A stretch of 64,000 nucleotides of DNA from an uncultured Bradyrhizobium sp. (GCF_936928535.1 NZ_CAKZHY010000166.1:1-64000), one strand, 5' to 3'. Counted from the stretch's first letter, positions 1 through 64,000 are shown. The notes: a model not told the origin generated them from the letters alone. A program made the numbers and translations.

Positions 1-147
1 GATGTCCATGCAGAGCTCGACGCACTCGTCGCAGATGAAGACCGTGGGACCCGCGGTCAGTTTGCGGAGTGTAGTCTCGGCGACTGACTGAATTGCCATG
101 GCGGCCTCAAACCACATCGACGCGGTGGCAAGTGGGAAAATGATCAT
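1..147 (-). CDS. ClpX-type C4 zinc-finger orphan protein (runs off left edge)
   Basis: The frame reads leftward out of the window, so only the first 49 residues are visible. From about residue 30 it matches the second half of the ClpX zinc-binding domain ([20 protein letters not shown]), with the CDEC pair intact. A real ClpX starts with the first zinc CxxC pair; here that part is replaced by a hydrophobic stretch ([16 protein letters not shown]), so this is not an ordinary clpX 5' end. The chosen ATG has a GAGGGG ribosome site 8 bases upstream; a second ATG at base 99 is possible. Rhizobia carry small proteins of this sort beside true ClpX. It may be an adaptor-like protein or a remnant. Family assignment is firm; function is unknown. 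Confidence 0.6.
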
Positions 148-191
148 CTGCGGCCCCTCGCGGATTGTCGTGGGTCAGATAACAGGCAGGT

Positions 192-497
192 TCAGCCGCC
201 GCATTTCGGCGCTGCGAGATTATTGAAAATATTCATCACGGAATCGAGCGTAGCTAACACCCGCGCGCCATCGACACCATCAGCAACGGCTTGCCGCAGC
301 ATTATGGACTCATAGAATGAGGTCACGCGAACGCGGCACGTTTTCTCTGTCTCCGCCGTATTAGCGGCTTTGCTGTGGACAGACGTGACCGTAGGAGCAG
401 CGTGGATATCCCTGTCTAAGGTGGACCCCACCGCGAGCCCCGAATTAGCAAACGAACTGATTAGAGCAGAGGCGACGAGAACTGTGGTTCTTCGCAT
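192..497 (-). CDS. Small secreted hypothetical protein
   Basis: 101 residues. An N-terminal signal peptide (MRRTTVLVASALISSFANSG, then a likely cut near residue 22-24) precedes a charged mature part with two cysteines, one near the middle and one three residues from the end, which could form a disulfide. A GGAG lies 8 bases before the ATG. A second ATG at 558, in another frame behind a strong AAGGAG, opens a 37-codon leader-like frame that overlaps this start; it may be a leader or noise. No family recognised. Predicted periplasmic or secreted. Confidence 0.5.
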   Translation of the reverse strand: MRRTTVLVASALISSFANSGLAVGSTLDRDIHAAPTVTSVHSKAANTAETEKTCRVRVTSFYESIMLRQAVADGVDGARVLATLDSVMNIFNNLAAPKCGG

Positions 498-1147
498 GAT
501 CAGACTCCAGAATGGCAGGGCTCGTGAGAGAAATAGTTTCTGGCAGACGATGAGGCATTCAAGTCTCCTTTGATCGGTGTGAATTTCTAGTGCGTCAAAA
601 CTAATGGGATTGTCCCGAGCGTCTCAATTGAGCACGGGTTGAGCTGGGGCACCCAAAAGGGAGCAGGACGGTGATCCGAAAGCTTAGGGCACTCGAAAAA
701 AGGCTAGCGTTCGTCCGCTGCGACCATACGATTGCACCCGTCTCGCAGCGCCACACGAAGCGGGGGAGACGGTTAGTTGCAGATCCTCGCTCAGTGCGGT
801 TGATGGACCCGTCGCATATCGCCTTGCAGTTGCCGGTGGTCGTCAGCCGGAGCGGTTGGCATGCCTTCCGAGCCGCTAGAGTGCGGCCCGCGTTCAGCAA
901 CATTGGCTTTACGGAACTCTCGGTTCCAAATAGCCTCCTTCTCCGTTTTGGCGCCTGACTCTGCGTTATGCGGCCGCCGCAGTGGCGTCAAAGGCCGGAC
1001 AAATCCCTCTTTGTTGCTAAAATGAACAAGGACCGGCGTTCCCTCTACTTGGCAAGACCAACGGCGGATGGCATTTCACGGCCGACGGAGTACGATTTCT
1101 CTATTTCTGAGAGACGCCCCGCGTGTGGAGCGCGAAAAGCTTGATCA
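498..1147. other. Intergenic stretch, no convincing gene
   Basis: About 650 bases between two divergently read genes. Open frames of 66-100 codons occur on both strands around 600-990, but they overlap each other, lack ribosome sites and have no recognisable domain. It probably holds promoters for both flanking genes; no clear promoter or operator was found. Confidence 0.4.
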
Positions 1148-4100
1148 GTGAACTCAAGCCGATGCCCCACGCTGGGGTCTGAAGATGGTGAGGCAGTGAA
1201 CGTCACCCGCTTGGACGGTAGCTCTCAGGTGTTGTGGGAGGACGGCGAGCGCGTGTTCAGCCGAGGCTGGCGACTGGACGAGAATGGCAACCGGACCGCC
1301 GTCCTGCTTGTTACCTCTGCCGCAGACCACCCGTCCCCCTCGACACTCGATCGCCTGGCACACGAATACGAATTGAAAGATGAACTCGAGGGGGCATGGG
1401 CGGCGCAGCCGCTCGCCCTGATGCGCGGCGCCGGTCGGACCGTGCTGGTGCTCGATGATGTGGGTGGCGAGCCGCTCGGCCATTTGCTGGGTGAGCCCTT
1501 AGAGGTAGAACGGTTCTTGCGCTTGGCAATCGCCGTTACGTCTGCTCTGGGGAAGCTTCATCAGCGCGGGCTCGTTCACAAAGACATCAAGCCGGCCAAC
1601 CTGCTGCTCAACGAAGCGACCCGCGAGGTGCGGCTCACCGGGTTCGGCATCGCTTCCCGGTTTGCGCGGGAACGTCAGTCGCCTTCTCCTCCCGAGACGA
1701 TCGCGGGTACGCTCGCCTACATGGCGCCGGAGCAGACCGGACGGATGAATCGATCGATTGACTCTCGCAGCGATCTCTACGCCCTCGGCGTCACCCTTTA
1801 CCAGATGGTCACGGGGGTTCTGCCCTTAACAGCCACCGATCCGATGGAGTGGGTGCACTGCCATATCGCCAGAAAGCCGGTTCCACCAAGGGAGCGGTTA
1901 AAGAGTGTCCCGATTCCTGTCTCGGCGATCATCATGAAGCTTCTCGCCAAGACACCCGAGGATCGTTACCAGACTGCCGGCGGGGCCGAACGAGATCTGC
2001 GACGCTGTTTGGCGGAATGGGAAGCGCACCACCGCTGCGATGAATTCCCGCTCGGCCTGCAGGATGCGCCGAACCAGCTGCTGATACCCGAGAAGCTGTA
2101 TGGACGAGATCGTGATATCTCGGTGTTACTTTCCTGCTTCAGTCGGATCATAAAGACTGGCATGCCGGAGTTGGTGCTGGTCTCCGGATACTCGGGCATA
2201 GGCAAATCCTCAGTCGTTGATGAACTCCACAAGGTGCTGGTGCCGCCGCGCGGCCTTTTCGCATCTGGCAAGTTCGAGCAGTACAAGCGAGACGTCCCCT
2301 ACGCGACACTGGTGCAGGCTTTTCAAGGTCTCGTCCGGCCTCTCCTCAGCAAAAGCGATACCGAGTTGGCGAGCTGGCGTCAGGACCTCCTAGAGGCGCT
2401 GGGTTCGAACGGGCGCCTCATGATCGACCTCATACCCGAGCTCAAATTAGTCGTAGGAGACCAACCGGCGGTTCCTGAGTTACCGCCAAAACAGTCACAA
2501 AGTCGTTTTCAGCTCGTGTTTCGGCGCTTCATTGGCGTATTTGCGCGCCCCGACCATCTATTGACGCTCTTCCTCGACGACCTGCAGTGGCTCGATGAGG
2601 CAACCCTGGATCTTCTTGAGGACTTACTGACGCGTTCAGATTTGCGGCACCTCATGCTGATTGGTGCCTATCGCGATAACGAAGTTGCCGCGACCCACCC
2701 GCTAATGAGAAAGCTCCGCGACATCAAGGCGGCCGGCGGAAACGTCGTGGAGATCAAGCTGGCGCCGCTCAGCCTAGAGGATGTCGAGGAGTTGGTTGCG
2801 GACGCTCTTCGCTGCGAATTCGAGCGCGCTGCGCCGATTGCGAAGCTGGTGCACTTGAAGACGGGTGGCAATCCGTTTTTCACCATCCAATTCCTGATTT
2901 CGCTCGTCGAGGAAGGATTACTCACATTCGACCACGACGGCGCGCGCTGGTCCTGGGATATCGACCGCATATACGCCAAGGGCTATACCGATAACGTCGT
3001 CGATCTTATGGTTGGGAAGCTCACGCGCCTGCCGACTGAGACGCAGAATTCATTGAAGCAGCTCGCTTGTCTTGGAAGCACTGCCGAAAGCCAAACACTT
3101 TCGATCGTCCTCGGGATGTCGGAGGAGCGGATCGATACGTGTCTGTGGCCGGCCCGCCAGCAGGAACTGGTCGAGCTTGTGGCAGGCACTTACAGGTTCG
3201 TCCACGATCGCGTCCAGGAGGCTGCTTATGAGCTGATCCCCAAGGGACTGCGCGGCGAGGAGCACCTTCGAATCGGAAGACTGCTTGCGGCAAACATGCC
3301 CTCCGAAACGCCCGAAGCAATCTTTGATATCGTCAACCAGCTCAATCGCGGGTCAAGCTTAATGACCTCGATGCAGGAGCGCGAGCGGCTCGCCGCACTC
3401 AATCTGCTCGCGGGCGAGCGCGCCAAAGCCTCTACTGCGTACGTCTCGGCGCTCAACTATCTGCTCTCCGGCGCTGCACTGCTGCCGGGGGACGCTTGGG
3501 AGCGCAAGCGCGACCTGATCTTTGAGCTGGAACTGCATCGGGCCGAATGTGAGTTCCTCACTGGCGCGCTAGTGGAAGCTGAGCGGCGATTGGCGGTGCT
3601 GTCGGCCCGTGCCGAAACGACGCTCGAACGAGCCCGGGTCACTTGCCTGCAGGTTGATCTTTACACGACCCTGGATCAGGGCAGCCGCGCGATCACAGTT
3701 GGTCTCGACTATCTTCGCCACCTAGGCATCGACTGGTCGCCGCACCCGACGGAGAACGAAGCCCTGCAGGAGTACGAGCGGATCTGGTCCCAACTTGGCT
3801 CACGCACGATAGAAGCCCTCGTCGATCTACCATTGATGAGCAATGCTACATCACTCGCGACCCTCGATGTCCTGACGAAGCTGGGACCGCCCGCACACTA
3901 TACGGATGCGAAACTACGTTCGATGGTGATCTGTCGAGCGGTCAATCTCAGCCTCGAGGGCGGCAATTGTGACGGCTCGTGCTATGCCTATGCAGTGCTT
4001 GGCAGGCTTGCCGGACCGGAATTTGGCGATTACGAGACGGGACTTCGATTCGGCCGTCTCGGTTATGAACTGGTCGAACAGCGCGGGCTAAAGCGCTTTC

Positions 4101-7060
4101 AAGCGAGGACCTATCTGAATTTTGGATATTTGCTCATGTTCTGGACGAAACATGTCCAGGAAGGCCATAATGTGCTCAAGCGTGCGTTTGAGACCGCAAA
4201 CCAAATTGGTGACCTCACTTTTGCGGCCTACTACTACACCCACCTGAACACGTACCTTCTCAAATCGGGCGATCCTCTCGATAAGGTGCAAGTCGACGTC
4301 GAGCATGGACTTGCTTTCGCTCAGAACATACAGTTCGGCTTTGCGGTCGACTCCATCGCCGGCCAGCTTGGGTTAATTCGGACCCTTCGCGGCTTAACGC
4401 CGACCTTCGGTTGTTTCGACGATGGACAGTTTGACGAACTGCTACTGGAGTCGCGCTTCTGCAGAAACCGAGACTTGGCATTGGCCGCAGGCTCGTATTG
4501 GACCCGCAAGCTGCAGGCACGCTTCTTTGCTGGCGACTATTCAAGTGCCCTCGAGGCGTCATTGCACGCGCGACAGCTGCAGCCGACATCGGCGTCTTTC
4601 TTCGAATGCGCGGAATATCACTTTTACAGCGCGCTCTCCAGAGCTGCATCCTGCGCGTCCGCGGCGGCTAGCCAATGGCGAGAGCATGTCAGCGCACTGG
4701 CGGCGCACCACCGACAGCTCGAGGTCTGGGCGACGGCCTGCCCGGAAAACTTCGAGGACCGCGCTGCGTTGGTTGGTGCGGAGATTGCCCGGATTGATGG
4801 CCGTCAGTTCGATGCCATGAACCTTTACGAAAAAGCGATCCGTTCTGCGCAGACAAACACCTTTGTTCATAACGAAGCGCTCGCAAACGAGTTGGCGGCG
4901 CGCTTTTACACCGCCTGCGGCTTTGAGAAAATCGCGCACCTATACCTGCGAAACGCCAGGGATTGCTACCAGCGTTGGGGCGCGAATGGCAAGGTGCGCC
5001 AACTCGATGCGATGTATCCACGCCCCAGAATGGAAGAGCCCGCCCCGGCTCCGACGAGCACAATCGCGGCGTCTGTCGAGCAACTCGACCTCGCAACAGT
5101 GATCAAGGTATCGCAAGCCATATCGGGCGAGATAGTGCTGGAGAAATTGCTCGAAATGCTTATGCGCACGGCGCTTGAACAGGCTGGCGCCGAACGAGGC
5201 TTGTTGACTTTTTTGCGCGGGACCGAGCAGCGGATCGCCGCCAAAGCTATGACCGACGCCAATTTTGTAACCGTGCATCTGTGCGACGAGGGCGTGGCTT
5301 CGACAGTGCTGCCGCAGTCGGTGCTCCAATATGTTCTGCGAACGCGGCAAAGCGCTATTGTAGACGATGCGTCATCTCACCATTTATTTTCTGCTGATCC
5401 CTACATCGTTGAAAGTCATCTCCGCTCCATTCTCTGTTTGCCGCTGATTAACCAGGGAAAGCTGGTTGGTATTCTCTACCTGGAGAATAATCTGACTACC
5501 GGTGCGTTTACGCCCGATCGAGTCGCTTTGTTGACCGTGCTCGCGTCGCAGGCGGCGATCTCGCTCGAAAATTCGCGACTCTATTACGACCTGGCAGATC
5601 GGGAAGAGAAGATTCGACGTTTGGTCGACGCAAACATCATCGGCATCTTCATCGCCGACCGCGAGGGTCGGATACTCGAGGCCAATGACGCGTTTCTACG
5701 TCTTATAAGATACAGCCGTGACGACTTGATTTCAGGTCGGGTACGCTGGACCGAGTTGACTCCGCCTGAATGGCGCGAGCGGGACGCACTCACTCAAGCT
5801 GAACTAAACTCGACGGGCATCGCGCAGCCATTCGAGAAGGAGTATGTTCGGAAAGACGGCAGCCGCATTCCCGTGCTTGTTGGCGCCGCGCTCTTTAAGG
5901 ACGGCGGCGATCGCCTTGCGTTCGTTCTGGATCTGACAGAGCGGAAGCGCGTCGAGGAAGCGCTTAGCCAAGCACAAAGACTAAGCCGAACCGGCAATTG
6001 GATCTACGACGCGACAACGACGCGATACCTCTATTGGTCAGACGAGAGCTACAGGATCTGGGGGTTTGATCCCACACAGGGGCTCCCAAGTCGACAAAGT
6101 ATGTGGGAACGCATTCACCCAGAGGACCGCGATAGAGTGTGGGCAGCGGTTCAGGAGGCTGTGCTGCAGAAGAGAGATTTTATTTCCGAGTTCAGGCTTC
6201 TTCTACCTGATGATACAATCAAATGGGTTGAAGGAACCAGTTATCATGTGTTTTCTCCGAGCGGTACGCTGGCTGAGGTTATTACGACAACAGTCGACGT
6301 GACGGAACGAAGGCGAGCGCAGGACGAGCGTGAAAAGCTACGCCAGCTCGAGTTGGATTTCGCCCACATGAATCGCGTGAGCCTGATGGGAGAATTGGCG
6401 GCCTCGCTCTCTCACGAAATTCTTCATCCGATTGCAACCGCTCGCAACAACGCTCGTGCCGGAATGCGCTTTTTGGAAATGAACCCGCCAAATCTAGGTG
6501 AAGTCAGGGAAGCGCTAAGTTGCGTTGTCCGGGACGCGGACCGCGCCAGAGACATCGTCGGACGCATGCGTGATCATATCAAAAAGGCCCCCCCACGAAA
6601 AGAACGCTTTGACCTGAATGCTGCGATCAACGAAGTGCTCCTATTGGCACAAAGCGTGACTCAAAGGAACGAAGTTTCAGTTCAAACGCATCTTACTCGC
6701 GGATCTCTCCCGATTCGAGGGGATCGCATTCAGCTGCAACAAGTCCTGCTGAATTTGATTGTCAACGCGACTGAAGCAATGAGCTCTGTCGAAGATGAAG
6801 CAAGAGAGCTGTTCATCAGCACTCAGAAACATGAAATAGGCATCGTGGTAGCCGTACGCGATGTTGGCCCTGGTATTGATACGCAGCATCTTGATCGAGT
6901 TTTCGACGCCTTTTTCACTACTAAGTCCACCGGAACAGGAATGGGATTGTCGATCTGCCGCTCGATTATCCATGCTCATGGGGGCAAGTTGTGGGCGGAA
7001 GCTAACAAACCTCACGGCGCGGTGTTTCAGTTCACACTGCCTGCGGACAATGGGTCATGA
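1148..7060 (+). CDS. Giant Ser/Thr kinase-ATPase-GAF-PAS-histidine kinase
   Basis: 1970 residues in one frame. Order: protein-kinase-like domain (about 30-290, with HKDIKPAN at 144-151 and a PE motif in YMAPEQ); AAA/STAND-type ATPase from about 315 (Walker A GYSGIGKSS at 347-355) with a long helical middle region; GAF domain (about 1310-1480); two PAS domains (about 1500-1740); HisKA with LSHEILHPI and a HATPase with NLIVNATEA, VRDVGPGI and GTGMGLS at the C end. The kinase DFG aspartate is glycine (LTGFGIAS), which I believe is common in this family and may mean weak or no kinase activity. The frame opens with GTG at 1148 without a good ribosome site; GTG at 1196, behind GGTGAGG, is a good alternative. 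Probably cytoplasmic. A likely partner for the FixJ-type regulators just downstream; it overlaps the convergent receiver gene by 6 bases. Confidence 0.9.
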   Translation: MNSSRCPTLGSEDGEAVNVTRLDGSSQVLWEDGERVFSRGWRLDENGNRTAVLLVTSAADHPSPSTLDRLAHEYELKDELEGAWAAQPLALMRGAGRTVLVLDDVGGEPLGHLLGEPLEVERFLRLAIAVTSALGKLHQRGLVHKDIKPANLLLNEATREVRLTGFGIASRFARERQSPSPPETIAGTLAYMAPEQTGRMNRSIDSRSDLYALGVTLYQMVTGVLPLTATDPMEWVHCHIARKPVPPRERLKSVPIPVSAIIMKLLAKTPEDRYQTAGGAERDLRRCLAEWEAHHRCDEFPLGLQDAPNQLLIPEKLYGRDRDISVLLSCFSRIIKTGMPELVLVSGYSGIGKSSVVDELHKVLVPPRGLFASGKFEQYKRDVPYATLVQAFQGLVRPLLSKSDTELASWRQDLLEALGSNGRLMIDLIPELKLVVGDQPAVPELPPKQSQSRFQLVFRRFIGVFARPDHLLTLFLDDLQWLDEATLDLLEDLLTRSDLRHLMLIGAYRDNEVAATHPLMRKLRDIKAAGGNVVEIKLAPLSLEDVEELVADALRCEFERAAPIAKLVHLKTGGNPFFTIQFLISLVEEGLLTFDHDGARWSWDIDRIYAKGYTDNVVDLMVGKLTRLPTETQNSLKQLACLGSTAESQTLSIVLGMSEERIDTCLWPARQQELVELVAGTYRFVHDRVQEAAYELIPKGLRGEEHLRIGRLLAANMPSETPEAIFDIVNQLNRGSSLMTSMQERERLAALNLLAGERAKASTAYVSALNYLLSGAALLPGDAWERKRDLIFELELHRAECEFLTGALVEAERRLAVLSARAETTLERARVTCLQVDLYTTLDQGSRAITVGLDYLRHLGIDWSPHPTENEALQEYERIWSQLGSRTIEALVDLPLMSNATSLATLDVLTKLGPPAHYTDAKLRSMVICRAVNLSLEGGNCDGSCYAYAVLGRLAGPEFGDYETGLRFGRLGYELVEQRGLKRFQARTYLNFGYLLMFWTKHVQEGHNVLKRAFETANQIGDLTFAAYYYTHLNTYLLKSGDPLDKVQVDVEHGLAFAQNIQFGFAVDSIAGQLGLIRTLRGLTPTFGCFDDGQFDELLLESRFCRNRDLALAAGSYWTRKLQARFFAGDYSSALEASLHARQLQPTSASFFECAEYHFYSALSRAASCASAAASQWREHVSALAAHHRQLEVWATACPENFEDRAALVGAEIARIDGRQFDAMNLYEKAIRSAQTNTFVHNEALANELAARFYTACGFEKIAHLYLRNARDCYQRWGANGKVRQLDAMYPRPRMEEPAPAPTSTIAASVEQLDLATVIKVSQAISGEIVLEKLLEMLMRTALEQAGAERGLLTFLRGTEQRIAAKAMTDANFVTVHLCDEGVASTVLPQSVLQYVLRTRQSAIVDDASSHHLFSADPYIVESHLRSILCLPLINQGKLVGILYLENNLTTGAFTPDRVALLTVLASQAAISLENSRLYYDLADREEKIRRLVDANIIGIFIADREGRILEANDAFLRLIRYSRDDLISGRVRWTELTPPEWRERDALTQAELNSTGIAQPFEKEYVRKDGSRIPVLVGAALFKDGGDRLAFVLDLTERKRVEEALSQAQRLSRTGNWIYDATTTRYLYWSDESYRIWGFDPTQGLPSRQSMWERIHPEDRDRVWAAVQEAVLQKRDFISEFRLLLPDDTIKWVEGTSYHVFSPSGTLAEVITTTVDVTERRRAQDEREKLRQLELDFAHMNRVSLMGELAASLSHEILHPIATARNNARAGMRFLEMNPPNLGEVREALSCVVRDADRARDIVGRMRDHIKKAPPRKERFDLNAAINEVLLLAQSVTQRNEVSVQTHLTRGSLPIRGDRIQLQQVLLNLIVNATEAMSSVEDEARELFISTQKHEIGIVVAVRDVGPGIDTQHLDRVFDAFFTTKSTGTGMGLSICRSIIHAHGGKLWAEANKPHGAVFQFTLPADNGS

Positions 7061-7447
7061 ATTGTCTCCAGTCGACGTCCCCGGCTGTAGCGCCCAATGC
7101 AGGCATTGCTCAAGGTGGTGGTCGTCCACCGGCTTAGCGAGGTAGCAAGCAACGCCGTCCTTTAGAGCCCGGTCCCTAATGACCTCGTCGGGGTAAGCGG
7201 TAACAAGGATTGTTGGGATCGCGTAGCCGCTATCGACCAAATGTTTGTGCAGCTGCACTCCACTCATTCCCGGCATGTGAACGTCCGCGATCAAGCAGCC
7301 TGTTAGCGGCAAAATGCCTGACGCCAGGAAATCCGCTGCTGACGGAAACGACTCAACAGTGTAGCCCATTGAAGTCACGAGCTTTTGCATCGACTCACGA
7401 TAGAGCTGATCGTCGTCGACGACTGCTATCAGCGTTTCGTTCAACAT
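7055..7447 (-). CDS. Receiver-only response regulator
   Basis: 131 residues forming a single receiver domain and nothing else. Acidic pocket VVDDD at 9-13, phospho-acceptor Asp near 55 in IADVHMPG, conserved Thr in ITLVTAYPD-like strand 4 (read TILVTAYPD) and Lys in YLAKP. The frame extends upstream to 7594, but homology starts at MLNETL, so the ATG at 7447 is preferred. It lacks an output domain, so it may relay phosphate or compete for it. It is clearly paralogous to the gene at 62555-62941 (shared SFPSAADFLA and CYLAKP). It ends inside the 3' end of the giant histidine kinase, which faces it. Confidence 0.85.
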   Translation of the reverse strand: MLNETLIAVVDDDQLYRESMQKLVTSMGYTVESFPSAADFLASGILPLTGCLIADVHMPGMSGVQLHKHLVDSGYAIPTILVTAYPDEVIRDRALKDGVACYLAKPVDDHHLEQCLHWALQPGTSTGDNS

Positions 7448-7676
7448 TGCCGGTTCCAGGCACTTTCCGCGCTCCAACCACACTGGCGGCATACTCGCGC
7501 CTGCATGCAATTGTAGTGTCGGAGACATTTCCCGACAATGCAATAACCCCGTCCCTAAGCCATGGCTTAGGTTTCTGGCTATCCGTTTAGACAAAAGATG
7601 CCTGTTCAGGCCGCCTACTTGAGCTTAGAATGATACCACAACCAGAAAGACTTCGGGCCCGCACAGGAAGCCGAGA

Positions 7677-8303
7677 ATGGGTGAGGCAAATCCCAGCGTC
7701 TTGGTTATTGATGACGATCTCGAGTTTCGCGACTCTGTCGTGCGGCTGTTGCGGACGGTCGGCTTACCGGCCCTACAATTTTCATCTGTTCCCGACTTTC
7801 TCAAAGCCGATCCGCCGGATGGCCCGACTTGCCTAGTGCTTGACGTGAGAATGCCGGGGCGAAGCGGTCTTGAGCTTCAGCGCGACCTCGCCGCCGCGAA
7901 CAGGCAAGTGCCGATCATCTTCATCACAGCGCACGCTGACGTGCCGATGACCGTCCAAGCGATGAAGGGCGGCGCAATAGAGTTCCTTACAAAGCCATTC
8001 CGTGATCAAGACCTGCTTGACGCGGTTGAGGCTGGCCTCTCTCGCGATCGTGCTCGTCGGGAGAGTGAGAGGACATTGGCTGCGCTCAGGGAGCGGTTCG
8101 ACACGCTCAGCTCCCGCGAGCGTGACATCATGCTATATGTCGTAGCCGGTCGCCTTAACAAGCAGATCGCGAGCGAGATCGGAATCGCTGAATCCACGGT
8201 GAAGGTGCATCGTACCAATCTGATGCGGAAGATGAAGGCGCGTTCGCTTCCGGAGCTCAGCCGGATGGCCGATACCCTTAATGTGAGCCGACCGCAGCAG
8301 TAG
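7677..8303 (+). CDS. FixJ/NarL-type response regulator
   Basis: 208 residues. Receiver domain at 6-120 with IDDD, phospho-acceptor Asp56 (LVLDVRMPG), strand-4 TAHAD and Lys106 (LTKPF). LuxR-type helix-turn-helix at about 140-200 (LSSRERDIMLYVVAG, then NKQIASEIGIAESTVKVH). An AGGAAG ribosome site precedes the ATG. It is a DNA-binding regulator of the FixJ/NodW class, probably activated by a nearby histidine kinase. Its close relative is the gene at 61659. Targets cannot be read from the sequence. Confidence 0.9.
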   Translation: MGEANPSVLVIDDDLEFRDSVVRLLRTVGLPALQFSSVPDFLKADPPDGPTCLVLDVRMPGRSGLELQRDLAAANRQVPIIFITAHADVPMTVQAMKGGAIEFLTKPFRDQDLLDAVEAGLSRDRARRESERTLAALRERFDTLSSRERDIMLYVVAGRLNKQIASEIGIAESTVKVHRTNLMRKMKARSLPELSRMADTLNVSRPQQ

Positions 8304-8775
8304 AGCCGCTCAACTCAAGCCATGTTCTCGAGGTTACGCCACACCGCGCGGACTCGATCTGGCTATTTCCCTACACCGGCAATCCGTTCTCTACGGTGTC
8401 CCTCGGCTGCGGAGGGCGTGCTTCGCCGGTTTGCATCTAAGCGATGGTTCAGCAAAGCCAACTCCAAGCCGGCTGCCCAATACCTCCTGCGGAGTCGACC
8501 GCCTCGTCTCAAGCAGCCAAGTTGCACGTTATAACCGCTCTTTTCGAGATACCGCAATGTACCGAGCACGCGAGGTTATGAATGAGCGCATTCATCAGAC
8601 GCTTGCCGCATACCGAACAGGAACTCGGCGCAAAGCATTGCGCCCGACATTTGGATTCGTACAAGTCGTACTTCCCGCTAACGAAGATCTCTTTTGTACC
8701 GTTTCGCTTTGTACTGGTTCAGCTTCCGCCGGAAGGAGGGCCCTTGTCTGCCCTGTCGCTTCCGACGAGCGCGAG
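8304..8775. other. Intergenic stretch with decayed sequence
   Basis: Open frames here do not match a family. The stretch runs into the LysR remnant that follows; the missing N-terminal helix-turn-helix of that gene is not visible here, so the 5' part seems lost or unrecognisable. Confidence 0.35.
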
Positions 8776-9222
8776 GTGCTCGGGACCGTCACCGTCAGCG
8801 CTTCGGAATCGGTGGCTGCCGCCCCCTCAGACCTCAATCACCACTCGGTGATCATGGGTCCGGCGCACTCATCGTCGACTGTCTGCTTGCGCGAAGACGG
8901 CCGTGTCACCTCAGTGCGCGTTGCAAGTCAGCACGCGATCACGATCAGCGAAGGAGCCACAGCAAGCGCCGTCGCTGGGGGATTGCGGCGTCGAGCGAGA
9001 GCAGTGTGCAGGCAGAGCTCGCGGCCGGGCGGCTCGTGCCGGGTCCTGCCTGAGTGGGATTTCGCCTCGATGGAAGTCAATGCCCGCTTTATCGGCGGAG
9101 AGACCACGAAGCCTGCCGCACGGGCATTTGCCGATTTCCTGGCCAGGGAGCTGCCCACCTCGCGGATCATCAGTTCGACCCTCAGGGCTCCAGAAAGCGT
9201 GTCCGTGCGTCCAAACCAATAG
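8776..9222 (+). pseudogene. LysR-family regulator remnant, frameshifted
   Basis: Frame 1 gives VTVSASESVA, then HHSVIMGPAHSS...CLREDGRVTSVRV...ITISEGA, which is the effector-domain C-terminal half of a LysR regulator. Near 8977-8981 the match jumps to frame 3 (GIAASSESSVQAELAAGRLV) and near 9039-9043 it returns to frame 1 (VLPEWDFAS, then FIGGETTKPAARAFADFL), ending at 9222. These are two compensating single-base shifts about 60 bases apart. A block of perhaps 60-70 residues between SESVA and the VIMGPAH segment, and the whole DNA-binding domain, are missing. It is therefore a decayed gene. It lies just upstream of an intact LysR gene but does not look like a recent copy of it. Confidence 0.6.
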
Positions 9223-9328
9223 ACCAGGCTGTTCTAACGTGTGCATGCAGATGGCATCTGTATGCCGTGATTTTGGCGGCCCGTGACGTCGTCAAGTGCA
9301 TAGACAGGAGAAACTCATCGGAGAATCC

Positions 9329-10315
9329 ATGGAGCTTCATCAAGTTCGCTATTTCCTCGCGGTTGCATCCACGCTCAACTTCACGCGCGCGGCCGAGCAA
9401 TGCAATGTTACGCAGCCCGCTTTGACTAAGGGGATTCAGAAGCTGGAGCAGGAACTCGGGGGCCAGTTGATTTACCGTGAGCGCCAGCTGACGCAACTCA
9501 CCGACCTCGGGAAGGAAGTTCTTCCGATGCTGGCGCGAACGCTGGCCTCGGCAGAGACGGCGCGTCGCAGAGCTAAGGAATTCCAACGCAAGGAGATCGC
9601 ACCACTCAAGATCGGTCTCGCCCCTTCCATCTCGGCTTCGCTCTTCCTTGACCTGATAGCTGAGATCGCAAAGATCGTGCCAGGGCTTACTGTTGAGCTG
9701 CGCGAAGGAGCGGCGGAAAAGCTGATCGACCTGCTGCTCGGGGGAGAGATCAACGCCGCAATCGTCGGGGACGTTCAGGACATCCCCCCTCGCATCGACG
9801 ACTGGTTGCTCTTTGAAGAGCGCTACGTCGCGGTTCTAGCGCAGACACACCAACTCGCAAATCGCCACTCGATCGGGATTGACGATCTCCGCGAGACAGT
9901 CTTGCTGGAGCGCGTAGGATGCGATGTCGCTCCGAAGATCCAACGGTCGTACTTCCCCAAGGAACCTCCCCATCTGGGCCACTGTAGCGGTCACGACTTG
10001 CACCTTCAGTACATGGCCGCAGCCGGCTTCGGCGTGATACTCGCGCCCGAGCACATGCCACGCCTTCCGACGCTAAAGACCATTCCCCTCGAGGGAGACC
10101 CGATTTCGCGCGAGGTGCGGCTGCTGGCTGTGCAGGGGCGCCGCTACTCGCCGGCACAGGACGCTTTCATCAAGGTCGCGCGGCTTCGAGACTGGTCGAT
10201 CGAAGTCCGCCAGAGAGACGTCCCCCCCGGAAGGCTCCCGGAGATGGCAACCTCTTCCGCGCTGACACGCACGTCGACAACGAACCGATCCCCGCGCATC
10301 GATCCCATCGCTTGA
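9329..10315 (+). CDS. LysR-family transcriptional regulator
   Basis: 329 residues. N-terminal winged helix-turn-helix (MELHQVRYFLAVASTLNF, then AAEQCNVTQPALTKGIQKLE) and a periplasmic-binding-protein-like effector domain from about 90. The ATG at 9329 matches the usual family start and has GGAG 5 bases upstream; the frame also opens earlier at 9296. The C-terminal 30 residues are Thr/Ser/Arg-rich and go beyond the usual fold. Its target is unclear: the upstream gene is a pseudogene and the downstream operon is convergent. Confidence 0.88.
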   Translation: MELHQVRYFLAVASTLNFTRAAEQCNVTQPALTKGIQKLEQELGGQLIYRERQLTQLTDLGKEVLPMLARTLASAETARRRAKEFQRKEIAPLKIGLAPSISASLFLDLIAEIAKIVPGLTVELREGAAEKLIDLLLGGEINAAIVGDVQDIPPRIDDWLLFEERYVAVLAQTHQLANRHSIGIDDLRETVLLERVGCDVAPKIQRSYFPKEPPHLGHCSGHDLHLQYMAAAGFGVILAPEHMPRLPTLKTIPLEGDPISREVRLLAVQGRRYSPAQDAFIKVARLRDWSIEVRQRDVPPGRLPEMATSSALTRTSTTNRSPRIDPIA

Positions 10316-10437
10316 GGCCTCACCCGTTCCAAACAGGCCCTATGAGATGCGGCCCTTCGCCGCTCGGAAGGCGCGAGCGGAAGCGATGGATGGTGAGCCG
10401 GGATTGTTCGCTAATAGACTGATCCAATCGCTCCGCT

Positions 10438-11268
10438 CTATTCCGCAGCAACGGCGTGGTTGGCCCGCACTTCCGCGGTCAGCCACATCAGCGATTTGGT
10501 TGTCACGATAACGGCAAGATAGACCATCAGCTCCATCTGCGTCGGCTGATCGGTATAGCCGATCAGCGTGTGCAAGGCGCGTCCGAGAATGCTGCTCTCT
10601 GGCAAAAGCCAGCTTGAATCCCACACGACTGTGTCGAGCGATGTTAGCCAGTTGGCGCGCTCCAGAAAAGCAACGGCCTGTGCAGCCATACCCGCCGTAA
10701 GGAGGGTGATGAGAACTGTCGTTGTTGCAAACAGCGGGCGCGGCGGAATCCGCACCAGGCCCAAATAGGTCACAAGGCAAACTGCTGCGCCGAGCAAGAG
10801 GCCAAGGCAGCCGCCAACGATCAAATCCAAGCCCGAACCGCCGTCGGAGGCCACGACGCCATAGAGAAACAGCGCGACCTCGCTGCCTTCGCGCAGCACG
10901 GCAACGCCGACCACGACCGCCAGAGCCAATAGAGGCTTGCTGCCTTCGGCCACCGCCTGGCTAATCGCGCGCATCTCGACGGCAATGTCCCGCCCGTGGC
11001 GCGCCATCCAGACATTGTGCCAGGTCAGCATTACAACCGCAATCCCGAGAATAGCGGCGTTGAACAGCTCCTGTCCCATGCCTTCGAACAGCTGCGACAG
11101 GCCACTGGCAGATGCCGCGACGAAACACGCCCCGGCCACTCCTGCCAGCATGCCGCCCGCAACCCAGCGATTGCGGCGCGCGACCCCGCGCGTAACTGCG
11201 AGCACAATTCCGACGATCAGGCCTGCCTCGAAGACCTCGCGGAACACGATGATGAGCGCGGCGAGCAC
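10438..11268 (-). CDS. FTR1/EfeU-family iron permease
   Basis: 276 residues, about seven membrane helices. Both REXXE iron-coordinating motifs of the FTR1 family are present: REVFE at 10-14 and REGSE at 126-130. It would move ferric iron (or iron oxidised during transport) across the inner membrane. It starts with GTG at 11268, 12 bases after the cupredoxin-like gene, as the last gene of a three-gene operon. The EfeB peroxidase and P19 protein of related systems are absent here. The ICE-like box upstream of the operon suggests control by iron through Irr. Confidence 0.88.
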   Translation of the reverse strand: MLAALIIVFREVFEAGLIVGIVLAVTRGVARRNRWVAGGMLAGVAGACFVAASASGLSQLFEGMGQELFNAAILGIAVVMLTWHNVWMARHGRDIAVEMRAISQAVAEGSKPLLALAVVVGVAVLREGSEVALFLYGVVASDGGSGLDLIVGGCLGLLLGAAVCLVTYLGLVRIPPRPLFATTTVLITLLTAGMAAQAVAFLERANWLTSLDTVVWDSSWLLPESSILGRALHTLIGYTDQPTQMELMVYLAVIVTTKSLMWLTAEVRANHAVAAE

Positions 11269-11280
11269 GGGACAGACGCC

Positions 11281-11628
11281 CTATTCGACCACGAGGGTGC
11301 CGCGCGCTTTTTCATTGAAATCATCATAGAACTCATAACGCCCGGCCTTGAGAGCGCGGACGTTGATCACACCCTGGCTCTTTGCGGTCACGACCTTTTC
11401 CACCCTGAGCGAAGTGCTTTCGAACTCCATCGCCTTCCCGTCGAGATTCCTGATCCGGAAGACAACCGGCTTGTCCGCCGGCGCACGTACCTCGTGCGGC
11501 TGAAACTGCCCGTTGGAGTAGCTGATCTGAATTTCCGTTGCTTGCTGCGCCGACGCGGTCGACAGCGGCAGAGTCGCCGTACAGAGCGCTGCGAGAGCGA
11601 GCTTTCTGGGCGTGGTCCAAACGTACAT
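11281..11628 (-). CDS. Secreted cupredoxin-like iron-uptake protein
   Basis: 115 residues. Signal peptide ends around SASAQQ (residue 28); the rest is a cupredoxin fold (IQISYSNGQFQPHEVRAPA, then VVFRIRN, GRYEFYDDF, TLVVE). The Cys-His-Met set of a type 1 copper site is missing. The acidic YDDF segment and a MEFES segment resemble cupredoxin-like partners of FTR1 permeases (EfeO N-domain, FtrB), which are thought to bind iron and/or copper and hand it to the permease. Sits between the barrel gene and the permease gene with 26- and 12-base gaps. Periplasmic. Confidence 0.8.
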   Translation of the reverse strand: MYVWTTPRKLALAALCTATLPLSTASAQQATEIQISYSNGQFQPHEVRAPADKPVVFRIRNLDGKAMEFESTSLRVEKVVTAKSQGVINVRALKAGRYEFYDDFNEKARGTLVVE

Positions 11629-11654
11629 CTGTAGGCCTTCGTCTTTGAGGGATG

Positions 11655-12551
11655 TCAGAACTCGACGGCGAATTTGACTTTGGCGCGGTTGCGCTGGAAC
11701 TCAGCAAGATTGAGCGAAAACGGGGCTCCAACCTCGCGACCCCATATCTGAGTGTTCCAGGCCGCTGTCATAAACATCTTCGGCGTGAACCGGACATAGA
11801 GTGTCGGACCGAGCATCACAGTGTCGCCGGTAAAGGCCGAGAGTGCGAAGTCGTCATAATGGCGCAGATACCAAACTTCGCCTCCGATCACGACATTGGG
11901 CATGATGCGGAGCGACAGCGCGGCGGAGGCGCCGAGTTTAGTTTCCCGGATGGTCTCATCCAACAATGTGTGGGTATATTCGGGCTCATATAGTAGGTTG
12001 AAGCCTGCAAACAGCCGGTTTCGAACGAGTTCGAGGTCGGCATTGAGTGTCGTCTCGAATTCATAGTTGTGAACCCGCTCGCCGCTTGTCTCATCGGTGA
12101 GCCGCACCGTGGGCTCGAAAGCCAGCGTGACAGACAGTGGATTGTTCGACGTCCGTTCGAGAGCGAGGTAGCGGAATTCACCAAACCCGCCGCTGAACGC
12201 CACCTGGCGACGGTCGTCGAGGTCGGCTACGTTCCGGATGTCGTGGGTTGACCCGAGCGCCCCAAACTCGATTTGCACAAATTGAGACGGGGTGAATTCG
12301 AACTCATACTTGGTCTCGGTCGCGGTGTAGTGTCCATCTCGTTTGCCAAATCGGCCGATCGTGTCGGTCGTGAATTCCTTTTCGCCTTCGATGCCGATAC
12401 CCGAACCGGTCGTGAAGCCGAAAATGTATTTCGTTTCGATATCTCGCCAAGTATTCGAGTCGTCGGCGCGGGCCAGGCCGCCAAGGCAGAGAAATGCGGA
12501 TACACCGAAGACGACGGCGTAACGCCACCCAAAGGCATTTCCCGCTGGCAT
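11655..12551 (-). CDS. Outer-membrane beta-barrel protein of iron operon
   Basis: 298 residues from the preferred ATG, which has GGAGAGG 6 bases upstream (the frame opens at 12569). Signal peptide ends at ARADD. The body alternates polar and aromatic or hydrophobic residues and ends in phenylalanine (VKFAVEF), the usual outer-membrane barrel end. No TonB plug domain is visible. As the first gene of the FTR1 operon it may serve as a porin for iron or for sensing; the specific role is inference. Similar barrel proteins seem to accompany such permeases in rhizobia, but I cannot name the family. Confidence 0.7.
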   Translation of the reverse strand: MPAGNAFGWRYAVVFGVSAFLCLGGLARADDSNTWRDIETKYIFGFTTGSGIGIEGEKEFTTDTIGRFGKRDGHYTATETKYEFEFTPSQFVQIEFGALGSTHDIRNVADLDDRRQVAFSGGFGEFRYLALERTSNNPLSVTLAFEPTVRLTDETSGERVHNYEFETTLNADLELVRNRLFAGFNLLYEPEYTHTLLDETIRETKLGASAALSLRIMPNVVIGGEVWYLRHYDDFALSAFTGDTVMLGPTLYVRFTPKMFMTAAWNTQIWGREVGAPFSLNLAEFQRNRAKVKFAVEF

Positions 12552-12628
12552 CGCTTGCCTCTCCGTCATTGATGGAGCTTGACGCCTGTAATCGATGATC
12601 GCCCGACCTGCAAAAAGACTCCCTCTAA

Positions 12629-12645
12629 ACTAGAGCGATTCTAAA
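12629..12645. promoter_or_regulatory. ICE-like (Irr) box before iron operon
   Basis: ACTAGAGCGATTCTAAA matches the 17-bp iron control element TTTAGAA-N3-TTCTAAA at 11 of 14 defined positions, with one half perfect. It lies 78 bases upstream of the start of the iron-uptake operon. In Bradyrhizobium, Irr binds ICE motifs and, depending on position, activates or represses iron and heme genes. Match and position are seen; binding is inferred. Confidence 0.5.
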
Positions 12646-13150
12646 TTGTAAGTCCGAAGGCGCATGCGCCGCCGCTTCGATGTCGCGCCCGCCGCGGCCT
12701 GCACCATGAAACAATGCAATCAATTTGAGGGAGCTGTCTCCGGGCTCGTTGCTTCCGCCTGTGGGCCTTTAGCGATGTCGCAAGGCATCCGCCTTATCGC
12801 CGTTTAGGGTTGAGCGGACATCAGGCGGCCGGCCGCTCAATGAGCACCTAGCCTAGTCCGACAGCATCCGCGTGTTTTCGCAATCGCCACGCCCGGCACG
12901 CGGACCTTACCGCGCGGGAAAGCTAAGCCAGCGGTCTGGCATGCCCTTTGCGGCCTTGCCCGCCAGACCACTGCTCGGGCCTTGTATCTTCCTACACGGC
13001 CCCGCACCTCCTGGGTTGTCGCCAGACGTCAGGACGCCGCTTAGCTCACGCCGGATCCCGGGAGGAAACTGAGCAGATCGAGCTCAGATGTCACCGCCAG
13101 GGGAACTTATATCGCCGGCAGCCGTGCCAACGCGCTTGCAGAACGGACGA
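12646..13150. other. Intergenic, no gene seen
   Basis: About 500 bases of GC-rich DNA between the iron operon promoter and the AraC gene end. Short open frames on the plus strand lack ribosome sites and known domains. Confidence 0.4.
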
Positions 13151-13177
13151 GGGCGAACGCCCCTTCGGCGTTCGCCC
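13151..13177 (-). terminator. Strong hairpin after AraC gene
   Basis: Perfect 11-bp stem: GGGCGAACGCC, 5-base loop, GGCGTTCGCCC. It lies 20 bases beyond the stop of the leftward AraC gene. No T-run follows, so it could be a GC-rich terminator or RNA-stabilising stem. Confidence 0.5.
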
Positions 13178-13197
13178 GCCCGATACGCACAGCGCTC

Positions 13198-14232
13198 TCA
13201 CGCGGCGTCGGATTGCTCGATCGCATCTTCGGCCGGAGCGGCCCTTGATAACCGTTCGCTCTGCGCATTGGAGCGGTATTCTGACGGGTCGCTCCCGTAG
13301 TATCTACGAAAGATGCGCGTAAAGCTGCTCCGACTCTGGTAGCCGACATTTAGGGCGACTTGGTCGATCGATAGCGCGTTGGCCGCGAGCAGATCAGCAG
13401 CGTGGCGCATCCTAAGGCGGCGCAGCAGTGACATGGGTGCCTCTCCGAAGGCAGCGGAGAATCGGGCCATGAAAGCTGAGCGGCTCAGACCGACGGCATG
13501 CGACAGACTTTGCACGGTGTGCGGAAGGGAGGGACGCGAGGCCATTTCAGCGAAAGCTCGTGCGATTGGGGGGTCACTTAACATCGCGAAGCGCTCCACC
13601 CAGGCTTTCGTCGAGACCAGGCAACGTCGAAGCAGGGCGAGCAATACGACCTTCAGTAGCGCTGCCGACATTGGCCCCGCACCGACATCCTGGGCCGCGA
13701 GCTCGGCTAATGCGCAAGCGATCACCTGGTCGAGCTGGTCATGTACGTCGAATGTCTCAACAATCGGCGCTGCGAGGGATGCGAACAAGTCAAGCGCTGG
13801 GCCGTAGGTCGCTCGAAAAGTGCCGCACGCAAGTACGAGTGTCGGTTGGTCATCTCCGACAATGTGCCGGTACGACGAGCCGGGCACGAAAAGGCCTACG
13901 CTGCCCTTGCCGACATTTCGTAGTGCGGTCGGGCGATCCGTGGCGACAATCCTCATTGCGCGTCCGGGTGGAACGATTACCAATGTATGCGGCGTCAGAC
14001 GGATGGGGCTTTCCCCGTCCATCAGGATGAAACCGACGCCTCGAAGGCAGTAGTGGATGGTGCACGCGTCCACGCGCGCAACGGCCAAGGGGGCACCCGC
14101 CGCAAGCAAGCATTGCGACAGCCTAACAAAGGTAATGTCCAATGTGGTCATCAACTTGTCGAGGTCTTTTCGCGATATACGCCAGAACGGCTCGCCCGCC
14201 ACGTCCAAAAACCTTTTGTTGCTTAGATTCAT
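13198..14232 (-). CDS. AraC-family transcriptional regulator
   Basis: 344 residues. N-terminal cupin-like sensing part (about 30-200, with CLRGVGFILMDGESPIRL) of the AraC type seen in cupin-6 regulators, and a C-terminal double helix-turn-helix (about 225-325; LPHTVQSLSHAVGLSRSAFMA, then IDQVALNVGYQSRSSFTRIFR). The tail after SDPSEYR is Ala/Glu/Ser-rich. The start is uncertain: the ATG at 14232 has a weak ribosome site, and the ATG at 14151 is possible. The ligand and targets are unknown; no co-directional neighbour. Confidence 0.88.
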   Translation of the reverse strand: MNLSNKRFLDVAGEPFWRISRKDLDKLMTTLDITFVRLSQCLLAAGAPLAVARVDACTIHYCLRGVGFILMDGESPIRLTPHTLVIVPPGRAMRIVATDRPTALRNVGKGSVGLFVPGSSYRHIVGDDQPTLVLACGTFRATYGPALDLFASLAAPIVETFDVHDQLDQVIACALAELAAQDVGAGPMSAALLKVVLLALLRRCLVSTKAWVERFAMLSDPPIARAFAEMASRPSLPHTVQSLSHAVGLSRSAFMARFSAAFGEAPMSLLRRLRMRHAADLLAANALSIDQVALNVGYQSRSSFTRIFRRYYGSDPSEYRSNAQSERLSRAAPAEDAIEQSDAA

Positions 14233-15030
14233 ATGAACTCAGCTCCGGACGGCTAGACAACGCCATCTCACGCGAGCAGCCAGCCTCAAAATCGAGCGAG
14301 CGGTCCTTCCGCGCTCTGACTTGATCTAGGATTTTGATTGGTTCGGTCTCGTTGCGTTCGACTGAACACGCGGAGGAAATAGCCAGTTGCGGCTCACGGA
14401 GTAGTGGTTGCAGCCGAATTAGATATATTCAGCTACGACATGAATAATCCGGCTGAGCGTCGGAGCTATCATTCGCGCGAACGCGCACCAACGCGCGTCA
14501 ACCCGGACCAATTGCAGCGGCTCGAGACCAACCAACCTCGGATGTACAGCGTCGAGCAAGCAGGTAGTCCTGTCACTCTCGACTGCTTGTTCTGCGCCGC
14601 GATACTTATGCGAGCAACCGTAAGACCCCAAACTTCCCTTTTCATCTCCTGATATGGCGACCGACACCTCGACGACCGCACAGTCTTTAACCGCTAATCG
14701 CAACAAGGCCAGAGGCTGACGCGCACAGCGCAATGACGATACCCCTACCTATCGAATGCATATCTAAAAGGAATTTTCAATTTCCCCCGCTGTATCCGAT
14801 CTTAGGCCTCGATGGCCCGGCCACCGGATGCCAACGACCTAAAGCGACTGCAGGAATCGCGTCAATTCGCGCAGCGCGCGAGCGAAGGAGTCCCGATGAA
14901 ATTACCAGCTATCGGCCCGCGGTTCCCCGTATCAAGTCAGCTAGCACTTCTCATGCTTTAACTCGACGACGATTCAACTTCGGTTGCGCGGCTGCGCTAA
15001 CTTTGAGCTAGGTAAAAAAGGATGTTCGCA
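14233..15030. other. Intergenic, no gene seen
   Basis: Nearly 800 bases between the AraC start and a cytochrome c gene. Open frames are short and overlapping, and none carries a family motif. It must contain the promoters for both neighbours, but I could not place them. Confidence 0.4.
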
Positions 15031-15408
15031 ATGAACAACGCAGGAACGGTTGGAGCGTTTTTCGCGACGCTCCTGTTTGCGGTAGCAGCTGCCGATCCGA
15101 GCTACGCGCAGAACGCTGAGCACGGAAAACTCGTCTTCCAAGCCTGCGCTACGTGCCACACTACGGATCAGACCAACCGTGTTGGACCCGGCTTGGGAGG
15201 ACTCATTGGCAGGAAGGCAGGTACGGCCCCGGGATTTCACTACAGTGACGCGATGAAGAAGTCCGACATTGTTTGGGATACCAAAATTCTCGATGCGTAT
15301 CTTGAAGCGCCCCAGAAAGTTGTTCCCGGAAACAAGATGCCCTACGCGGGGATGACGAACCCAGCCGATCGGGCCGACCTCGTCGGTTATCTTGCAACAC
15401 TGAAATAA
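15031..15408 (+). CDS. Class I c-type cytochrome
   Basis: 125 residues from the preferred ATG, behind AAAAAGGA (the frame opens at 15022). Signal peptide to about SYAQNAE. One heme-binding motif CATCH, then the GPGLGGLIGRKAG loop typical of short mitochondrial-type cytochromes c, and the axial methionine in NKMPYAGM. Soluble periplasmic electron carrier; it needs the ccm machinery, which is present at 51-58 kb. A possible donor for the oxidase at 32.5 kb. It is followed by non-coding DNA, so it is probably transcribed alone. Confidence 0.9.
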   Translation: MNNAGTVGAFFATLLFAVAAADPSYAQNAEHGKLVFQACATCHTTDQTNRVGPGLGGLIGRKAGTAPGFHYSDAMKKSDIVWDTKILDAYLEAPQKVVPGNKMPYAGMTNPADRADLVGYLATLK

Positions 15409-15559
15409 GGGCTCGTTAGGCGAGACCTCAGCAAGGTACCGCCCAATTTGACGTGAAACGTCCTTACTGCCGAGCGCATGTGCAGGCCTCCGAATTGCGG
15501 TCTTATATAGATCCGGTGATGACGAAGGGACCCGACACGTGGAAAGCCAACTCCGGGGG

Positions 15560-15712
15560 ATGAGCCGATTTGAAATGTGCCTCGGCGACGGCTTTCTCGC
15601 AGTCGCGTACTACAACGCGGAGGACGGGCGCATCGTCCTGCTTCAATACACCCCAGCAATCGCCTGCGGGGTGGCGATTAGTCGTGGTTCGGCACACAGA
15701 CAAGCGAATTAA
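15560..15712 (+). CDS. Possible 50-residue protein
   Basis: ATG directly behind CCGGGGG, then MSRFEMCLGDGFLAVAYYNA and a stop at 15710-15712. The first 40 codons look protein-like (alternating hydrophobic strands, VAYYNAEDGRIVLLQY), but no family is recognised and the end is abrupt, so it could be a fragment. Confidence 0.25.
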   Translation: MSRFEMCLGDGFLAVAYYNAEDGRIVLLQYTPAIACGVAISRGSAHRQAN

Positions 15713-15946
15713 GACGATCTCTACCGACCAGCACACATTGCTAGGAGGCTCATGTCCCCGCCGAGGCCAACGAATTTACGTGAGCGGACCTCCTGTCGTC
15801 ATACGCGCTCTCTTCTTGCTGGTGCTTTACGCTGGGCAATATCGGCGCCAAAACACAGATGAAGCCATTATGGCCACTCGTTTCGATCATCGATCTACGG
15901 GTTCCGCACTTACGTTCAGGGTGAAAAGGAGCGTTAAGAGGTCAGA

Positions 15947-16480
15947 ATGTCATTCTCGGTCTATGAAATCACAGTTCCTGTCATGATACATGGACTGAAC
16001 GTGATGGATAAATATCTCGACGACGCTGAGGCGCTCGAACGCTTCAAAGGATTTGAGGCTGGGGCGATTCTTGGCGAAAGGCTCGCGCCAGACATGCTCA
16101 CCTTCGGAGAACAATTCTCCGTGATTTGCAATAAGGTCGAGGCACACATGGCAAAATTAATGCAAGAGGCCCCGCCGGAACCACACGGCCTTGCGATATC
16201 GTACCCGGCGTTGAACAACAGACTTATCGAAACTCGCAGCTTTCTGAAAAATGTGCAGCCAGACGAGATTGCCGGTGCGCAGTCTCACACATACGAACTT
16301 ACGCCGCCTATCGTTCGTGGGTGGTTCGGCGGCAACGACTACATCCGACACCTAGTACTACCGGATTTCTTTTTCCATATCTCAGTTGCTCACGCGATCC
16401 TCCGACAGCTCGGGGCTAAACTCGGAAAGCGCGACTACCTCGGCAATCTTGCTCAGCAGAGTGGTGGTGACTACTCGTGA
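15947..16480 (+). CDS. DUF1993-family protein
   Basis: 177 residues, matching the DUF1993 family in length and pattern: opening MSFSVYEITVPVMIHGLNVM, central FGEQFSVICNKVEAHMAKL, and C-terminal HISVAHAILRQLGAKLGKRDYLG. The fold is a DinB-like four-helix bundle. Function unknown; metal binding has been suggested for the superfamily. The ATG has AGAGG 5-7 bases upstream. Apparently a single gene. Confidence 0.85.
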   Translation: MSFSVYEITVPVMIHGLNVMDKYLDDAEALERFKGFEAGAILGERLAPDMLTFGEQFSVICNKVEAHMAKLMQEAPPEPHGLAISYPALNNRLIETRSFLKNVQPDEIAGAQSHTYELTPPIVRGWFGGNDYIRHLVLPDFFFHISVAHAILRQLGAKLGKRDYLGNLAQQSGGDYS

Positions 16481-16881
16481 GAGGCGGCGATGCGCACTAT
16501 CCGGGCCTAACAAGTAAGGCAAGCTTGGCGGATGCCGTAGTTAGCTCCGAGACGACATCCGTACGGCATGGTTTGGCGGTGACACAACTAACTTCCTCGC
16601 CTCGAGGACGAGCAGCAGGTTCGATCACTTGAGACCGTGCTCGCGGCCGCCGTTTTCCGGCAGCAACTGTCTTTGGCAGCCACGGGGTTGGCCGCCGCAC
16701 AGCTGACGGAGTAGTTCTGGTGGGCAGTCAGGCTTGTTTCTGAGCATTCTGCGTTTCAGGCGCTCTCTTTTAGCGGTTAGATCCTGCAAGGTGTGCGCTG
16801 ACACTCAGTGTACCTCGCGACCACTCGGTCTCGGTTTCATTATCGTTGCGCACATGAGGCACTCGGGATTACTGGCAGGCG
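16481..16881. other. Intergenic, no gene seen
   Basis: 400 bases between a rightward gene end and the end of the leftward molybdenum hydroxylase operon. Convergent transcription ends here; no clear T-rich terminator was found. Confidence 0.4.
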
Positions 16882-19089
16882 CTAAGATGACGATTTCAGC
16901 GACTCCGTATCTATCGGCAATCTGCGCACTCGCTTACCGGTCGCGTCGAAGATCGCATTGGTCACTGCAGCGCTAACGATGGCTGTCGGCGCTTCGCCAA
17001 CGCCACCGGGCGACTCCGCATTTTTAATCAAGTGCGTCTCCACAAGCGGCACCGCGTCGATACGCATCGGTAGATAGTTGTCGAAATTACTCTGTTCGAC
17101 GCGTCCATCCTTAAAAGTGATCGAGCCATTGAGTGCAGCGGTCAGCCCAAAGAGCGTTCCACCCTCAACCTGTGCTTCGACCGTATCAGGGTTGATGTAC
17201 ATGCCGCAATCAATCGCACAGACGATCCTCTTAACTTTAACGGAGCCGTTGGCCCCCACCTCGACCTCAGCAACCTGCGATATGTAACTCCCGTATGCGT
17301 ATTGTACTGAAATTCCGCGGCCATGCCGCGCGGCAAGGGGGGATCCCCACCCAGCTTTTTCCGCCGCAAGCGACAGAACAGCGAGCGCTCGCGGATTGTG
17401 GCCAAGCAATCCCTTGCGATAAACTACGGGATCCTGCTTCGCGGCGTGAGCGAGCTCGTCTATGAAGCTTTCGACTACAAAAACATTGTGAGTCGGTCCA
17501 ACGCCGCGCCACCAAGACGTCCGAACACCAGGAGGCTCGACCCGGACAAAGTCAACGTGGATATTGGGCAGCGCATATGGCGGCACGGCCGCCGCTTCTA
17601 CGGCATCGGGGTCCAATCCATCCTTAAAGTAGGGAGGATAATAGCGAGCCATGACTGAGGAGCCGGCGATCCGATGCGTCCAGGCAACAGGCTTGCCGGC
17701 CGCGTCAAGTCCCGCCGACAGCCGATCGAAATAGTACGGCCGATACATATCGTGCTGGATGTCTTCCTCCCGGCTCCAGATCACCTTCACCGGACCATCG
17801 ATGTGCTTGGCGATCTTGACGGCGAGCACCGTACCATCAGCCTCCAGCCTTCGGCCGAAGCCGCCGCCAATCAGATGATTGTGAATTTTGACAGCATCCT
17901 TTGACAAGCCGGTGAGTTCGATCACCAGAGACTGGGTGATCGTAGGCGCTTGGGTCCCGACCCAAATGTCGCAACGATCCTTCTGCAGATGAACAGTGCA
18001 GTTCATCGGCTCCATCGCTGCATGGGCAAGGAAAGGTACCTGATAGATGGCGTCAAGCCGTTGCGCCGCCTTCGCAAGAGCCTTTCCTGCATCGCCATCA
18101 TTGCGGGCTACCGCGCCCGTTTTTTGGGATTCCTCCTCCAATTGCTTGACGATGTCGGCGATTCTGACTTTGCCGTTCGGACCGTCATCCCAGGTGATGG
18201 CGGCCGCCTCGAGCCCCTTCTTCGCTGCACCCGTGTGATCCGCTACCACGGCAACAGCCTCATCGATATTGACCACCTGCCGGACGCCCTTCACCGCCAG
18301 CGCGGCCTTCTCATCGACCGTTTTCGCTTTGCCACCGAGCACGGGCGAAATAGCAACCACAGCAATCTTCATACCCGGCAGTCGGGTATCGATCCCGTAG
18401 AGGGCGCGCCCATCGACCTTTATCGCTGAATCCACGCGCTTAGCAGGCGTGCCGATCAGAGTAAAATCCTTCGGATCCTTCAATTTTACGTTTGCCGCTG
18501 GCGGCACAGGCAATCTCGCCGCAGCGTTCGCAAGTTCGCCGTAGCTCAGCTGCTTCGAACCTGATGCATCGAACACGACGCCATCCTTGGCGCGGCAGGT
18601 CGCTGAATCGACATTCCAGTCCTTTGCGGCCGCCGCGATCAGCAGATTGCGACCAACTGCCCCTGCCTGACGCAGCGGTGTCCAGAAGGCACGGACAGAT
18701 GCGGAGCCTCCTGTATTTTGAATGCCTATGATTGAATTGACATAAAGCGCATCATTTGGCGGTGCATGCTGAACCTGAATCTGATCAAGCCTCACTTCAA
18801 GTTCTTCAGCGAGAAGCATGGAGAGCGACGTGTAGACACCCTGCCCCATCTCGATCATCGGAACGACCAGGGTCACGGCGCCGGTTGTATCGATCCGTAC
18901 AAATCCGTTCGGCGCGAAAGTGCCCGTAATCTCGCTTTCGATCACCTGCGAGGCTGGTGCCGCGAAGACGGACTCCGTGCTTCCACTTGTCAGCGCAAAA
19001 CCGAGCAGCAAACCTGCGCCCTGAAGGAAGGCGCGCCGCGAGATCGCTGTTTCATCGACAATCTGCTCGTTCAAAACAAGCTCATCCAT
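16882..19089 (-). CDS. Molybdenum hydroxylase large subunit (IorB-like)
   Basis: 735 residues from the ATG of MDELVLNEQ; the frame opens about 100 bases earlier but overlaps the upstream gene. A twin-arginine signal (SRRAFLQG) suggests export across the inner membrane. The rest is an aldehyde oxidase / isoquinoline 1-oxidoreductase beta-type molybdopterin-binding protein: MIEMGQGVYTSL, IGGGFGRRLE, SWWRGVGPTHN, and near the C end the catalytic glutamate in PGGVGEAPTA. It pairs with the 2Fe-2S subunit 4 bases upstream. Third partners seen in related enzymes (cytochrome c subunit, XdhC chaperone) are absent here. The substrate, an aldehyde or N-heterocycle, cannot be told. Confidence 0.88.
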   Translation of the reverse strand: MDELVLNEQIVDETAISRRAFLQGAGLLLGFALTSGSTESVFAAPASQVIESEITGTFAPNGFVRIDTTGAVTLVVPMIEMGQGVYTSLSMLLAEELEVRLDQIQVQHAPPNDALYVNSIIGIQNTGGSASVRAFWTPLRQAGAVGRNLLIAAAAKDWNVDSATCRAKDGVVFDASGSKQLSYGELANAAARLPVPPAANVKLKDPKDFTLIGTPAKRVDSAIKVDGRALYGIDTRLPGMKIAVVAISPVLGGKAKTVDEKAALAVKGVRQVVNIDEAVAVVADHTGAAKKGLEAAAITWDDGPNGKVRIADIVKQLEEESQKTGAVARNDGDAGKALAKAAQRLDAIYQVPFLAHAAMEPMNCTVHLQKDRCDIWVGTQAPTITQSLVIELTGLSKDAVKIHNHLIGGGFGRRLEADGTVLAVKIAKHIDGPVKVIWSREEDIQHDMYRPYYFDRLSAGLDAAGKPVAWTHRIAGSSVMARYYPPYFKDGLDPDAVEAAAVPPYALPNIHVDFVRVEPPGVRTSWWRGVGPTHNVFVVESFIDELAHAAKQDPVVYRKGLLGHNPRALAVLSLAAEKAGWGSPLAARHGRGISVQYAYGSYISQVAEVEVGANGSVKVKRIVCAIDCGMYINPDTVEAQVEGGTLFGLTAALNGSITFKDGRVEQSNFDNYLPMRIDAVPLVETHLIKNAESPGGVGEAPTAIVSAAVTNAIFDATGKRVRRLPIDTESLKSSS

Positions 19090-19093
19090 GGTC

Positions 19094-19549
19094 TTAAACT
19101 CCTGCAGCACGCTTGATCGCGGCGCGGATGCGCTGATAGGTGCCGCATCGGCAGACGTTGCCCGACATGTTCGCGTCAATGTCACCATCCGTCGGCTTCG
19201 GCCTGTCTTTCAGCAGTGCCGCCGCCGACATGATCTGGCCGGACTGGCAGTAGCCGCACTGAACCACTTCAAGCTCCAGCCATGCCTTCTGCAACGCCGC
19301 GCCCTCTGGCGCCCGGCCGATAGCCTCGATGGTCGTGATCGAGCTATCGACGACGCTATCGACTGGGGTCTGGCAGGAGCGGATCGGCTGACTGCCGACA
19401 TGGACCGTGCAGGCGCCGCACAGGCCTTGCCCGCACCCGAACTTGGTCCCCGTCATACCGAGCACATCGCGGAGCACCCACAGCAGTGGGGTGTCGCCGT
19501 CGACATCGACATCATGGAGCGTGCCATTGATCTTTAACTTGAAAGCCAT
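19094..19549 (-). CDS. 2Fe-2S subunit of molybdenum hydroxylase (IorA-like)
   Basis: 151 residues with both clusters of the family: the plant-ferredoxin-type set [13 protein letters not shown], and the C-terminal helical set CGYCQSGQ with CRCGTYQRI. It passes electrons from the molybdenum subunit. The ATG has GAGG upstream. It has no signal peptide, so it would be exported by riding with the twin-arginine-tagged large subunit encoded 4 bases downstream. Confidence 0.93.
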
Positions 19550-19638
19550 GGTTGCCTCGTTGTGGCTAGGCTGATAAGGGCGCAGGCAGTCGATCCGGAC
19601 CGCGGCGGCCGACTGCTTGCATCAATGTGCACGGATCC

Positions 19639-20556
19639 CTACGGACAAACGCGGATGATTGTCTTCCCGTTGCGCCGTTCGGGCCGGTTGAAAGTGGCGA
19701 CGGCATCCTTGAGGGTCGAGATGGTGCCGACGTTCGCCCGCAATCGTCCGTCCCGCACCCGCTGGACGATCTCACGCAGTTGGGCACGATCGGACTCGAC
19801 GACGAAATCCACCGCCAAGCCGTCAGCGGGCCGTGCCTCGGTCGGTCCGGCGATGGTCACCAACGTTCCTCCAGTTCGGATCAGGGCCGCGGACCGCTTC
19901 CCGATGTCGCCGCCGAAGACATCGAAGACCAGATCGACTGGGCCGACGTCTTCCAAAATATCGTTCTCGAGATCGACGAACTCTTGCGCGCCGAACTCGA
20001 GGGCCTTCTGACGGTCGACAGCGCGTCCGGTGCCGATGACGTAGCTGCCGGCCTCACGTGCGAGCTGGACTACCATCGAACCGACTACGCCAGCCGCGCC
20101 GTGCGCGAGGACGCTCTGCCCCGCCTTAAGGCGACCGTGCTGGAACAATCCCTGCCATGCGGTCAAGCCTGGCATTGGAAGGCTTGCGCCCACCGCAAAA
20201 TCGACATCGCCCGGCAGCGGCGCGAGGTTGCGGGCCTCGACAGCCACATACTCAGCTAGGGTGCCGTCGCGATACCAGTCGGTGAGACCAAACACTCGTT
20301 GCCCGACCGACAACCCCGTCGTGCCGTAGCCGAGCGCCGTAACTACTCCAGCCAGCTCGTGCCCTGGGATCGAAGGTGTTCGGTCGCGATCGAGGCGATC
20401 GGTGCAACTCGGGGGCCAGGTCAGCTCATCCCAGGTAAACCCTGACGCATGAACCTTAACTACGACGTCGTTTATTGCTGCCTCTGGCCGCTGCCGCTCC
20501 ACGAGCTTCATCCCGGCCGTTCCGACAGCCTGATTGGTCACAATGATCGCCTTCAT
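19639..20556 (-). CDS. Zinc-free medium-chain alcohol dehydrogenase / quinone reductase
   Basis: 305 residues from the ATG of MKAIIVTNQAVG, with GAGG 9 bases upstream; the open frame extends back into the RND gene but that part is a shadow. The GroES-like N half has a PGHELAGVV motif; the Rossmann half carries HGAAGVVGSMVVQLAREAG, the NADP-binding pattern of the MDR superfamily. Zinc ligands are lacking, as in quinone reductases. It probably reduces a reactive carbonyl or quinone with NADPH. It follows the RND pump by 65 bases, so co-transcription for detoxification is plausible. Confidence 0.85.
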   Translation of the reverse strand: MKAIIVTNQAVGTAGMKLVERQRPEAAINDVVVKVHASGFTWDELTWPPSCTDRLDRDRTPSIPGHELAGVVTALGYGTTGLSVGQRVFGLTDWYRDGTLAEYVAVEARNLAPLPGDVDFAVGASLPMPGLTAWQGLFQHGRLKAGQSVLAHGAAGVVGSMVVQLAREAGSYVIGTGRAVDRQKALEFGAQEFVDLENDILEDVGPVDLVFDVFGGDIGKRSAALIRTGGTLVTIAGPTEARPADGLAVDFVVESDRAQLREIVQRVRDGRLRANVGTISTLKDAVATFNRPERRNGKTIIRVCP

Positions 20557-20621
20557 GGGAATTACCTCTTCGCTAGCTCTCGTCCGTTTAGGCGTCGTGT
20601 TCCTAAACTCATCGCGCAACC

Positions 20622-23600
20622 TCACTCCGCCGCGGCTGCTATCGGCTGGTTCGGCATGCCCTCGTTCTTGCCTTCCGCGAGGTTGCGCACCACCATGTAG
20701 AAGATCGGCGTGAAAATCAGGCCGAACAGCGTGACGCCGAGCATGCCAAAGAACACGGCGACGCCGACCGCCTCGCGCATTTCCGATCCCGACCCGGTGG
20801 AGAAGACGAGCGGCACCACGCCAAGGACGAAAGCGAACGAGGTCATCAGGATTGGTCGCAGTCTCAACCGGCAAGCCTCGATAACGGCCTCCAGGCGCGG
20901 TTTGCCTCTAAGCTCGATGTCCCGCGCAAACTCGACGATCAGGATAGCGTTCTTGGCCGCAAGTCCCACCAGCACCACGAAGCCGATCTGCGTCAGGATG
21001 TTAATATCCTGGCCCATAAGGCGCACGCCGATCGTGGCCGCGAACAGGCACATAGGCACGATCAGGATCACCGAGAGTGGCAGGGTCCAGCTCCCGTACT
21101 GTGCCGCGAGGACCAGATAGACGAACAGCACGCAGATCGGAAACACGTACAGTCCGGCATTGCCGCCCGTCACCTGTTGATAGGATAGATCGGTCCATTC
21201 AAAAGAAAAGCCGCTCGGTAATGTTTTGACGGCGAGTTGCTTGATGGTGTTAAGCGCCGTCTTCGAGCTCACGCCCGGTGCCGGCTCGCCCTGCAGCTCG
21301 GATGCTGAGTAGAGATTGTAGCGCGCGACACGATCGGGCCCGGACACATCCTTGAAGTCCACTACGCTGCCGAGCATGACCATGTCACCGGCCGCGTTTC
21401 GGGTGCGCAGCCGCGCCAAATCGGAGGCCTCTCTTCGGAATGGCAGATCGGCCTGCGCAGTGACGTGATAGGTACGCCCAAACAGGTTGAAATCATTGAC
21501 GTAGGTCGAGCCGAAATAGGTTTGAATCGCATCGTTAATGCTGGCAATAGGTACACCGAGTTTCTGCGCCTTCACGCGATCAATCTCGACGAATTGTTGC
21601 GGCGTATTCGCCGTAAACGGCGAGAACACCGACGTTAAGTTTGGCGACTTTCGTGCGGCGGCCACGAGCTCGTCCGTGGCAGCTCCCAGCAGCTCGGGAC
21701 CGCGCCCTTGTCGATCCTGGATGCGGATGGCGAAGCCGCCGCCGGTGCCGATGCCTGGCACGGCAGGCGGTGGAATAACGACAATGAAGGCGCCCTCGAT
21801 CGCCGACAGTCGCTTTCTCAGATTCGCGGTGATCACGCTGGCAGTCAGACCCCTCCTAACCCGCGCCTCGGGATCGTCGAAGACCGGAAACAGAGCTGCG
21901 GCGTTGCCCGCCTGCGTGCGCGTCGCGCCCGAGAACCCGGCAAACGCTGCCACACGGATGATCCCTGGCGTATCCAGCGCAATTCGCTCGATTTCCCGAA
22001 CCACCGCGGTGGTTCGTACCAGCGACGCGGCGCCCGGCAATTGCACCGAGATGATCAGGTAACCACGATCCTGTGCTGGGATGAAGCCCTGAGGTGAGGT
22101 CACGAGTAGCCAGCCGGCGCCGCCGATAAGCGCGAGGTAGATTGCAAGCATAATTGCCGTATGCCGGATCACGAAGGTGGCCGCGGCCGCGTAGCCATCC
22201 GCCAGGTGATCGAAGATACAATTGAAAACCGCGGAGAATCCGTCCCAGCCACGCGCAACGATGTTCCATCGCGCCGCCGGCCGTTTCTGCTCATGCGGAG
22301 TAAGAATCTGGGAGGCCAAGGCTGGCGACAGCGTTAGCGAACAGAAGCAAGAGATCGCGGTCGCGACCGCGATCGTGACGGCGAATTGCTGGAAGAACCG
22401 CCCGGAGATGCCGCCGAGGAATGCAGTCGGCACGAACACCGCGCAGAGAACGAGTGCAATCGAAACAAGCGCACCGCCGACCTCCTCCATCGTCTTGAGA
22501 GCCGCCTCGCGCCGGCTCATACCGACCTGGAGATGGCGCTCGACATTCTCCACAACAACGATGGCGTCGTCGACTACAATGCCGACCGCAAGCACGAGGC
22601 CGAACAGCGTGAGGTTATTGATGCCAAAGCCAAGCGCCGCCATCGCCGCAAATGTGCCGACCAGCGACACCGGGATCGCGACAATTGGGATGATCGCGGG
22701 CCGCCAGCCTTGAAGGAATGCCAGCACCACGATGATCACGAGCGCCATCGCCTCGTAGATCGTCTTGATCAACTCATGAACCGACTGAGCGATGAATTCG
22801 GTCGGATTGTAGCCGATGTTGTAATCGAGTCCATTTGGGAAGCTCTGCTTCAGCGTCACCATGGTCTCGGAAATATGCTTCGCGGTTGCCAACGCATTCG
22901 ATCCGGGCCGTTGCGTCACCACCATCGCAACGGCTGACTTTCGTAGTATGAAGCTGTTGGTGGTGTAGGCCAGCGCGCCAAGCTCGATCCGCGCAACGTC
23001 GCGTAGCCGTACGGTACGCCCCTCGAAACCAGCCTTCACGACGATGTCCCCGAATTGTCTGATATCCTTGAGGCGGCCGGTGAAGACGAGGTTCGGCTGA
23101 AAAGCGCGATCTGCAATCGGCGGCTCCGCGATCTGGCCGCCGGCGATCTGCAGATTCTGAGCGCGGACGGCAGCAATGACGTCGCCCGATGTCATGCCAA
23201 GACTGGCGATCTTGTCGGGGTCGAGCCATAGTCGCATCGAGTAGTCGCGCGCACCAAACATCTGGATGTCGCCGACGCCGTCGATCCGCAGCAGCTGGTC
23301 ACGCACCTGCAAGAGTGTATAATTTGAGATATAGAGCTGGTCGAAGCTATCGTCGGGCGACAGCATGAATACGACCATCAGGATATCGGGCGAGTTTTTT
23401 CGGGTGACTACTCCGTTTCGCTGAACCTCCTCCGGCAGCCGCGGCTGCGCGATCGCGACGCGATTCTGTACTAGGACTTGGGCCTTGTCGAGATCGGTGC
23501 CAAGCTTGAAGGTGACGGTTATGGTGAGCTGGCCATTGGAGGTCGCCTGGCTGTACAAGTACAACATGTCCTCGACACCATTGATCTCCTGCTCGATGGG

Positions 23601-23795
23601 AGCTGCGACCGTGTCGGACACAGTCTGTGCTGAGGCGCCGGGATATTGCGTGGTGACCGTAACCGTAGGCGGCACTACCTGCGGATATTCAGAGACGGGC
23701 AGCGTCTGGTACGCGATCGCGCCTACAATCAAGAGCACGATCGACAGCACCATCGCCAGAATGGGCTGATTGACGGAAAGACGTCCGAGATTCAT
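20622..23795 (-). CDS. RND multidrug efflux pump, HAE1 family
   Basis: 1057 residues, the usual length for AcrB/MexF-type inner-membrane proton antiporters. It begins MNLGRLSVNQPILAMVLSIV. Two large periplasmic loops and twelve helices fit. The charged pair in helix 4 (VGIVVDDAIVVVENVER) and the C-terminal FEW-type region are present. The ATG overlaps the stop of the adaptor gene by 4 bases, so the two are translationally coupled. No outer-membrane factor is encoded nearby, so it should borrow a TolC-like channel. The substrate is unknown. No TetR regulator sits upstream. Confidence 0.95.
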   Translation of the reverse strand: MNLGRLSVNQPILAMVLSIVLLIVGAIAYQTLPVSEYPQVVPPTVTVTTQYPGASAQTVSDTVAAPIEQEINGVEDMLYLYSQATSNGQLTITVTFKLGTDLDKAQVLVQNRVAIAQPRLPEEVQRNGVVTRKNSPDILMVVFMLSPDDSFDQLYISNYTLLQVRDQLLRIDGVGDIQMFGARDYSMRLWLDPDKIASLGMTSGDVIAAVRAQNLQIAGGQIAEPPIADRAFQPNLVFTGRLKDIRQFGDIVVKAGFEGRTVRLRDVARIELGALAYTTNSFILRKSAVAMVVTQRPGSNALATAKHISETMVTLKQSFPNGLDYNIGYNPTEFIAQSVHELIKTIYEAMALVIIVVLAFLQGWRPAIIPIVAIPVSLVGTFAAMAALGFGINNLTLFGLVLAVGIVVDDAIVVVENVERHLQVGMSRREAALKTMEEVGGALVSIALVLCAVFVPTAFLGGISGRFFQQFAVTIAVATAISCFCSLTLSPALASQILTPHEQKRPAARWNIVARGWDGFSAVFNCIFDHLADGYAAAATFVIRHTAIMLAIYLALIGGAGWLLVTSPQGFIPAQDRGYLIISVQLPGAASLVRTTAVVREIERIALDTPGIIRVAAFAGFSGATRTQAGNAAALFPVFDDPEARVRRGLTASVITANLRKRLSAIEGAFIVVIPPPAVPGIGTGGGFAIRIQDRQGRGPELLGAATDELVAAARKSPNLTSVFSPFTANTPQQFVEIDRVKAQKLGVPIASINDAIQTYFGSTYVNDFNLFGRTYHVTAQADLPFRREASDLARLRTRNAAGDMVMLGSVVDFKDVSGPDRVARYNLYSASELQGEPAPGVSSKTALNTIKQLAVKTLPSGFSFEWTDLSYQQVTGGNAGLYVFPICVLFVYLVLAAQYGSWTLPLSVILIVPMCLFAATIGVRLMGQDINILTQIGFVVLVGLAAKNAILIVEFARDIELRGKPRLEAVIEACRLRLRPILMTSFAFVLGVVPLVFSTGSGSEMREAVGVAVFFGMLGVTLFGLIFTPIFYMVVRNLAEGKNEGMPNQPIAAAAE

Positions 23796-24979
23796 GATTT
23801 ACGGCCGCTGATCTCGACGCCGCGCGGGCTCACCTTAGCGCCAAGGCGGGCGCGCTGGAGGCCGTCGATTATGACGCGATCCTCCGGTTGCAGGCCTGTA
23901 CGAACCACGCGCAATCCTTGATCCAACGGACCGAGTTCGACCGCACGGGCTTCCACAGTGCTGTCATCTTTGACTACGAACACGATTTTACGCGACTGAT
24001 CGGTCGCGATGGCTGCATCTGGCAAAAGAAGCGCCTCATAGGGCGAAGATCCAATCAGCCCGACGCGGCCGAACTGGCCAGGCAGGATGGACAAATCGTG
24101 GTTCGGGATGATCGCGCGGCTCCGCAGCGTGCCGGTGGAGACATCGAGGCGGTTGTCGATGAAATCCATATGGCCTTCGTGCGATGGCTTGGCCTCGCCG
24201 GTCAGCGCCACCTGCACTGGATTAGGCGTATCGCGTGAGCTCGGCCGCTTACCCTCGAACCACAGCTTGTTGTTCTTGAGATAAGTCGCCTCGTCTACGT
24301 CAAAATATATGTAAATTGGGTCCATTGACACGATGGTGGTAAGTAGCGTCGAGCCGCCATTGTCGTTCCCCTGCACGAGGTTACCGACGCTCACGAAATG
24401 ACGGCTGACGCGGCCGGTGATCGGCGCCACCACATGCGTGAACTCGACATTGAGCTGGGCGGCCTTCAGCGCGCCTTCGGCGATAGTTTCGGCGGCGTGA
24501 GCGGCCTCCAAGGCCTCGCGACGCTGATCGACGACTTGCTCGGAAACAGCACTGGTCTTTACGAGGGTGAGCCCGCGCTCAAGCTCGCGCTTGGCCAGCT
24601 CGGTCTTGGCGCGCGCATCCGCGAGCTGACCGTCGGCCTGGGTCGCCACCGCCTCGAACGGGCGAGGATCGATGATGTAGAGCAGATCGCCGGCGTGCAC
24701 CATGTCGCCGTCTTTGAACTCGACACTGGTTACAAAGCCGCCGACGCGGGCGCGGACTTGCACCTCCTGGATCGCCTCGAACCGGCCGGTGAACTCGTCC
24801 CAGTCGGTGACGGTCCGTTTGACCGGTCGTGCCACCGTCACCGACGGCGGAGGCGCGGCCGCTTGCGACTGTGCCTTCTCGTTGCACCCCGTCAATACAA
24901 GCGAAAGCAGCAAACAGATCGATGCGTCGACGCATCGGCGAGAGCGACGGAACCGAGGTCGGATGAATCGGATCGACAC
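23792..24979 (-). CDS. RND periplasmic adaptor (membrane fusion protein)
   Basis: About 395 residues. A lipoprotein signal ends in LLLSLVLTGCNEK with the lipobox cysteine. The adaptor follows: lipoyl/barrel-sandwich parts (VQVRARVGGFV and VVAPITGRVSRHFV), an alpha-helical hairpin between them, and a beta-barrel domain. Start choice: GTG at 24979 has AAAGGA 6 bases upstream; the ATG two codons earlier abuts the same ribosome site too closely; the frame itself opens at 25063. First gene of the efflux operon, coupled to the pump gene by a 4-base overlap. Confidence 0.9.
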   Translation of the reverse strand: MSIRFIRPRFRRSRRCVDASICLLLSLVLTGCNEKAQSQAAAPPPSVTVARPVKRTVTDWDEFTGRFEAIQEVQVRARVGGFVTSVEFKDGDMVHAGDLLYIIDPRPFEAVATQADGQLADARAKTELAKRELERGLTLVKTSAVSEQVVDQRREALEAAHAAETIAEGALKAAQLNVEFTHVVAPITGRVSRHFVSVGNLVQGNDNGGSTLLTTIVSMDPIYIYFDVDEATYLKNNKLWFEGKRPSSRDTPNPVQVALTGEAKPSHEGHMDFIDNRLDVSTGTLRSRAIIPNHDLSILPGQFGRVGLIGSSPYEALLLPDAAIATDQSRKIVFVVKDDSTVEARAVELGPLDQGLRVVRTGLQPEDRVIIDGLQRARLGAKVSPRGVEISGRKS

Positions 24980-24985
24980 GAACAT

Positions 24986-25745
24986 TCCTTTAGCCGCACT
25001 CACTTCTGGCTCTCCCAAATAGGCTAGAACGCTCGACTGACTGAGACGGGTCGACAGTGTCATTTTGCGGCAACGTGACGTTTGCTGTCATTTCTGATCG
25101 ATCCAAAGGCAAACACTGCAGGAAAAGGCGCAATATTCTGGAGGCAGATACTTTGACTGATGGCACCACCATGAGACGCGACAGCCTCAATTGCGCCGCT
25201 GCGCTGCACGTCGAGTCTCCGATAGCAACCTGCACCGCGTGTCAGTTCAGCATTGACAGTTGCGGTACGACAAAGTGACCTTGCAGCGCGGCGATGGGAA
25301 ATTACAATTCGCCATGGAGTTGATGAATTATTGTTATTGGTGTTTTCCGAGATGATCTTGTAGTCGGAAATGCACGACCACCACATCGCACATCGAGCCC
25401 GGCGTATCCTGTAAGCAGAGAGCTCCGAGTTACGCTGAGTCACCGACTTCGCAATGAGCGCCGTCATGACACCCCACAATGTCGACGCTACTTAGGTCGC
25501 GAGCCCGGAGAGACGCTCATTCGGACTCTGCGCGAGCAAACGCACTAAGAACTCTAAAGTCAGCCATTCATGATGCGCATGAATATCTCAAATACATCTC
25601 GACCGGCTAGCGTGTTTGGCGTCTTGCGTGGTAACTGCGCCGTTCTATCTCGGCAATACTTGCCTTCTGCGGGAAACTATGAACTACCTGCCTGCCTCGG
25701 AAATCGTCTGGCACTCGGTTCCTCAGCCGTGACTCTGTAGGGTTG
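24986..25745. other. Intergenic, no gene seen
   Basis: About 760 bases between divergent genes. A 139-codon leftward frame (25060-25479) lacks a ribosome site and any domain. AT-rich patches (25315-25345, with runs such as ATTATTGTTATTGG) may contain promoters. Confidence 0.4.
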
Positions 25746-26786
25746 ATGATGGACGCAAGTGTTGGCGAGCAAAATCGCAGGACGCATCTCGAGAAGCGAT
25801 ACAGCTATCTCACTCTTGCACCGGCGGCGGCGGCGATTTGTTATCCATTTCTGCTCGATGCTTTCCATGCTATCGTCGGCACGCAAGTCGTAAGCCTGCC
25901 ACCCTTCGCAGTTGCCCGCGCGACCTTTGTTTTGGTCCTTGCGTTCGTGGTGCCGTTTCTCGGAATCGCCCTGGCTTGTCGACCGACTTCCGGTCCCGGT
26001 CCAAGACGCCTCGCCTATGCGAGCGTAATGTCGCCGACGCTCTATGTGTTTCTCGGGGTTGTGCAAGCTCTAATCAAGAGCCCTATTCCCGATGAGGTCA
26101 TTTGGTGCGCGATCTGGTTCACAATCGCGAAATGGTCGCAATCTGCGCGAGATCCAGTTAGATCAGCTGACCCTGCGGTCGGCGGTTGGCGGAGTGTTCA
26201 CGGAGTATCGGCCCTGGTCCTCAGCCTATATGTGGTGTTTCATCTCGCCAACCATCTGTTCGGCTTGATAGGTCCTGACGCGCACGCCGCAGTAATGAAA
26301 ATCGGACGCATAGTTTATCGCTCTACGGTGGGTGAGCCGTTGTTAGTTGCAACGATGCTTTTCCAGATCAGCACCGGCCTCCTTCTGGCGTGGCGCTGGA
26401 GCGCTTCGGCACATAACTTCCAGAGGACCTATCAGGTCGCTTCGGGAGCCTATCTTTCAGTCTTTGTTCTCGGCCACATGAATTCAGTCTTCGTCTACGC
26501 TCGACGTTTTCTCGGCATACCCACGGATTGGAATTTCGCAATCGGAGCTCCGACTGGACTCATTCATGACGCTTGGAACATCCGTCTACTGCCTCACTAC
26601 GCGCTCGGCGTCTTCTTTGTCCTGAGCCATCTCGCTTCAGGATTAAGGGTTGTGCTGATCGCACACGGTGTCGATGAACGTGTTGCGGGTCGTCTTTGGG
26701 GAACCTGCCTCGCTATGAGCGCGGTCGTAGCGTCAGGAATCATCGCGGGAATGTCCGGAATAAGAATCGGTGCGTTCGCCTCGTGA
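25746..26786 (+). CDS. Polytopic membrane protein, cytochrome b-like helices
   Basis: About 346 residues; starts TTG-ATG-ATG in a row, ATG preferred. Roughly eight to nine hydrophobic helices. Helices carry regularly placed histidines: VHGVSALVLSLYVVFHLANHLFG, LGHMNSVFVYARR, LPHYALGVFFVLSHLASG. This spacing resembles the heme b ligands of succinate dehydrogenase / fumarate reductase membrane anchors, so a b-heme electron-transfer role is possible. No flavoprotein or iron-sulfur subunit is adjacent. I do not recognise a named family; existence of the gene is well supported by length and composition. Confidence 0.75.
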   Translation: MMDASVGEQNRRTHLEKRYSYLTLAPAAAAICYPFLLDAFHAIVGTQVVSLPPFAVARATFVLVLAFVVPFLGIALACRPTSGPGPRRLAYASVMSPTLYVFLGVVQALIKSPIPDEVIWCAIWFTIAKWSQSARDPVRSADPAVGGWRSVHGVSALVLSLYVVFHLANHLFGLIGPDAHAAVMKIGRIVYRSTVGEPLLVATMLFQISTGLLLAWRWSASAHNFQRTYQVASGAYLSVFVLGHMNSVFVYARRFLGIPTDWNFAIGAPTGLIHDAWNIRLLPHYALGVFFVLSHLASGLRVVLIAHGVDERVAGRLWGTCLAMSAVVASGIIAGMSGIRIGAFAS

Positions 26787-27305
26787 GTTTTGGCGGATCT
26801 GGCATACGCCCTTTGGACAAGGCATTGCTCTCCTGCCGATGCTTCCAAGCGATCCATTCTAATGTGGTGCCAAGCGATGACTACGATCCGCCGACCTCTG
26901 ATGGGGTTTAGACCTGCAGCCTTCCCGAAGCAGCAAAGATCACTTGCGATACCTGACGCGTGTGCAATCCGACGGTCTCACCTCAGAGACCCCTCGGCAA
27001 AGAGCCCATATGGCTCAGGTATCTGGCCCTTAGCGAGCCATATAGGTGGATTGGCCACACGGGGCTGTGAGGTCTCGGCACCATCGCGCAATGACTTGGT
27101 CGAGGCGTCGTTTTGTCCGATCGTCTTGCCAAGACCGTCGCAAGCTGTTTCGAATAAGGACACGAATGTCGCGGAGAATTTCGGTATATTGTGCGCAGTT
27201 TGGGGCAAAACAACTGATCGACATCAAGTTTCGATCCAAGGAGTCCGCTGCTGAGAGTGCGCGCAAAGCCGGCTGTCCAAACGTCTTGCAGGAGATTGCT
27301 TCCTG
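26787..27305. other. Intergenic, no gene seen
   Basis: 520 bases with short overlapping frames on both strands and no family match. Just before the next gene lies an AGGAG ribosome site. Confidence 0.4.
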
Positions 27306-28646
27306 ATGGGCGGAGCGGAGGTTTTAACACTATCAAAACGACGCAGGACAATGTTCTGCATCTTGCTTGGACTTGGTCTAAGCTCCCTCGGAAGCGCAAT
27401 CGTGAATATTGCCCTTCCGAATATCTCACGTTCATTTGCAGGTAACGACGCAGCGGCCGTTTGGGTCGTAAATGCCTATCAGCTTTCGGCAACAGTCTGC
27501 TTGCTGCCTGTCTCAAGTATAGTCGAGTCGCTCGGCCTAAAACGAACCTATGCCGGCGGTCTTACCATTTTTGCCCTCGCGTCTTTGGCCTGCGCGTTCG
27601 CTCCAACATTGCCTGTGCTGGTCGGTGCCCGCTTGATTCAGGGCGCCGGCGCGGCTGGGCTTTCTGTCGCTGGCGTTGCCCTCGTACGCGTGGTCTATCC
27701 ACGCGGCATGGTCAGTAAAGGCCTTGCACTGGTCGCGTTGGCGGTGGCGATACCAGGTGCATTGGGGCCCACCATCGCCGCTGCAATACTCGCCGTTGCA
27801 AAATGGCCGTGGTTGTTTCTGGTGAATTTGCCATTCGGCCTCGCCGTGCCGCTCTTCATCAACGCCGCACCACCAGACGTTCGATTCCCTCGCGCCCTCG
27901 ATCTGACCGGGACCGCTCTAAACGCGTTTGGATTCGGCCTTTTCGTCATCGGTGTTGGCACGCTAGGTAGCAGCGACGCGCGCATTGGGGTCGGAGAGAT
28001 CGTCGCAGGCATTTTCTGTTTTGGTCTCTTCATCCGACAACAACAGAAGCATCCCATGCCAATGCTGCCGTTCGATCTTTATCGCATACCGCTATTTAGC
28101 TTATCGGTGTTGACATCTGTCTGCTCATATGCGGCACAAATCCTGGCCTACGTCTCTTTACCTTTTCTACTTGAAACGCGGATGCATCTTTCTGCCGTAG
28201 AAACAGGTTTGCTCTTGACGCCTTGGCCGTTTATGACCGCCGTCACGGCCCCTATCGCCGGTCGCCTGACAAGCCGCTTCCCAACGTCATTGATATGCGG
28301 CCTCGGTCTGACCTTGTTGGCGGCCGGCTTGCTTCTGATGGTCTTCTTGCCAACAAATCCGGCAAAGTCGGATATCGCGTGGCGATTAGCCCTTTGTGGT
28401 ATCGGTTTCGGTCTTTTCCAGACCCCGAACAACACTGCGATGATGACGGCTGGACCGATCGGACGTAGCGGGGCCGCAAGTGGGATGAATGCTGCGGCTC
28501 GCTACGTCGGATGGTCACTGGGTTCCGCCTTGATTTCGCTGATCTTCGGCGTAAGCGGAGATCATAGCGCGATCTTTTGTTTGGTTGCGGGGATGACGTT
28601 CGCTCTGATGGGAGCTGCTACCAGCAGCGTTCGCCAACTCAGATAG
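27306..28646 (+). CDS. MFS exporter, DHA2-like
   Basis: 446 residues, 12-14 hydrophobic helices. DHA-type signatures: SAIVNIALPNISRSF in helix 1, WVVNAYQLSATVCLLPVSS, loop 2-3 motif ESLGLKRTY, and motif C-like GALGPTIAAAI in helix 5. Probably a proton-driven drug or metabolite exporter. AGGAG lies 11 bases before the ATG at 27306; an ATG at 27351 has AGGA at good spacing but would drop the basic cytoplasmic KRRR. Single gene, no regulator attached. Confidence 0.9.
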   Translation: MGGAEVLTLSKRRRTMFCILLGLGLSSLGSAIVNIALPNISRSFAGNDAAAVWVVNAYQLSATVCLLPVSSIVESLGLKRTYAGGLTIFALASLACAFAPTLPVLVGARLIQGAGAAGLSVAGVALVRVVYPRGMVSKGLALVALAVAIPGALGPTIAAAILAVAKWPWLFLVNLPFGLAVPLFINAAPPDVRFPRALDLTGTALNAFGFGLFVIGVGTLGSSDARIGVGEIVAGIFCFGLFIRQQQKHPMPMLPFDLYRIPLFSLSVLTSVCSYAAQILAYVSLPFLLETRMHLSAVETGLLLTPWPFMTAVTAPIAGRLTSRFPTSLICGLGLTLLAAGLLLMVFLPTNPAKSDIAWRLALCGIGFGLFQTPNNTAMMTAGPIGRSGAASGMNAAARYVGWSLGSALISLIFGVSGDHSAIFCLVAGMTFALMGAATSSVRQLR

Positions 28647-28828
28647 TCAAACGCGGAATGTCGCACTTCCTCGAAAGTTGTGTTGCGGTTATCTAGGTTA
28701 GGTGAGCCGCCCTAGCCTGCGTGGTGGAACCCTAGCCGAACACGCAGAAGACCCGCGACTCATGCCCTTGGCCGGGCATCATCCGGACACCTGCGTGATT
28801 CATTTATCTCCCAGCTAAACCTCGCCTT

Positions 28829-29305
28829 TCAATTCTTTGCTAGAGATTTGAGGTGGTGGACAAAACCGAGCACATCGTCGGGCATCAGACGGCCGATCGC
28901 GCGGGTCGAATAGACGGCCGTCACTACCCGACCTTCGGGGTTCAGGATGAAACCGGTTGCCTGGAGACACACAGGATCGTCATTGACGAAGGCGCCCGTC
29001 ACAGCAGAAACCGCTCGCGCGTCAGCACCGTACGCGACCGGGAAACCAATTTCGTGCTTTTCGACGAGCATCTCCGACTTTTCCCGGTCGTCTACCGATA
29101 CTGAGACAACCTTGATACCTTCACCGGCGAATCTGTCCGCCGCTCGCGCGAAAGCGGCGAGTTGAGCGTTGCAGTAGGGGCACCAGGAGCCACGGTGGAA
29201 TATAACCACGCCGAACCAACCTGCCAGATCGGCAGGCAAGTTGATTTTGCCGCCCCCGACGCGAGCAAAGGTAAGAGAGGGAAAAACGTCGCCGTTCTGT
29301 AGCAT
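28829..29305 (-). CDS. Peroxiredoxin-like thiol protein (AhpC/TSA fold)
   Basis: About 158 residues from ATG MLQNGDVFPSL; the frame extends to 29449 but that part is not family-like. Thioredoxin-fold peroxiredoxin: VVIFHRGSWCPYCNAQLAAF (peroxidatic Cys with a second Cys three residues on), VSVDD, and GFILNPEGRVV. The WCPYC pattern is that of the peroxiredoxin-like group also seen as redoxin-domain proteins. It probably reduces peroxides in the cytoplasm. No paired reductase is nearby. Confidence 0.85.
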   Translation of the reverse strand: MLQNGDVFPSLTFARVGGGKINLPADLAGWFGVVIFHRGSWCPYCNAQLAAFARAADRFAGEGIKVVSVSVDDREKSEMLVEKHEIGFPVAYGADARAVSAVTGAFVNDDPVCLQATGFILNPEGRVVTAVYSTRAIGRLMPDDVLGFVHHLKSLAKN

Positions 29306-29936
29306 CACTATTGTCCCACTGTTTGAACCGCATGGCGCTCGAACGACCCGCAGCTTCGTCAAGAACGGCCCGCGCATCCAAGGACCAAAACGCTTTGATG
29401 AAGTCGTTGTCTGGCATATCGAGCCGCCTTCTAGATTCTTAGGGCCCACACTGCCTGTCGGCCGTAGGATCGGTTTCTACGACGTTGGCTTGGAGAGTGA
29501 TCCCAGAACGCAGGCGGCACCAAATCGCTTATTGCCATAAAGTCAATAAACGATTGTTATTGCCGCTGGCCGCGCGACCCGAGCTTGATGCGATCGGTCC
29601 CGTCTGCAGAAACTCACCGCCTCGGCAGTCGATCACCTTCCCAGCCTGCAAGAAAAGCAGCCCATCCATTCCAGAACTGACATCACAGCACGTCGATGAT
29701 GTCATGAGCGGCGTCGACGGGATAGACCTCATCGACAGGTGCGTGCGGCACGTGGTCTCTCCCGCCGAACGATCATAAAGGAGCCGCCTCTCCGAACGCC
29801 GCCGACCTCGTAAGCACCAGTTGCGCGTCGGAATAGAAACTATAACAGTCAGACATTTTCCTGTGAGAAGCCCTCAGCTTAGCATCGCCCGAGCCAAACG
29901 AGCCATCTCGAGGCGCGCAAATCAAGGATTAACCTC
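29306..29936. other. Intergenic with one dispersed repeat
   Basis: About 630 bases. Apart from the dispersed repeat at 29522-29564 and a ribosome site at the end, I see no gene. Just upstream of the peroxiredoxin start the open frames are short. Confidence 0.4.
29522..29564 (+). repeat. Dispersed 42-44 bp repeat, copy A
   Basis: Begins AAATCGCTTATTGCCATAAA and ends GATTGTTATTGCC. It shares its start (AAATCNC), middle (GTCRATAR) and end (TTATTGYC) with copies at 31872, 32117, 42157 and 42594. No inverted partner was found nearby. Intergenic. Confidence 0.65.
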
Positions 29937-30353
29937 ATGAAGATCCACACCATCATCCTCATCAGCGCCGCCCTGGCCTTCTCGATGACTGGTCCTATTT
30001 GCGCCCATGATAGTCGGGCGGAGACTGTCACGAAGAACTTCGAGGCGCTTATTCCCAATATTTCCGGTAAGTCGCTGATCGCTGTGGAAGTCAATTACGC
30101 GCCGGGTGCAGCCTCTCCGCCCCATACCCATGCAAAATCGGCTTTTATTTATGCCTATGTGATCTCAGGCGCGATCGAGTCGAAGGTGAATGATAGCGAG
30201 ACGCGCATCTATCGGGCCGGCGAGAGCTGGTCTGAATCTCCGGGTGCACTCCACTCGATCAGCCGCAATGCAAGCAAGACCGAACCCGCGAAGCTGCTCG
30301 CTGTGTTCGTCCTTGACACCAATGACAGCCCGCTCACCACCCCTAGCAACTGA
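29937..30353 (+). CDS. Secreted cupin-domain protein
   Basis: 138 residues. Signal peptide ends near ICAHDSRAE. A single cupin barrel follows: metal ligands in PHTHAKSAFIYAYVISG (HxH with downstream Glu or Tyr position) and the second cupin motif around RAGESWSESPGALHSI with a histidine. AAGGA lies 7 bases before the ATG. Small periplasmic cupins of this type are often annotated with quercetinase-like or unknown functions. No operon partner. Confidence 0.85.
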   Translation: MKIHTIILISAALAFSMTGPICAHDSRAETVTKNFEALIPNISGKSLIAVEVNYAPGAASPPHTHAKSAFIYAYVISGAIESKVNDSETRIYRAGESWSESPGALHSISRNASKTEPAKLLAVFVLDTNDSPLTTPSN

Positions 30354-30861
30354 GCTTCAGACGCAGTAGAGAACAACGGACCGCAAGGGACAAACCATAG
30401 AGAGTGCAAGAGCCCACTCGGTTCACCCGCCTGCATCGCTCGCTTGTACAATCGCGATAGGCCAACTGCCCGCGCCGCCGAGGCTCTTTGCGGAAATATT
30501 GATAACCCCAACGCCGATCTCCATGAGTGGCGGTTGCTCATCGTACGTCGCCACATCAAAACCTGGCCCGTTTCGACTCGAGACCATGACCGAGCTGACC
30601 TGTGACGACGGCGGTGCGGGATAAATTGAAGAACGCGCCTTCGGGCGGTACGCCAGTCGATGCCTTGCCGGAACGAAATGAACTGGCGCAACACGTTCGG
30701 CGAGCAGATCAGGGGCATTCGAGAGCGGTTCTTCAACCGGATCAAATAATGTCATGGGGTGACGACGCGCTACGGCAGGCTGTCTGCCAACCACCTTGGC
30801 TTCGTTCAATTCGCGCTAATCAGGTTGTGGCTGCGTCTTTATGAGTACGCGTCCTTATCAT
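30354..30861. other. Intergenic, possible gene remnant
   Basis: About 500 bases. A plus-strand frame at 30679-30747 reads MNWRNTFGEQIRGIRERFFN and stops; its codon use looks coding, so it may be the end of a decayed gene. Longer leftward frames (30209-30745, 30423-30809) have no domain and overlap each other. Confidence 0.3.
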
Positions 30862-31395
30862 TCATGCGCCCGGAATCATCGACTGAAGCACTTCATCACG
30901 CAGATAAAAGTAGTGGAAGAGAGCCGCGGCTGAATGCACGCAAGCGACCCAGAGTATGGCATAACCCAGCGCGGTATGTATCTCCATGATCAGATGACCC
31001 AAAATACGCGCCTGCGTAATCTGGGGAGCGATGTCAAATCCGGGAAGGGTGACGGGAATCCCCTCAAGCCACGTACCAAGCACGGCCGTCGTAGGAATCG
31101 CAATGAGCAACACATAAAGCGCGAAGTGGACGAGCTGCGCGGTTAGGGTCATCAATCGCGGCATCGCTTGCTTCGCTGGCGCGCCGCCGACCAGGCGCCA
31201 AATCAACCGCAATACGACGACACCGAAGACAAGAACCCCGATCGCCTCATGAATCCTTCGGAGCCCGTCCGCGGAGGCCGAATAGAGCGAGTAGCCATCG
31301 CCACTGCTCAGCGAATAAGCCACAAGAACTAGCATGACCGTCAGCCAATGGAACAACCGGACGGGGGCGCCGTAGCGAGAAGAACTGCTGCACAA
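30862..31395 (-). CDS. Cytochrome b561 family membrane protein
   Basis: 177 residues, four helices. Family histidines are present: VRLFHWLTVMLVLVAY, GLRRIHEAIGVLVFGVVVLR, MEIHTALGYAILWVACVHSAAALFHYF; together they form the two heme b sites. It passes electrons between quinol and a periplasmic partner. The frame opens with TTG at 31395; no better start is seen. The nearest neighbours are intergenic, with the oxidase operon starting 1.1 kb away in the opposite direction. Confidence 0.88.
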   Translation of the reverse strand: MCSSSSRYGAPVRLFHWLTVMLVLVAYSLSSGDGYSLYSASADGLRRIHEAIGVLVFGVVVLRLIWRLVGGAPAKQAMPRLMTLTAQLVHFALYVLLIAIPTTAVLGTWLEGIPVTLPGFDIAPQITQARILGHLIMEIHTALGYAILWVACVHSAAALFHYFYLRDEVLQSMIPGA

Positions 31396-31871
31396 AGCGA
31401 TTACCTAACTTTAAGGGCGCTGCGGCATCTGATGAACTGTTGCGGCGCGTTGCGAGAGATGTGAACGCAGATTAACTTTGGTTCAGCATGCGGGCAAACA
31501 ACACCTCGGTTAGCCCATTCTTTTCCCACTCCGTTCAATGGACTACCGCGGCTTCGCTCTCTCGCTCCGAGCAATGTCTCCTTGCAGGTGACTTTTAAGA
31601 GCTGTTCAGGAAAGGCCGTCTCGCCATTCCAATTGGCTTGCTGGCACATCGAGGCGTGCGGCAGGGCTTTGTGCACCTCGATAAACAGACGCCATCACGA
31701 AGCCATTTTTGCGCCGCCTGACCCGGCCAGAGACACGGGATCGCACCATCGACCTCAAACTTCCGCCTTCCATAGCGACCCTCGCTGCCTTCCGCCTGGT
31801 CGCGTACCGTTGGCAGCATTTAGCATTTGAACGACGTTGGTTGAAGAATGACCCAGCAACTGGGGCGCAGT

Positions 31872-31915
31872 AAAATCACCTTTAGCCATAGATTCGATAG
31901 GCGATCGTTATTGTC
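31872..31915 (+). repeat. Dispersed 42-44 bp repeat, copy B
   Basis: Starts AAAATCACCTTTAGCCATAG and ends GCGATCGTTATTGTC. Left, inward-facing end of a 287-bp unit whose right end is the inverted copy at 32117-32158. Confidence 0.7.
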
Positions 31916-32116
31916 GCCTCTCCGACGTGGCGACGCCATAACGTGGAATGCCTGCAGGCCAAGAGACCAGCGCTCGCACTTTCGGACAACTCGACTTGGC
32001 TGGTTCCATGGCGCCGCTCGCTTACCCATGTCGCCAACAAGGCGATCGACATTGGGGAAACCTGGATCTCTGGAGATTCAACGGATGGCATTCCTCGCCG
32101 CAACGCCGTCAGCTGG

Positions 32117-32158
32117 GCAATAACGGACGTCTATCGACTCTATGTCGAAAGGTGATTT
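32117..32158 (-). repeat. Dispersed 42-44 bp repeat, copy C (inverted)
   Basis: On the minus strand it starts AAATCACCTTTCGACATAGA and ends CGTCCGTTATTGCC. Inverted partner of 31872-31915. Confidence 0.7.
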
Positions 32159-32481
32159 CCCTCGGAGGTCTTGCAAGGTCAAGCTTCAACGCATCGTCGT
32201 ACCGCAGCTTTCAAAGAGCGTCAGCAAGACGCGATCAGATTCGAGAAGCCTGGAGGCCCGACATGCAAAGCGACGGCCTAACACCGATCTCAGTAGGTAG
32301 TCAGGTCGCCTGTTTCAGTAGGTCCGTGGAAATATTACTGCCGGTGCCTAATGGCGATCAGGATTGGCGTGACGCTCCATGTCTTCGCCCAGCTCAGCCA
32401 CAAACAAAAGTGTACAAGTTGAACACGCTGGATCCTCTAGATAAAGCAGGCTCGGTTGCGGCGCCCGCGGGCGTCGCGCTT

Positions 32482-32495
32482 TTGATGCCCCTCAG
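32482..32495. promoter_or_regulatory. Weak FNR/FixK-like box
   Basis: TTGATGCCCCTCAG agrees with TTG(A/C)-N6-(T/G)CAA except for its last base and lies 33 bases before the oxidase start. Oxygen control through FixK is common for cbb3 oxidases. This is a single imperfect site very close to the ribosome site, so the evidence is thin. Confidence 0.25.
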
Positions 32496-32527
32496 GACAA
32501 CGCTGAACAACGTCGTGGAGGAGACGG

Positions 32528-33928
32528 ATGATGTCAGATAGCGCTGCAGCAATTCCACTTCGCGCGCTCCCTTCAGATGACCACGTTTTGGCGCGGGTGC
32601 TCGCGGCGTACGTGGCATCGGCCACAATCTGGCTTTTATTCGCCACGGCCGTGGGACTTCTCGTCAGCTTTAAATTCGCCTACCCTGATTTCGCGACCAC
32701 GCCGGCGCTGTCGTTCGGTCGGCTGCGCGCGATACACACCAGCGGAACATTTTATGCCTGGGCGAGTCAGGCACTGATTGGGCTTGCGCTGTTCGTCGCG
32801 GCTCGCAGCTCTGGCACAAGACTCTACAGCGAGCGCCTCGCATGGATCAGTCTTGCGCTCCTCAATCTTGCCGCGGTACTGGGCACTGTCACGCTCGATT
32901 TGGGGTTCACCTACGGCCAGGAGTATCGCGAATGGCTATGGTGGATTCGCGTAATCCTTGGACTCGGCTTGATCACCGCGGCCTGGAATTTGATCGCCAC
33001 CGTCGAGCGCCGCGATGGCGAGCATATCTATATTTCTAACTGGTATACTATCGGGGGTACGCTGTGGACGATCGTTATGGTCCTGGTGTCAATGTTGCCC
33101 TGGTATCAGTACGGCCTGGGTCAAGTCGCGGTCCAGGGATTCTTCATGCATAACGCTGTCGGACTATGGTTCACGCCTCTATCGCTCGGTGTGTCATACT
33201 ATGCGCTGCCGAAGCTCCTAAACCGGCCGATCTATTCATATTCTCTCGGTGTCTTCGCATTCTGGACCAATCTCATCTTTTATCCGATCATCGGCGCTCA
33301 TCATTTTGAATTCAGTCCACTACCATGGTGGCTGCAGACTACGGCCATTGTCTTCAGTGTGGCCATGCTCGTTCCAGTGTTGAGCGGCTCGGCAAACTTC
33401 CTTCTCACCTTCCGGGGGACTCACGAATGGGTATATCGTTCGCCCGCGGTTTTCATCCTCGTTGGCGTCTACGGCTATTTACTGGGATCCGCGCAAGGCA
33501 CATTCGAGGCGTTTCGCTCGCTGCAGCAGCTTTGGCATCTGACGAATTACACGGTAGGGCACTCGCACCTCACGATGTATGGCTTCGTCACCTTCGCGAT
33601 CTGGGGCGGCATCTATGCACTGTTGCCGCGCGCAACCGGAAAGTGTCCCTATAATCTAGCGATGGGCATTCATTTTTGGCTGTCTGCCGTCGGTGTAGTC
33701 ATCTATGTTGCGGCGCTGTCGGCCGCCGGCACCATTCAGGGGCTCGACTGGTTCCGAGGTCTCACCTTCATCCAGTCGGTCGAAGATGCCGCGCCATACT
33801 GGATGTGGCGCTCCGTCGGCGGCTCCTTGATGTTTGCCGGCCATCTAGTCTTCGCTTTCAACGTCTGGACGATGACCTACGGTAGGTCCCGCGCCGAGAT
33901 TGCCACAGCCAAGACAGTGCCAGCATGA
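32528..33928 (+). CDS. ccoN: cbb3-type cytochrome oxidase subunit I variant (CcoN-like)
   Basis: 466 residues, 12 or more helices. Ligands align with known CcoN: His70 and His347 for low-spin heme b, His208, His258 and His259 for CuB, His345 for heme b3. The crosslinking tyrosine is present as Tyr252, six residues before His258, which supports oxygen reduction rather than NO reduction. The conserved glutamate of the FEGPMM segment, 22 residues before the heme b3 histidine, is Gln323 here (SAQGTF). A GGAG site precedes the ATG. It overlaps the next gene by 4 bases (ATGA). Inner membrane proton-pumping terminal oxidase core. The subunit set downstream is unusual (no separate ccoP). Confidence 0.9.
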   Translation: MMSDSAAAIPLRALPSDDHVLARVLAAYVASATIWLLFATAVGLLVSFKFAYPDFATTPALSFGRLRAIHTSGTFYAWASQALIGLALFVAARSSGTRLYSERLAWISLALLNLAAVLGTVTLDLGFTYGQEYREWLWWIRVILGLGLITAAWNLIATVERRDGEHIYISNWYTIGGTLWTIVMVLVSMLPWYQYGLGQVAVQGFFMHNAVGLWFTPLSLGVSYYALPKLLNRPIYSYSLGVFAFWTNLIFYPIIGAHHFEFSPLPWWLQTTAIVFSVAMLVPVLSGSANFLLTFRGTHEWVYRSPAVFILVGVYGYLLGSAQGTFEAFRSLQQLWHLTNYTVGHSHLTMYGFVTFAIWGGIYALLPRATGKCPYNLAMGIHFWLSAVGVVIYVAALSAAGTIQGLDWFRGLTFIQSVEDAAPYWMWRSVGGSLMFAGHLVFAFNVWTMTYGRSRAEIATAKTVPA

Positions 33929-35253
33929 ACAAGACATTTGTTATTTCTGGCGGATCAACGCTGATCTACACTGGATTAGCGGTTCTTATGGGCGTGCTGC
34001 CGGGGATCTGGCTGTCGAAGGTGCCGCCAACGCCTGGCCTTAAGCCACTAAGCCCGATTGAGGCGCGGGGGCGAGATGTTTATGTCTCAGAGGGCTGCTT
34101 CTATTGCCATACCCAGCAAGTACGCCCGCTCTCCGGAGATAAGCCGTTTGGCCGCCCGTCTGCGCCCGGCGATTACGCCTACCAGACTACGGAATTGCTA
34201 GGTTCGGAGCGCACTGGTCCAGACTTGAGCAATATCGGCGCGCGGCAATCGAGTAACATATGGCAGTACATCCATCTCTATCAACCACGTGCAGTTGTAC
34301 CACAATCAATCATGCCGGCCTTCCCCTGGCTGTTTAGGACCGTGCGCAAACTGCCACCAGGAGAGAAAGCGGTGCCATTGCCGCCCCAGTTCGCGCCAGG
34401 CGATATCGTCATCCCCAACGACGACGGCAAGGCGCTAGTTGCCTATCTGCTATCACTGAAACAGCCCCCACTCGCTCCGGCACAGACCCCCGCCGCGACT
34501 AAGAGCCCTTCGACCGGGTCCCTAAGGTTTGACGCCACCAAGGGCGCTGCATTGTTTGCCGACAACTGTGCATCCTGCCACGGCGCGGAAGGAATGGGTG
34601 TGCCGGGAACGTTTCCGCCGCTTGCTGGAGATGCGGTGGTGAACGACGCCAATCCCACTGCACACATTGGCACCGTGCTGCACGGACTTAGCGGGCGCGT
34701 AATCAACGGTCAGAGCTATGAAGCGCAAATGCCCGGGTTTTCCGATCAACTGTCTGATCAGCAGATTGCTGACATCATCGATCACGAGCGATCCTCGTGG
34801 GGCAACCGCGGTGCCCTAATCAGTGCGGCTGATGTCGTCGCGGCCCGTGCCAATGAACCATTGCAGAAGCAAGCAGCGACCCCGAAAGAGGCGTCCCCAG
34901 TAACGGCCCCAGCATCGACGTTCGATGCTGCGGAAGGATCGAAGCTCTTCGCCGACAACTGCGGCGTCTGTCACGGTGCAGAGGGAAAAGGCGTTCCTGG
35001 CACATTTCCGCCACTTGCGGGCGATCCGGTCGTTAATGCCACTGATCCTGCCGAACACATCGCCACCATGCTGCGCGGCCTCAGTGGCAAGGTAATCGAC
35101 GGCCAGAAGTACGAAGTGGAGATGCCGCCGTTCGCTGACCGACTCTCTAATCAGCAGATCGCCGATATCATTAATCACGAGCGCACGTCCTGGGGTAACC
35201 ACGGGGCGTTGGTCACGCCTGCCGAGATCACGAAGCTCCGCAGCAAAAAATAG
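33925..35253 (+). CDS. ccoO: Fused CcoO with two tandem cytochrome c domains
   Basis: 442 residues. One N-terminal membrane helix (about 7-30), then a CcoO-type heme c domain: CFYCHTQQVRPLSGD at 58, with axial Met130 (SIMPAFPWL). After a Pro/Ala linker come two extra class I cytochrome c domains with CASCH (215-219) and CGVCH (346-350), Met ligands near 269 and 400. The extra domains are close copies of each other (HGAEG.GVPGTFPPLAGD, QQIADII.HER.SWGN), so they arose by internal duplication. They replace the diheme CcoP subunit of standard cbb3 enzymes, giving three c hemes in one chain. Periplasmic side; overlaps ccoN by 4 bases. Confidence 0.9.
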   Translation: MNKTFVISGGSTLIYTGLAVLMGVLPGIWLSKVPPTPGLKPLSPIEARGRDVYVSEGCFYCHTQQVRPLSGDKPFGRPSAPGDYAYQTTELLGSERTGPDLSNIGARQSSNIWQYIHLYQPRAVVPQSIMPAFPWLFRTVRKLPPGEKAVPLPPQFAPGDIVIPNDDGKALVAYLLSLKQPPLAPAQTPAATKSPSTGSLRFDATKGAALFADNCASCHGAEGMGVPGTFPPLAGDAVVNDANPTAHIGTVLHGLSGRVINGQSYEAQMPGFSDQLSDQQIADIIDHERSSWGNRGALISAADVVAARANEPLQKQAATPKEASPVTAPASTFDAAEGSKLFADNCGVCHGAEGKGVPGTFPPLAGDPVVNATDPAEHIATMLRGLSGKVIDGQKYEVEMPPFADRLSNQQIADIINHERTSWGNHGALVTPAEITKLRSKK

Positions 35254-35262
35254 GAGGTGACG

Positions 35263-35505
35263 ATGATCGATACGATTAACGCCTGGATTCTCTCAGCGCT
35301 TGGCTACCTCTGCACCTCGTCTGCGACAGCTGGTGGTGCTGGCGGTCCTAACCTTTCCGGACCACTGCTCGGCAACGTGCTAGTGGCGGGGGGAGCCGGG
35401 CTCGTGACAGTCAGTTGCATCGTGGCAGCGGTGTGGATGCTTATCGCCCCGGGCGAACGAGACCCCGATCATCCAAAATATCGCGTCCTGCATGTCGACC
35501 GTTAA
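35263..35505 (+). CDS. Small membrane subunit of the oxidase operon
   Basis: 80 residues from the ATG behind a near-perfect AGGAGG with 5-base spacing. Short N-terminal amphipathic part, a Gly-rich segment (TAGGAGGPNLSGP), one strong membrane helix (about 38-60), and a charged tail PGERDPDHPKYRVLHVDR. It starts 9 bases after the fused ccoO gene. It occupies the place of CcoQ but is not recognisably homologous. Probably an assembly or stabilising subunit. Confidence 0.75.
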   Translation: MIDTINAWILSALGYLCTSSATAGGAGGPNLSGPLLGNVLVAGGAGLVTVSCIVAAVWMLIAPGERDPDHPKYRVLHVDR

Positions 35506-35518
35506 AGGAATGCAGCAC

Positions 35519-35965
35519 GTGCCCGATCCGCGCATCCGAATCTATCTCGACGAAGCGACCGATCCAGTGACCGATCAGAGGCCGCCGGCGCAGATAGCGC
35601 TCGACACAAAGAGCCTCGCCGACGGCGAACACGCCCTGCGCATCGAAGCCCAGGACGCCACCGGCCAGGTCGGCATCCGACGCCTCCAATTCCAAGTTCG
35701 CAACGGCCCTGGGATCACAGTTAGCGGGCTTGGTGATGGGGCCCTCGTTCACGGTACGCTCCGCTTCATAGTCAACGCGTTTGGAGCCGAAGAGCCATTT
35801 GAGCCGCACCGGGCGGAATCGCCCTCGCCGATCCCTGTTTGGGTGTGGGTGCTGAGCCTCCTCATCGTTGCTTGGACCGCCTGGTATATTGCAACGCTTT
35901 GGGACGTTCCGACGGACTACGCCAAAACCCCAACCTACTCCACGTCAATGAATCCCTTCAAATAG
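35519..35965 (+). CDS. Membrane-anchored Ig-like protein of oxidase operon
   Basis: About 149 residues from a GTG placed 9 bases after AAGGA; the frame opens at 35492 inside the previous gene. The N-terminal ~90 residues read as a beta-sandwich of the kind found in Ig-like/cadherin-like repeats (LADGEHALRIEAQDATGQVG), with no heme or copper ligands. Then a Pro-rich linker and one C-terminal helix (VWVWVLSLLIVAWTAWYIA) with a short cytoplasmic tail. The orientation would put the sandwich outside, next to the cytochrome c domains. Last gene of the oxidase operon. The function is unknown. Confidence 0.75.
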   Translation: MPDPRIRIYLDEATDPVTDQRPPAQIALDTKSLADGEHALRIEAQDATGQVGIRRLQFQVRNGPGITVSGLGDGALVHGTLRFIVNAFGAEEPFEPHRAESPSPIPVWVWVLSLLIVAWTAWYIATLWDVPTDYAKTPTYSTSMNPFK

Positions 35966-36014
35966 CGAGCTCGAGGCAACTGGCGATGAGGGCCTCAGCC
36001 GGGATCAAATTCAC

Positions 36015-36302
36015 ATGCCACGCATCATAGTCAACAAACACGGCTTCCCCGGCGTCAGGAAGCGCTCGGACCATGCTAGGCGGCGAAAGCCCTACTATGC
36101 CCGCATCAGCACTGGTTGCGAAACCTTCATTTATAGCAAGAATTTCGCGACAGCCGAAGAAGCCGCTTCGGAATATCAACGAATGAAAGCTGAAAAATCA
36201 TCGCCATATCGTCCAGGGACCACCGGTCAGCATCCTGCGACGAGCTACCCAACAAGTAAGAGGTTTGATCATGGAGATTCGCCTCGGCACCAGGCGAAGT
36301 GA
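36015..36302 (+). CDS. AP2-like DNA-binding domain protein
   Basis: 95 residues. Residues about 8-58 follow the AP2/integrase-type pattern: GFPGVRKRSD, then YYARISTG, a turn, FATAEEAASEYQRM. This three-strand plus helix domain binds DNA in plants, phages and bacteria. The tail is low-complexity. Its end overlaps the start of hemC by about 32 bases in another frame, so the two are probably co-transcribed and may be translationally linked. It could regulate this locus or be a mobile-element remnant; small AP2 proteins are frequent in Bradyrhizobium. Confidence 0.7.
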   Translation: MPRIIVNKHGFPGVRKRSDHARRRKPYYARISTGCETFIYSKNFATAEEAASEYQRMKAEKSSPYRPGTTGQHPATSYPTSKRFDHGDSPRHQAK

Positions 36303-37209
36303 CCTGGCCCGCTGGCAAGCCAGTCACGTCGCCAATCTTATTCGCGGCGTCGAGCCGGCCGCTGAGGTAAGGATTGTTTTCACAAGTTCGGTTGGCGATA
36401 GAGATCGAAGGTCGTCTTTTCATCAGTTTGGGGGCGTCGGAGCATTCACGAAGGAGGGCGAAGACACGCTTATGCGAAAGGAAGTTGACCTGGTCGTTCA
36501 TTCTCTCAAGGATCTTCCGACTAGATTGCGGCAAGGCTTGGTATTAGCGGCTGTTCCCAAGAGAGAGGATGCTCGTGACGCCATTTGTGGCGTTACACTA
36601 GATCAGCTACGACCGGGGCTACGCGTCGGCACCGGATCAATTCGCCGCAAAGCGCAACTTCTCGCTCTATGCAGTGGTCTCGATGTTCGACCCATCCGCG
36701 GGAACGTTTCTCCAAGGCTTCGTAAGGCAAAGATCCGGGACGGAATAGACGCTACTCTATTGGCCGCGGCAGGACTGTCCCGGCTAGGGTTGCTACATGA
36801 GGCCTCACAGGTTCTAGACGCGAATGTCTTTCCGTATGCAGCCGGCCAAGGCGCTCTCGCGGCCGAAGCTCGCGAAGAAGATACGGAACTCATAGCATTG
36901 CTTCAAAAGATAGAAGATCGGAAATCGCGCACTGAAGTAGATGCAGAGCGCGCCCTGATGAGAAGTCTCGATGCGGGTTGCAGCCTACCCATCGGCGTTT
37001 CCGCCACGTGGGTCGCCGGGACACTAACGCTTCGAGGACAGGTGACTCATCCAGATGGTAAATCGAAGATTGCTGATGAATGCGTTGGTCCGGCCGACCA
37101 GGCCGAGGCAATCGGTAGACGTCTCGGGCACAAGCTTCTTCAGCAAGGTGCAGGCGAGATACTGGAGGCCGTGCATCGTATGATGGAAGTACAGGGAGTG
37201 CTTCCATAG
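36271..37209 (+). CDS. hemC: Hydroxymethylbilane synthase (porphobilinogen deaminase)
   Basis: 312 residues. Joins four porphobilinogen molecules into hydroxymethylbilane, the linear precursor of uroporphyrinogen. Family motifs: LGTRRSDLARWQA, HSLKDLPT, the phosphate-type and arginine segment GSIRRKAQLL, RGNVSPRLRK and the cofactor cysteine in DAGCSLPIG, which carries dipyrromethane. GAGG lies 7 bases before the chosen ATG. Its stop overlaps the GTG of hemE by one base. No hemD is adjacent. Cytoplasmic. Confidence 0.95.
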   Translation: MEIRLGTRRSDLARWQASHVANLIRGVEPAAEVRIVFTSSVGDRDRRSSFHQFGGVGAFTKEGEDTLMRKEVDLVVHSLKDLPTRLRQGLVLAAVPKREDARDAICGVTLDQLRPGLRVGTGSIRRKAQLLALCSGLDVRPIRGNVSPRLRKAKIRDGIDATLLAAAGLSRLGLLHEASQVLDANVFPYAAGQGALAAEAREEDTELIALLQKIEDRKSRTEVDAERALMRSLDAGCSLPIGVSATWVAGTLTLRGQVTHPDGKSKIADECVGPADQAEAIGRRLGHKLLQQGAGEILEAVHRMMEVQGVLP

Positions 37210-38288
37210 TGGTTTACGAGCCAAGAAAGTTGCTTCTGCGTGCGCTTGCCGGCGAGCGTACGGAACGACCGCCAATCTGGCTTATGAGACAAGCTGGCCG
37301 GTACCTGCCGGAGTATCTTGTAACGCGGGCCGCAGCCGGCGGAATGCTGGAGCTGTGCAACTCGCCGGACCACGCGGTAGAAGTCACGCTTCAGCCGATC
37401 CGGCGATTTGGATTCGATGCGGCCATTCTATTCGCGGACCTTCCGCAGATTGCCGCAGCGCTTGGCCAAGTGCTCGAATACAAGGACGGCGATGGGCCGG
37501 TTCTGTCGCCCCCGATCCGTACGGCTGCGGATGTGGCGCGCCTTAAACGTACTTGGTTGCACAAGAAATTGGCGCCGATCTATGAGACGGTGCGACGACT
37601 CACCGTCGCCCTCCCTCCAAACGTGGCCTTGATTGGCTACGCGGGGGCGCCCTGGACAGTGGCTACTTACATGGTTGAGGGTCGCGGCGGCGGTGCCACC
37701 GACCATGCTACTATCAAGCGATGGGCGTTGAGCGACCCAGAGGAGTTTCAGCCGCTGATAGACCTGTTGACCGAAACCATCACTCAGTTCCTAGGACGAC
37801 AGATCGAGTCGGGCGCAGAAGCCATCCAGCTATTTGAGAGCTCGGCGGGTATCCTCCCTGAACCTTTCTTCCAGCGCTGGTGCGTGCAGCCCGTAGCCGC
37901 GATCGTCAGCGCCCTTCGCGCCAAATATCCCAATACCCCGATCATAGCCTTTCCGCGCGGCGCCGGTCTGCTTTACGTTGGCTACGCCGAAGCGACCGGG
38001 GTCAATTGTGTAGGCCTGGACAGCACCGTCCCGCTCGCTTGGGCTGCCGACAGAATACAGCGCGCCCTTGGGTGCTGCGTGCAGGGCGGCCTGGACAACC
38101 AACTACTGGTGGCGGGAGGCGCAGCGATGTACGCAGAAACCGACCGCATCCTGGCGGCCTTGGGCCGGGGACCGTTCATTTTCAATCTCGGTCATGGCAT
38201 TCTGAAGACCACACGCCCCGAGCATGTCCAATCCTTGGTGCGTCACATAAAGTCGCAAAAGCTCGATGGCAGAGGTCGAGCTACCTGA
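37209..38288 (+). CDS. hemE: Uroporphyrinogen decarboxylase
   Basis: 359 residues with a GTG start overlapping the hemC stop by one base. Converts uroporphyrinogen III to coproporphyrinogen III. Signatures: RPPIWLMRQAGRYLPEY near the N end with the catalytic-site arginines, ILFADLPQI, GYAGAPWTVATYMVEG, and LGHGI near the C end. Length and order are normal. Co-transcribed with hemC. Cytoplasmic. Confidence 0.96.
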   Translation: MVYEPRKLLLRALAGERTERPPIWLMRQAGRYLPEYLVTRAAAGGMLELCNSPDHAVEVTLQPIRRFGFDAAILFADLPQIAAALGQVLEYKDGDGPVLSPPIRTAADVARLKRTWLHKKLAPIYETVRRLTVALPPNVALIGYAGAPWTVATYMVEGRGGGATDHATIKRWALSDPEEFQPLIDLLTETITQFLGRQIESGAEAIQLFESSAGILPEPFFQRWCVQPVAAIVSALRAKYPNTPIIAFPRGAGLLYVGYAEATGVNCVGLDSTVPLAWAADRIQRALGCCVQGGLDNQLLVAGGAAMYAETDRILAALGRGPFIFNLGHGILKTTRPEHVQSLVRHIKSQKLDGRGRAT

Positions 38289-38399
38289 ATCCTAATCGAA
38301 ATCAAATCAGCGCCGTATCCGTATCGCTGCAACAATGCAAGCGCAAGCACATCGTACTTGGCCCTTAATGTCCGCATGTATCAGCAGCACCACCGCTCG

Positions 38400-38529
38400 G
38401 CATCTATCAAGCGCGACGAGCAAACAACTGAACGCGATTCCCGGCGTCGGGCCACGCTGGCAACAGCTTGTGGTCGCCGGCATTGCTGATGCCAAGGCCT
38501 TCGCAGCTTTCGTCGCATCACGTCGCTGA
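38400..38529 (+). pseudogene. IS110-family transposase fragment
   Basis: The stretch LNAIPGVGPRWQQLVVAGIADAKAFAAFV matches the helix-hairpin-helix segment near the C end of IS110/IS116-type transposases (usually IPGVGP...ADPKAF). Only about 40 residues are left and the frame ends in a stop. No catalytic part or ends were found. Confidence 0.45.
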
Positions 38530-38706
38530 GTGGGTACGCCGCCTAAACCTCAAAGCCGTCGACCGCGTTTGTTGCCCAGCGCGCGCGAGAACTCCTCATT
38601 TTGTGTCGGCGGTTAAATCAAATCTTGATCTAGCTGCGCTGACGCTGAAGTTAACCTTGTCAGGTTCCAGCTGCTTGCATTGTAAGTGGCCCGGAACACG
38701 GGGACC

Positions 38707-38940
38707 TTAATTCGGCTCGCCGAGCACGAACGTGAAGGGCACAACGAAGAGTTCATCGCCCTGATCATCACTGACATGCAAAATCCAATCACGCCAATCC
38801 TCGAGGCTGCGCTCTCTAGTGAGAGATTGTACGATACGGTTCGCATGATCCCGCGCATCAGCAATATCTTCCACCACTGCGCCGCGGCGATCGACGAAAA
38901 CCTTCTTGGTGTTCGAACAGTGGAAATATACGTGCGTCAT
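38707..38940 (-). CDS. DUF6894-family small protein
   Basis: 77 residues with the DUF6894 pattern: MTHVYFHCSNTKKVFVDRRG, then VEDIADARDHANRIVQSL, and a closing DDQGDELFVVPF strand. A strong AAGGAG precedes the ATG. These small proteins are very common in Bradyrhizobiaceae; the function is unknown. No clear operon partner. Confidence 0.8.
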   Translation of the reverse strand: MTHVYFHCSNTKKVFVDRRGAVVEDIADARDHANRIVQSLTRERSLEDWRDWILHVSDDQGDELFVVPFTFVLGEPN

Positions 38941-39122
38941 TTCGGCTCCTTCAAACGCAACAGTTTGCCAACTTCAGCATTGCTGGTTTCCTTGATGATG
39001 GGATGCCAGGAGATTTCGGTTAGGTGCACCCCAGGATTTCACGCGTGGTTGTGCATCGGGGGACTGCCTCGCGCCACTGGTGGGCAGGAAGACCCATATC
39101 CTTTCCATTGTCCGGCTTGCTA

Positions 39123-40988
39123 TTATGATTTCATGCCGAGGCTCCGCGACGCGTCTCCGATAAGCTCCCGGTGCGAAGTTCCCCAGAGCAGGACAGTCCC
39201 AAGGGCGGCAGAGAGAATCGAGGCGGCGAACACAGCTATTTTTGCGGCCGAGAAGTCAGTGGCGTTTGGAAATGCCTGACCGGCGATGAAGAGAGACATC
39301 GTGAAGCCAATCCCAGCGAGGGCTCCTGCCCCGCCCAACTGCCGCCACGAGTACTCGTCCGGCTTGACGGCTAGGCCTGTGCGTACAGCCGCGGCGGCCG
39401 CGAGGAAGACGCCGAGCGGCTTTCCTAAAGCGAGACCAGCGACGATCGCGGCCATGAGCCTGCCATGGCCGACGAAGACGCCTGGGTTGATCATCATTCC
39501 CGCATTCGCCAATGCGAAGATTGGGAGGATAGCGTAGCTCGATCGCGCGCCGGCATGTCGCAGCAGCCGATCGGCGGGCGACTCAAGTCTCTCGTAGATT
39601 GCCTCGAGCGCGTGCAGAGCCGAAGTAGAGGGGCCGTTCCTAAGAACTTCACCCTCGCGCCGAGCCTCGGACGCGATGATGGTGCTCGCCTGCGTCATCA
39701 GGGCTTCTAAGTTGGCGGGCGGTCGCGTCGGAATAAACAACGCAAGTACCACCCCGGCCAACGTAGGGTGCAGGCCGCCAGCGTATACGGACGCCCAAAG
39801 CGCAACGCCCAACAGGATGTAGGGCGACAGAAAGTAGACTCCAGATCGGCTCAGAAGCACCAGCGCAACTACAACTGTGGCGGCCGCAGCAAGGTAAGCC
39901 AGATGGATCTCACCAGAGTAAAACAGAGCGACGACGACGATCGCGCCGATGTCGTCAACGATGGCCGCCGCAGTGAGGAAGATACGCAGCTCCACAGGGA
40001 CGCGGGAGCCCATCACCGCGATCAAAGCAACCGCGAACGCGGTGTCGGTCGCCATCGGGACACCCCATCCGCGCGACCACGGCCCCGCTGGGATGATCAG
40101 CGCATACAGAAGCGCCGGTCCGACCATGCCGCCGAGCGCGGCCACGATCGGAAGCGCGGCCGAACGACGGCTTGCGAGATGGCCCACCGTCATCTCGCGC
40201 TTGACTTCCAATCCAACGACCAGGAAGAACACTGTTAACAGCCCGTCATTGACCCAATCGAAGATAGGCTTCCGAAAGGCTATGTTGCCCAAGCTCACGC
40301 CGAACTCGCGGCGCCAGAGCGCCTCGAAGTGCGGCCCGATGGGCGAGTTCGTCAAGATGATCGCCGCCACGGCCGCGAGGACGAGCAGAATGCCGGCTGA
40401 CGGCCCCCAGCTCGCAAAGTCCAAGGCAGCCGTACGAACGCGGTGACCGAGTGTGCCAAGCATCGCATCGACGAAAGAACTCTCGTCCCACGGCCCGTCG
40501 TAGCGCCGACGGTTGATGTAGAAACTTGGCGTGAATCTCACTCCGCTCGCGCGCGCGCTTGCGATGTCCGACTCCACTCTCGACCTCGCCCGCCGTACGG
40601 CTTCGCTCTCGCCAAGCGAGAGGTCCGCGTTCACACCGAGGTCTGCGGCCACCGCGAAGAGATCGTCTTCCGTGAGCTGCGCCGATCTCGTCATAAGCTT
40701 GATGTGCGCGGACCAGAACGCTTCGGGCGTCCGAGCGAGCTCAACGATCTGTGCAGCCCAGAATGAAAGACTGTTGTTCGCGAGCGGCTTGTGACGGAAC
40801 GCATAGCAGATGCGGTCGCCGAGTTGATCGCGCGCCTGCGCGATGCGATCGTTGGCAGCCCTGCAGTGCGGACACGCGTAGCTGCCGTACTCGACCAGCG
40901 AGATCTCGGCGTCGGGAGGGCCGAGCACATGTTCCGTATCGTGATCGACCGGTCGATCAAGTCGGCCTGACGGAAATATGAGCTTCAT
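39123..40988 (-). CDS. nhaA: DsbA-like thioredoxin fused to NhaA Na+/H+ antiporter
   Basis: 621 residues. Residues about 15-185 form a DsbA/thioredoxin-fold domain with active-site CPHC at 39-42 and the cis-Pro loop GVRFTPSFYINRRRYDG. From about 195 a complete NhaA antiporter follows, with FFLVVGLEVKREM, ATDTAFAVALIAVMG, and the key aspartates in AAIVDDIGAI. No signal peptide precedes the thioredoxin domain, so its side of the membrane is uncertain. NhaA-thioredoxin fusions exist in databases; the cysteines might sense redox or tune transport. Adjacent leftward histidine kinase gene lies 30 bases upstream and could be co-transcribed. Confidence 0.92.
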   Translation of the reverse strand: MKLIFPSGRLDRPVDHDTEHVLGPPDAEISLVEYGSYACPHCRAANDRIAQARDQLGDRICYAFRHKPLANNSLSFWAAQIVELARTPEAFWSAHIKLMTRSAQLTEDDLFAVAADLGVNADLSLGESEAVRRARSRVESDIASARASGVRFTPSFYINRRRYDGPWDESSFVDAMLGTLGHRVRTAALDFASWGPSAGILLVLAAVAAIILTNSPIGPHFEALWRREFGVSLGNIAFRKPIFDWVNDGLLTVFFLVVGLEVKREMTVGHLASRRSAALPIVAALGGMVGPALLYALIIPAGPWSRGWGVPMATDTAFAVALIAVMGSRVPVELRIFLTAAAIVDDIGAIVVVALFYSGEIHLAYLAAAATVVVALVLLSRSGVYFLSPYILLGVALWASVYAGGLHPTLAGVVLALFIPTRPPANLEALMTQASTIIASEARREGEVLRNGPSTSALHALEAIYERLESPADRLLRHAGARSSYAILPIFALANAGMMINPGVFVGHGRLMAAIVAGLALGKPLGVFLAAAAAVRTGLAVKPDEYSWRQLGGAGALAGIGFTMSLFIAGQAFPNATDFSAAKIAVFAASILSAALGTVLLWGTSHRELIGDASRSLGMKS

Positions 40989-41018
40989 CGCTGCGCGGTT
41001 CCGAGTGTTCGCGCCTGG

Positions 41019-42128
41019 CTACGACCTTGGCGCGGTCGTCGCGGTGTTGAAGATTTGGAATACGCCACCACCGGTTGTCGGCGTGTATGAAGTCCTTGTT
41101 TCGACGACGCTGCAGGAGAGCCCAGTAGGCTGCACGCGCGGCAGGAAGAGGCGCACCACCGTTCCGGCACCGGGCTCGCTCTCTATCCAGACCGCGCCAC
41201 CTTGTCTCTCAGCGAAGTGCCGGACCTGGGGGAGTCCGAGTCCGGTCCCGCTACCTTTGAGCTTTGTCGTGAAGTATGGGTTGAAGGCCTGCGAAAGGAC
41301 ATTCTCGGGCATGCCCTCTCCACGGTCGGCGACGACAATCTCGACAAACTCTCCCGCAGTTACGGTGGAAGCCTCGATGTTCCGCGCCACGATAGTAATC
41401 ACGCCGCCGGTTGGCATTGCATCGGCCGAGTTTCGGCAGAGATTGAGCAAGGCGAAGTACAGCTCTTCCGCGTCGGCATTGAAGGTCCATAAGGCAGGGA
41501 CGATTTCCGTGCGGACGGAAACGTCTGGACGCAGCACCCCGTCAAGCGTTCCCGCTATCAATGCGAGCTGACTGCCTGTTATACCATTGGACTTGGGGCG
41601 CGGCCTCGCTGCGTCAAGGAGCTGCCGGCTAAGCGACGCGCTTCGTGTGATCGCATGCTGCATTTTATCAACGATGGCCCTCCGGTACGCAGCATCGCTC
41701 TGACGCTCGATTTCCCGCAAACCGCTCCCGATGACGGTGAGAAGGTTATTGATGTCGTGAACGAACTGCCTCACGTCCGCTATCGTCTCCGCCATTGTCC
41801 CCCCGACCGCGTCTCGCGCCTCGCACTGCGGACCGGTATGGCGCAAAATCCCCGAAACCTCGCCGTCGGACCCGACGACTTGGATCTCCACACATTTAAA
41901 CGAGCGGCCGCCACCATCATCGTGCACGCAGCTCATCCTTCTCACCGCACGCTCCACTCCAACCGCAGCACCGTTCCCGTCCACGAGCACGACCACGTCC
42001 TCCAACGGCGGGCCCTCGACGCGGCCGGGGATTGTCTCGCCGATATGCATTTCGGGATCTCCTGGCATCGGATCGTTCGAGGTAACGTCGGCAACTCCAG
42101 CCGCCGCCGCGGACGGGCGACGATGCAT
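41019..42128 (-). CDS. Histidine kinase with truncated PAS
   Basis: Up to 369 residues. N-terminal part ends like a PAS domain (LEDVVVLVDGNGAAVGVERA) but the first half of the PAS fold is missing. Kinase core is complete: dimerisation/H-box FVHDINNLLTVIGSGLREIE, N-box NLCRNSADAMP, G1 VADRGEGMPE, F-box NPYFTTK, G2 GSGTGLGLPQV. No membrane helix. The sequence stops agreeing with a PAS just where a dispersed repeat lies 30 bases upstream (42157-42199), suggesting the 5' end was cut by a rearrangement. The ATG at 42128 follows a TAG directly; later starts (MAETIADVRQ) would give just the kinase core. No response regulator is adjacent. Confidence 0.8.
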   Translation of the reverse strand: MHRRPSAAAAGVADVTSNDPMPGDPEMHIGETIPGRVEGPPLEDVVVLVDGNGAAVGVERAVRRMSCVHDDGGGRSFKCVEIQVVGSDGEVSGILRHTGPQCEARDAVGGTMAETIADVRQFVHDINNLLTVIGSGLREIERQSDAAYRRAIVDKMQHAITRSASLSRQLLDAARPRPKSNGITGSQLALIAGTLDGVLRPDVSVRTEIVPALWTFNADAEELYFALLNLCRNSADAMPTGGVITIVARNIEASTVTAGEFVEIVVADRGEGMPENVLSQAFNPYFTTKLKGSGTGLGLPQVRHFAERQGGAVWIESEPGAGTVVRLFLPRVQPTGLSCSVVETRTSYTPTTGGGVFQIFNTATTAPRS

Positions 42129-42156
42129 CTACATTGGGCCAACCATGGTCGAAACC

Positions 42157-42199
42157 AAAATCACCTCTCGCCATAAAGTCGATAGCCGACTGTTATCGG
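42157..42199 (+). repeat. Dispersed 42-44 bp repeat, copy D
   Basis: Starts AAAATCACCTCTCGCCATAA and ends CCGACTGTTATCGG. Lies 30 bases upstream of a 5'-truncated histidine kinase read leftward. Confidence 0.7.
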
Positions 42200-42593
42200 A
42201 ATAGCTCAGAAGTGTGCGGCGTGCTGCGGGCGCCAGTTACACCTAGTCGCCTCGGTCCAGTAGAACCCTTCGCGACTAAGAACGGGTGTTCACGCGACGA
42301 TCCTCTGCCCTGGTTCCAAGCCTCAGCAATAGCAATGGTGCCGTGGGCGTCCCGTTAGCCAAAAAGCGCCCGCCCGTTCCGCTGCGGTCGGAAGCGCGAT
42401 TGCCAGTGCGGCAGAGCATTTGCGGCGAGCTGCCCTTACTTTGCGGCTCCCCACTCGCACGGATATCCGGACGCCGATGACATCGGGCGAAGCAGCAGTC
42501 TGACCGCGTTCAGGCACCAATGCCAATGCGCGCGACAATTTTCCTCAACTAGCGGCACCATCGCGCTGCGCTCCCTTGGGCCCTAGCGGTCCG

Positions 42594-42635
42594 CCAATAA
42601 TGGTCGTCTATCGACTTCATGGCGAGAGGTGATTT
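42594..42635 (-). repeat. Dispersed 42-44 bp repeat, copy E (inverted)
   Basis: On the minus strand starts AAATCACCTCTCGCCATGAA and ends ACGACCATTATTGG. Inverted relative to 42157; lies 58 bases upstream of a rightward secreted-protein gene. Confidence 0.7.
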
Positions 42636-42693
42636 CACTGGCCACCGCTGCAATGTCATTATCTCGCAGAGTTCCACTCTTATAGGATCTGCC

Positions 42694-43173
42694 ATGAACG
42701 CTCGACTTCGCATTTGCGCGTCTGCGCTCGCACTTGTGATTCCGATCGCAATTGCCGCGTCGTCCAAATCATCAGCCGCCCCAATTGTTAGTACGTCCAT
42801 CAAGGCGGCCATACCACCGTTGACGACAGATGTCCGCTCAAGGGTGCGGCCTGGTCATCCTCTTGAACCGGCAGCATACGGTCGTTCGGCCTACGATGGC
42901 TCTTGGGACCTCGTCTTCGTGACGCAACGAGGAACCTGCGATTCCAGCTACAGTTTTACTGTCGATGTAACCAACGGCATTGTTACGCATCCAAATCTCG
43001 TGAAGTTTCGGGGTTACGTCGCAAGGTCGGGCGCAGTTCGCGCCTCCGTGGAGGTCCACGACAAATATGCCGCGGGTACTGGCAAACTGTTCGCGACCAC
43101 CGGTCGAGGGACCTGGAGCGGCCACTCAGGATCAGCGCGCTGCTCAGGCTACTGGTCTGCACAACGTAATTGA
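42694..43173 (+). CDS. Secreted hypothetical protein, rhizobial family
   Basis: 159 residues from ATG MNARLRICAS, the signal-peptide start (the frame itself opens earlier, inside the dispersed repeat). After the signal (cut near AASSKSSAAP) comes a Pro/Val linker and a beta-rich domain: YDGSWDLVFVTQRGTCDSSYSF, VRASVEVHDKYAAGTGKL, and GTWSGHSGSARCSGYWSA, with a conserved cysteine pair. I associate this pattern with a recurrent secreted family in Bradyrhizobium; no function is known. Confidence 0.75.
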   Translation: MNARLRICASALALVIPIAIAASSKSSAAPIVSTSIKAAIPPLTTDVRSRVRPGHPLEPAAYGRSAYDGSWDLVFVTQRGTCDSSYSFTVDVTNGIVTHPNLVKFRGYVARSGAVRASVEVHDKYAAGTGKLFATTGRGTWSGHSGSARCSGYWSAQRN

Positions 43174-43271
43174 AGACGCAATGTCGCCACGCACCCTACT
43201 AGACTCTGGCCGGAACGCTATTGCCGATATGCCATCTTACCGGAGGGTAGTGAGCCGGAAACCATAATGGA

Positions 43272-44135
43272 ATGAGATCTCCCAAACTAGCTAGCGTTGC
43301 CGTCCTGCTTAGCTTGCTCTCAGCTGCTTCCGACGGGGCAATGCGGCCGCAGACGCCTCGTTCCATGAGCGAGTCCATCCAGCCGGACGACGTCGCGCCC
43401 CTTGATGCTGGTCGACTGGCGTTGGTGATTGGCAATTCAGCCTATCCCGATGCGGACTTTCCTCTTCCTCAAATAACACGCGATACGGAAGCCTTGACAA
43501 ATGCTCTTCGCGAGGACGGCTTTTTCGTCGATGCACTTGAGAATACGACGCGTCTCGGAATGACCCGTGCAATCGATCATCTAAAAGAACGACTGCGTTC
43601 GAACTCAACTGTGTTGGTTTATTTCGGAGGTTACGGCATCCAATCTGACGGACAGAATTACCTAATCCCCATCGATGCGACGATTTGGAGTGAAGAGGAC
43701 GTTCGTCGACAAGGTGTAAGCATCGACCACCTCCTTTCGCAACTACGCAATTCCGGAGCACGCGTTAGGCTCGCAGTGATTGAGGCCTCACGCCGCAATC
43801 CGTACGAGCGACGCTTTAGGACTTATTCACATGGGTTGGCCCCCATTCTACCGGCCGAGAACGCACTTGTCCTGAGCTCAGCCGGGCCTGGTGAAGTAGT
43901 CGAAGATCCTGAAGGACTGCATAGTCAGCTGATTAGCGCTCTGCTTGCGCAGATGGAACCCTCAAGGGAGATCAAGGAAGTCTTCAATAATACTCGAAAC
44001 GCGGTGGTGGCTGCTACTCGGGGCCAACAGATTCCAATTGTGTTATCTACGCTGACGGAGAGTTTCCATCTTTCGCCGGCGCAGATCGACGCTCCCGCCT
44101 ACTCCGTCGGCTCTGCGGTTAGTGGTCATCGGTGA
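43272..44135 (+). CDS. Caspase-like protein lacking the His-Cys dyad
   Basis: 287 residues. Weak N-terminal signal peptide. From about 46 it follows the caspase (C14/p20) fold: GRLALVIGNSAYPDADFPLP, then the ALREDGFFVDALENTT strand, VLVYFGGYGIQSDGQNYLIPID and RLAVIEASRRNPYER. In active bacterial members the first reads YAGHG and the second DACRN. Here the histidine is Tyr121 and the cysteine is Ser173. This Tyr/Ser change is the one I recall for bacterial pseudo-orthocaspases, so it should be proteolytically dead and may act as a binding or scaffold protein. The downstream 88-residue frame may be co-transcribed. Confidence 0.85.
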   Translation: MRSPKLASVAVLLSLLSAASDGAMRPQTPRSMSESIQPDDVAPLDAGRLALVIGNSAYPDADFPLPQITRDTEALTNALREDGFFVDALENTTRLGMTRAIDHLKERLRSNSTVLVYFGGYGIQSDGQNYLIPIDATIWSEEDVRRQGVSIDHLLSQLRNSGARVRLAVIEASRRNPYERRFRTYSHGLAPILPAENALVLSSAGPGEVVEDPEGLHSQLISALLAQMEPSREIKEVFNNTRNAVVAATRGQQIPIVLSTLTESFHLSPAQIDAPAYSVGSAVSGHR

Positions 44136-44159
44136 CGGCGCCTCTTCGAGAACCTGACG

Positions 44160-44426
44160 ATGGACGAGGAGAACCTTATCGCTTCCCTCGAGACGCAGCT
44201 TGATTTGATCAAGCGCGTTGGTCTCGCACTTTACACCCAAGCTCCGGACCGGGGAGTACTAAGCTTTGGCATCATACCGCAAGTGCTCGTACACGCTCTC
44301 GCCGAGAGACGTCGTCGAGAGCGCCGTTCCAAACTCAGCTATATTCCAGCAATGTGGGACCGCTCTCCTGAAGCAGGAGCCTCAGCTCGGCAGACTGCCT
44401 CCCCAGCGCCAATCCTACAGGCATAG
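44160..44426 (+). CDS. Small hypothetical protein after caspase-like gene
   Basis: 88 residues beginning MDEENLIASLETQLDLIKRV, mostly helical for 55 residues with a basic patch (ERRRRERRSK), then a Ser/Ala/Pro-rich tail. It begins 24 bases after the caspase-like gene; ribosome site GAGAA is modest. No family recognised. Confidence 0.45.
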   Translation: MDEENLIASLETQLDLIKRVGLALYTQAPDRGVLSFGIIPQVLVHALAERRRRERRSKLSYIPAMWDRSPEAGASARQTASPAPILQA

Positions 44427-44721
44427 TCTCGATAGCCTAAGGTGATTGGACGGTCCGGGACCGGGCGTCTAGCTTTCTACAACAAAATTGTACTGCCAAT
44501 TGCCTGCGCTGCTGAGCACCTGCGTCGTGCTCCCCGCGAGGGCCGGCGCTGGCGCTGCATTTGCGGCTATCGATGCAGCGTCACGGAGAACGTTACCAGC
44601 TACATCGAGCGACAGCGGGTGGAGATACTGAATTGACTCCGCCTTCTTTCGCTCCATCCGCCGCAGCTAAGTGGACGCGACCGCAACAGCCAAAGCTCTT
44701 TGCAAAGGAGGAGACCCTACC

Positions 44722-45234
44722 ATGGCAGGGACTACAGAACGCACAATACTGGCGGGGGGTTGCTTCTGGGGAATGCAGCAACTGCTAAGACGATTGCCTG
44801 GTGTCATCTCAACGCGGGCGGGCTACTCGGGCGGCGCCGTCAAGAACGCCACGTACCGCGATCACGGCACGCACGCCGAAGCGCTTGAGATCGTGTTCGA
44901 CCCGCGTCAGGCGACCTTCCGAGAGTTGCTCGAGTTCTTCTTCCAGATCCACGACCCAACGACCATGGACCGGCAAGGAAACGACCGAGGTACAAGCTAC
45001 AGGTCGGCGATTTTCTACACGAGCGACGAACAGCTTCGCGTAGCCCAAGAAACCATCTCCGACGTTGAAGTCTCGGGGCTGTGGCCAGGCAAGGTCGTAA
45101 CGGAGCTTTCGCCCGCTGGCGAGTTTTGGGAGGCCGAGCCTGAGCACCAAGATTACCTGGAACGCCATCCGAACGGCTACACCTGCCATTTCGTCCGGCC
45201 CCAGTGGAAGTTGCCACGCAAGACCACTGCCTGA
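44722..45234 (+). CDS. msrA: Peptide methionine sulfoxide reductase A
   Basis: 170 residues from the ATG behind AAAGGAGGAGA; the frame opens earlier at 44671. Reduces methionine-S-sulfoxide in proteins using thioredoxin. Catalytic GCFWG near residue 14; GYSGG, the glutamate/aspartate network [11 protein letters not shown], and [10 protein letters not shown] are present. The C part keeps [17 protein letters not shown] second cysteine (YTCHF) near the end may resolve the disulfide. Cytoplasmic; single gene. Confidence 0.95.
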
Positions 45235-45986
45235 GCAATCGCGCTTTCGGCGGCTGACGAAACGCACGTGCGTGGCGAAGGCGCGTTCCGAACTCATCTC
45301 GTGATGACTAGCGATGGCCTGGGGGGCCTGGTCGCCAGGCGGCGCTCGCGCGAGCTTGAGTGGTTGTACGGCGAGGTCCGAAAAACGAGCAAGAGGCTGG
45401 ACCACCCTCTTTCCCCGGCGCGAACGTGCATGCAGCCGATGTGAGAAATGCGAGCCCTCGCGGACCCCGCTTACTGAGCGATCCTGAAGGGCTACAGCTT
45501 TTCGATGAGCCGTACACCTTCCTATCCGGTCCTTCTTTTAGACATTCTCGGGCGCGGTCCATAGCGCGATCGGCATCACGAGGCGAGATACAGTCGGAAC
45601 AAGGTCGACACGATCGACAGGTCGCATTGGGGCCTGCGGCGCGATAAGGATCACGCTTGCGGCATGTGGCGGTAAAACTGCTCTTAATCATCACCCCGCG
45701 GTCTTTCGTTACAGAGAGGAGGCCAGAGCGGCTGCGCTAGCCGCGTCGCCCCCCGACTGCCGACCGACCCGCTACGTCCGTTGGTATCCAGCAGCTAACG
45801 CTTATGCCCAGCTATGCCCGGACTGCGGTCGACAGCCCCCGTCTTTCTGTCGAGCCACAAGGCACGAGGCGCGCCAGAGCATCGACCCTGCGGTATGGCG
45901 TGGGGCCTTAGCCTGAAGTAAAGCCCCAGTCCACGAATAGACGTTGCGCTCCCCGGCTCCGCAGCCCGCAATTATGCAGTCGGGGG
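45235..45986. other. Intergenic, no gene seen
   Basis: 750 bases between convergent genes. The longest frames (45308-45694 leftward, 45360-45647 rightward) are compositionally odd, overlap one another and match nothing. Confidence 0.4.
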
Positions 45987-47081
45987 CTATTCATTGGTAA
46001 AGCCCACAACCGGACAATTGACTAGATTGCCCGTCGTCTTCACCGGCCCTCCCGCAGGGCTCACCAGTAAGCCCGCCGCGCTTTTGGCTTCAAGATCGTC
46101 GCCGTCAGTGATGAGTTTCCTTTGATCCTTCACGATAGCTTCTTTGGTCCACTCGGCTATCCGCACGTCCCACATTGGAGAGTATCCGGCACTAATCTCC
46201 GTGAAGTGTGCGAGGATGTCGAGCGAAGGCCCCTCTCCCTTGATAGCACTGTTGAGTCCCTGGCGATTTGGATCCTCCACACCCATGCTGCCATTCAAAA
46301 TCGTGTAGATCACCTCAATCGCGCCGCTCTGTAGAATGTCGCTTTCCGCAGGTGCAAAGGTAGACGACTCAAGGGTCGCCGATTCCTCGGAATTTGCGTC
46401 AAAACTAAGATAACGCAGGTGTTTTCCGTTCGCGAATCCAAAACGAAGTTTCAAGTCGACAGTGCCCTTATCAGGACAAATACTTGATACGGAGTCCGTC
46501 ACGAGGGAGTAATCGGGGCTGCCGTTGCAAAATGCAATTTTGTCCGGCCCGACATCGAACGCGATGATCGGCGCATTGAAAACAATATTCATACGATTAG
46601 CTACCCGCACCAGTGGACTGTAGTGCGCATCCCCAATAGAACCGGCTCGGGCTGTCTTAGGAGGAAAAAACTTGGGCGCGTCCCCACCGACCAACTTCTG
46701 CGAAGGCGAGAAATCGACCCGCCCCGATTCAAACGTGAAGTTACCCGTGTCGTCCATTTCAGCAACCCGTGTGCTCTTCAGGTCCTTGGCATCAGCGAGA
46801 CTCGGCGCCCACGTAAGCCCCATCTCTTTTGAAGTAGCGTAATCGCTTACGTCGGTGAGCACGAACCAAACGGTCTCTCCCGACGCAAGACGGCCGCGAT
46901 GGAGCGGTAGCGTCACCACCTCTCGTACTAGGTCCACCTGGCCCGACGTAAGAAATTGTTTTGTGAGCTTTTTGCCAGCGATTGGGTCGGCCGCGAGACT
47001 TACATGAGGTATCGAAAACGACACCACAAGCATCACCATCGACCCGCAAACGCATCTGACGAGCTTCCCGCTAGGCTTCAT
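45987..47081 (-). CDS. Unknown secreted protein of the cytochrome P460 operon
   Basis: 364 residues. Signal peptide ends near SLAADP. The mature part is beta-rich with no heme motif; recognisable stretches are GRLASGETVWFVLTDVSDYATSK near 65-87, GGDAPKFFPPK near 133, FNAPIIAFDVGPDKI near 170 and four cysteines in the mature chain. Preceded by AAGGAAAG. It is the last of three leftward genes, 69 bases after the second P460 gene, so an accessory role for the P460 proteins is likely. I cannot assign a family with confidence. Confidence 0.75.
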   Translation of the reverse strand: MKPSGKLVRCVCGSMVMLVVSFSIPHVSLAADPIAGKKLTKQFLTSGQVDLVREVVTLPLHRGRLASGETVWFVLTDVSDYATSKEMGLTWAPSLADAKDLKSTRVAEMDDTGNFTFESGRVDFSPSQKLVGGDAPKFFPPKTARAGSIGDAHYSPLVRVANRMNIVFNAPIIAFDVGPDKIAFCNGSPDYSLVTDSVSSICPDKGTVDLKLRFGFANGKHLRYLSFDANSEESATLESSTFAPAESDILQSGAIEVIYTILNGSMGVEDPNRQGLNSAIKGEGPSLDILAHFTEISAGYSPMWDVRIAEWTKEAIVKDQRKLITDGDDLEAKSAAGLLVSPAGGPVKTTGNLVNCPVVGFTNE

Positions 47082-47150
47082 GACGCTACTTTCCTTGCAT
47101 CACGTCTGGTTTTGCACAGGTGATATTGCAGCTAGTTCGCCGACGGCCTG

Positions 47151-47720
47151 TCACTTTTTGAGTCCAGGATAGCCTTGAACATAGATCCAGTCGGTCGCTT
47201 TCGCAGGGATGTGGCAACCTAGACAATCTGAGCGGAAGTTCGTTGAGGTCGTTTTCATCGGATCACCCGCATCAAACCAGGACCAGCCCCAACCATTGCC
47301 CCACAACTTGTTACCGGGGTGGCTGTCCTTGCCGTCCTTCACCATCATGAACCATCCTTTTAGGCTTTGCTGATGGCTAACGGTCCCAGTCGTCATTTCC
47401 GAAGTGGCCGCGGCGTACACCTCTTTCACCAAGATCGAACCCTCCGGAAATTTGCCAGTCGCCCGATAGGCCGCCGCAGTGCCGGGCGACGCGTAGACCA
47501 CGTGCATCTCCTTAGCGCCTTTGTCACCTGCAACAGACCAGCTCCCAAGGAATTCGTAAGCCGTTCGGTAGTCCTTCGGGATATGCATGTTGCCTGCCCC
47601 GTCGACGAGTTGCTCCTGCGCAGGCGCGGCCTGGCTCGGTCCGAGCTGCGATACGAGGCACCCGACGGTCACGGCAATGAATGAAGCGGACACAACGGCC
47701 GCACTTCCGAGAAATTTCAT
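47151..47720 (-). CDS. Cytochrome P460 family protein (second)
   Basis: 189 residues; ATG behind GGGAGAA (a GTG one codon earlier is possible). Signal peptide or N-terminal anchor ends at SQAAPA. The P460 fold shows in FLGSWSVAGD, the FPEGSILVKEVY strand whose Lys99 would crosslink to the heme, GNGWGWSWFDAGD, and the heme site CLGCHIPAKATDW. P460 cytochromes oxidise hydroxylamine and/or bind NO. Periplasmic; its maturation needs Ccm. It follows the first P460 gene by 11 bases. Confidence 0.88.
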   Translation of the reverse strand: MKFLGSAAVVSASFIAVTVGCLVSQLGPSQAAPAQEQLVDGAGNMHIPKDYRTAYEFLGSWSVAGDKGAKEMHVVYASPGTAAAYRATGKFPEGSILVKEVYAAATSEMTTGTVSHQQSLKGWFMMVKDGKDSHPGNKLWGNGWGWSWFDAGDPMKTTSTNFRSDCLGCHIPAKATDWIYVQGYPGLKK

Positions 47721-47731
47721 CACGGTTCTCC

Positions 47732-48406
47732 CTACTTCTTGATAGACGGATTCTCGTTGGGCGGCATTTTCTTGGAGTGATTCTGGCCGGGCGGTAGCGG
47801 CACTTCGTCAAGCAACGCGTAGAACTGCGTCCATACGTCGTCCCGCTTCGCGTTTGCGATGTGACAATAGCCGCATTCCTCGACAGGCCGGACTTTCGCA
47901 GAGGCGGCCTTTGGTTCAAAATGGTTGAAGTTGAAATAGCCCCAGCCGTGACTTGCCTTATATCTTTCGGAGTCCTTGACAGTCACATCCGCACCGTTGA
48001 AGGGACCCGGGAAGAACCCTTTACCCGATGGCTCAGTTCTCGAACCGTCCGGATTGGTGGCGGGCTGCAAGAGCTGCAGTTCCTTCACAAAAATCGTTCC
48101 TTCAGGAAAGACTCCCGTTTTTTTGTAGATCTCGTAAGAGCCAGGCTCGATATATACGTTGTGAAATTCCGGGAAATTAGCCTGGGGCGGGTTTAAGAAA
48201 TTGGGTGTTGTTGGGGATCCAACGTAAACCCATTCGTGAAAATTCTTCGGCAGAATGAGGTCGCCGTCTTTCGTGTATTCAGGAAGATAGCGGCCGGTCG
48301 CGTGCCAATCGTCGGGTGGTGGTAGTTGCGGTTGCTGCGCGAAAACTGCGGTTGCTAGAGCGCCAACGCCAAGGACGGTGGAAAGTGCCAATACGGTGCG
48401 TCTCAT
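47732..48406 (-). CDS. Cytochrome P460 family protein (first)
   Basis: 224 residues with a signal peptide ending AVFAQQP. Same fold as its neighbour: EWVYVGSPTTPN, FPEGTIFVKELQ with crosslink Lys108, HGWGYFNFNHFEP, and heme motif CGYCHIANAKRDDVW (178-182). It has an insertion of about 30 residues before the second half and a Pro-rich tail. AAGGAGAG lies upstream of the ATG. First gene of the three-gene operon. The two P460 proteins are clearly diverged copies. Role in hydroxylamine/NO detoxification is inferred from family. Confidence 0.88.
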   Translation of the reverse strand: MRRTVLALSTVLGVGALATAVFAQQPQLPPPDDWHATGRYLPEYTKDGDLILPKNFHEWVYVGSPTTPNFLNPPQANFPEFHNVYIEPGSYEIYKKTGVFPEGTIFVKELQLLQPATNPDGSRTEPSGKGFFPGPFNGADVTVKDSERYKASHGWGYFNFNHFEPKAASAKVRPVEECGYCHIANAKRDDVWTQFYALLDEVPLPPGQNHSKKMPPNENPSIKK

Positions 48407-49302
48407 AGTCTCTCTCCTTTGACAGCTCGATATTGCCGATGAGGCAATGACTGCATCTTTGCGAGGGTGGTCTCATCAACAACTCGCAAATCAAACTAGG
48501 CATGGTTGCCACAGGGCGAAAGCAACAAAGGGGCATGAAATCAATGCCCGATGGAAATGACGCGCTTTCGAACTATCGAAGGTTGATCGTCGACTCCTCT
48601 GTTTCCTAGCAACGCGACGCACCGAGTTGCCGACTAATCGCCATGTCCCGGCCTCGCTGATGAGCTCGACACTTTGCTCATCTGCAGATTTGACCATTGA
48701 GCGTCCAATCTTGTCGGTCCACATATCGCACGCAATTCCGCGGAAGGGGCCAGTGCAGTCTGCCGGCCAATAGCAAGCCCTGCTCGGTCAACCTAATTTG
48801 CATCTCGTCCATTCGCTCGCGATTTGCCCCCCTTCCGAGCGATTGTCGTGTCAGCGCAGCTTACGAGCTAATGTTCATCGTGTTTGATGAAGTCACTTCT
48901 CTTTCAGAAGGCATAGTCTGTCGAACGTCGACACCTGCACCGCGCCAGCGTTGAAGAGGTCTCCTACGTCACACTTTGGGTGCATGACACTACGATCGAG
49001 AGGCGAGCCTCGGCTCGGCTTTGTTCACTTCGACCCCTGCCGGTCCGGATCACCCAGCTCTTCACTGGTGAACAGCCATCGAGCATCTTGGACTATGATC
49101 TGGGCGGCAACTTCGGGTCCGGTGAGCGACGAACTATCTCGCCGATCTGACTGATCCCGTCGTACAGTTGACTTAGCTTCCGGAACTAAGCCGCGACCGG
49201 CGCAATTTTGCATCAGAGCGGCGTACGCACGATGCAAAAAAGGACGGCGGCTTGGGTTAGGTCTGAGCTGCCTCAGGTGGCGTCGCTCGATCATAACCGG
49301 AG
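48407..49302. other. Intergenic between P460 operon and hemA
   Basis: Nearly 900 bases between divergent genes. It should carry both promoters. A TTGCC-N5-GGCAA inverted repeat lies at 48433-48447, 27 bases before the P460 start. Short frames of 67-89 codons on both strands match nothing. Confidence 0.4.
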
Positions 49303-49314
49303 GGTTTTAAAACC
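49303..49314. promoter_or_regulatory. Perfect 12-bp palindrome upstream of hemA
   Basis: GGTTTTAAAACC, 80 bases before the preferred hemA start. It could be an operator or part of the core promoter; no specific regulator is recognised. Confidence 0.3.
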
Positions 49315-49394
49315 ATAACTGAGACGAGTGCGAAGTGCGCTGCGTGATAGGCTATGGTCGACCTATGCTCGAGCGACGGATAGGGAAAGTTGAC

Positions 49395-50771
49395 ATGGAC
49401 GATCTGGACGTATCGGCTGAGCCTCAAGCGAAGCATTCAGCGCACGGAAGCTCCGATAATGGACATTCGTGTACGGACACACACTCGTGCTCGGACATAT
49501 CGTGCATGAAACGCGCGTTGACGACGCCTCCAGCGAGCTTCGTCTGGGGTTCCGTCAATTGTGCGAACGAAATATACGAGCGCTATTTCAACGACTCTCT
49601 TGAGCGCCTGCGTGGGGAACAACGCTATCGCGTCTTCGCTAACATCGAACGCGTCTGCGGCCGCTTCCCAACCGCCAAATGGCGCAGTCCTGACGGGGCC
49701 GTTACTGATATCACGGTTTGGTGCTCGAATGATTACCTGGGCATGGGACAACATCCGGAGGTCGTGAGCGCGCTGACGGCCGCGGCGCACCGCTGCGGTG
49801 CAGGAGCAGGTGGAACTCGCAACATCGCAGGGAATAGTTCGCCCTTAGTTGATTTAGAGGAAGAACTTGCTGATCTGCATGGCAAGGAGGCAAGTCTCGT
49901 CTTCACCTCCGGCTATGTATCGAATCAGGCCAGCATATCCACAATCGGTAAGCTGATCCCAGGGTGCGTAATCTTTTCTGATGCATTCAACCACAATTCG
50001 ATTATCGAAGGCATTCGTCAATCAGGTTGCGAAAAGCGGATTTTCCGCCACAACGACCTTGGTCACCTTGAGGGCTTGCTGCGCGAGGCAGGAAGCGGCC
50101 CCAAGCTCGTCGTGTTCGAATCCGTCTACTCAATGGACGGCGATGTGGCGCCGATTGGCGCAATCTGCGACCTTGCCGAGCGGTATGGGGCAATGACCTA
50201 CCTTGATGAGGTTCACGCCGTCGGCCTCTATGGCGCTCGGGGCGGCGGAATCAGCGAGCGCGAAGGCGTGATGCACCGCTTGACGGTGATCGAGGGTACT
50301 CTCGCTAAGGGATTTGGCTGCATTGGCGGCTATATCTCGGCATCGCGATCTATTTGCGATGCGGTGCGCAGCTTCGCGCCCGGATTCATCTTCACGACCG
50401 CCCTCCCTCCACCGATTGCCGCCGCAGCGCGTGCGTCTGTTCGCCACTTGAAACACTCGTCTGCCGAGCGCGAAGCACAACAACGACAGGCAGCCGCAAC
50501 GAAAGAGGCACTCAAAGCCGCCGGGCTTCCGGTTCTACCGACCGAAACCCACATCGTGCCTGTGATTGTCGGCGATGCGGAGTTGTGCAAGGCGGCAGCC
50601 GATCGCCTTCTACAGCGCCACGCCATCTATATCCAGCCGATCAACTATCCGACGGTCCCGCGCGGGACGGAGCGGCTGCGGATCACGCCGTCGCCTTATC
50701 ACGCAGATACCCACATAGCGGAACTCGCAGCTGCGCTGGCTGAGACCTGGGGCGCCCTTTCTCTTTCCTGA
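49395..50771 (+). CDS. hemA: 5-aminolevulinate synthase with Cys/His-rich N-terminus
   Basis: 458 residues from the preferred ATG; the frame opens at GTG 49335 and a later ATG lies at 49506. Condenses glycine and succinyl-CoA to 5-aminolevulinate, the committed step of heme synthesis in alphaproteobacteria. The PLP-dependent core is complete: [72 protein letters not shown], and the PLP lysine in GTLAKGFGC. Compared with usual ~405-residue enzymes it has about 55-60 extra N-terminal residues, including [14 protein letters not shown]. The extension could be regulatory or a wrong start. Upstream of ccmAB on the same strand. Confidence 0.92.
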
Positions 50772-51153
50772 GAGACGTAATCGGTAGCGCTCCTTTCGCG
50801 ACCGCTTACCCGGCTTCATCACCGGGCCGTCGGCTTACCGGCGGCGCAGAGTACACTCTGAGGGCGTCGGGAGTCCCGGTGGTGCAGCCGAGGCAGCAAG
50901 TTGGGGCAATGGAACATCCCTTTCAAGTTTGTATGGGCGCTCCCGTGGCACATCTTGCCGTCGGCGTTCACAATCGGGCTCGCATCCGTTTAATGGGCGG
51001 CCCCGAAGAGCGAACCTCCTCGGCCTCTGGACCGTTCTTCCCCCGAAACCGCTCGAACACGTTTGTCCAAAATCGCCAGTCATTTCGATAAGCCTCCACA
51101 CGACCGTTCGTTGAAAACGAACTCAGAGAAGCATCGGATAACGAGAACTGAAA
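50772..51153. other. Intergenic between hemA and ccmA
   Basis: 380 bases with no supported gene; small frames overlap on both strands. The ccmAB promoter or a read-through from hemA would lie here. Confidence 0.4.
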
Positions 51154-51780
51154 ATGGATAAAATACAGCGCTCCCATCTGCTGATCGAAGATCTGTCTGT
51201 GGCGCGCGGCGAGCGCATCCTGCTCGGCGGGATATCTTTGCAACTAAGCTCGGGCCAAATCGCCGAAGTGACGGGTCCCAACGGAGTGGGCAAATCTACA
51301 CTCTTGCGCGCGATCGCCGGTTTTTTTCCACTGAGATCCGGCCGCATGTCGTGGGTGGAATCCGAAGCTGCGGATTCTGTGCCCCTGGCAGAACGCCTCC
51401 ACTACGTGGGCCATCTCGACGGGCTGAAATCGGCGTTGACCGCCCGCGAAAACCTCGAGGTCGGCCTGGGATTTTTGGGGCGGGACCGGCGAACCGCCTT
51501 ACAGGCGCTGGACTGCATGGAATTGGCTCATGTTCTCGATCTGCCAGTCGGTTATCTCTCCGCGGGGCAGCGTCGCCGCGTCGCATTGGCCCGGCTCTTG
51601 ATCGTCGATCGACCTCTATGGCTGCTCGACGAACCGCTGACTGCACTCGACCGGCACGCGCGCGCCTTACTGAAGGCTATCGTCGCGGGCCATCTCGGAA
51701 GCGGAGGATTGACGCTGACCGCGACCCACGAACCTCTTGGTCTGGCAGGGACAATCCAAGTCAGGCTTGGAACCAGGTAA
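51154..51780 (+). CDS. ccmA: Heme exporter ATP-binding protein CcmA
   Basis: 208 residues. ABC ATPase of the CcmABCD complex that releases holo-CcmE from CcmC. Walker A GPNGVGKST, signature LSAGQRRRVALARL and Walker B WLLDEP are intact; the short length is normal for CcmA. Cytoplasmic, partner CcmB follows after a 130-base gap, which is longer than usual and holds no gene. Confidence 0.95.
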   Translation: MDKIQRSHLLIEDLSVARGERILLGGISLQLSSGQIAEVTGPNGVGKSTLLRAIAGFFPLRSGRMSWVESEAADSVPLAERLHYVGHLDGLKSALTARENLEVGLGFLGRDRRTALQALDCMELAHVLDLPVGYLSAGQRRRVALARLLIVDRPLWLLDEPLTALDRHARALLKAIVAGHLGSGGLTLTATHEPLGLAGTIQVRLGTR

Positions 51781-51910
51781 TGGCCATTTCGCTGAAGGGC
51801 GGTCGCAGCCCAGGTAGCTGTCTGTCTCGAGGTCGGGCAAGAAGAGATCACGCTGCTCTTCCGATTTCAGTGGAGCGGTGTCAACCCAATAGCGATACCG
51901 GACGGGAATC

Positions 51911-52573
51911 ATGACCCGTATTCTCCTCGTCGTTTTTGTTCGCGACCTCATGCTGGCCCGCCGCATCGGGGGCGGCGGGATTCTCGGTCTGGTCTTTTTC
52001 CTCAGTCTCGTAACGGTCGTACCATTCGCAATCGGGCCTGACCTGCGTTTGCTGTCGCGGATCGGCCCGGCAATTCTATGGATAGCGGCACTTCTCGCGA
52101 GTCTATTGGGCCTCGACCGTCTGTTTCAGGCGGATCAAGAGGACGGTTCGCTCGACCAAATGTTGCTGTCGCCGGCGCCCTTAGAACTCATTGTTCTTGT
52201 GAAGTGCATGGCTCACTGGTTTATGACAGGGCTGCCGCTCGTTATGCTCTCGCCCCTCTTTGGCCTGATGTTTAATTTGGATGGCCCGGCCCTCCGATCG
52301 GTAGCAGCAACGTTGTTGGTTGGTACGCCGACGTTCACCTTTCTAGGGGCGATCGGGGCGGCCCTTACTGTCACCCTGCGGCGCGGCGGTCTGTTGCTAT
52401 CGATCCTCGTCGTGCCACTAGCCGTACCGGTGCTGATCTTCGGTGTCTCCGCGGCGCAAAGTGCCACAATTCCCTTTTTGACACCGTTCCTGGTCCTCTG
52501 CGCGCTCGGGCTCGCGTCCATCGCGCTCGCTCCGATAGCTGCGGCCTCAGCTCTTCGTAGCGCAGGAGAATAA
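51911..52573 (+). CDS. ccmB: Heme exporter permease CcmB
   Basis: 220 residues with six hydrophobic helices. The family pattern shows in FVRDLMLARRIGGGGILGLVFF, the DRLFQADQEDGSLDQMLLSPAPLELIVLVKCMAHW segment that contacts CcmA, and GAIGAALTVTLRRGGLLLSILVVPL. Inner membrane. A weak ribosome site (CGGGA) precedes the ATG. Convergent with ccmH, 84 bases away. Confidence 0.95.
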   Translation: MTRILLVVFVRDLMLARRIGGGGILGLVFFLSLVTVVPFAIGPDLRLLSRIGPAILWIAALLASLLGLDRLFQADQEDGSLDQMLLSPAPLELIVLVKCMAHWFMTGLPLVMLSPLFGLMFNLDGPALRSVAATLLVGTPTFTFLGAIGAALTVTLRRGGLLLSILVVPLAVPVLIFGVSAAQSATIPFLTPFLVLCALGLASIALAPIAAASALRSAGE

Positions 52574-52657
52574 TGAGGCATGCAACGATTGAGTTTTCTT
52601 TCGGGGCACTGTTGTGGAACGATTTCGGCATTGCCCGAACTTGACCTCAGGAGGAGC

Positions 52658-53134
52658 CTAAAGCGGGCTATCGGAGTCAAACAAAACGGCAAGCTGATCC
52701 CGCTCGGCTTGGCTCAATGGTGCCGCTGGCGTGGACTGCTGGCGGCGCAATCCGAACAGGAGAGCGATGGCGCCCGCTCCGAGCACCAAAGCCGGCATTC
52801 CCCAAAGGAGAGCGGTTTCCAAGTCGATTGGCGGTTTCAGCAGGATAAAGTTTCCGTAGCGCTTTACCAGAAAAGCGCGGACCTGCTCATCACTCTCTCC
52901 TAGCTTAAGGCGCTCGCGCACTAGCAGGCGAAGGTCCCGCGCGAGTTCTGCCTTGGAATCGTCGATAGACTCATTTTGACAGACCAGACAACGCAGTCCG
53001 GCGGAAATAGCGCGCGCGCGTACCTCGAGTTTCGGGTTGGTCAGGACTTCATCCGGCTGAACCGCCCTCGCCAAGCTAGGAGCGACGCTTGCGAGTACGA
53101 TCGAAAGCAGAAGAATGCGACGAAGCCGCGTCAT
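52658..53134 (-). CDS. ccmH: Cytochrome c-type biogenesis thiol protein CcmH (CycL)
   Basis: 158 residues. Signal peptide, then the redox motif LRCLVCQNESIDDS, which reduces apocytochrome CxxCH cysteines, a three-helix domain, and one C-terminal helix (LLWGMPALVLGAGAIALLFGL). The short CcmH form, without the CcmI-like extension. Periplasmic side. Its ATG overlaps the ccmF stop by 4 bases. Last gene of the ccmCDG-IEFH run. Confidence 0.95.
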   Translation of the reverse strand: MTRLRRILLLSIVLASVAPSLARAVQPDEVLTNPKLEVRARAISAGLRCLVCQNESIDDSKAELARDLRLLVRERLKLGESDEQVRAFLVKRYGNFILLKPPIDLETALLWGMPALVLGAGAIALLFGLRRQQSTPAAPLSQAERDQLAVLFDSDSPL

Positions 53135-55128
53135 TCGGCGGGCTCCGGCGCTGCAGGGCCGTCGGCGACGCGAAGGCGAGCCGCGCGGCGCGCGAAGCCA
53201 ATTCGGAGGCGTCTGTCGGACAAGGATACCATCCCTCCGAACGCCATAATGACCGCACCGATCCAGATGCTCGTCACGAGCGGCTTCCAGAACAGGCGCG
53301 CATCAACCGAACCATCCGCGTGGCGGTCCCCAAGCGAAATGTAGATCTGCCCAAAACTCAGCGTTACGATGCCTGCCTCGGTGACGGTTGTCTGTCGTGT
53401 GGGAAAGCTGCGCTTGGCTGGCTCGACGGCTGTCACGTATGCACCGCCCTTGCTGATAATCGTATGGCCGACGAGCTCTGTGTAGTTCGGGCCCTGCCGC
53501 GATTGAAATTTCTCTATGGTCGCTTGATAAGGGCCAAGATCGATCCTCTGACCTAACTTGACGGTCGCGATCCGCTCCACACCCCAACCCGTCGCCGCCA
53601 AGCCCATGAGTGTAAGGCCCAGGCCCGCGTGAGCGATCGCCCCACCCCACGCGGAGCGCGGCAGCCCGATCGCGCGGGCTAGCATAACCCGGCCGCCTTG
53701 CCCTCGTGCCCAGATACGCGACGCCACATCGGTGAACGAACCGACGATGAGGTAGACGGCGAGACCGAGACCGGCTGCGGAGAAGACGGAGCCGCCCCGG
53801 ATGACGGCAACAAGCACAATTGAGACTACAAGACCACCCAAGGCTGCGAACGTTACCCGTTGCGCTGCGCCGAGCAGGTCGCCGCGTTTCCAGGCGATCG
53901 ACTGACCGAGCGGCATCAGCAGAACGATAGGCGCTACGAGCGGGCCGAGCGCTAAATTAAAAAACGGCGCGCCGACCGAGATCTTGTCTCCGGTCAGCGC
54001 CTCAAGCGCGAGCGGATAGAGCGTGCCGGTCAGAACCGTGACGCAGCAGGTAGTCAGCAGCAGGTTGTTGACTGCCAGCGCACTCTCGCGTGAAACGGGT
54101 GCGAACACGCTACGCTCGCTCAGGGGGGGCGCACGCCACGCGTAGAGCGCGAGTGGTCCGCCGATGAATACGGTCAGTATGACCAAGATGAAGACCCCGC
54201 GAGCTGGGTCACTGGCGAACGAATGGACGGAGGTAAGTACTCCGGAGCGCACGAGGAACGTACCCAGCAGCGACAGCGAGAACGTAAGTATCGCCAGGAA
54301 CAGTGTCCAAATCTTGAGGGCTTCACGCTTTTCCATGACAGCAGCCGAATGGAGGAGCGCGGTGCCCGCAAGCCAGGGCATTAGTGACGCGTTTTCGACC
54401 GGATCCCAGAACCAGAATCCGCCCCAGCCTAGGGTGTAATAGGCCCAGTACGACCCCATGGCGATGCCAAGCGTCAAAAATATCCAGGCAATCAGTATCC
54501 AGGGCCGCACGTAGCGGGCCCAAGCAGCGTCTAGCCGGCCGCTGATCAGCGCGGCTACCGCGAAGGAGAACACGATCGAAGAACCGACATAGCCGACGTA
54601 AAGCAGCGGCGGGTGTATGGCGAGGCCCGGGTCTTGAAGCAGCGGATTAAGGTCCTGGCCCTCAAACGGCGCCGGAAATCGTCGCAAGAAGGGATCGGAG
54701 GTGAACAGAATGAAACTGAGGAAGGCAAGCGAGATCCAGCCTTGCACGGCCAGCGTATTCGCGCGTAGCTCGTTTGCCATGGCGTGTTCGAAAATCGCTA
54801 CAGCCGCTCCAAAAGCCGCGAGAATCAGAACCCAAAGCAGCATGGATCCTTCGTGATTGCCCCAGACGCCCGCGATTTTGTATATAAGTGGTTTGGTGGT
54901 GAGTGAGTTCTCGGCGACTGTCACGAGACTGAAGTCAGACGCCACATGGGCGTAAGTCAGTGCTGCGAAGGCATAACCTAGGAGCAGGAACTGGGTGATT
55001 GCGGCAGGGACCGCGATTGAAGTAAGTGCCGTATCTCCAGTACGGGTTCCCCAGAGTGGCAGAATTGATTGAAGCAGCGCGACGGCGAGAGCCAAAGCGA
55101 GCGCGTAATGTCCGGTTTCGATGATCAT
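53131..55128 (-). CDS. ccmF: Heme lyase core subunit CcmF (CycK)
   Basis: 665 residues with about 15 membrane helices. Tryptophan-rich WWD region: WGGFWFWDPVENASLMPWL; also GNHEGSMLLWVLIL and the periplasmic histidine-bearing segments. It transfers heme from holo-CcmE to apocytochrome together with CcmH and CcmI. Overlaps ccmE and ccmH by 4 bases on each side, so it is translationally coupled. Confidence 0.96.
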   Translation of the reverse strand: MIIETGHYALALALAVALLQSILPLWGTRTGDTALTSIAVPAAITQFLLLGYAFAALTYAHVASDFSLVTVAENSLTTKPLIYKIAGVWGNHEGSMLLWVLILAAFGAAVAIFEHAMANELRANTLAVQGWISLAFLSFILFTSDPFLRRFPAPFEGQDLNPLLQDPGLAIHPPLLYVGYVGSSIVFSFAVAALISGRLDAAWARYVRPWILIAWIFLTLGIAMGSYWAYYTLGWGGFWFWDPVENASLMPWLAGTALLHSAAVMEKREALKIWTLFLAILTFSLSLLGTFLVRSGVLTSVHSFASDPARGVFILVILTVFIGGPLALYAWRAPPLSERSVFAPVSRESALAVNNLLLTTCCVTVLTGTLYPLALEALTGDKISVGAPFFNLALGPLVAPIVLLMPLGQSIAWKRGDLLGAAQRVTFAALGGLVVSIVLVAVIRGGSVFSAAGLGLAVYLIVGSFTDVASRIWARGQGGRVMLARAIGLPRSAWGGAIAHAGLGLTLMGLAATGWGVERIATVKLGQRIDLGPYQATIEKFQSRQGPNYTELVGHTIISKGGAYVTAVEPAKRSFPTRQTTVTEAGIVTLSFGQIYISLGDRHADGSVDARLFWKPLVTSIWIGAVIMAFGGMVSLSDRRLRIGFARRAARLRVADGPAAPEPAE

Positions 55129-55622
55129 CTGGTGGTCCCATCAGCTGGGATGTTTCGTGGGAGCGGCGCTAATTGCGCTCGCGCAGATCTTTCGTTGCGC
55201 CAAGTACCTTCTTGCTTGAGCTTGTCAGCTACCTCCTTGGGCATATATCGCTCGTCGTGTTTTGCTAGCACGGTGTCCGCATGAAAACGGCTCGGTCCTT
55301 CCACGGTGCCCTCGGCGACGACGCCCTGTCCTTCCCGGAAGAGATCCGGCAACAATCCGGTGTAGCTGACTTCGACGTCGTGTTTTAAGTCTGTCACCGC
55401 GAAGATGACAGTCGACGAACCCTCGTGAGTAAGAGAGCCACTTTTAACTAGGCCGCCGATGCGCAGCCGGGTGCCAGGCGGCGGCGCCTTTGCGGCCAGT
55501 TCGCTTGGCCCATAAAAAAATACAATACTGTCCCGCAACGCGAACAGGATGAGCCCTATCGCGATCGTCAAAGTGACGCCAGCTGCGCTGATGATAGCAA
55601 GGCGCCTGCTCTTTCGCGTCAA
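55125..55622 (-). CDS. ccmE: Heme chaperone CcmE (CycJ)
   Basis: 165 residues. One N-terminal membrane anchor and an OB-fold periplasmic domain: RLRIGGLVKSGSL, TDLKHDVEVSYTGLLPDLFREGQGVVAEG. The heme-attachment site is intact as LAKHDERYMP (HxxxY). It binds heme covalently and carries it from CcmC to CcmF. It starts 3 bases after ccmI ends and overlaps ccmF by 4. Confidence 0.96.
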   Translation of the reverse strand: MTRKSRRLAIISAAGVTLTIAIGLILFALRDSIVFFYGPSELAAKAPPPGTRLRIGGLVKSGSLTHEGSSTVIFAVTDLKHDVEVSYTGLLPDLFREGQGVVAEGTVEGPSRFHADTVLAKHDERYMPKEVADKLKQEGTWRNERSARAQLAPLPRNIPADGTTR

Positions 55623-55625
55623 GAT

Positions 55626-56321
55626 CTACTCCTCTAAACGAAGCTGTCTGACGAGTTCATCGACGCGAGCCGACGCTTGCGCGTCGTCTGCTAGCTGAGC
55701 ACGTGCGCTTGCGACGGCCGCCTCAGCTTTCTTGTGCTCACCCAATGCCGCGTAAGACCTAATAAGTTGTAGCCATCCTTGAAGGTGATGTCCGTCCTTC
55801 GATAGCTTCTCGGCGAGCTCCGCTACCATTCCTCGGATCGCGTTGCTCCGTTGCTCTGGACGGAGCCTTTCAATGTCAGCTCCCGCTTGGCCGGCGTGGA
55901 TGTCAGGAACTGCGGCAGCGAGGTTAAAATCTGCATTGGACTGCCTCGATGCGATCGGCATGTCAGGTTGGCTGGGAGCGCCGACTTTGAGGTACGACGC
56001 GAATGCGACGAGCGGCAGGACTAAGACGATCGCCAAAGCTGCGGCGCGTCGCTGACCTCCGCGGCGCGACGTATGCGACCAGCCCTCGGGCGCCGAGTTG
56101 AGTGAAGCGAGCAGCCGGCGCTCGATTTCGGCGCGAGTCGTCACAGAGTCCTCAGGTGCTAGCATTCCGCTGCGCACGTCCTCATCCGTTTCGGTCAGAA
56201 GATCGCGATAGAACGTCACATCGGAATCGCGAGCGTGAAAAGCTTCGCGCCGCTCAGAGAGCGACCGGGCCAGCGCCAGCACGACTGACGACGTCATCAT
56301 TCCAAAAATGGCCCACACCAC
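55626..56321 (-). CDS. ccmI: Apocytochrome chaperone CcmI (CycH), short form
   Basis: About 231 residues from a GTG with GGAGG 11 bases upstream; the frame opens at 56360. N-terminal helix, a cytoplasmic loop with FYRDLLTETDEDVRSGML (typical CcmI), a second helix (AALAIVLVLPLVAFASYLKVG), then only one or two TPR units (LQGWLQLIRSYAALGEHKKAEAAVASARAQL). Rhizobial CycH is usually near 365 residues, so the C-terminal part of the periplasmic region is missing. It may still hold apocytochrome tails through its TPR part. Confidence 0.85.
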   Translation of the reverse strand: MVWAIFGMMTSSVVLALARSLSERREAFHARDSDVTFYRDLLTETDEDVRSGMLAPEDSVTTRAEIERRLLASLNSAPEGWSHTSRRGGQRRAAALAIVLVLPLVAFASYLKVGAPSQPDMPIASRQSNADFNLAAAVPDIHAGQAGADIERLRPEQRSNAIRGMVAELAEKLSKDGHHLQGWLQLIRSYAALGEHKKAEAAVASARAQLADDAQASARVDELVRQLRLEE

Positions 56322-56527
56322 GTTTTCAAAGACCTCCGTTCGTCCTCGCCACCGCACCATCCGCCGGCATGCGCCGCCAGTAAGGGTCGGTCCACCTCAC
56401 TGTTCCGCTTTCATTGCCAACTCGGAATTCCCGAACAATGCAGCGGACGGGGCACTACAACGCTGGGGCAAGAAACGATCCTTCTTGCATTCAATTCCAG
56501 AGGGATGGAGAGCGTGCAATGCAACCG

Positions 56528-57151
56528 TCATGGGCCCTCAGCCTCGGCAATGGCGTCCATCAAACCAGGCAGGCTTACATCCGAGATGCCACCAACCAGC
56601 TTGTATACAATTGTGCCATCGCCCTTGATCACATATGTCTCGGGAACGCCATAGACGCCGAAATCAATCCCCGTTCGGCCCGATGGATCAGTGCCGACCT
56701 GTGCGAACGGGTTGCCGTGAGCGGCAAGATAGGCCAGCGCAGTTTTGGGATCGTCTTTGTAGACAATCCCGGAGAGTTTCACGCCATGTCGCTGCAGCGT
56801 GGGGTCCCTTGCCAATGCCATCAGGGCCCCTTCTTCTTGCCTACATTCAACGCACCATGACGCGAACACGTTTAAGATCGTCACGTGCCCTCTCCGCAAA
56901 TCTGCGCTCGACAAGCCAGGTGGAGCGGATGTTGAAAGCCCTTCGAGCGGCATCAGCGCAAATTGCGGTACTGACCTGCCGATCAGAGCTGAGGGCACGA
57001 GTGAGGGGTCACCGGCCCCGAGCCGCACCAGAAGCAATGTTGCAATTCCGCAGAAGACCAATAATGGGATCACCACCCCCAAGCGGGCCAGTGCGCGTCG
57101 GCGCGTCGAGGCGCGCAATGAAACGTGAGTTGAGGCCTGGATGTTACTCAT
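56528..57151 (-). CDS. ccmG: Thiol:disulfide oxidoreductase CcmG (DsbE/CycY)
   Basis: 207 residues. N-terminal membrane anchor, then a thioredoxin fold with ASWCVECRQEEGAL (active-site CVEC rather than the usual CxPC), and the cis-proline loop YGVPETYVIKGDG. Keeps apocytochrome and CcmH thiols reduced. The ATG overlaps the ccmD stop by 4 bases. About 200 bases separate it from ccmI, so the run may be split into two transcripts. Confidence 0.93.
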   Translation of the reverse strand: MSNIQASTHVSLRASTRRRALARLGVVIPLLVFCGIATLLLVRLGAGDPSLVPSALIGRSVPQFALMPLEGLSTSAPPGLSSADLRRGHVTILNVFASWCVECRQEEGALMALARDPTLQRHGVKLSGIVYKDDPKTALAYLAAHGNPFAQVGTDPSGRTGIDFGVYGVPETYVIKGDGTIVYKLVGGISDVSLPGLMDAIAEAEGP

Positions 57152-57300
57152 GCGCGACCGCGCCGTTCCGAGTGCTCAAGAAGGCGCGCCAACGTACGGT
57201 GCTGAAGGCCATAGTCGATAAACACCGCCACGATCATTCCCGCCAGGACGGTCCCCGTCACCAGAAATGCCGCCATTATGAATCCGTCATGTCGCAACAT
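57148..57300 (-). CDS. ccmD: Heme exporter protein CcmD
   Basis: 50 residues, too short for normal ORF cut-offs. One helix (FIMAAFLVTGTVLAGMIVAVFIDY) followed by a basic tail with the family-typical RTLARLLE. It stabilises CcmE with CcmC. It starts 4 bases after the ccmC stop and its stop overlaps the ccmG start, exactly where ccmD is expected. Confidence 0.88.
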   Translation of the reverse strand: MLRHDGFIMAAFLVTGTVLAGMIVAVFIDYGLQHRTLARLLEHSERRGRA

Positions 57301-57304
57301 ATGC

Positions 57305-58078
57305 TCAGGAACCTCTTTCGGCAGTCAGCATGCGAGCCATCGCCGCTTCGCCATTAGCGGCCCGCGTGATCGCGAGGCGTCGGGCTCGGCGTCGCATGAT
57401 CTCGTTACGAACTGACATGACGTGGAGCGTCACGAACAAGAGCGAGTATGCAAAGGCCATAACGATCAGCGGCCATAGCATCGAGCCAGCAATCGCCGAG
57501 CCCTCCATTCGGAACACCGACGCGGGTTGGTGAAGCGTGTTCCACCAATCAACCGAGAACTTCACAATCGGAATATCGATAAGACCTACCAGGGTCATAA
57601 TCGAAACTGCCCGTCCCGCCCTACTCGGGTCCTCGATTGTCTGCCAGAGCGCGATGAGACCGAGATAAATGAGAAGCAGAACCAGCATGGAGGTCAGCCG
57701 TGCATCCCAGACCCAATAAGTGCCCCACATTGGTTTGCCCCATAGCGAACCCGTGACGAGGCAAATGAAAGTGAAAGCTGCGCCGAGGGGCGCTGCCGCC
57801 TTTTGAGCCGCATCGGCGAGTGGATGACGCCATACCAAGGATCCGAACGCAGACACCGCCATGAATGCATAGGCAAGCATTGCGGTCCAGGCGGCGGGGA
57901 CGTGGATGTACATAATTCGCGCAGTTTCACCTTGCTGGTAGTCGGGGGGCGCGTCGAACGTTCCAAATAGACCAATCGCGAAGGCGACTGCTGTCGACCC
58001 CCAAAGCAAAGGCAGCAGCTTTGCGGCGACGCGCACGAAATTGCCTGGGTTGCTGTAGGCACTAAAGCTCAGCTTCAA
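57305..58078 (-). CDS. ccmC: Heme handling protein CcmC (CycZ)
   Basis: 257 residues, six helices. WWD motif GKPMWGTYWVWDARLTSMLVL and flanking histidines (YIHVPAAW, and one in the last loop) are present. Presents heme to CcmE at the periplasmic face. First gene of the leftward ccmCDG block; the 950 bases upstream carry no gene and should hold its promoter. Confidence 0.96.
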   Translation of the reverse strand: MKLSFSAYSNPGNFVRVAAKLLPLLWGSTAVAFAIGLFGTFDAPPDYQQGETARIMYIHVPAAWTAMLAYAFMAVSAFGSLVWRHPLADAAQKAAAPLGAAFTFICLVTGSLWGKPMWGTYWVWDARLTSMLVLLLIYLGLIALWQTIEDPSRAGRAVSIMTLVGLIDIPIVKFSVDWWNTLHQPASVFRMEGSAIAGSMLWPLIVMAFAYSLLFVTLHVMSVRNEIMRRRARRLAITRAANGEAAMARMLTAERGS

Positions 58079-59027
58079 CTTTCGATCTCCTCGAAGCCAA
58101 CCAGCAGGCGGAGACTCGCTCCCTTCCTAACGCGGCTCGCGTAGGGACTCTGCTCTCATTTCGCCTGCAAAGCCGATGAGTATTGCATCACACGAGGCGC
58201 GGGTTCGCAAATTACCCTCGGTTATCATTTCGATGCCCGAAGATCGGAGATTAGACATTTCTATCGGGAGATCCACTTAGTCCATCACGCGGATTTCGCA
58301 CGAAATTTATTTAGCCACGCTCTGAGCCTCGGTGTTATGTGGTCACTTAGCTGCCAAGGAGGAGGTGGACAGCCGGTGGGATGCGCGATCACCTGGAGAA
58401 ACTGCCTCGCGTCTGACGCATGCTTATCGTGATAACGATTGAAGCATGCAATAGCTATCCGCACTCCTCGCTCGCGGCAGTCGACCCTGAGGGGCAGTTA
58501 TCGCCAGGCGGATAGTCGAGTGCGGTAAAGCCTCGCGCTTATGTCTGCAGAAGCGGTTCGTCGTGTGCAGCGAGCGCCTTAAGCTTTCGTATAGGACCAT
58601 TGCTCCATTTGGATGACTGGTCTGTACTGGCGTTCAATTGAGCCGCCGATCGCGATCATCGTATGTATCAAGCCGCGATGGTCCTCCCCCCCCCCGCCAT
58701 CGCTGCCCATCTTGGGCTCCTCCCTAGACTTGGGCCGCTTGTGGCAACGCAGGCGGCCTTCCTTTTGCGTACGCCATTCCGATTAGACCGGCGTTTTATT
58801 TAACCAATACCTCTGTACTGTTACTTGATACCTGCGCCCAATGGTCTCAATCACGCGCTCCGTGCTAGCCGTTGATACGGAATGAAACGCAACGGAACCG
58901 GCCCGCGAGCAGGCAGTTGCAGGATAAGGTCGGCGGCGTAGCGCCCGACCGACCTTTCCCCTGACCGAAACGTGCGTCGCCGATCCCGCAAGCCCTTAGT
59001 TCGACGGTTCGCTGCGGAGAGCCGGCC
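58079..59027. other. Intergenic, no gene seen
   Basis: 950 bases upstream of ccmC. Contains a TTATC-GT-GATAA palindrome at 58429-58440 and a run of ten C at 58686-58695. No supported gene or RNA. Confidence 0.4.
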
Positions 59028-59189
59028 ATGAAAAACATCGTGCATCTCCTAATCTGGTTTTGGCGAGGGAGCTCGCCGACGCCCAACACACAACTTGGGC
59101 CTGTGGCGGAAAATCGGGATCAATCCAGCATGGCCGACTTTGTCCGCATCCTGCAGGCCTACGATCATGACCAGTACGGCGGGAGTTAG
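59028..59189 (+). CDS. Small hypothetical protein
   Basis: 53 residues: MKNIVHLLIWFWRGSSPTPN, a polar middle, then MADFVRILQAYDHDQYGGS. GGAG lies about 9 bases before the ATG. The composition is protein-like with a short amphipathic N-terminus and a helical C-terminal segment. No family recognised; it stands alone. Confidence 0.45.
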   Translation: MKNIVHLLIWFWRGSSPTPNTQLGPVAENRDQSSMADFVRILQAYDHDQYGGS

Positions 59190-60027
59190 GGATATCGCAA
59201 TTGGCTGACCAAAGTCTCATGGGCCCAGTAGAAAATACGCGGTCACGGGGTCGGCATCATCGGTACCTTTCCAAATGGCCATCGCGGTCAAGTGCACCGG
59301 TAAACAATCGGCCACGCGTCTTCGAAGCCTGACTCCCTGATCGAACTCGTGAGAGCGATCTCGCGCCAGCAATAAGTGGTCGATATTGTTCTGACCGCGA
59401 GAAGATTAGGCGCGCAACTTGGTTGCACTCGACAGAAGGTCGCAGGCCAACGCGCCGCGATGCTACCACCTTAGACTTGACTTGTTTCAGGTCGGACTAA
59501 TCGGCACGGCTAAGTAGAGCTGCACCAAAATTGGGGCCACGGCTACAATAGGCACTGGAACAACAGCCGTTGCCAGGCAAGGACCCGCCGCCCTGCCTCT
59601 CTGGTATTGTGTTTCTTCGTAGCATGCGCCCCGACCTTGAGAGACATCTAGCAGAATCGGGGGCGCGCACGATGGTTCAGAATTCCGCCTTGGTGATTCA
59701 GGCCCCGCACAAGTCGAAGCTTGGATATGCCAAAGTCGCAGTCCGGCTCCGAAAAGGTTTATCCCGGTTTCGCCCTTCCTATCAGACGGGCAAATGCGAG
59801 TGCAATTGAGGACCGGGCTGCCGCACGGCAAGCTCACCTCGAGCCATTCGCCGGGCATTTCGGGCGAAGAAAGCCGGCGCTCGAACCGCTGCCCGCACGG
59901 TCACCGCCACCATGACAAACGAGCGGATGAACAAGGTCTGAATGGGAACCCGGAGGTAGAACCCATGCGTTTAGCCGAAAGAAGGCAGCTGACAGCACGA
60001 AGCCAACTTAAGCGAACAGGAGAAGCG
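59190..60027. other. Intergenic, no gene seen
   Basis: 840 bases. A 123-codon leftward frame (59487-59858) and several rightward frames have no ribosome site or domain. The last 20 bases hold the ribosome site of the AraC gene. Confidence 0.4.
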
Positions 60028-61155
60028 ATGTCAGACGGCCACCTACGTCTTCCGACGTCCACATTGGGAGTCAAACTGCACCAGGTTCGTTTACGCGGCA
60101 CCTCGGAGACGCTTCGCGATTCCTCGCGGGACCGTGATGATCGGCAACAGGTACCAAGTTCGCAAGTATTGCTCCCGATAACCCGGTCCCGAAACATTGA
60201 AGACGACCACGCCTCCTCCGTTTTTGATACAGCTCGCCGATTGGACAGTCACCTCGCAACGGGCGCGGCCCATCCTGTCGTCGAAATCTCCCCCTCCCAA
60301 GCCGTGGCACGCGTCAAGATAAATGGGCACGGAATGGCGGCCGAATCTGTGCGATTTACCGGACGAGGCAAAATCCAAAACCATTTCCGGGCTCCAATGC
60401 ATATGCTCGTTATGTACGAGACGGGAGAGCGCCGGGACGGAGAGTCATTCGTGGAGGGTCTGCCGCGATCTGCGCTCCGAAAACTCGAGCGGAAACTGGC
60501 ATTCGTACCGGCGGGCCTCGAATTTTCTGACTGGCACGAGCTGCGCGGGTCGCAGATGCGGCTCATGTACTTCTACTTCGAGCCGGACAAGCTTTCGGGC
60601 CTTTCTAATCCAGGTCTCGCTGGATCCTCGATAGCTCCACGTCTGTTATTCGAGGACGACACACTCTGCCACACCGCAATCAAGCTGAAGACGCTTGTGG
60701 ATGGCCCTGCAGCAGACCCACTCTACTTCAACAGTCTCGGCACTCTGCTCATACACGAACTCGTACGCTTCACTTCCGGGCTGCCCAGCATTAAACCTCA
60801 GCTCCAAGGCGGCCTGGCCCCGTGGCAACAACGGCTTGTCACCGCCTACATTCGCGAGCATGTCAATGAGCGGATTCCTATCCGCATACTAGCACAGCTG
60901 GTGCGTCTCAGTCCGCATCATTTCTGCCGCGTCTTCAAGCAATCTCTCGGAGTGCCGCCACATCGCTACCAGACCAACCAGCGTGTTGAGCAGGCGAAGT
61001 TACTGCTGGCGGGCCGGCCGTGTTCGATGACGGAGATCGGGCGGGCGTTAGGCTTCAATAGTCGTAACGCGTTCGCGACGGCGTTCCGGAAGGCGACAGG
61101 AATTGCACCTGCCGATTACCGCCGAAGCCTGGATTCTCGTATGACAGAAGAATAA
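60028..61155 (+). CDS. AraC-family transcriptional regulator
   Basis: 375 residues from the ATG with AGGAG 6-7 bases upstream; the frame opens at 59794. N-terminal ~80 residues are polar; a sensing domain follows (about 95-260; FTGRGKIQNHFRAPMHMLVMYETGERR). The C-terminal AraC double helix-turn-helix spans about 275-370 (IPIRILAQLVRLSPHHFCRVFKQSLGVPPHRY, then MTEIGRALGFNSRNAFATAFRKATG). Single gene; targets unknown. It lies upstream of the FixJ/receiver pair on the same strand but 500 bases away. Confidence 0.9.
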   Translation: MSDGHLRLPTSTLGVKLHQVRLRGTSETLRDSSRDRDDRQQVPSSQVLLPITRSRNIEDDHASSVFDTARRLDSHLATGAAHPVVEISPSQAVARVKINGHGMAAESVRFTGRGKIQNHFRAPMHMLVMYETGERRDGESFVEGLPRSALRKLERKLAFVPAGLEFSDWHELRGSQMRLMYFYFEPDKLSGLSNPGLAGSSIAPRLLFEDDTLCHTAIKLKTLVDGPAADPLYFNSLGTLLIHELVRFTSGLPSIKPQLQGGLAPWQQRLVTAYIREHVNERIPIRILAQLVRLSPHHFCRVFKQSLGVPPHRYQTNQRVEQAKLLLAGRPCSMTEIGRALGFNSRNAFATAFRKATGIAPADYRRSLDSRMTEE

Positions 61156-61658
61156 CCGAAGACTTCGCGACCACCTTCACTAATCGAGAGGTGAAGGCAC
61201 CTCGCGCAACATTGCGATGAGAACGATCGAGCTTTCGCGGCCCGTTAGCAGTTCGCACCCCCGGATGAGGAGATGCCTCCAGGAGGGACAGCCGAGGACG
61301 TTGCCGCAACGGCAGCTTCGAGCGCTTAAATCCCACTAAATCCTCAGACCGCAATATCCGTCAACACACGCCGAGTCGGAGATCTGGGCCTGCGATGCCC
61401 CCATAGTCGCCAGTAGCTGTGAGGTCGATTTTATCATCCTGGGGCTACACGCAGGAAGAAAGGAAGCACAAAGCACGGATGCCGTCGTTCCGGCCCTACG
61501 GGCGCTCCGCAATTCTCGGGCGCTGGCGACGATTGACCAGGCGAACTTCCTGCGGCCAATAATTCGGCGTTCCGCCATGGAACTCGCGTGGCATCGTGCA
61601 TTGAATGACCATCGCGAAGGTGATATTTTTCATAGTGCGTGTCAGGAGAAAAGCACCA
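61156..61658. other. Intergenic with an open but startless frame
   Basis: From about 61340 to 61681 one plus-strand frame stays open and reads protein-like sequence (CEVDFIILGLHAGRKEA, then VPALRALRNSRALATIDQAN) but has no usable start before the ATG at 61577. It may be a gene remnant. Nothing else seen. Confidence 0.3.
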
Positions 61659-62315
61659 GTGGCGCAGCATTCTATTCGAACGCTTGCGGTAGCGGAGGAG
61701 CCAATTATTGTCGTTGTGGACGACGACAAGGACTTCCGCGACTCACTCGGAGCTCTCTTCAGCTCGGTCGGGTTCAAGGTCAAGCTGTTTGGGTCGGCCG
61801 CGGAATTGCTCCAAACCGGCTTGTTCCCCGACGTGGTGAGCTGCCTAGTACTTGATGTCAGATTGCCGGGTTTGGGCGGCCTCGATTTGCAAACGGAGCT
61901 GTCGAAAAAGAGCGCCTCGATTCCTATCATCTTCATGACTGGCCACGGCGACATCCCGATGTCAGTCAAGGCGATGAAGGCCGGGGCTGTGGACTTTCTG
62001 ACCAAGCCGTTCCGAGAGCAAGACATGCTGGATGCAGTGTCGATCGCGCTAGATCGGGATCGAACGCGGCGGAAGACTGAGCAGCGGCTCACAGACCTTA
62101 GGTCGCGTTACGAGCGATTGAGCCCGCGCGAGCGAGAAGTATTGGCTCTCGTGACCACTGGTTTAAAAAACAAGCAGATCGCTTTCGAACTAGATGTCGC
62201 TGAGATTACCGTAAAGGCGCACCGTGCCCATGTGATGCAAAAGATGGGTACTCAATCGCTGGCCGAGCTTGTCAAAATGGCGGAGACGCTCGGTATAAAG
62301 TCCCCCGGGTCCTGA
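61659..62315 (+). CDS. FixJ/NarL-type response regulator, second copy
   Basis: 219 residues from a GTG with AGGAGAA 9 bases upstream; the frame opens at 61605. Receiver with VVVDDDKDFRDS, phospho-acceptor Asp66 (LVLDVRLPG), TGHGDIPMSVKAMKAGAVDFLTKPF, and a LuxR-type helix-turn-helix (LSPREREVLALVTTGLKNKQIA, then EITVKAHRAHVMQKMG). Very similar in layout to the gene at 7677. It is followed by a receiver-only gene, as is true (in opposite orientation) at 7 kb. Confidence 0.9.
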   Translation: MAQHSIRTLAVAEEPIIVVVDDDKDFRDSLGALFSSVGFKVKLFGSAAELLQTGLFPDVVSCLVLDVRLPGLGGLDLQTELSKKSASIPIIFMTGHGDIPMSVKAMKAGAVDFLTKPFREQDMLDAVSIALDRDRTRRKTEQRLTDLRSRYERLSPREREVLALVTTGLKNKQIAFELDVAEITVKAHRAHVMQKMGTQSLAELVKMAETLGIKSPGS

Positions 62316-62554
62316 TCGCTTTCAGGCTTCAGGCGAGCCAGAAACTGGCTTGGACTATTCAGAAGCTCTGCAGCAATTATTCCAAAATATAGCACCCATT
62401 GTCCCGAAGTGTGGTGTTCCCCGTCCACCGTATAATCGCCAATCCAGAGCCCTGTCGTTATGTTATGCTGAGTGCATAGTCACCGTGCGCTCCTGGAAAT
62501 GGACACAGACGAGAGATGCGGCGCACCGCATCCCCCAACAATCAGGGTGGGGAC

Positions 62555-62941
62555 ATGTCTAACGAGATTCGCATTTCGATCATCGATGATGATGACCAAT
62601 CTCGCGCGGCATTGACGGGCCTCATGCAGGCAATGGGATTTGATGTTGCGTCCTTCCCCTCCGCAGCGGATTTTTTGGCGACTCCTAACTTCTGCCATGC
62701 GTCCTGTTTGATCGTTGATGTCCATATGCCGCAAATGACAGGGGTGGAGCTGCATAGCTTCTTGACCGGATCTGGCTACGACCTTCCAACGATTCTGATC
62801 ACAGCCTACCCGGATGACAGCGCGCGAGTTCAGGCTCTGCGTCAGGGCGTCGTTTGCTACCTGGCCAAACCCATCTACGACGAGGATTTGCTCGGATGCG
62901 TCCAATCTGCTCTGCAGCGCTCGAAACCGGTAAACATTTGA
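62555..62941 (+). CDS. Receiver-only response regulator, second copy
   Basis: 128 residues from ATG MSNEIRISI; the frame opens at 62516. A GGTGGGGA stretch serves as ribosome site. Single receiver domain: IIDDDDQSR, Asp55 in LIVDVHMPQM, TILITAYPDD and CYLAKPIYDED. Closest visible relative is the product of 7055-7447. No output domain, so it may be a phosphate relay or sink for the same kinase that signals to the neighbouring FixJ-type protein. Lies 239 bases after that gene. Confidence 0.87.
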   Translation: MSNEIRISIIDDDDQSRAALTGLMQAMGFDVASFPSAADFLATPNFCHASCLIVDVHMPQMTGVELHSFLTGSGYDLPTILITAYPDDSARVQALRQGVVCYLAKPIYDEDLLGCVQSALQRSKPVNI

Positions 62942-63175
62942 ATGACCGCTCAATGGGCTGCCGTCGTTCAACGAGAAGTTCGGTTATTGCGCCGTTAACG
63001 TTCGGCCTGACTATCGTGAAGTATGGACTAAGAAATCGCTGCCCTTACTCGTCCGTCCGGAGGTCCGAATTTCCACTACACCGCGCGCGCGGAGCCGCTG
63101 CTCAACACCTCGAATGATTTCTCCGGCTCGGACGAAGGCCTAGCCACACGCGGCCACAATTTAGAAGGAGACGTG

Positions 63176-63322
63176 ATGACTCGCGCCTCTTCAGCCCCTG
63201 AGCGCGATCTTCCCAAAAATTAGTGGAAGCTTTCCCTGATCGACTGGCTCGGGTCCGCGGTGGTCTATCGACGTAAATCTCCTGTCGTTAGACCAAGTTC
63301 ACGCCCCCAGGTGAGGGGCTAA
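63176..63322 (+). pseudogene. Short frame interrupted by an amber codon
   Basis: A strong AGAAGGAG lies 5 bases before an ATG that reads MTRASSAPERDLPKN and stops at TAG (63221-63223). Past the TAG the same frame goes on for 32 codons (WKLSLIDWLGSAVVYRR) to a TAA. Either a 15-residue peptide, or a 48-codon gene broken by one nonsense change. It precedes the molybdoprotein gene, which faces it. Confidence 0.35.
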
Positions 63323-63338
63323 CATCGGGTTCGGATGC

Positions 63339-63941
63339 TCAGCTCGAAGATCGTTGCTCTTTGAACGGGTCACCGTAAAGGTGATAGCCATTAAATTCCC
63401 ATAGACCCGGCGACTCGCGATCCAAGAACTGGATCGCGCGCACCCACTTCACGCTCTTATACGCATAGAGGTTTGGCACCACGAGCCGCAGCGGGTGGCC
63501 GTGCTCGGCCGCAAGGGGTTCGCCGTCATGCCGCAGGGCTAATATTGTAGTCGGGCGCAGAAAATCCGCGATTGGTAGGTTTGCCGTGTATTTGTTCTCG
63601 CCATGGACCATTACATGCCGCGCTTCTGGCCGCAACTTCACGCGCTTCATCAATTCTGTGACGAGCAATCCTCCCCAATTGTTATCGAAGCGGCTCCAGC
63701 CATTGACGCAGTGCATGTCCGCAGATAGCTCTGTCTGCGGCAGATTAGAAAACTCTTCCCACGAAAGCCGCAGCTGCATTTCTACTAGCCCGAATACACG
63801 GAAATCCCACGACCCCGGACGAAAGATCGGCACCGAACCCACATGTATCACCGGCGACTTCAGCGTCAGCGACTGTCCGGGGGGAAGCCGCCCGGCGGCA
63901 CACATCTCGCGCTCCCATTCGCCTCGACGCTTTGATCCCAC
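63339..63941 (-). CDS. Sulfite-oxidase-fold molybdopterin oxidoreductase
   Basis: About 200 residues. The Mo-ligand cysteine sits in SADMHCVNGWSRFDNNWGG, followed by HVMVHGENKYTANLPIADF and GEPLAAEHGHPLRLVVPNLYAYKSVKWV, all typical of the YedY/sulfite-oxidase family short forms. GTG at 63941 has GGAGG 5 bases upstream; the frame opens with another GTG at 63953. There is no twin-arginine signal, so it would stay in the cytoplasm unless the true start lies elsewhere. No heme partner is adjacent. Substrate unknown. Confidence 0.88.
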   Translation of the reverse strand: MGSKRRGEWEREMCAAGRLPPGQSLTLKSPVIHVGSVPIFRPGSWDFRVFGLVEMQLRLSWEEFSNLPQTELSADMHCVNGWSRFDNNWGGLLVTELMKRVKLRPEARHVMVHGENKYTANLPIADFLRPTTILALRHDGEPLAAEHGHPLRLVVPNLYAYKSVKWVRAIQFLDRESPGLWEFNGYHLYGDPFKEQRSSS

Positions 63942-64000
63942 ATTTACCTCCACCTCGAGCGATAAAGCGTCTAGTCAGCGCACTTCATTTGGGCACCGGC

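Follow-up and report, generated by a model that had tools for sequence, protein, structure and literature searches.

Oxidases of the cbb3 type normally combine a mono-heme CcoO with a di-heme CcoP, their three c hemes being spread over two subunits. Several described proteins and operons come close to the locus reported here. Bifunctional cbb3 subunit II/cytochrome c proteins (PRK14486, NF011054) join CcoO and a cytochrome c domain in one chain. The operons designated here C2-like, a label of this report for those of Azoarcus KH32C, Cupriavidus metallidurans CH34, Paraburkholderia and Indioceanicola located on plasmids or megaplasmids (L184-L187), are annotated as cbb3-type subunit I, subunit II and cytochrome c, with SCO in Azoarcus; they lack a di-heme CcoP and carry instead a mono-heme cytochrome c anchored by a transmembrane (TM) segment. 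On a plasmid of Phyllobacterium zundukense, subunit II (WP_100001625.1; L188:7389-9074) consists of CcoO and two further CxxCH domains. Last, the three-heme CcoP of Neisseria gonorrhoeae exemplifies the gain of an extra cytochrome c domain by a cbb3 subunit (PMC2924362).

The window analysed, a stretch of 64,000 nucleotides from an uncultured Bradyrhizobium sp. (NZ_CAKZHY010000166.1:1-64000), contains an operon with the gene order ccoN, fused three-heme ccoO (ccoO-c-c), a small one-TM gene of 82 aa, and a gene for an Ig-like domain with one TM helix (Ig-TM), and this order is kept in every complete relative (Table 1). In common with canonical ccoNOQP/fixNOQP (PDB 3mk7, 5djq, 6xkw, 9g6b), the encoded enzyme has the CcoN fold, the heme and CuB ligands, the cross-link Tyr, a mono-heme CcoO domain and a total of three c-type hemes. 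It differs in that the extra hemes are on CcoO and not on a di-heme CcoP, an Ig-TM protein is added, and there is no recognisable CcoQ. Judged from its sequence, the operon is not canonical cbb3 but represents a distinct C-family lineage.

Table 1 Oxidase operon and neighbouring heme and cytochrome c genes, with positions counted from the first nucleotide of the window.
Feature	Position	Strand	Remarks
ccoN-like catalytic subunit	32528..33928	+	466 aa; divergent C-family heme-copper oxidase; Pfam COX1 250 bits
three-heme CcoO-c-c subunit gene	33925..35253	+	442 aa
D1, inner duplicated cytochrome c copy	34555..34814	+	direct repeat; heme motif at residue 215
D2, outer duplicated cytochrome c copy	34948..35207	+	direct repeat; heme motif at residue 346
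small one-TM protein	35257..35505	+	82 aa; CcoQ position; no family match; conserved in relatives
Ig-like domain and one TM helix, putative headless CcoP-like subunit	35492..35965	+	157 aa; overlaps 82-aa gene
hemC	36265..37209	+	second genome copy; TIGR00212 276.9 bits
two cytochrome P460-type genes, adjacent	47151..48406	-	PF16694 98 and 90.8 bits; kept in three carriers
hemA (5-aminolevulinate synthase)	49335..50771	+	TIGR01821 635 bits; kept in three carriers
ccmA-like ABC gene, ccmB, ccmH, ccmF, ccmE, ccmC-like gene	51154..58078		Pfam; kept in three carriers

The fused gene, whose start overlaps the end of ccoN by 4 nt (ATGA), was described in the first-pass annotation as one open reading frame for CcoO and two cytochrome c domains, and this description held. 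The chain has CxxCH motifs at residues 58, 215 and 346; the mono-heme CcoO part of a C-family oxidase is present by the Pfam FixO cut-off (residues 13-139, 122.1 bits against 29.6), and Cytochrom_C (Pfam) matches two further stretches. Scores fell below the cut-offs of the CcoO equivalog TIGR00781 (117.5 against 200.65 bits), the di-heme CcoP model TIGR00782 (85.2 against 179.95) and NCBIfam PRK14486 (NF011054; 174.7 against 447), the last of which differs in having a single extra domain and 294 positions. The two C-terminal domains are near copies, as had been claimed: D1 and D2 form a direct repeat of 260 nt in the DNA, with 72% identity and a spacing of 393 nt, and are about 70% identical as proteins. 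Their heme Cys/His residues and distal Met (M269 and M400) are invariant among orthologues. Structure prediction gave a pTM of 0.39 for the Ig-TM protein and 0.32 for CcoO-c-c, a low confidence in both cases, and in the CcoO-c-c model the linkers flanking the extra domains, at residues 180-200 and 312-331, are of low confidence as well. The 561-aa subunit II of P. zundukense has two extra domains that are neither near copies nor of the same kind, and on sequence grounds this protein is judged to have arisen independently. The additional domain of N. gonorrhoeae is located on CcoP and derives from cytochrome c5, and is not CcoP's own domain moved (PMC2924362). These two proteins together indicate that heme addition to cbb3 subunits is recurrent.

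The CcoN protein scored 235.6 bits with the CcoN equivalog TIGR00780, below its cut-off of 583.15, and is 29-38% identical to every CcoN outside its own lineage, with values of about 30% for the canonical FixN/CcoN of the same genome, 34% for the P. zundukense protein, which has a very long branch, and 37-38% between the lineage and the C2-like CcoN. The canonical set of this genome, at C96, is a fixNOQP set with its own ccoN, CcoO and di-heme CcoP. A separate ccoP, which by the first-pass annotation would overturn its reading if the product co-purified with the CcoN of the operon, does exist, but it stands with its own ccoN and ccoO.

Alignment of 36 lineage members with 71 canonical CcoN sequences disclosed that the three CuB His, the two heme b His, the b3 His and the cross-link Tyr (Y252, at the helix VII position) are invariant, and the K-path residues Y223, N289 and Y317 and the calcium-site Glu pair are retained in the lineage. 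Unlike canonical cbb3, the K-channel S240 is replaced by Gly and the proximal E323 by Gln in 36/36 lineage members; E323 is also Gln in most C2-like CcoN. Residue roles follow those established for the cbb3 oxidases of P. stutzeri and V. cholerae. The PDB matches of CcoN are cbb3 and ba3 oxidases, and no NOR structure appeared among them at E<=0.001; by the criteria for cNOR/NorB (loss of the cross-link Tyr, an FeB-site Glu, similarity to NOR) the enzyme does not belong there, the Tyr being retained. As the ligands and cross-link Tyr are invariant but S240 and E323 are changed, the operon most likely encodes a C-family O2 reductase whose proton path and heme b3 surroundings are altered. As a separate observation, residue 261, two positions after the CuB His pair, is Glu in all split-layout members (see below) and in some fused-layout ones, Leu or Ile in the remaining lineage members, and usually His in canonical CcoN.

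The 82-aa open reading frame begins three bases after the fused gene. Its product has a conserved C-terminal PGE..D..HPK..V..DR pattern, and no homology to CcoQ was detectable by family profile matches. In the Ig-TM protein the N-terminal domain is weakly Ig-like (Big_7, Big_13), and a single long helix predicted near the C-terminus represents the TM segment. The same Ig-TM domain bears a C-terminal cytochrome c in Eremiobacterota with the split layout, and this cytochrome c is missing in Bradyrhizobium and in all fused-layout relatives. The claim that the operon has neither ccoP nor ccoQ is thus right for recognisable homologues, but had left these two small genes unweighed.

Comparison of the Ig-TM anchor with that of the C2-like cytochrome c gave an hhalign score of 39.6 (94%), while 40 shuffled profiles stayed at or below 18.7 and unrelated TM segments scored about 15, and the two anchors are regarded as related. 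FixP_N (PF14715) was matched by 5/19 Ig-TM proteins, below the cut-off and with a best E of 0.026; in the one split Eremiobacterota protein checked, the weak match sits on the TM helix. The direct hhalign comparison of Ig-TM with CcoP reached 6%, and that of the C2-like anchor with CcoP scored 26.5, which does not exceed the 28 of a control pair. Because this last score fails to beat its control, the Ig-TM protein is called a counterpart and not a proven homologue of CcoP: it may be the functional counterpart, and its homology to CcoP is suggestive. The V. cholerae cbb3 oxidase deprived of the CcoP heme domain reportedly still assembles. A Foldseek search with the Ig-TM model returned only non-significant Ig, FnIII and CopC-like matches, and the PDB sequence matches of the Ig-TM profile were rejected as spurious repeats. 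Neither plasmid carriage of the Ig-TM gene nor its presence on viral contigs was found, and FNR/FixK sites upstream of the operon were no more frequent than expected by chance.

The Ig-TM marker was detected in 11/272 genomes of the genus Bradyrhizobium, and in ten of these carriers the three-heme gene is intact beside it, which rules out a chance fusion or the sequencing or assembly error that the first-pass annotation had considered. In the eleventh carrier (L210, G1184), the small gene, the Ig-TM gene and hemC are kept, but of the fused gene just the end was found, and ccoN is missing from this place. Four further genomes of the genus have orthologues of the three-heme gene with 85-95% identity, and the gene is also present in Bradyrhizobium liaoningense SZCCT0420, B. 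nanningense and two Bradyrhizobium sp. strains. Among 289 alphaproteobacterial genomes, solely the CcoN of the window scored over the canonical level.

A scan of genome contigs yielded 19 loci of this operon type. A di-heme CcoO-c with a heme-free Ig-TM protein was found in Burkholderiales, Alcaligenaceae, Ideonella, Acetobacteraceae, one Terriglobia MAG and four 'bacterium' MAGs, these last counting among the positives of the Eremiobacterota phylum. Fusion and duplication had been taken for one step, a view contradicted by these di-heme fusions. The split layout, in which a mono-heme CcoO stands apart from an Ig-TM-cytochrome c subunit, was first seen in two Eremiobacterota loci. With an Ig-TM alignment as probe, 24/149 genomes of the Eremiobacterota phylum were positive, and the 16 further Eremiobacterota loci read were all of the split layout (18 split operons in total). 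Elsewhere the marker is rare (2/300 Burkholderiales, 1/248 Acidobacteriota). On these data the doubled domain, ccoO-c-c, appears limited to Bradyrhizobium. No earlier description of the operon type was found in the open-access literature searched, a scope outside which the key reviews of C-family diversity fall.

Canonical CcoP gave one weak match among 19 carriers of the Eremiobacterota phylum, these MAGs being incomplete, and the CcoO of the lineage was the sole FixO-family protein detected in the six such MAGs, likewise incomplete, that were checked. Since no convincing canonical ccoP accompanies the operon in these 19 carriers, the enzyme can probably work without one. The lone weak CcoP-like match is located at G541:C4:993695-994342.

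In the CcoN tree the lineage is monophyletic (support 100/99) and divides into a split-layout and a fused-layout group, the latter with moderate support (92/82). Bradyrhizobium is nested in the fused group, with a Burkholderiales MAG of the di-heme type beside it. Outside the lineage, the C2-like group is the next branch with good sampling, the placement of the long-branch Phyllobacterium row being uncertain. The C2-like operons lack the Ig-like domain and any annotated gene for a small one-TM protein, and their cytochrome c is not on CcoO; because this nearest outside group keeps its TM-anchored cytochrome c apart from CcoO, the split layout was taken as ancestral.

The tree of the C-terminal cytochrome domains together with the CcoP domains, which the first-pass annotation had proposed as a check, comprises 98 columns and was built without sequences of copper nitrite reductase (CuNiR). 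The domains borne by CcoO and those borne by Ig-TM group together (99/100), well away from the two CcoP domains, and this tree does not separate one transfer event from several. The two kinds of domain are approximately 50-59% identical, and some have a common 'FDY' lead-in. Of the PDB matches of the extra domain, the best were CuNiR tails (83 bits), CcoP reaching just 42 bits; tree and PDB scores together rule out canonical CcoP as the origin of the CcoO-borne cytochrome. The counterpart of CcoP, held at first to have vanished, would instead be traceable: the domain donor is the Ig-TM-cytochrome c subunit of the kind found in Eremiobacterota, and its anchor remains as the 157-aa gene of the window. 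Thus, from sequence, the layouts are ordered as a series from split (ccoO and Ig-TM-c) through fused (ccoO-c and headless Ig-TM) to ccoO-c-c, on which the CcoN and cytochrome trees agree.

All D1 and all D2 domains of Bradyrhizobium form sister clades, each starred in the tree, so that the duplication would have occurred once, later than the divergence from the di-heme relatives but earlier than that of the Bradyrhizobium species. Between D1 and D2 the synonymous sites have reached saturation, against dS values of 0.15-0.6 between species, and both copies have a dN/dS of 0.05-0.12, indicating purifying selection; these values argue for an old duplication with both copies in use, and not for the recent one initially supposed. 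No sign of gene conversion between D1 and D2 was found, each copy having its own clade.

The operon lies in an island of heme and cytochrome c genes. HemC adjoins it in all Bradyrhizobium carriers inspected. The ccmF gene is the second of the genome and belongs to a second cytochrome c maturation set; hemE, a DUF7482 gene beside the P460 genes, and cytochrome b561 are also included. Most of the island is retained in unchanged order in two other carriers, and in a third the ccm, hemA and P460 genes are on the other side of ccoN. The P460, heme and ccm neighbours were not found within a few kb of the operon outside Bradyrhizobium. This arrangement suggests a self-sufficient cytochrome module with a possible electron donor. 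That the island is one transferable respiratory module, whose CcoO-c-c takes electrons through its outer hemes from hydroxylamine- or NO-oxidising cytochromes P460, is a doubtful extension; if it were true, the added third heme would serve to adapt the enzyme to a new electron donor. The same region includes a 621-aa open reading frame (39123-40988, - strand), by eye a DsbA-like thioredoxin domain fused to a NhaA-type Na+/H+ antiporter, and a caspase-domain (Peptidase_C14) protein (43272-44135, + strand) that may have a signal peptide and is conserved at 67-90% in carriers.

Taken as a canonical cbb3 oxidase, the enzyme would have lost CcoP and replaced it directly with a fused, recently duplicated cytochrome c on CcoO. 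The presence of three hemes on one chain in an operon devoid of a di-heme ccoP agrees with this account, which is nevertheless highly improbable in view of a CcoN far outside canonical CcoN, of single-domain fusions older than the duplication, of the saturated synonymous sites, and of nearest relatives whose operons are also devoid of a di-heme CcoP. It is unlikely, too, that the cytochrome on CcoO was recruited from an unrelated cytochrome c, such as the tail of a three-domain CuNiR, the Ig-TM protein losing its own domain separately: the ranking of the PDB matches speaks for such a source, but the CcoO-borne and Ig-TM-borne domains resemble each other and share one supported group in the tree lacking CuNiR.

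The function of the operon might be sought elsewhere than in O2 reduction. C-family enzymes are able to reduce NO, and two P460 genes are conserved near the operon in Bradyrhizobium, so that an enzyme acting mainly as NO reductase, perhaps serving these cytochromes, was considered; it was judged quite unlikely, given the invariance of Y252 and of the three CuB His, the cbb3 and ba3 matches without any NOR, and the absence of P460 genes from the few kb around the operon in the other groups. The scarce occurrence in the genus, with one carrier incomplete, and the coexistence of a canonical fixNOQP set could mean that in Bradyrhizobium the operon is decaying or not expressed. This is very unlikely, since all domains are under strong purifying selection and three carriers have kept the operon together with heme and ccm genes.

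The preferred explanation, to which a probability of about 0.8 is assigned, is that of a distinct lineage of C-family O2 reductases in which a cytochrome domain moved to CcoO and was then doubled in Bradyrhizobium, the headless anchor being kept. Architecture, homology, order of changes, ligand conservation and purifying selection rest on computation; the assembly of a complex, the route of the electrons, the reduction of O2 and the role of the anchor are what we infer from them. The ancestral plan, still present in Eremiobacterota, would have comprised CcoN, a mono-heme CcoO, the small one-TM protein and an anchored mono-heme Ig-cytochrome c subunit. In one branch the cytochrome c domain would have moved off the Ig-TM subunit and become the C-terminal part of CcoO, so that the anchor was left heme-free, and in Bradyrhizobium the moved domain would have been duplicated, so that the enzyme has three c-type hemes on one subunit where the split ancestor had two on two. 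No precedent was found for a domain moved between subunits with its empty anchor kept.

The product most likely works as an O2 reductase in which CcoO carries a wire of three hemes. A periplasmic donor would pass electrons to the outer domains (D2, D1), from which they would proceed to the heme c of the CcoO domain, then to heme b and to heme b3-CuB of CcoN, where O2 would be reduced to water; the linkers around the extra domains would let D1 and D2 swing to the donor, and the headless Ig-TM protein would stay as a structural or assembly subunit. The initial proposal of a compact tri-heme subunit in the role of CcoP is consistent with this scheme as regards the extra hemes, which are where those of CcoP are expected, but not as regards the enzyme, which is not a canonical cbb3.

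The extant states, split, moved, and moved and doubled, offer a readable series for an electron-entry domain that changes subunits with its old anchor kept. The role of the membrane helix of CcoP and that of its hemes appear already separated in nature, and are hence testable. Last, a whole branch of the C-family is overlooked when genes are annotated by the ccoNOQP names.
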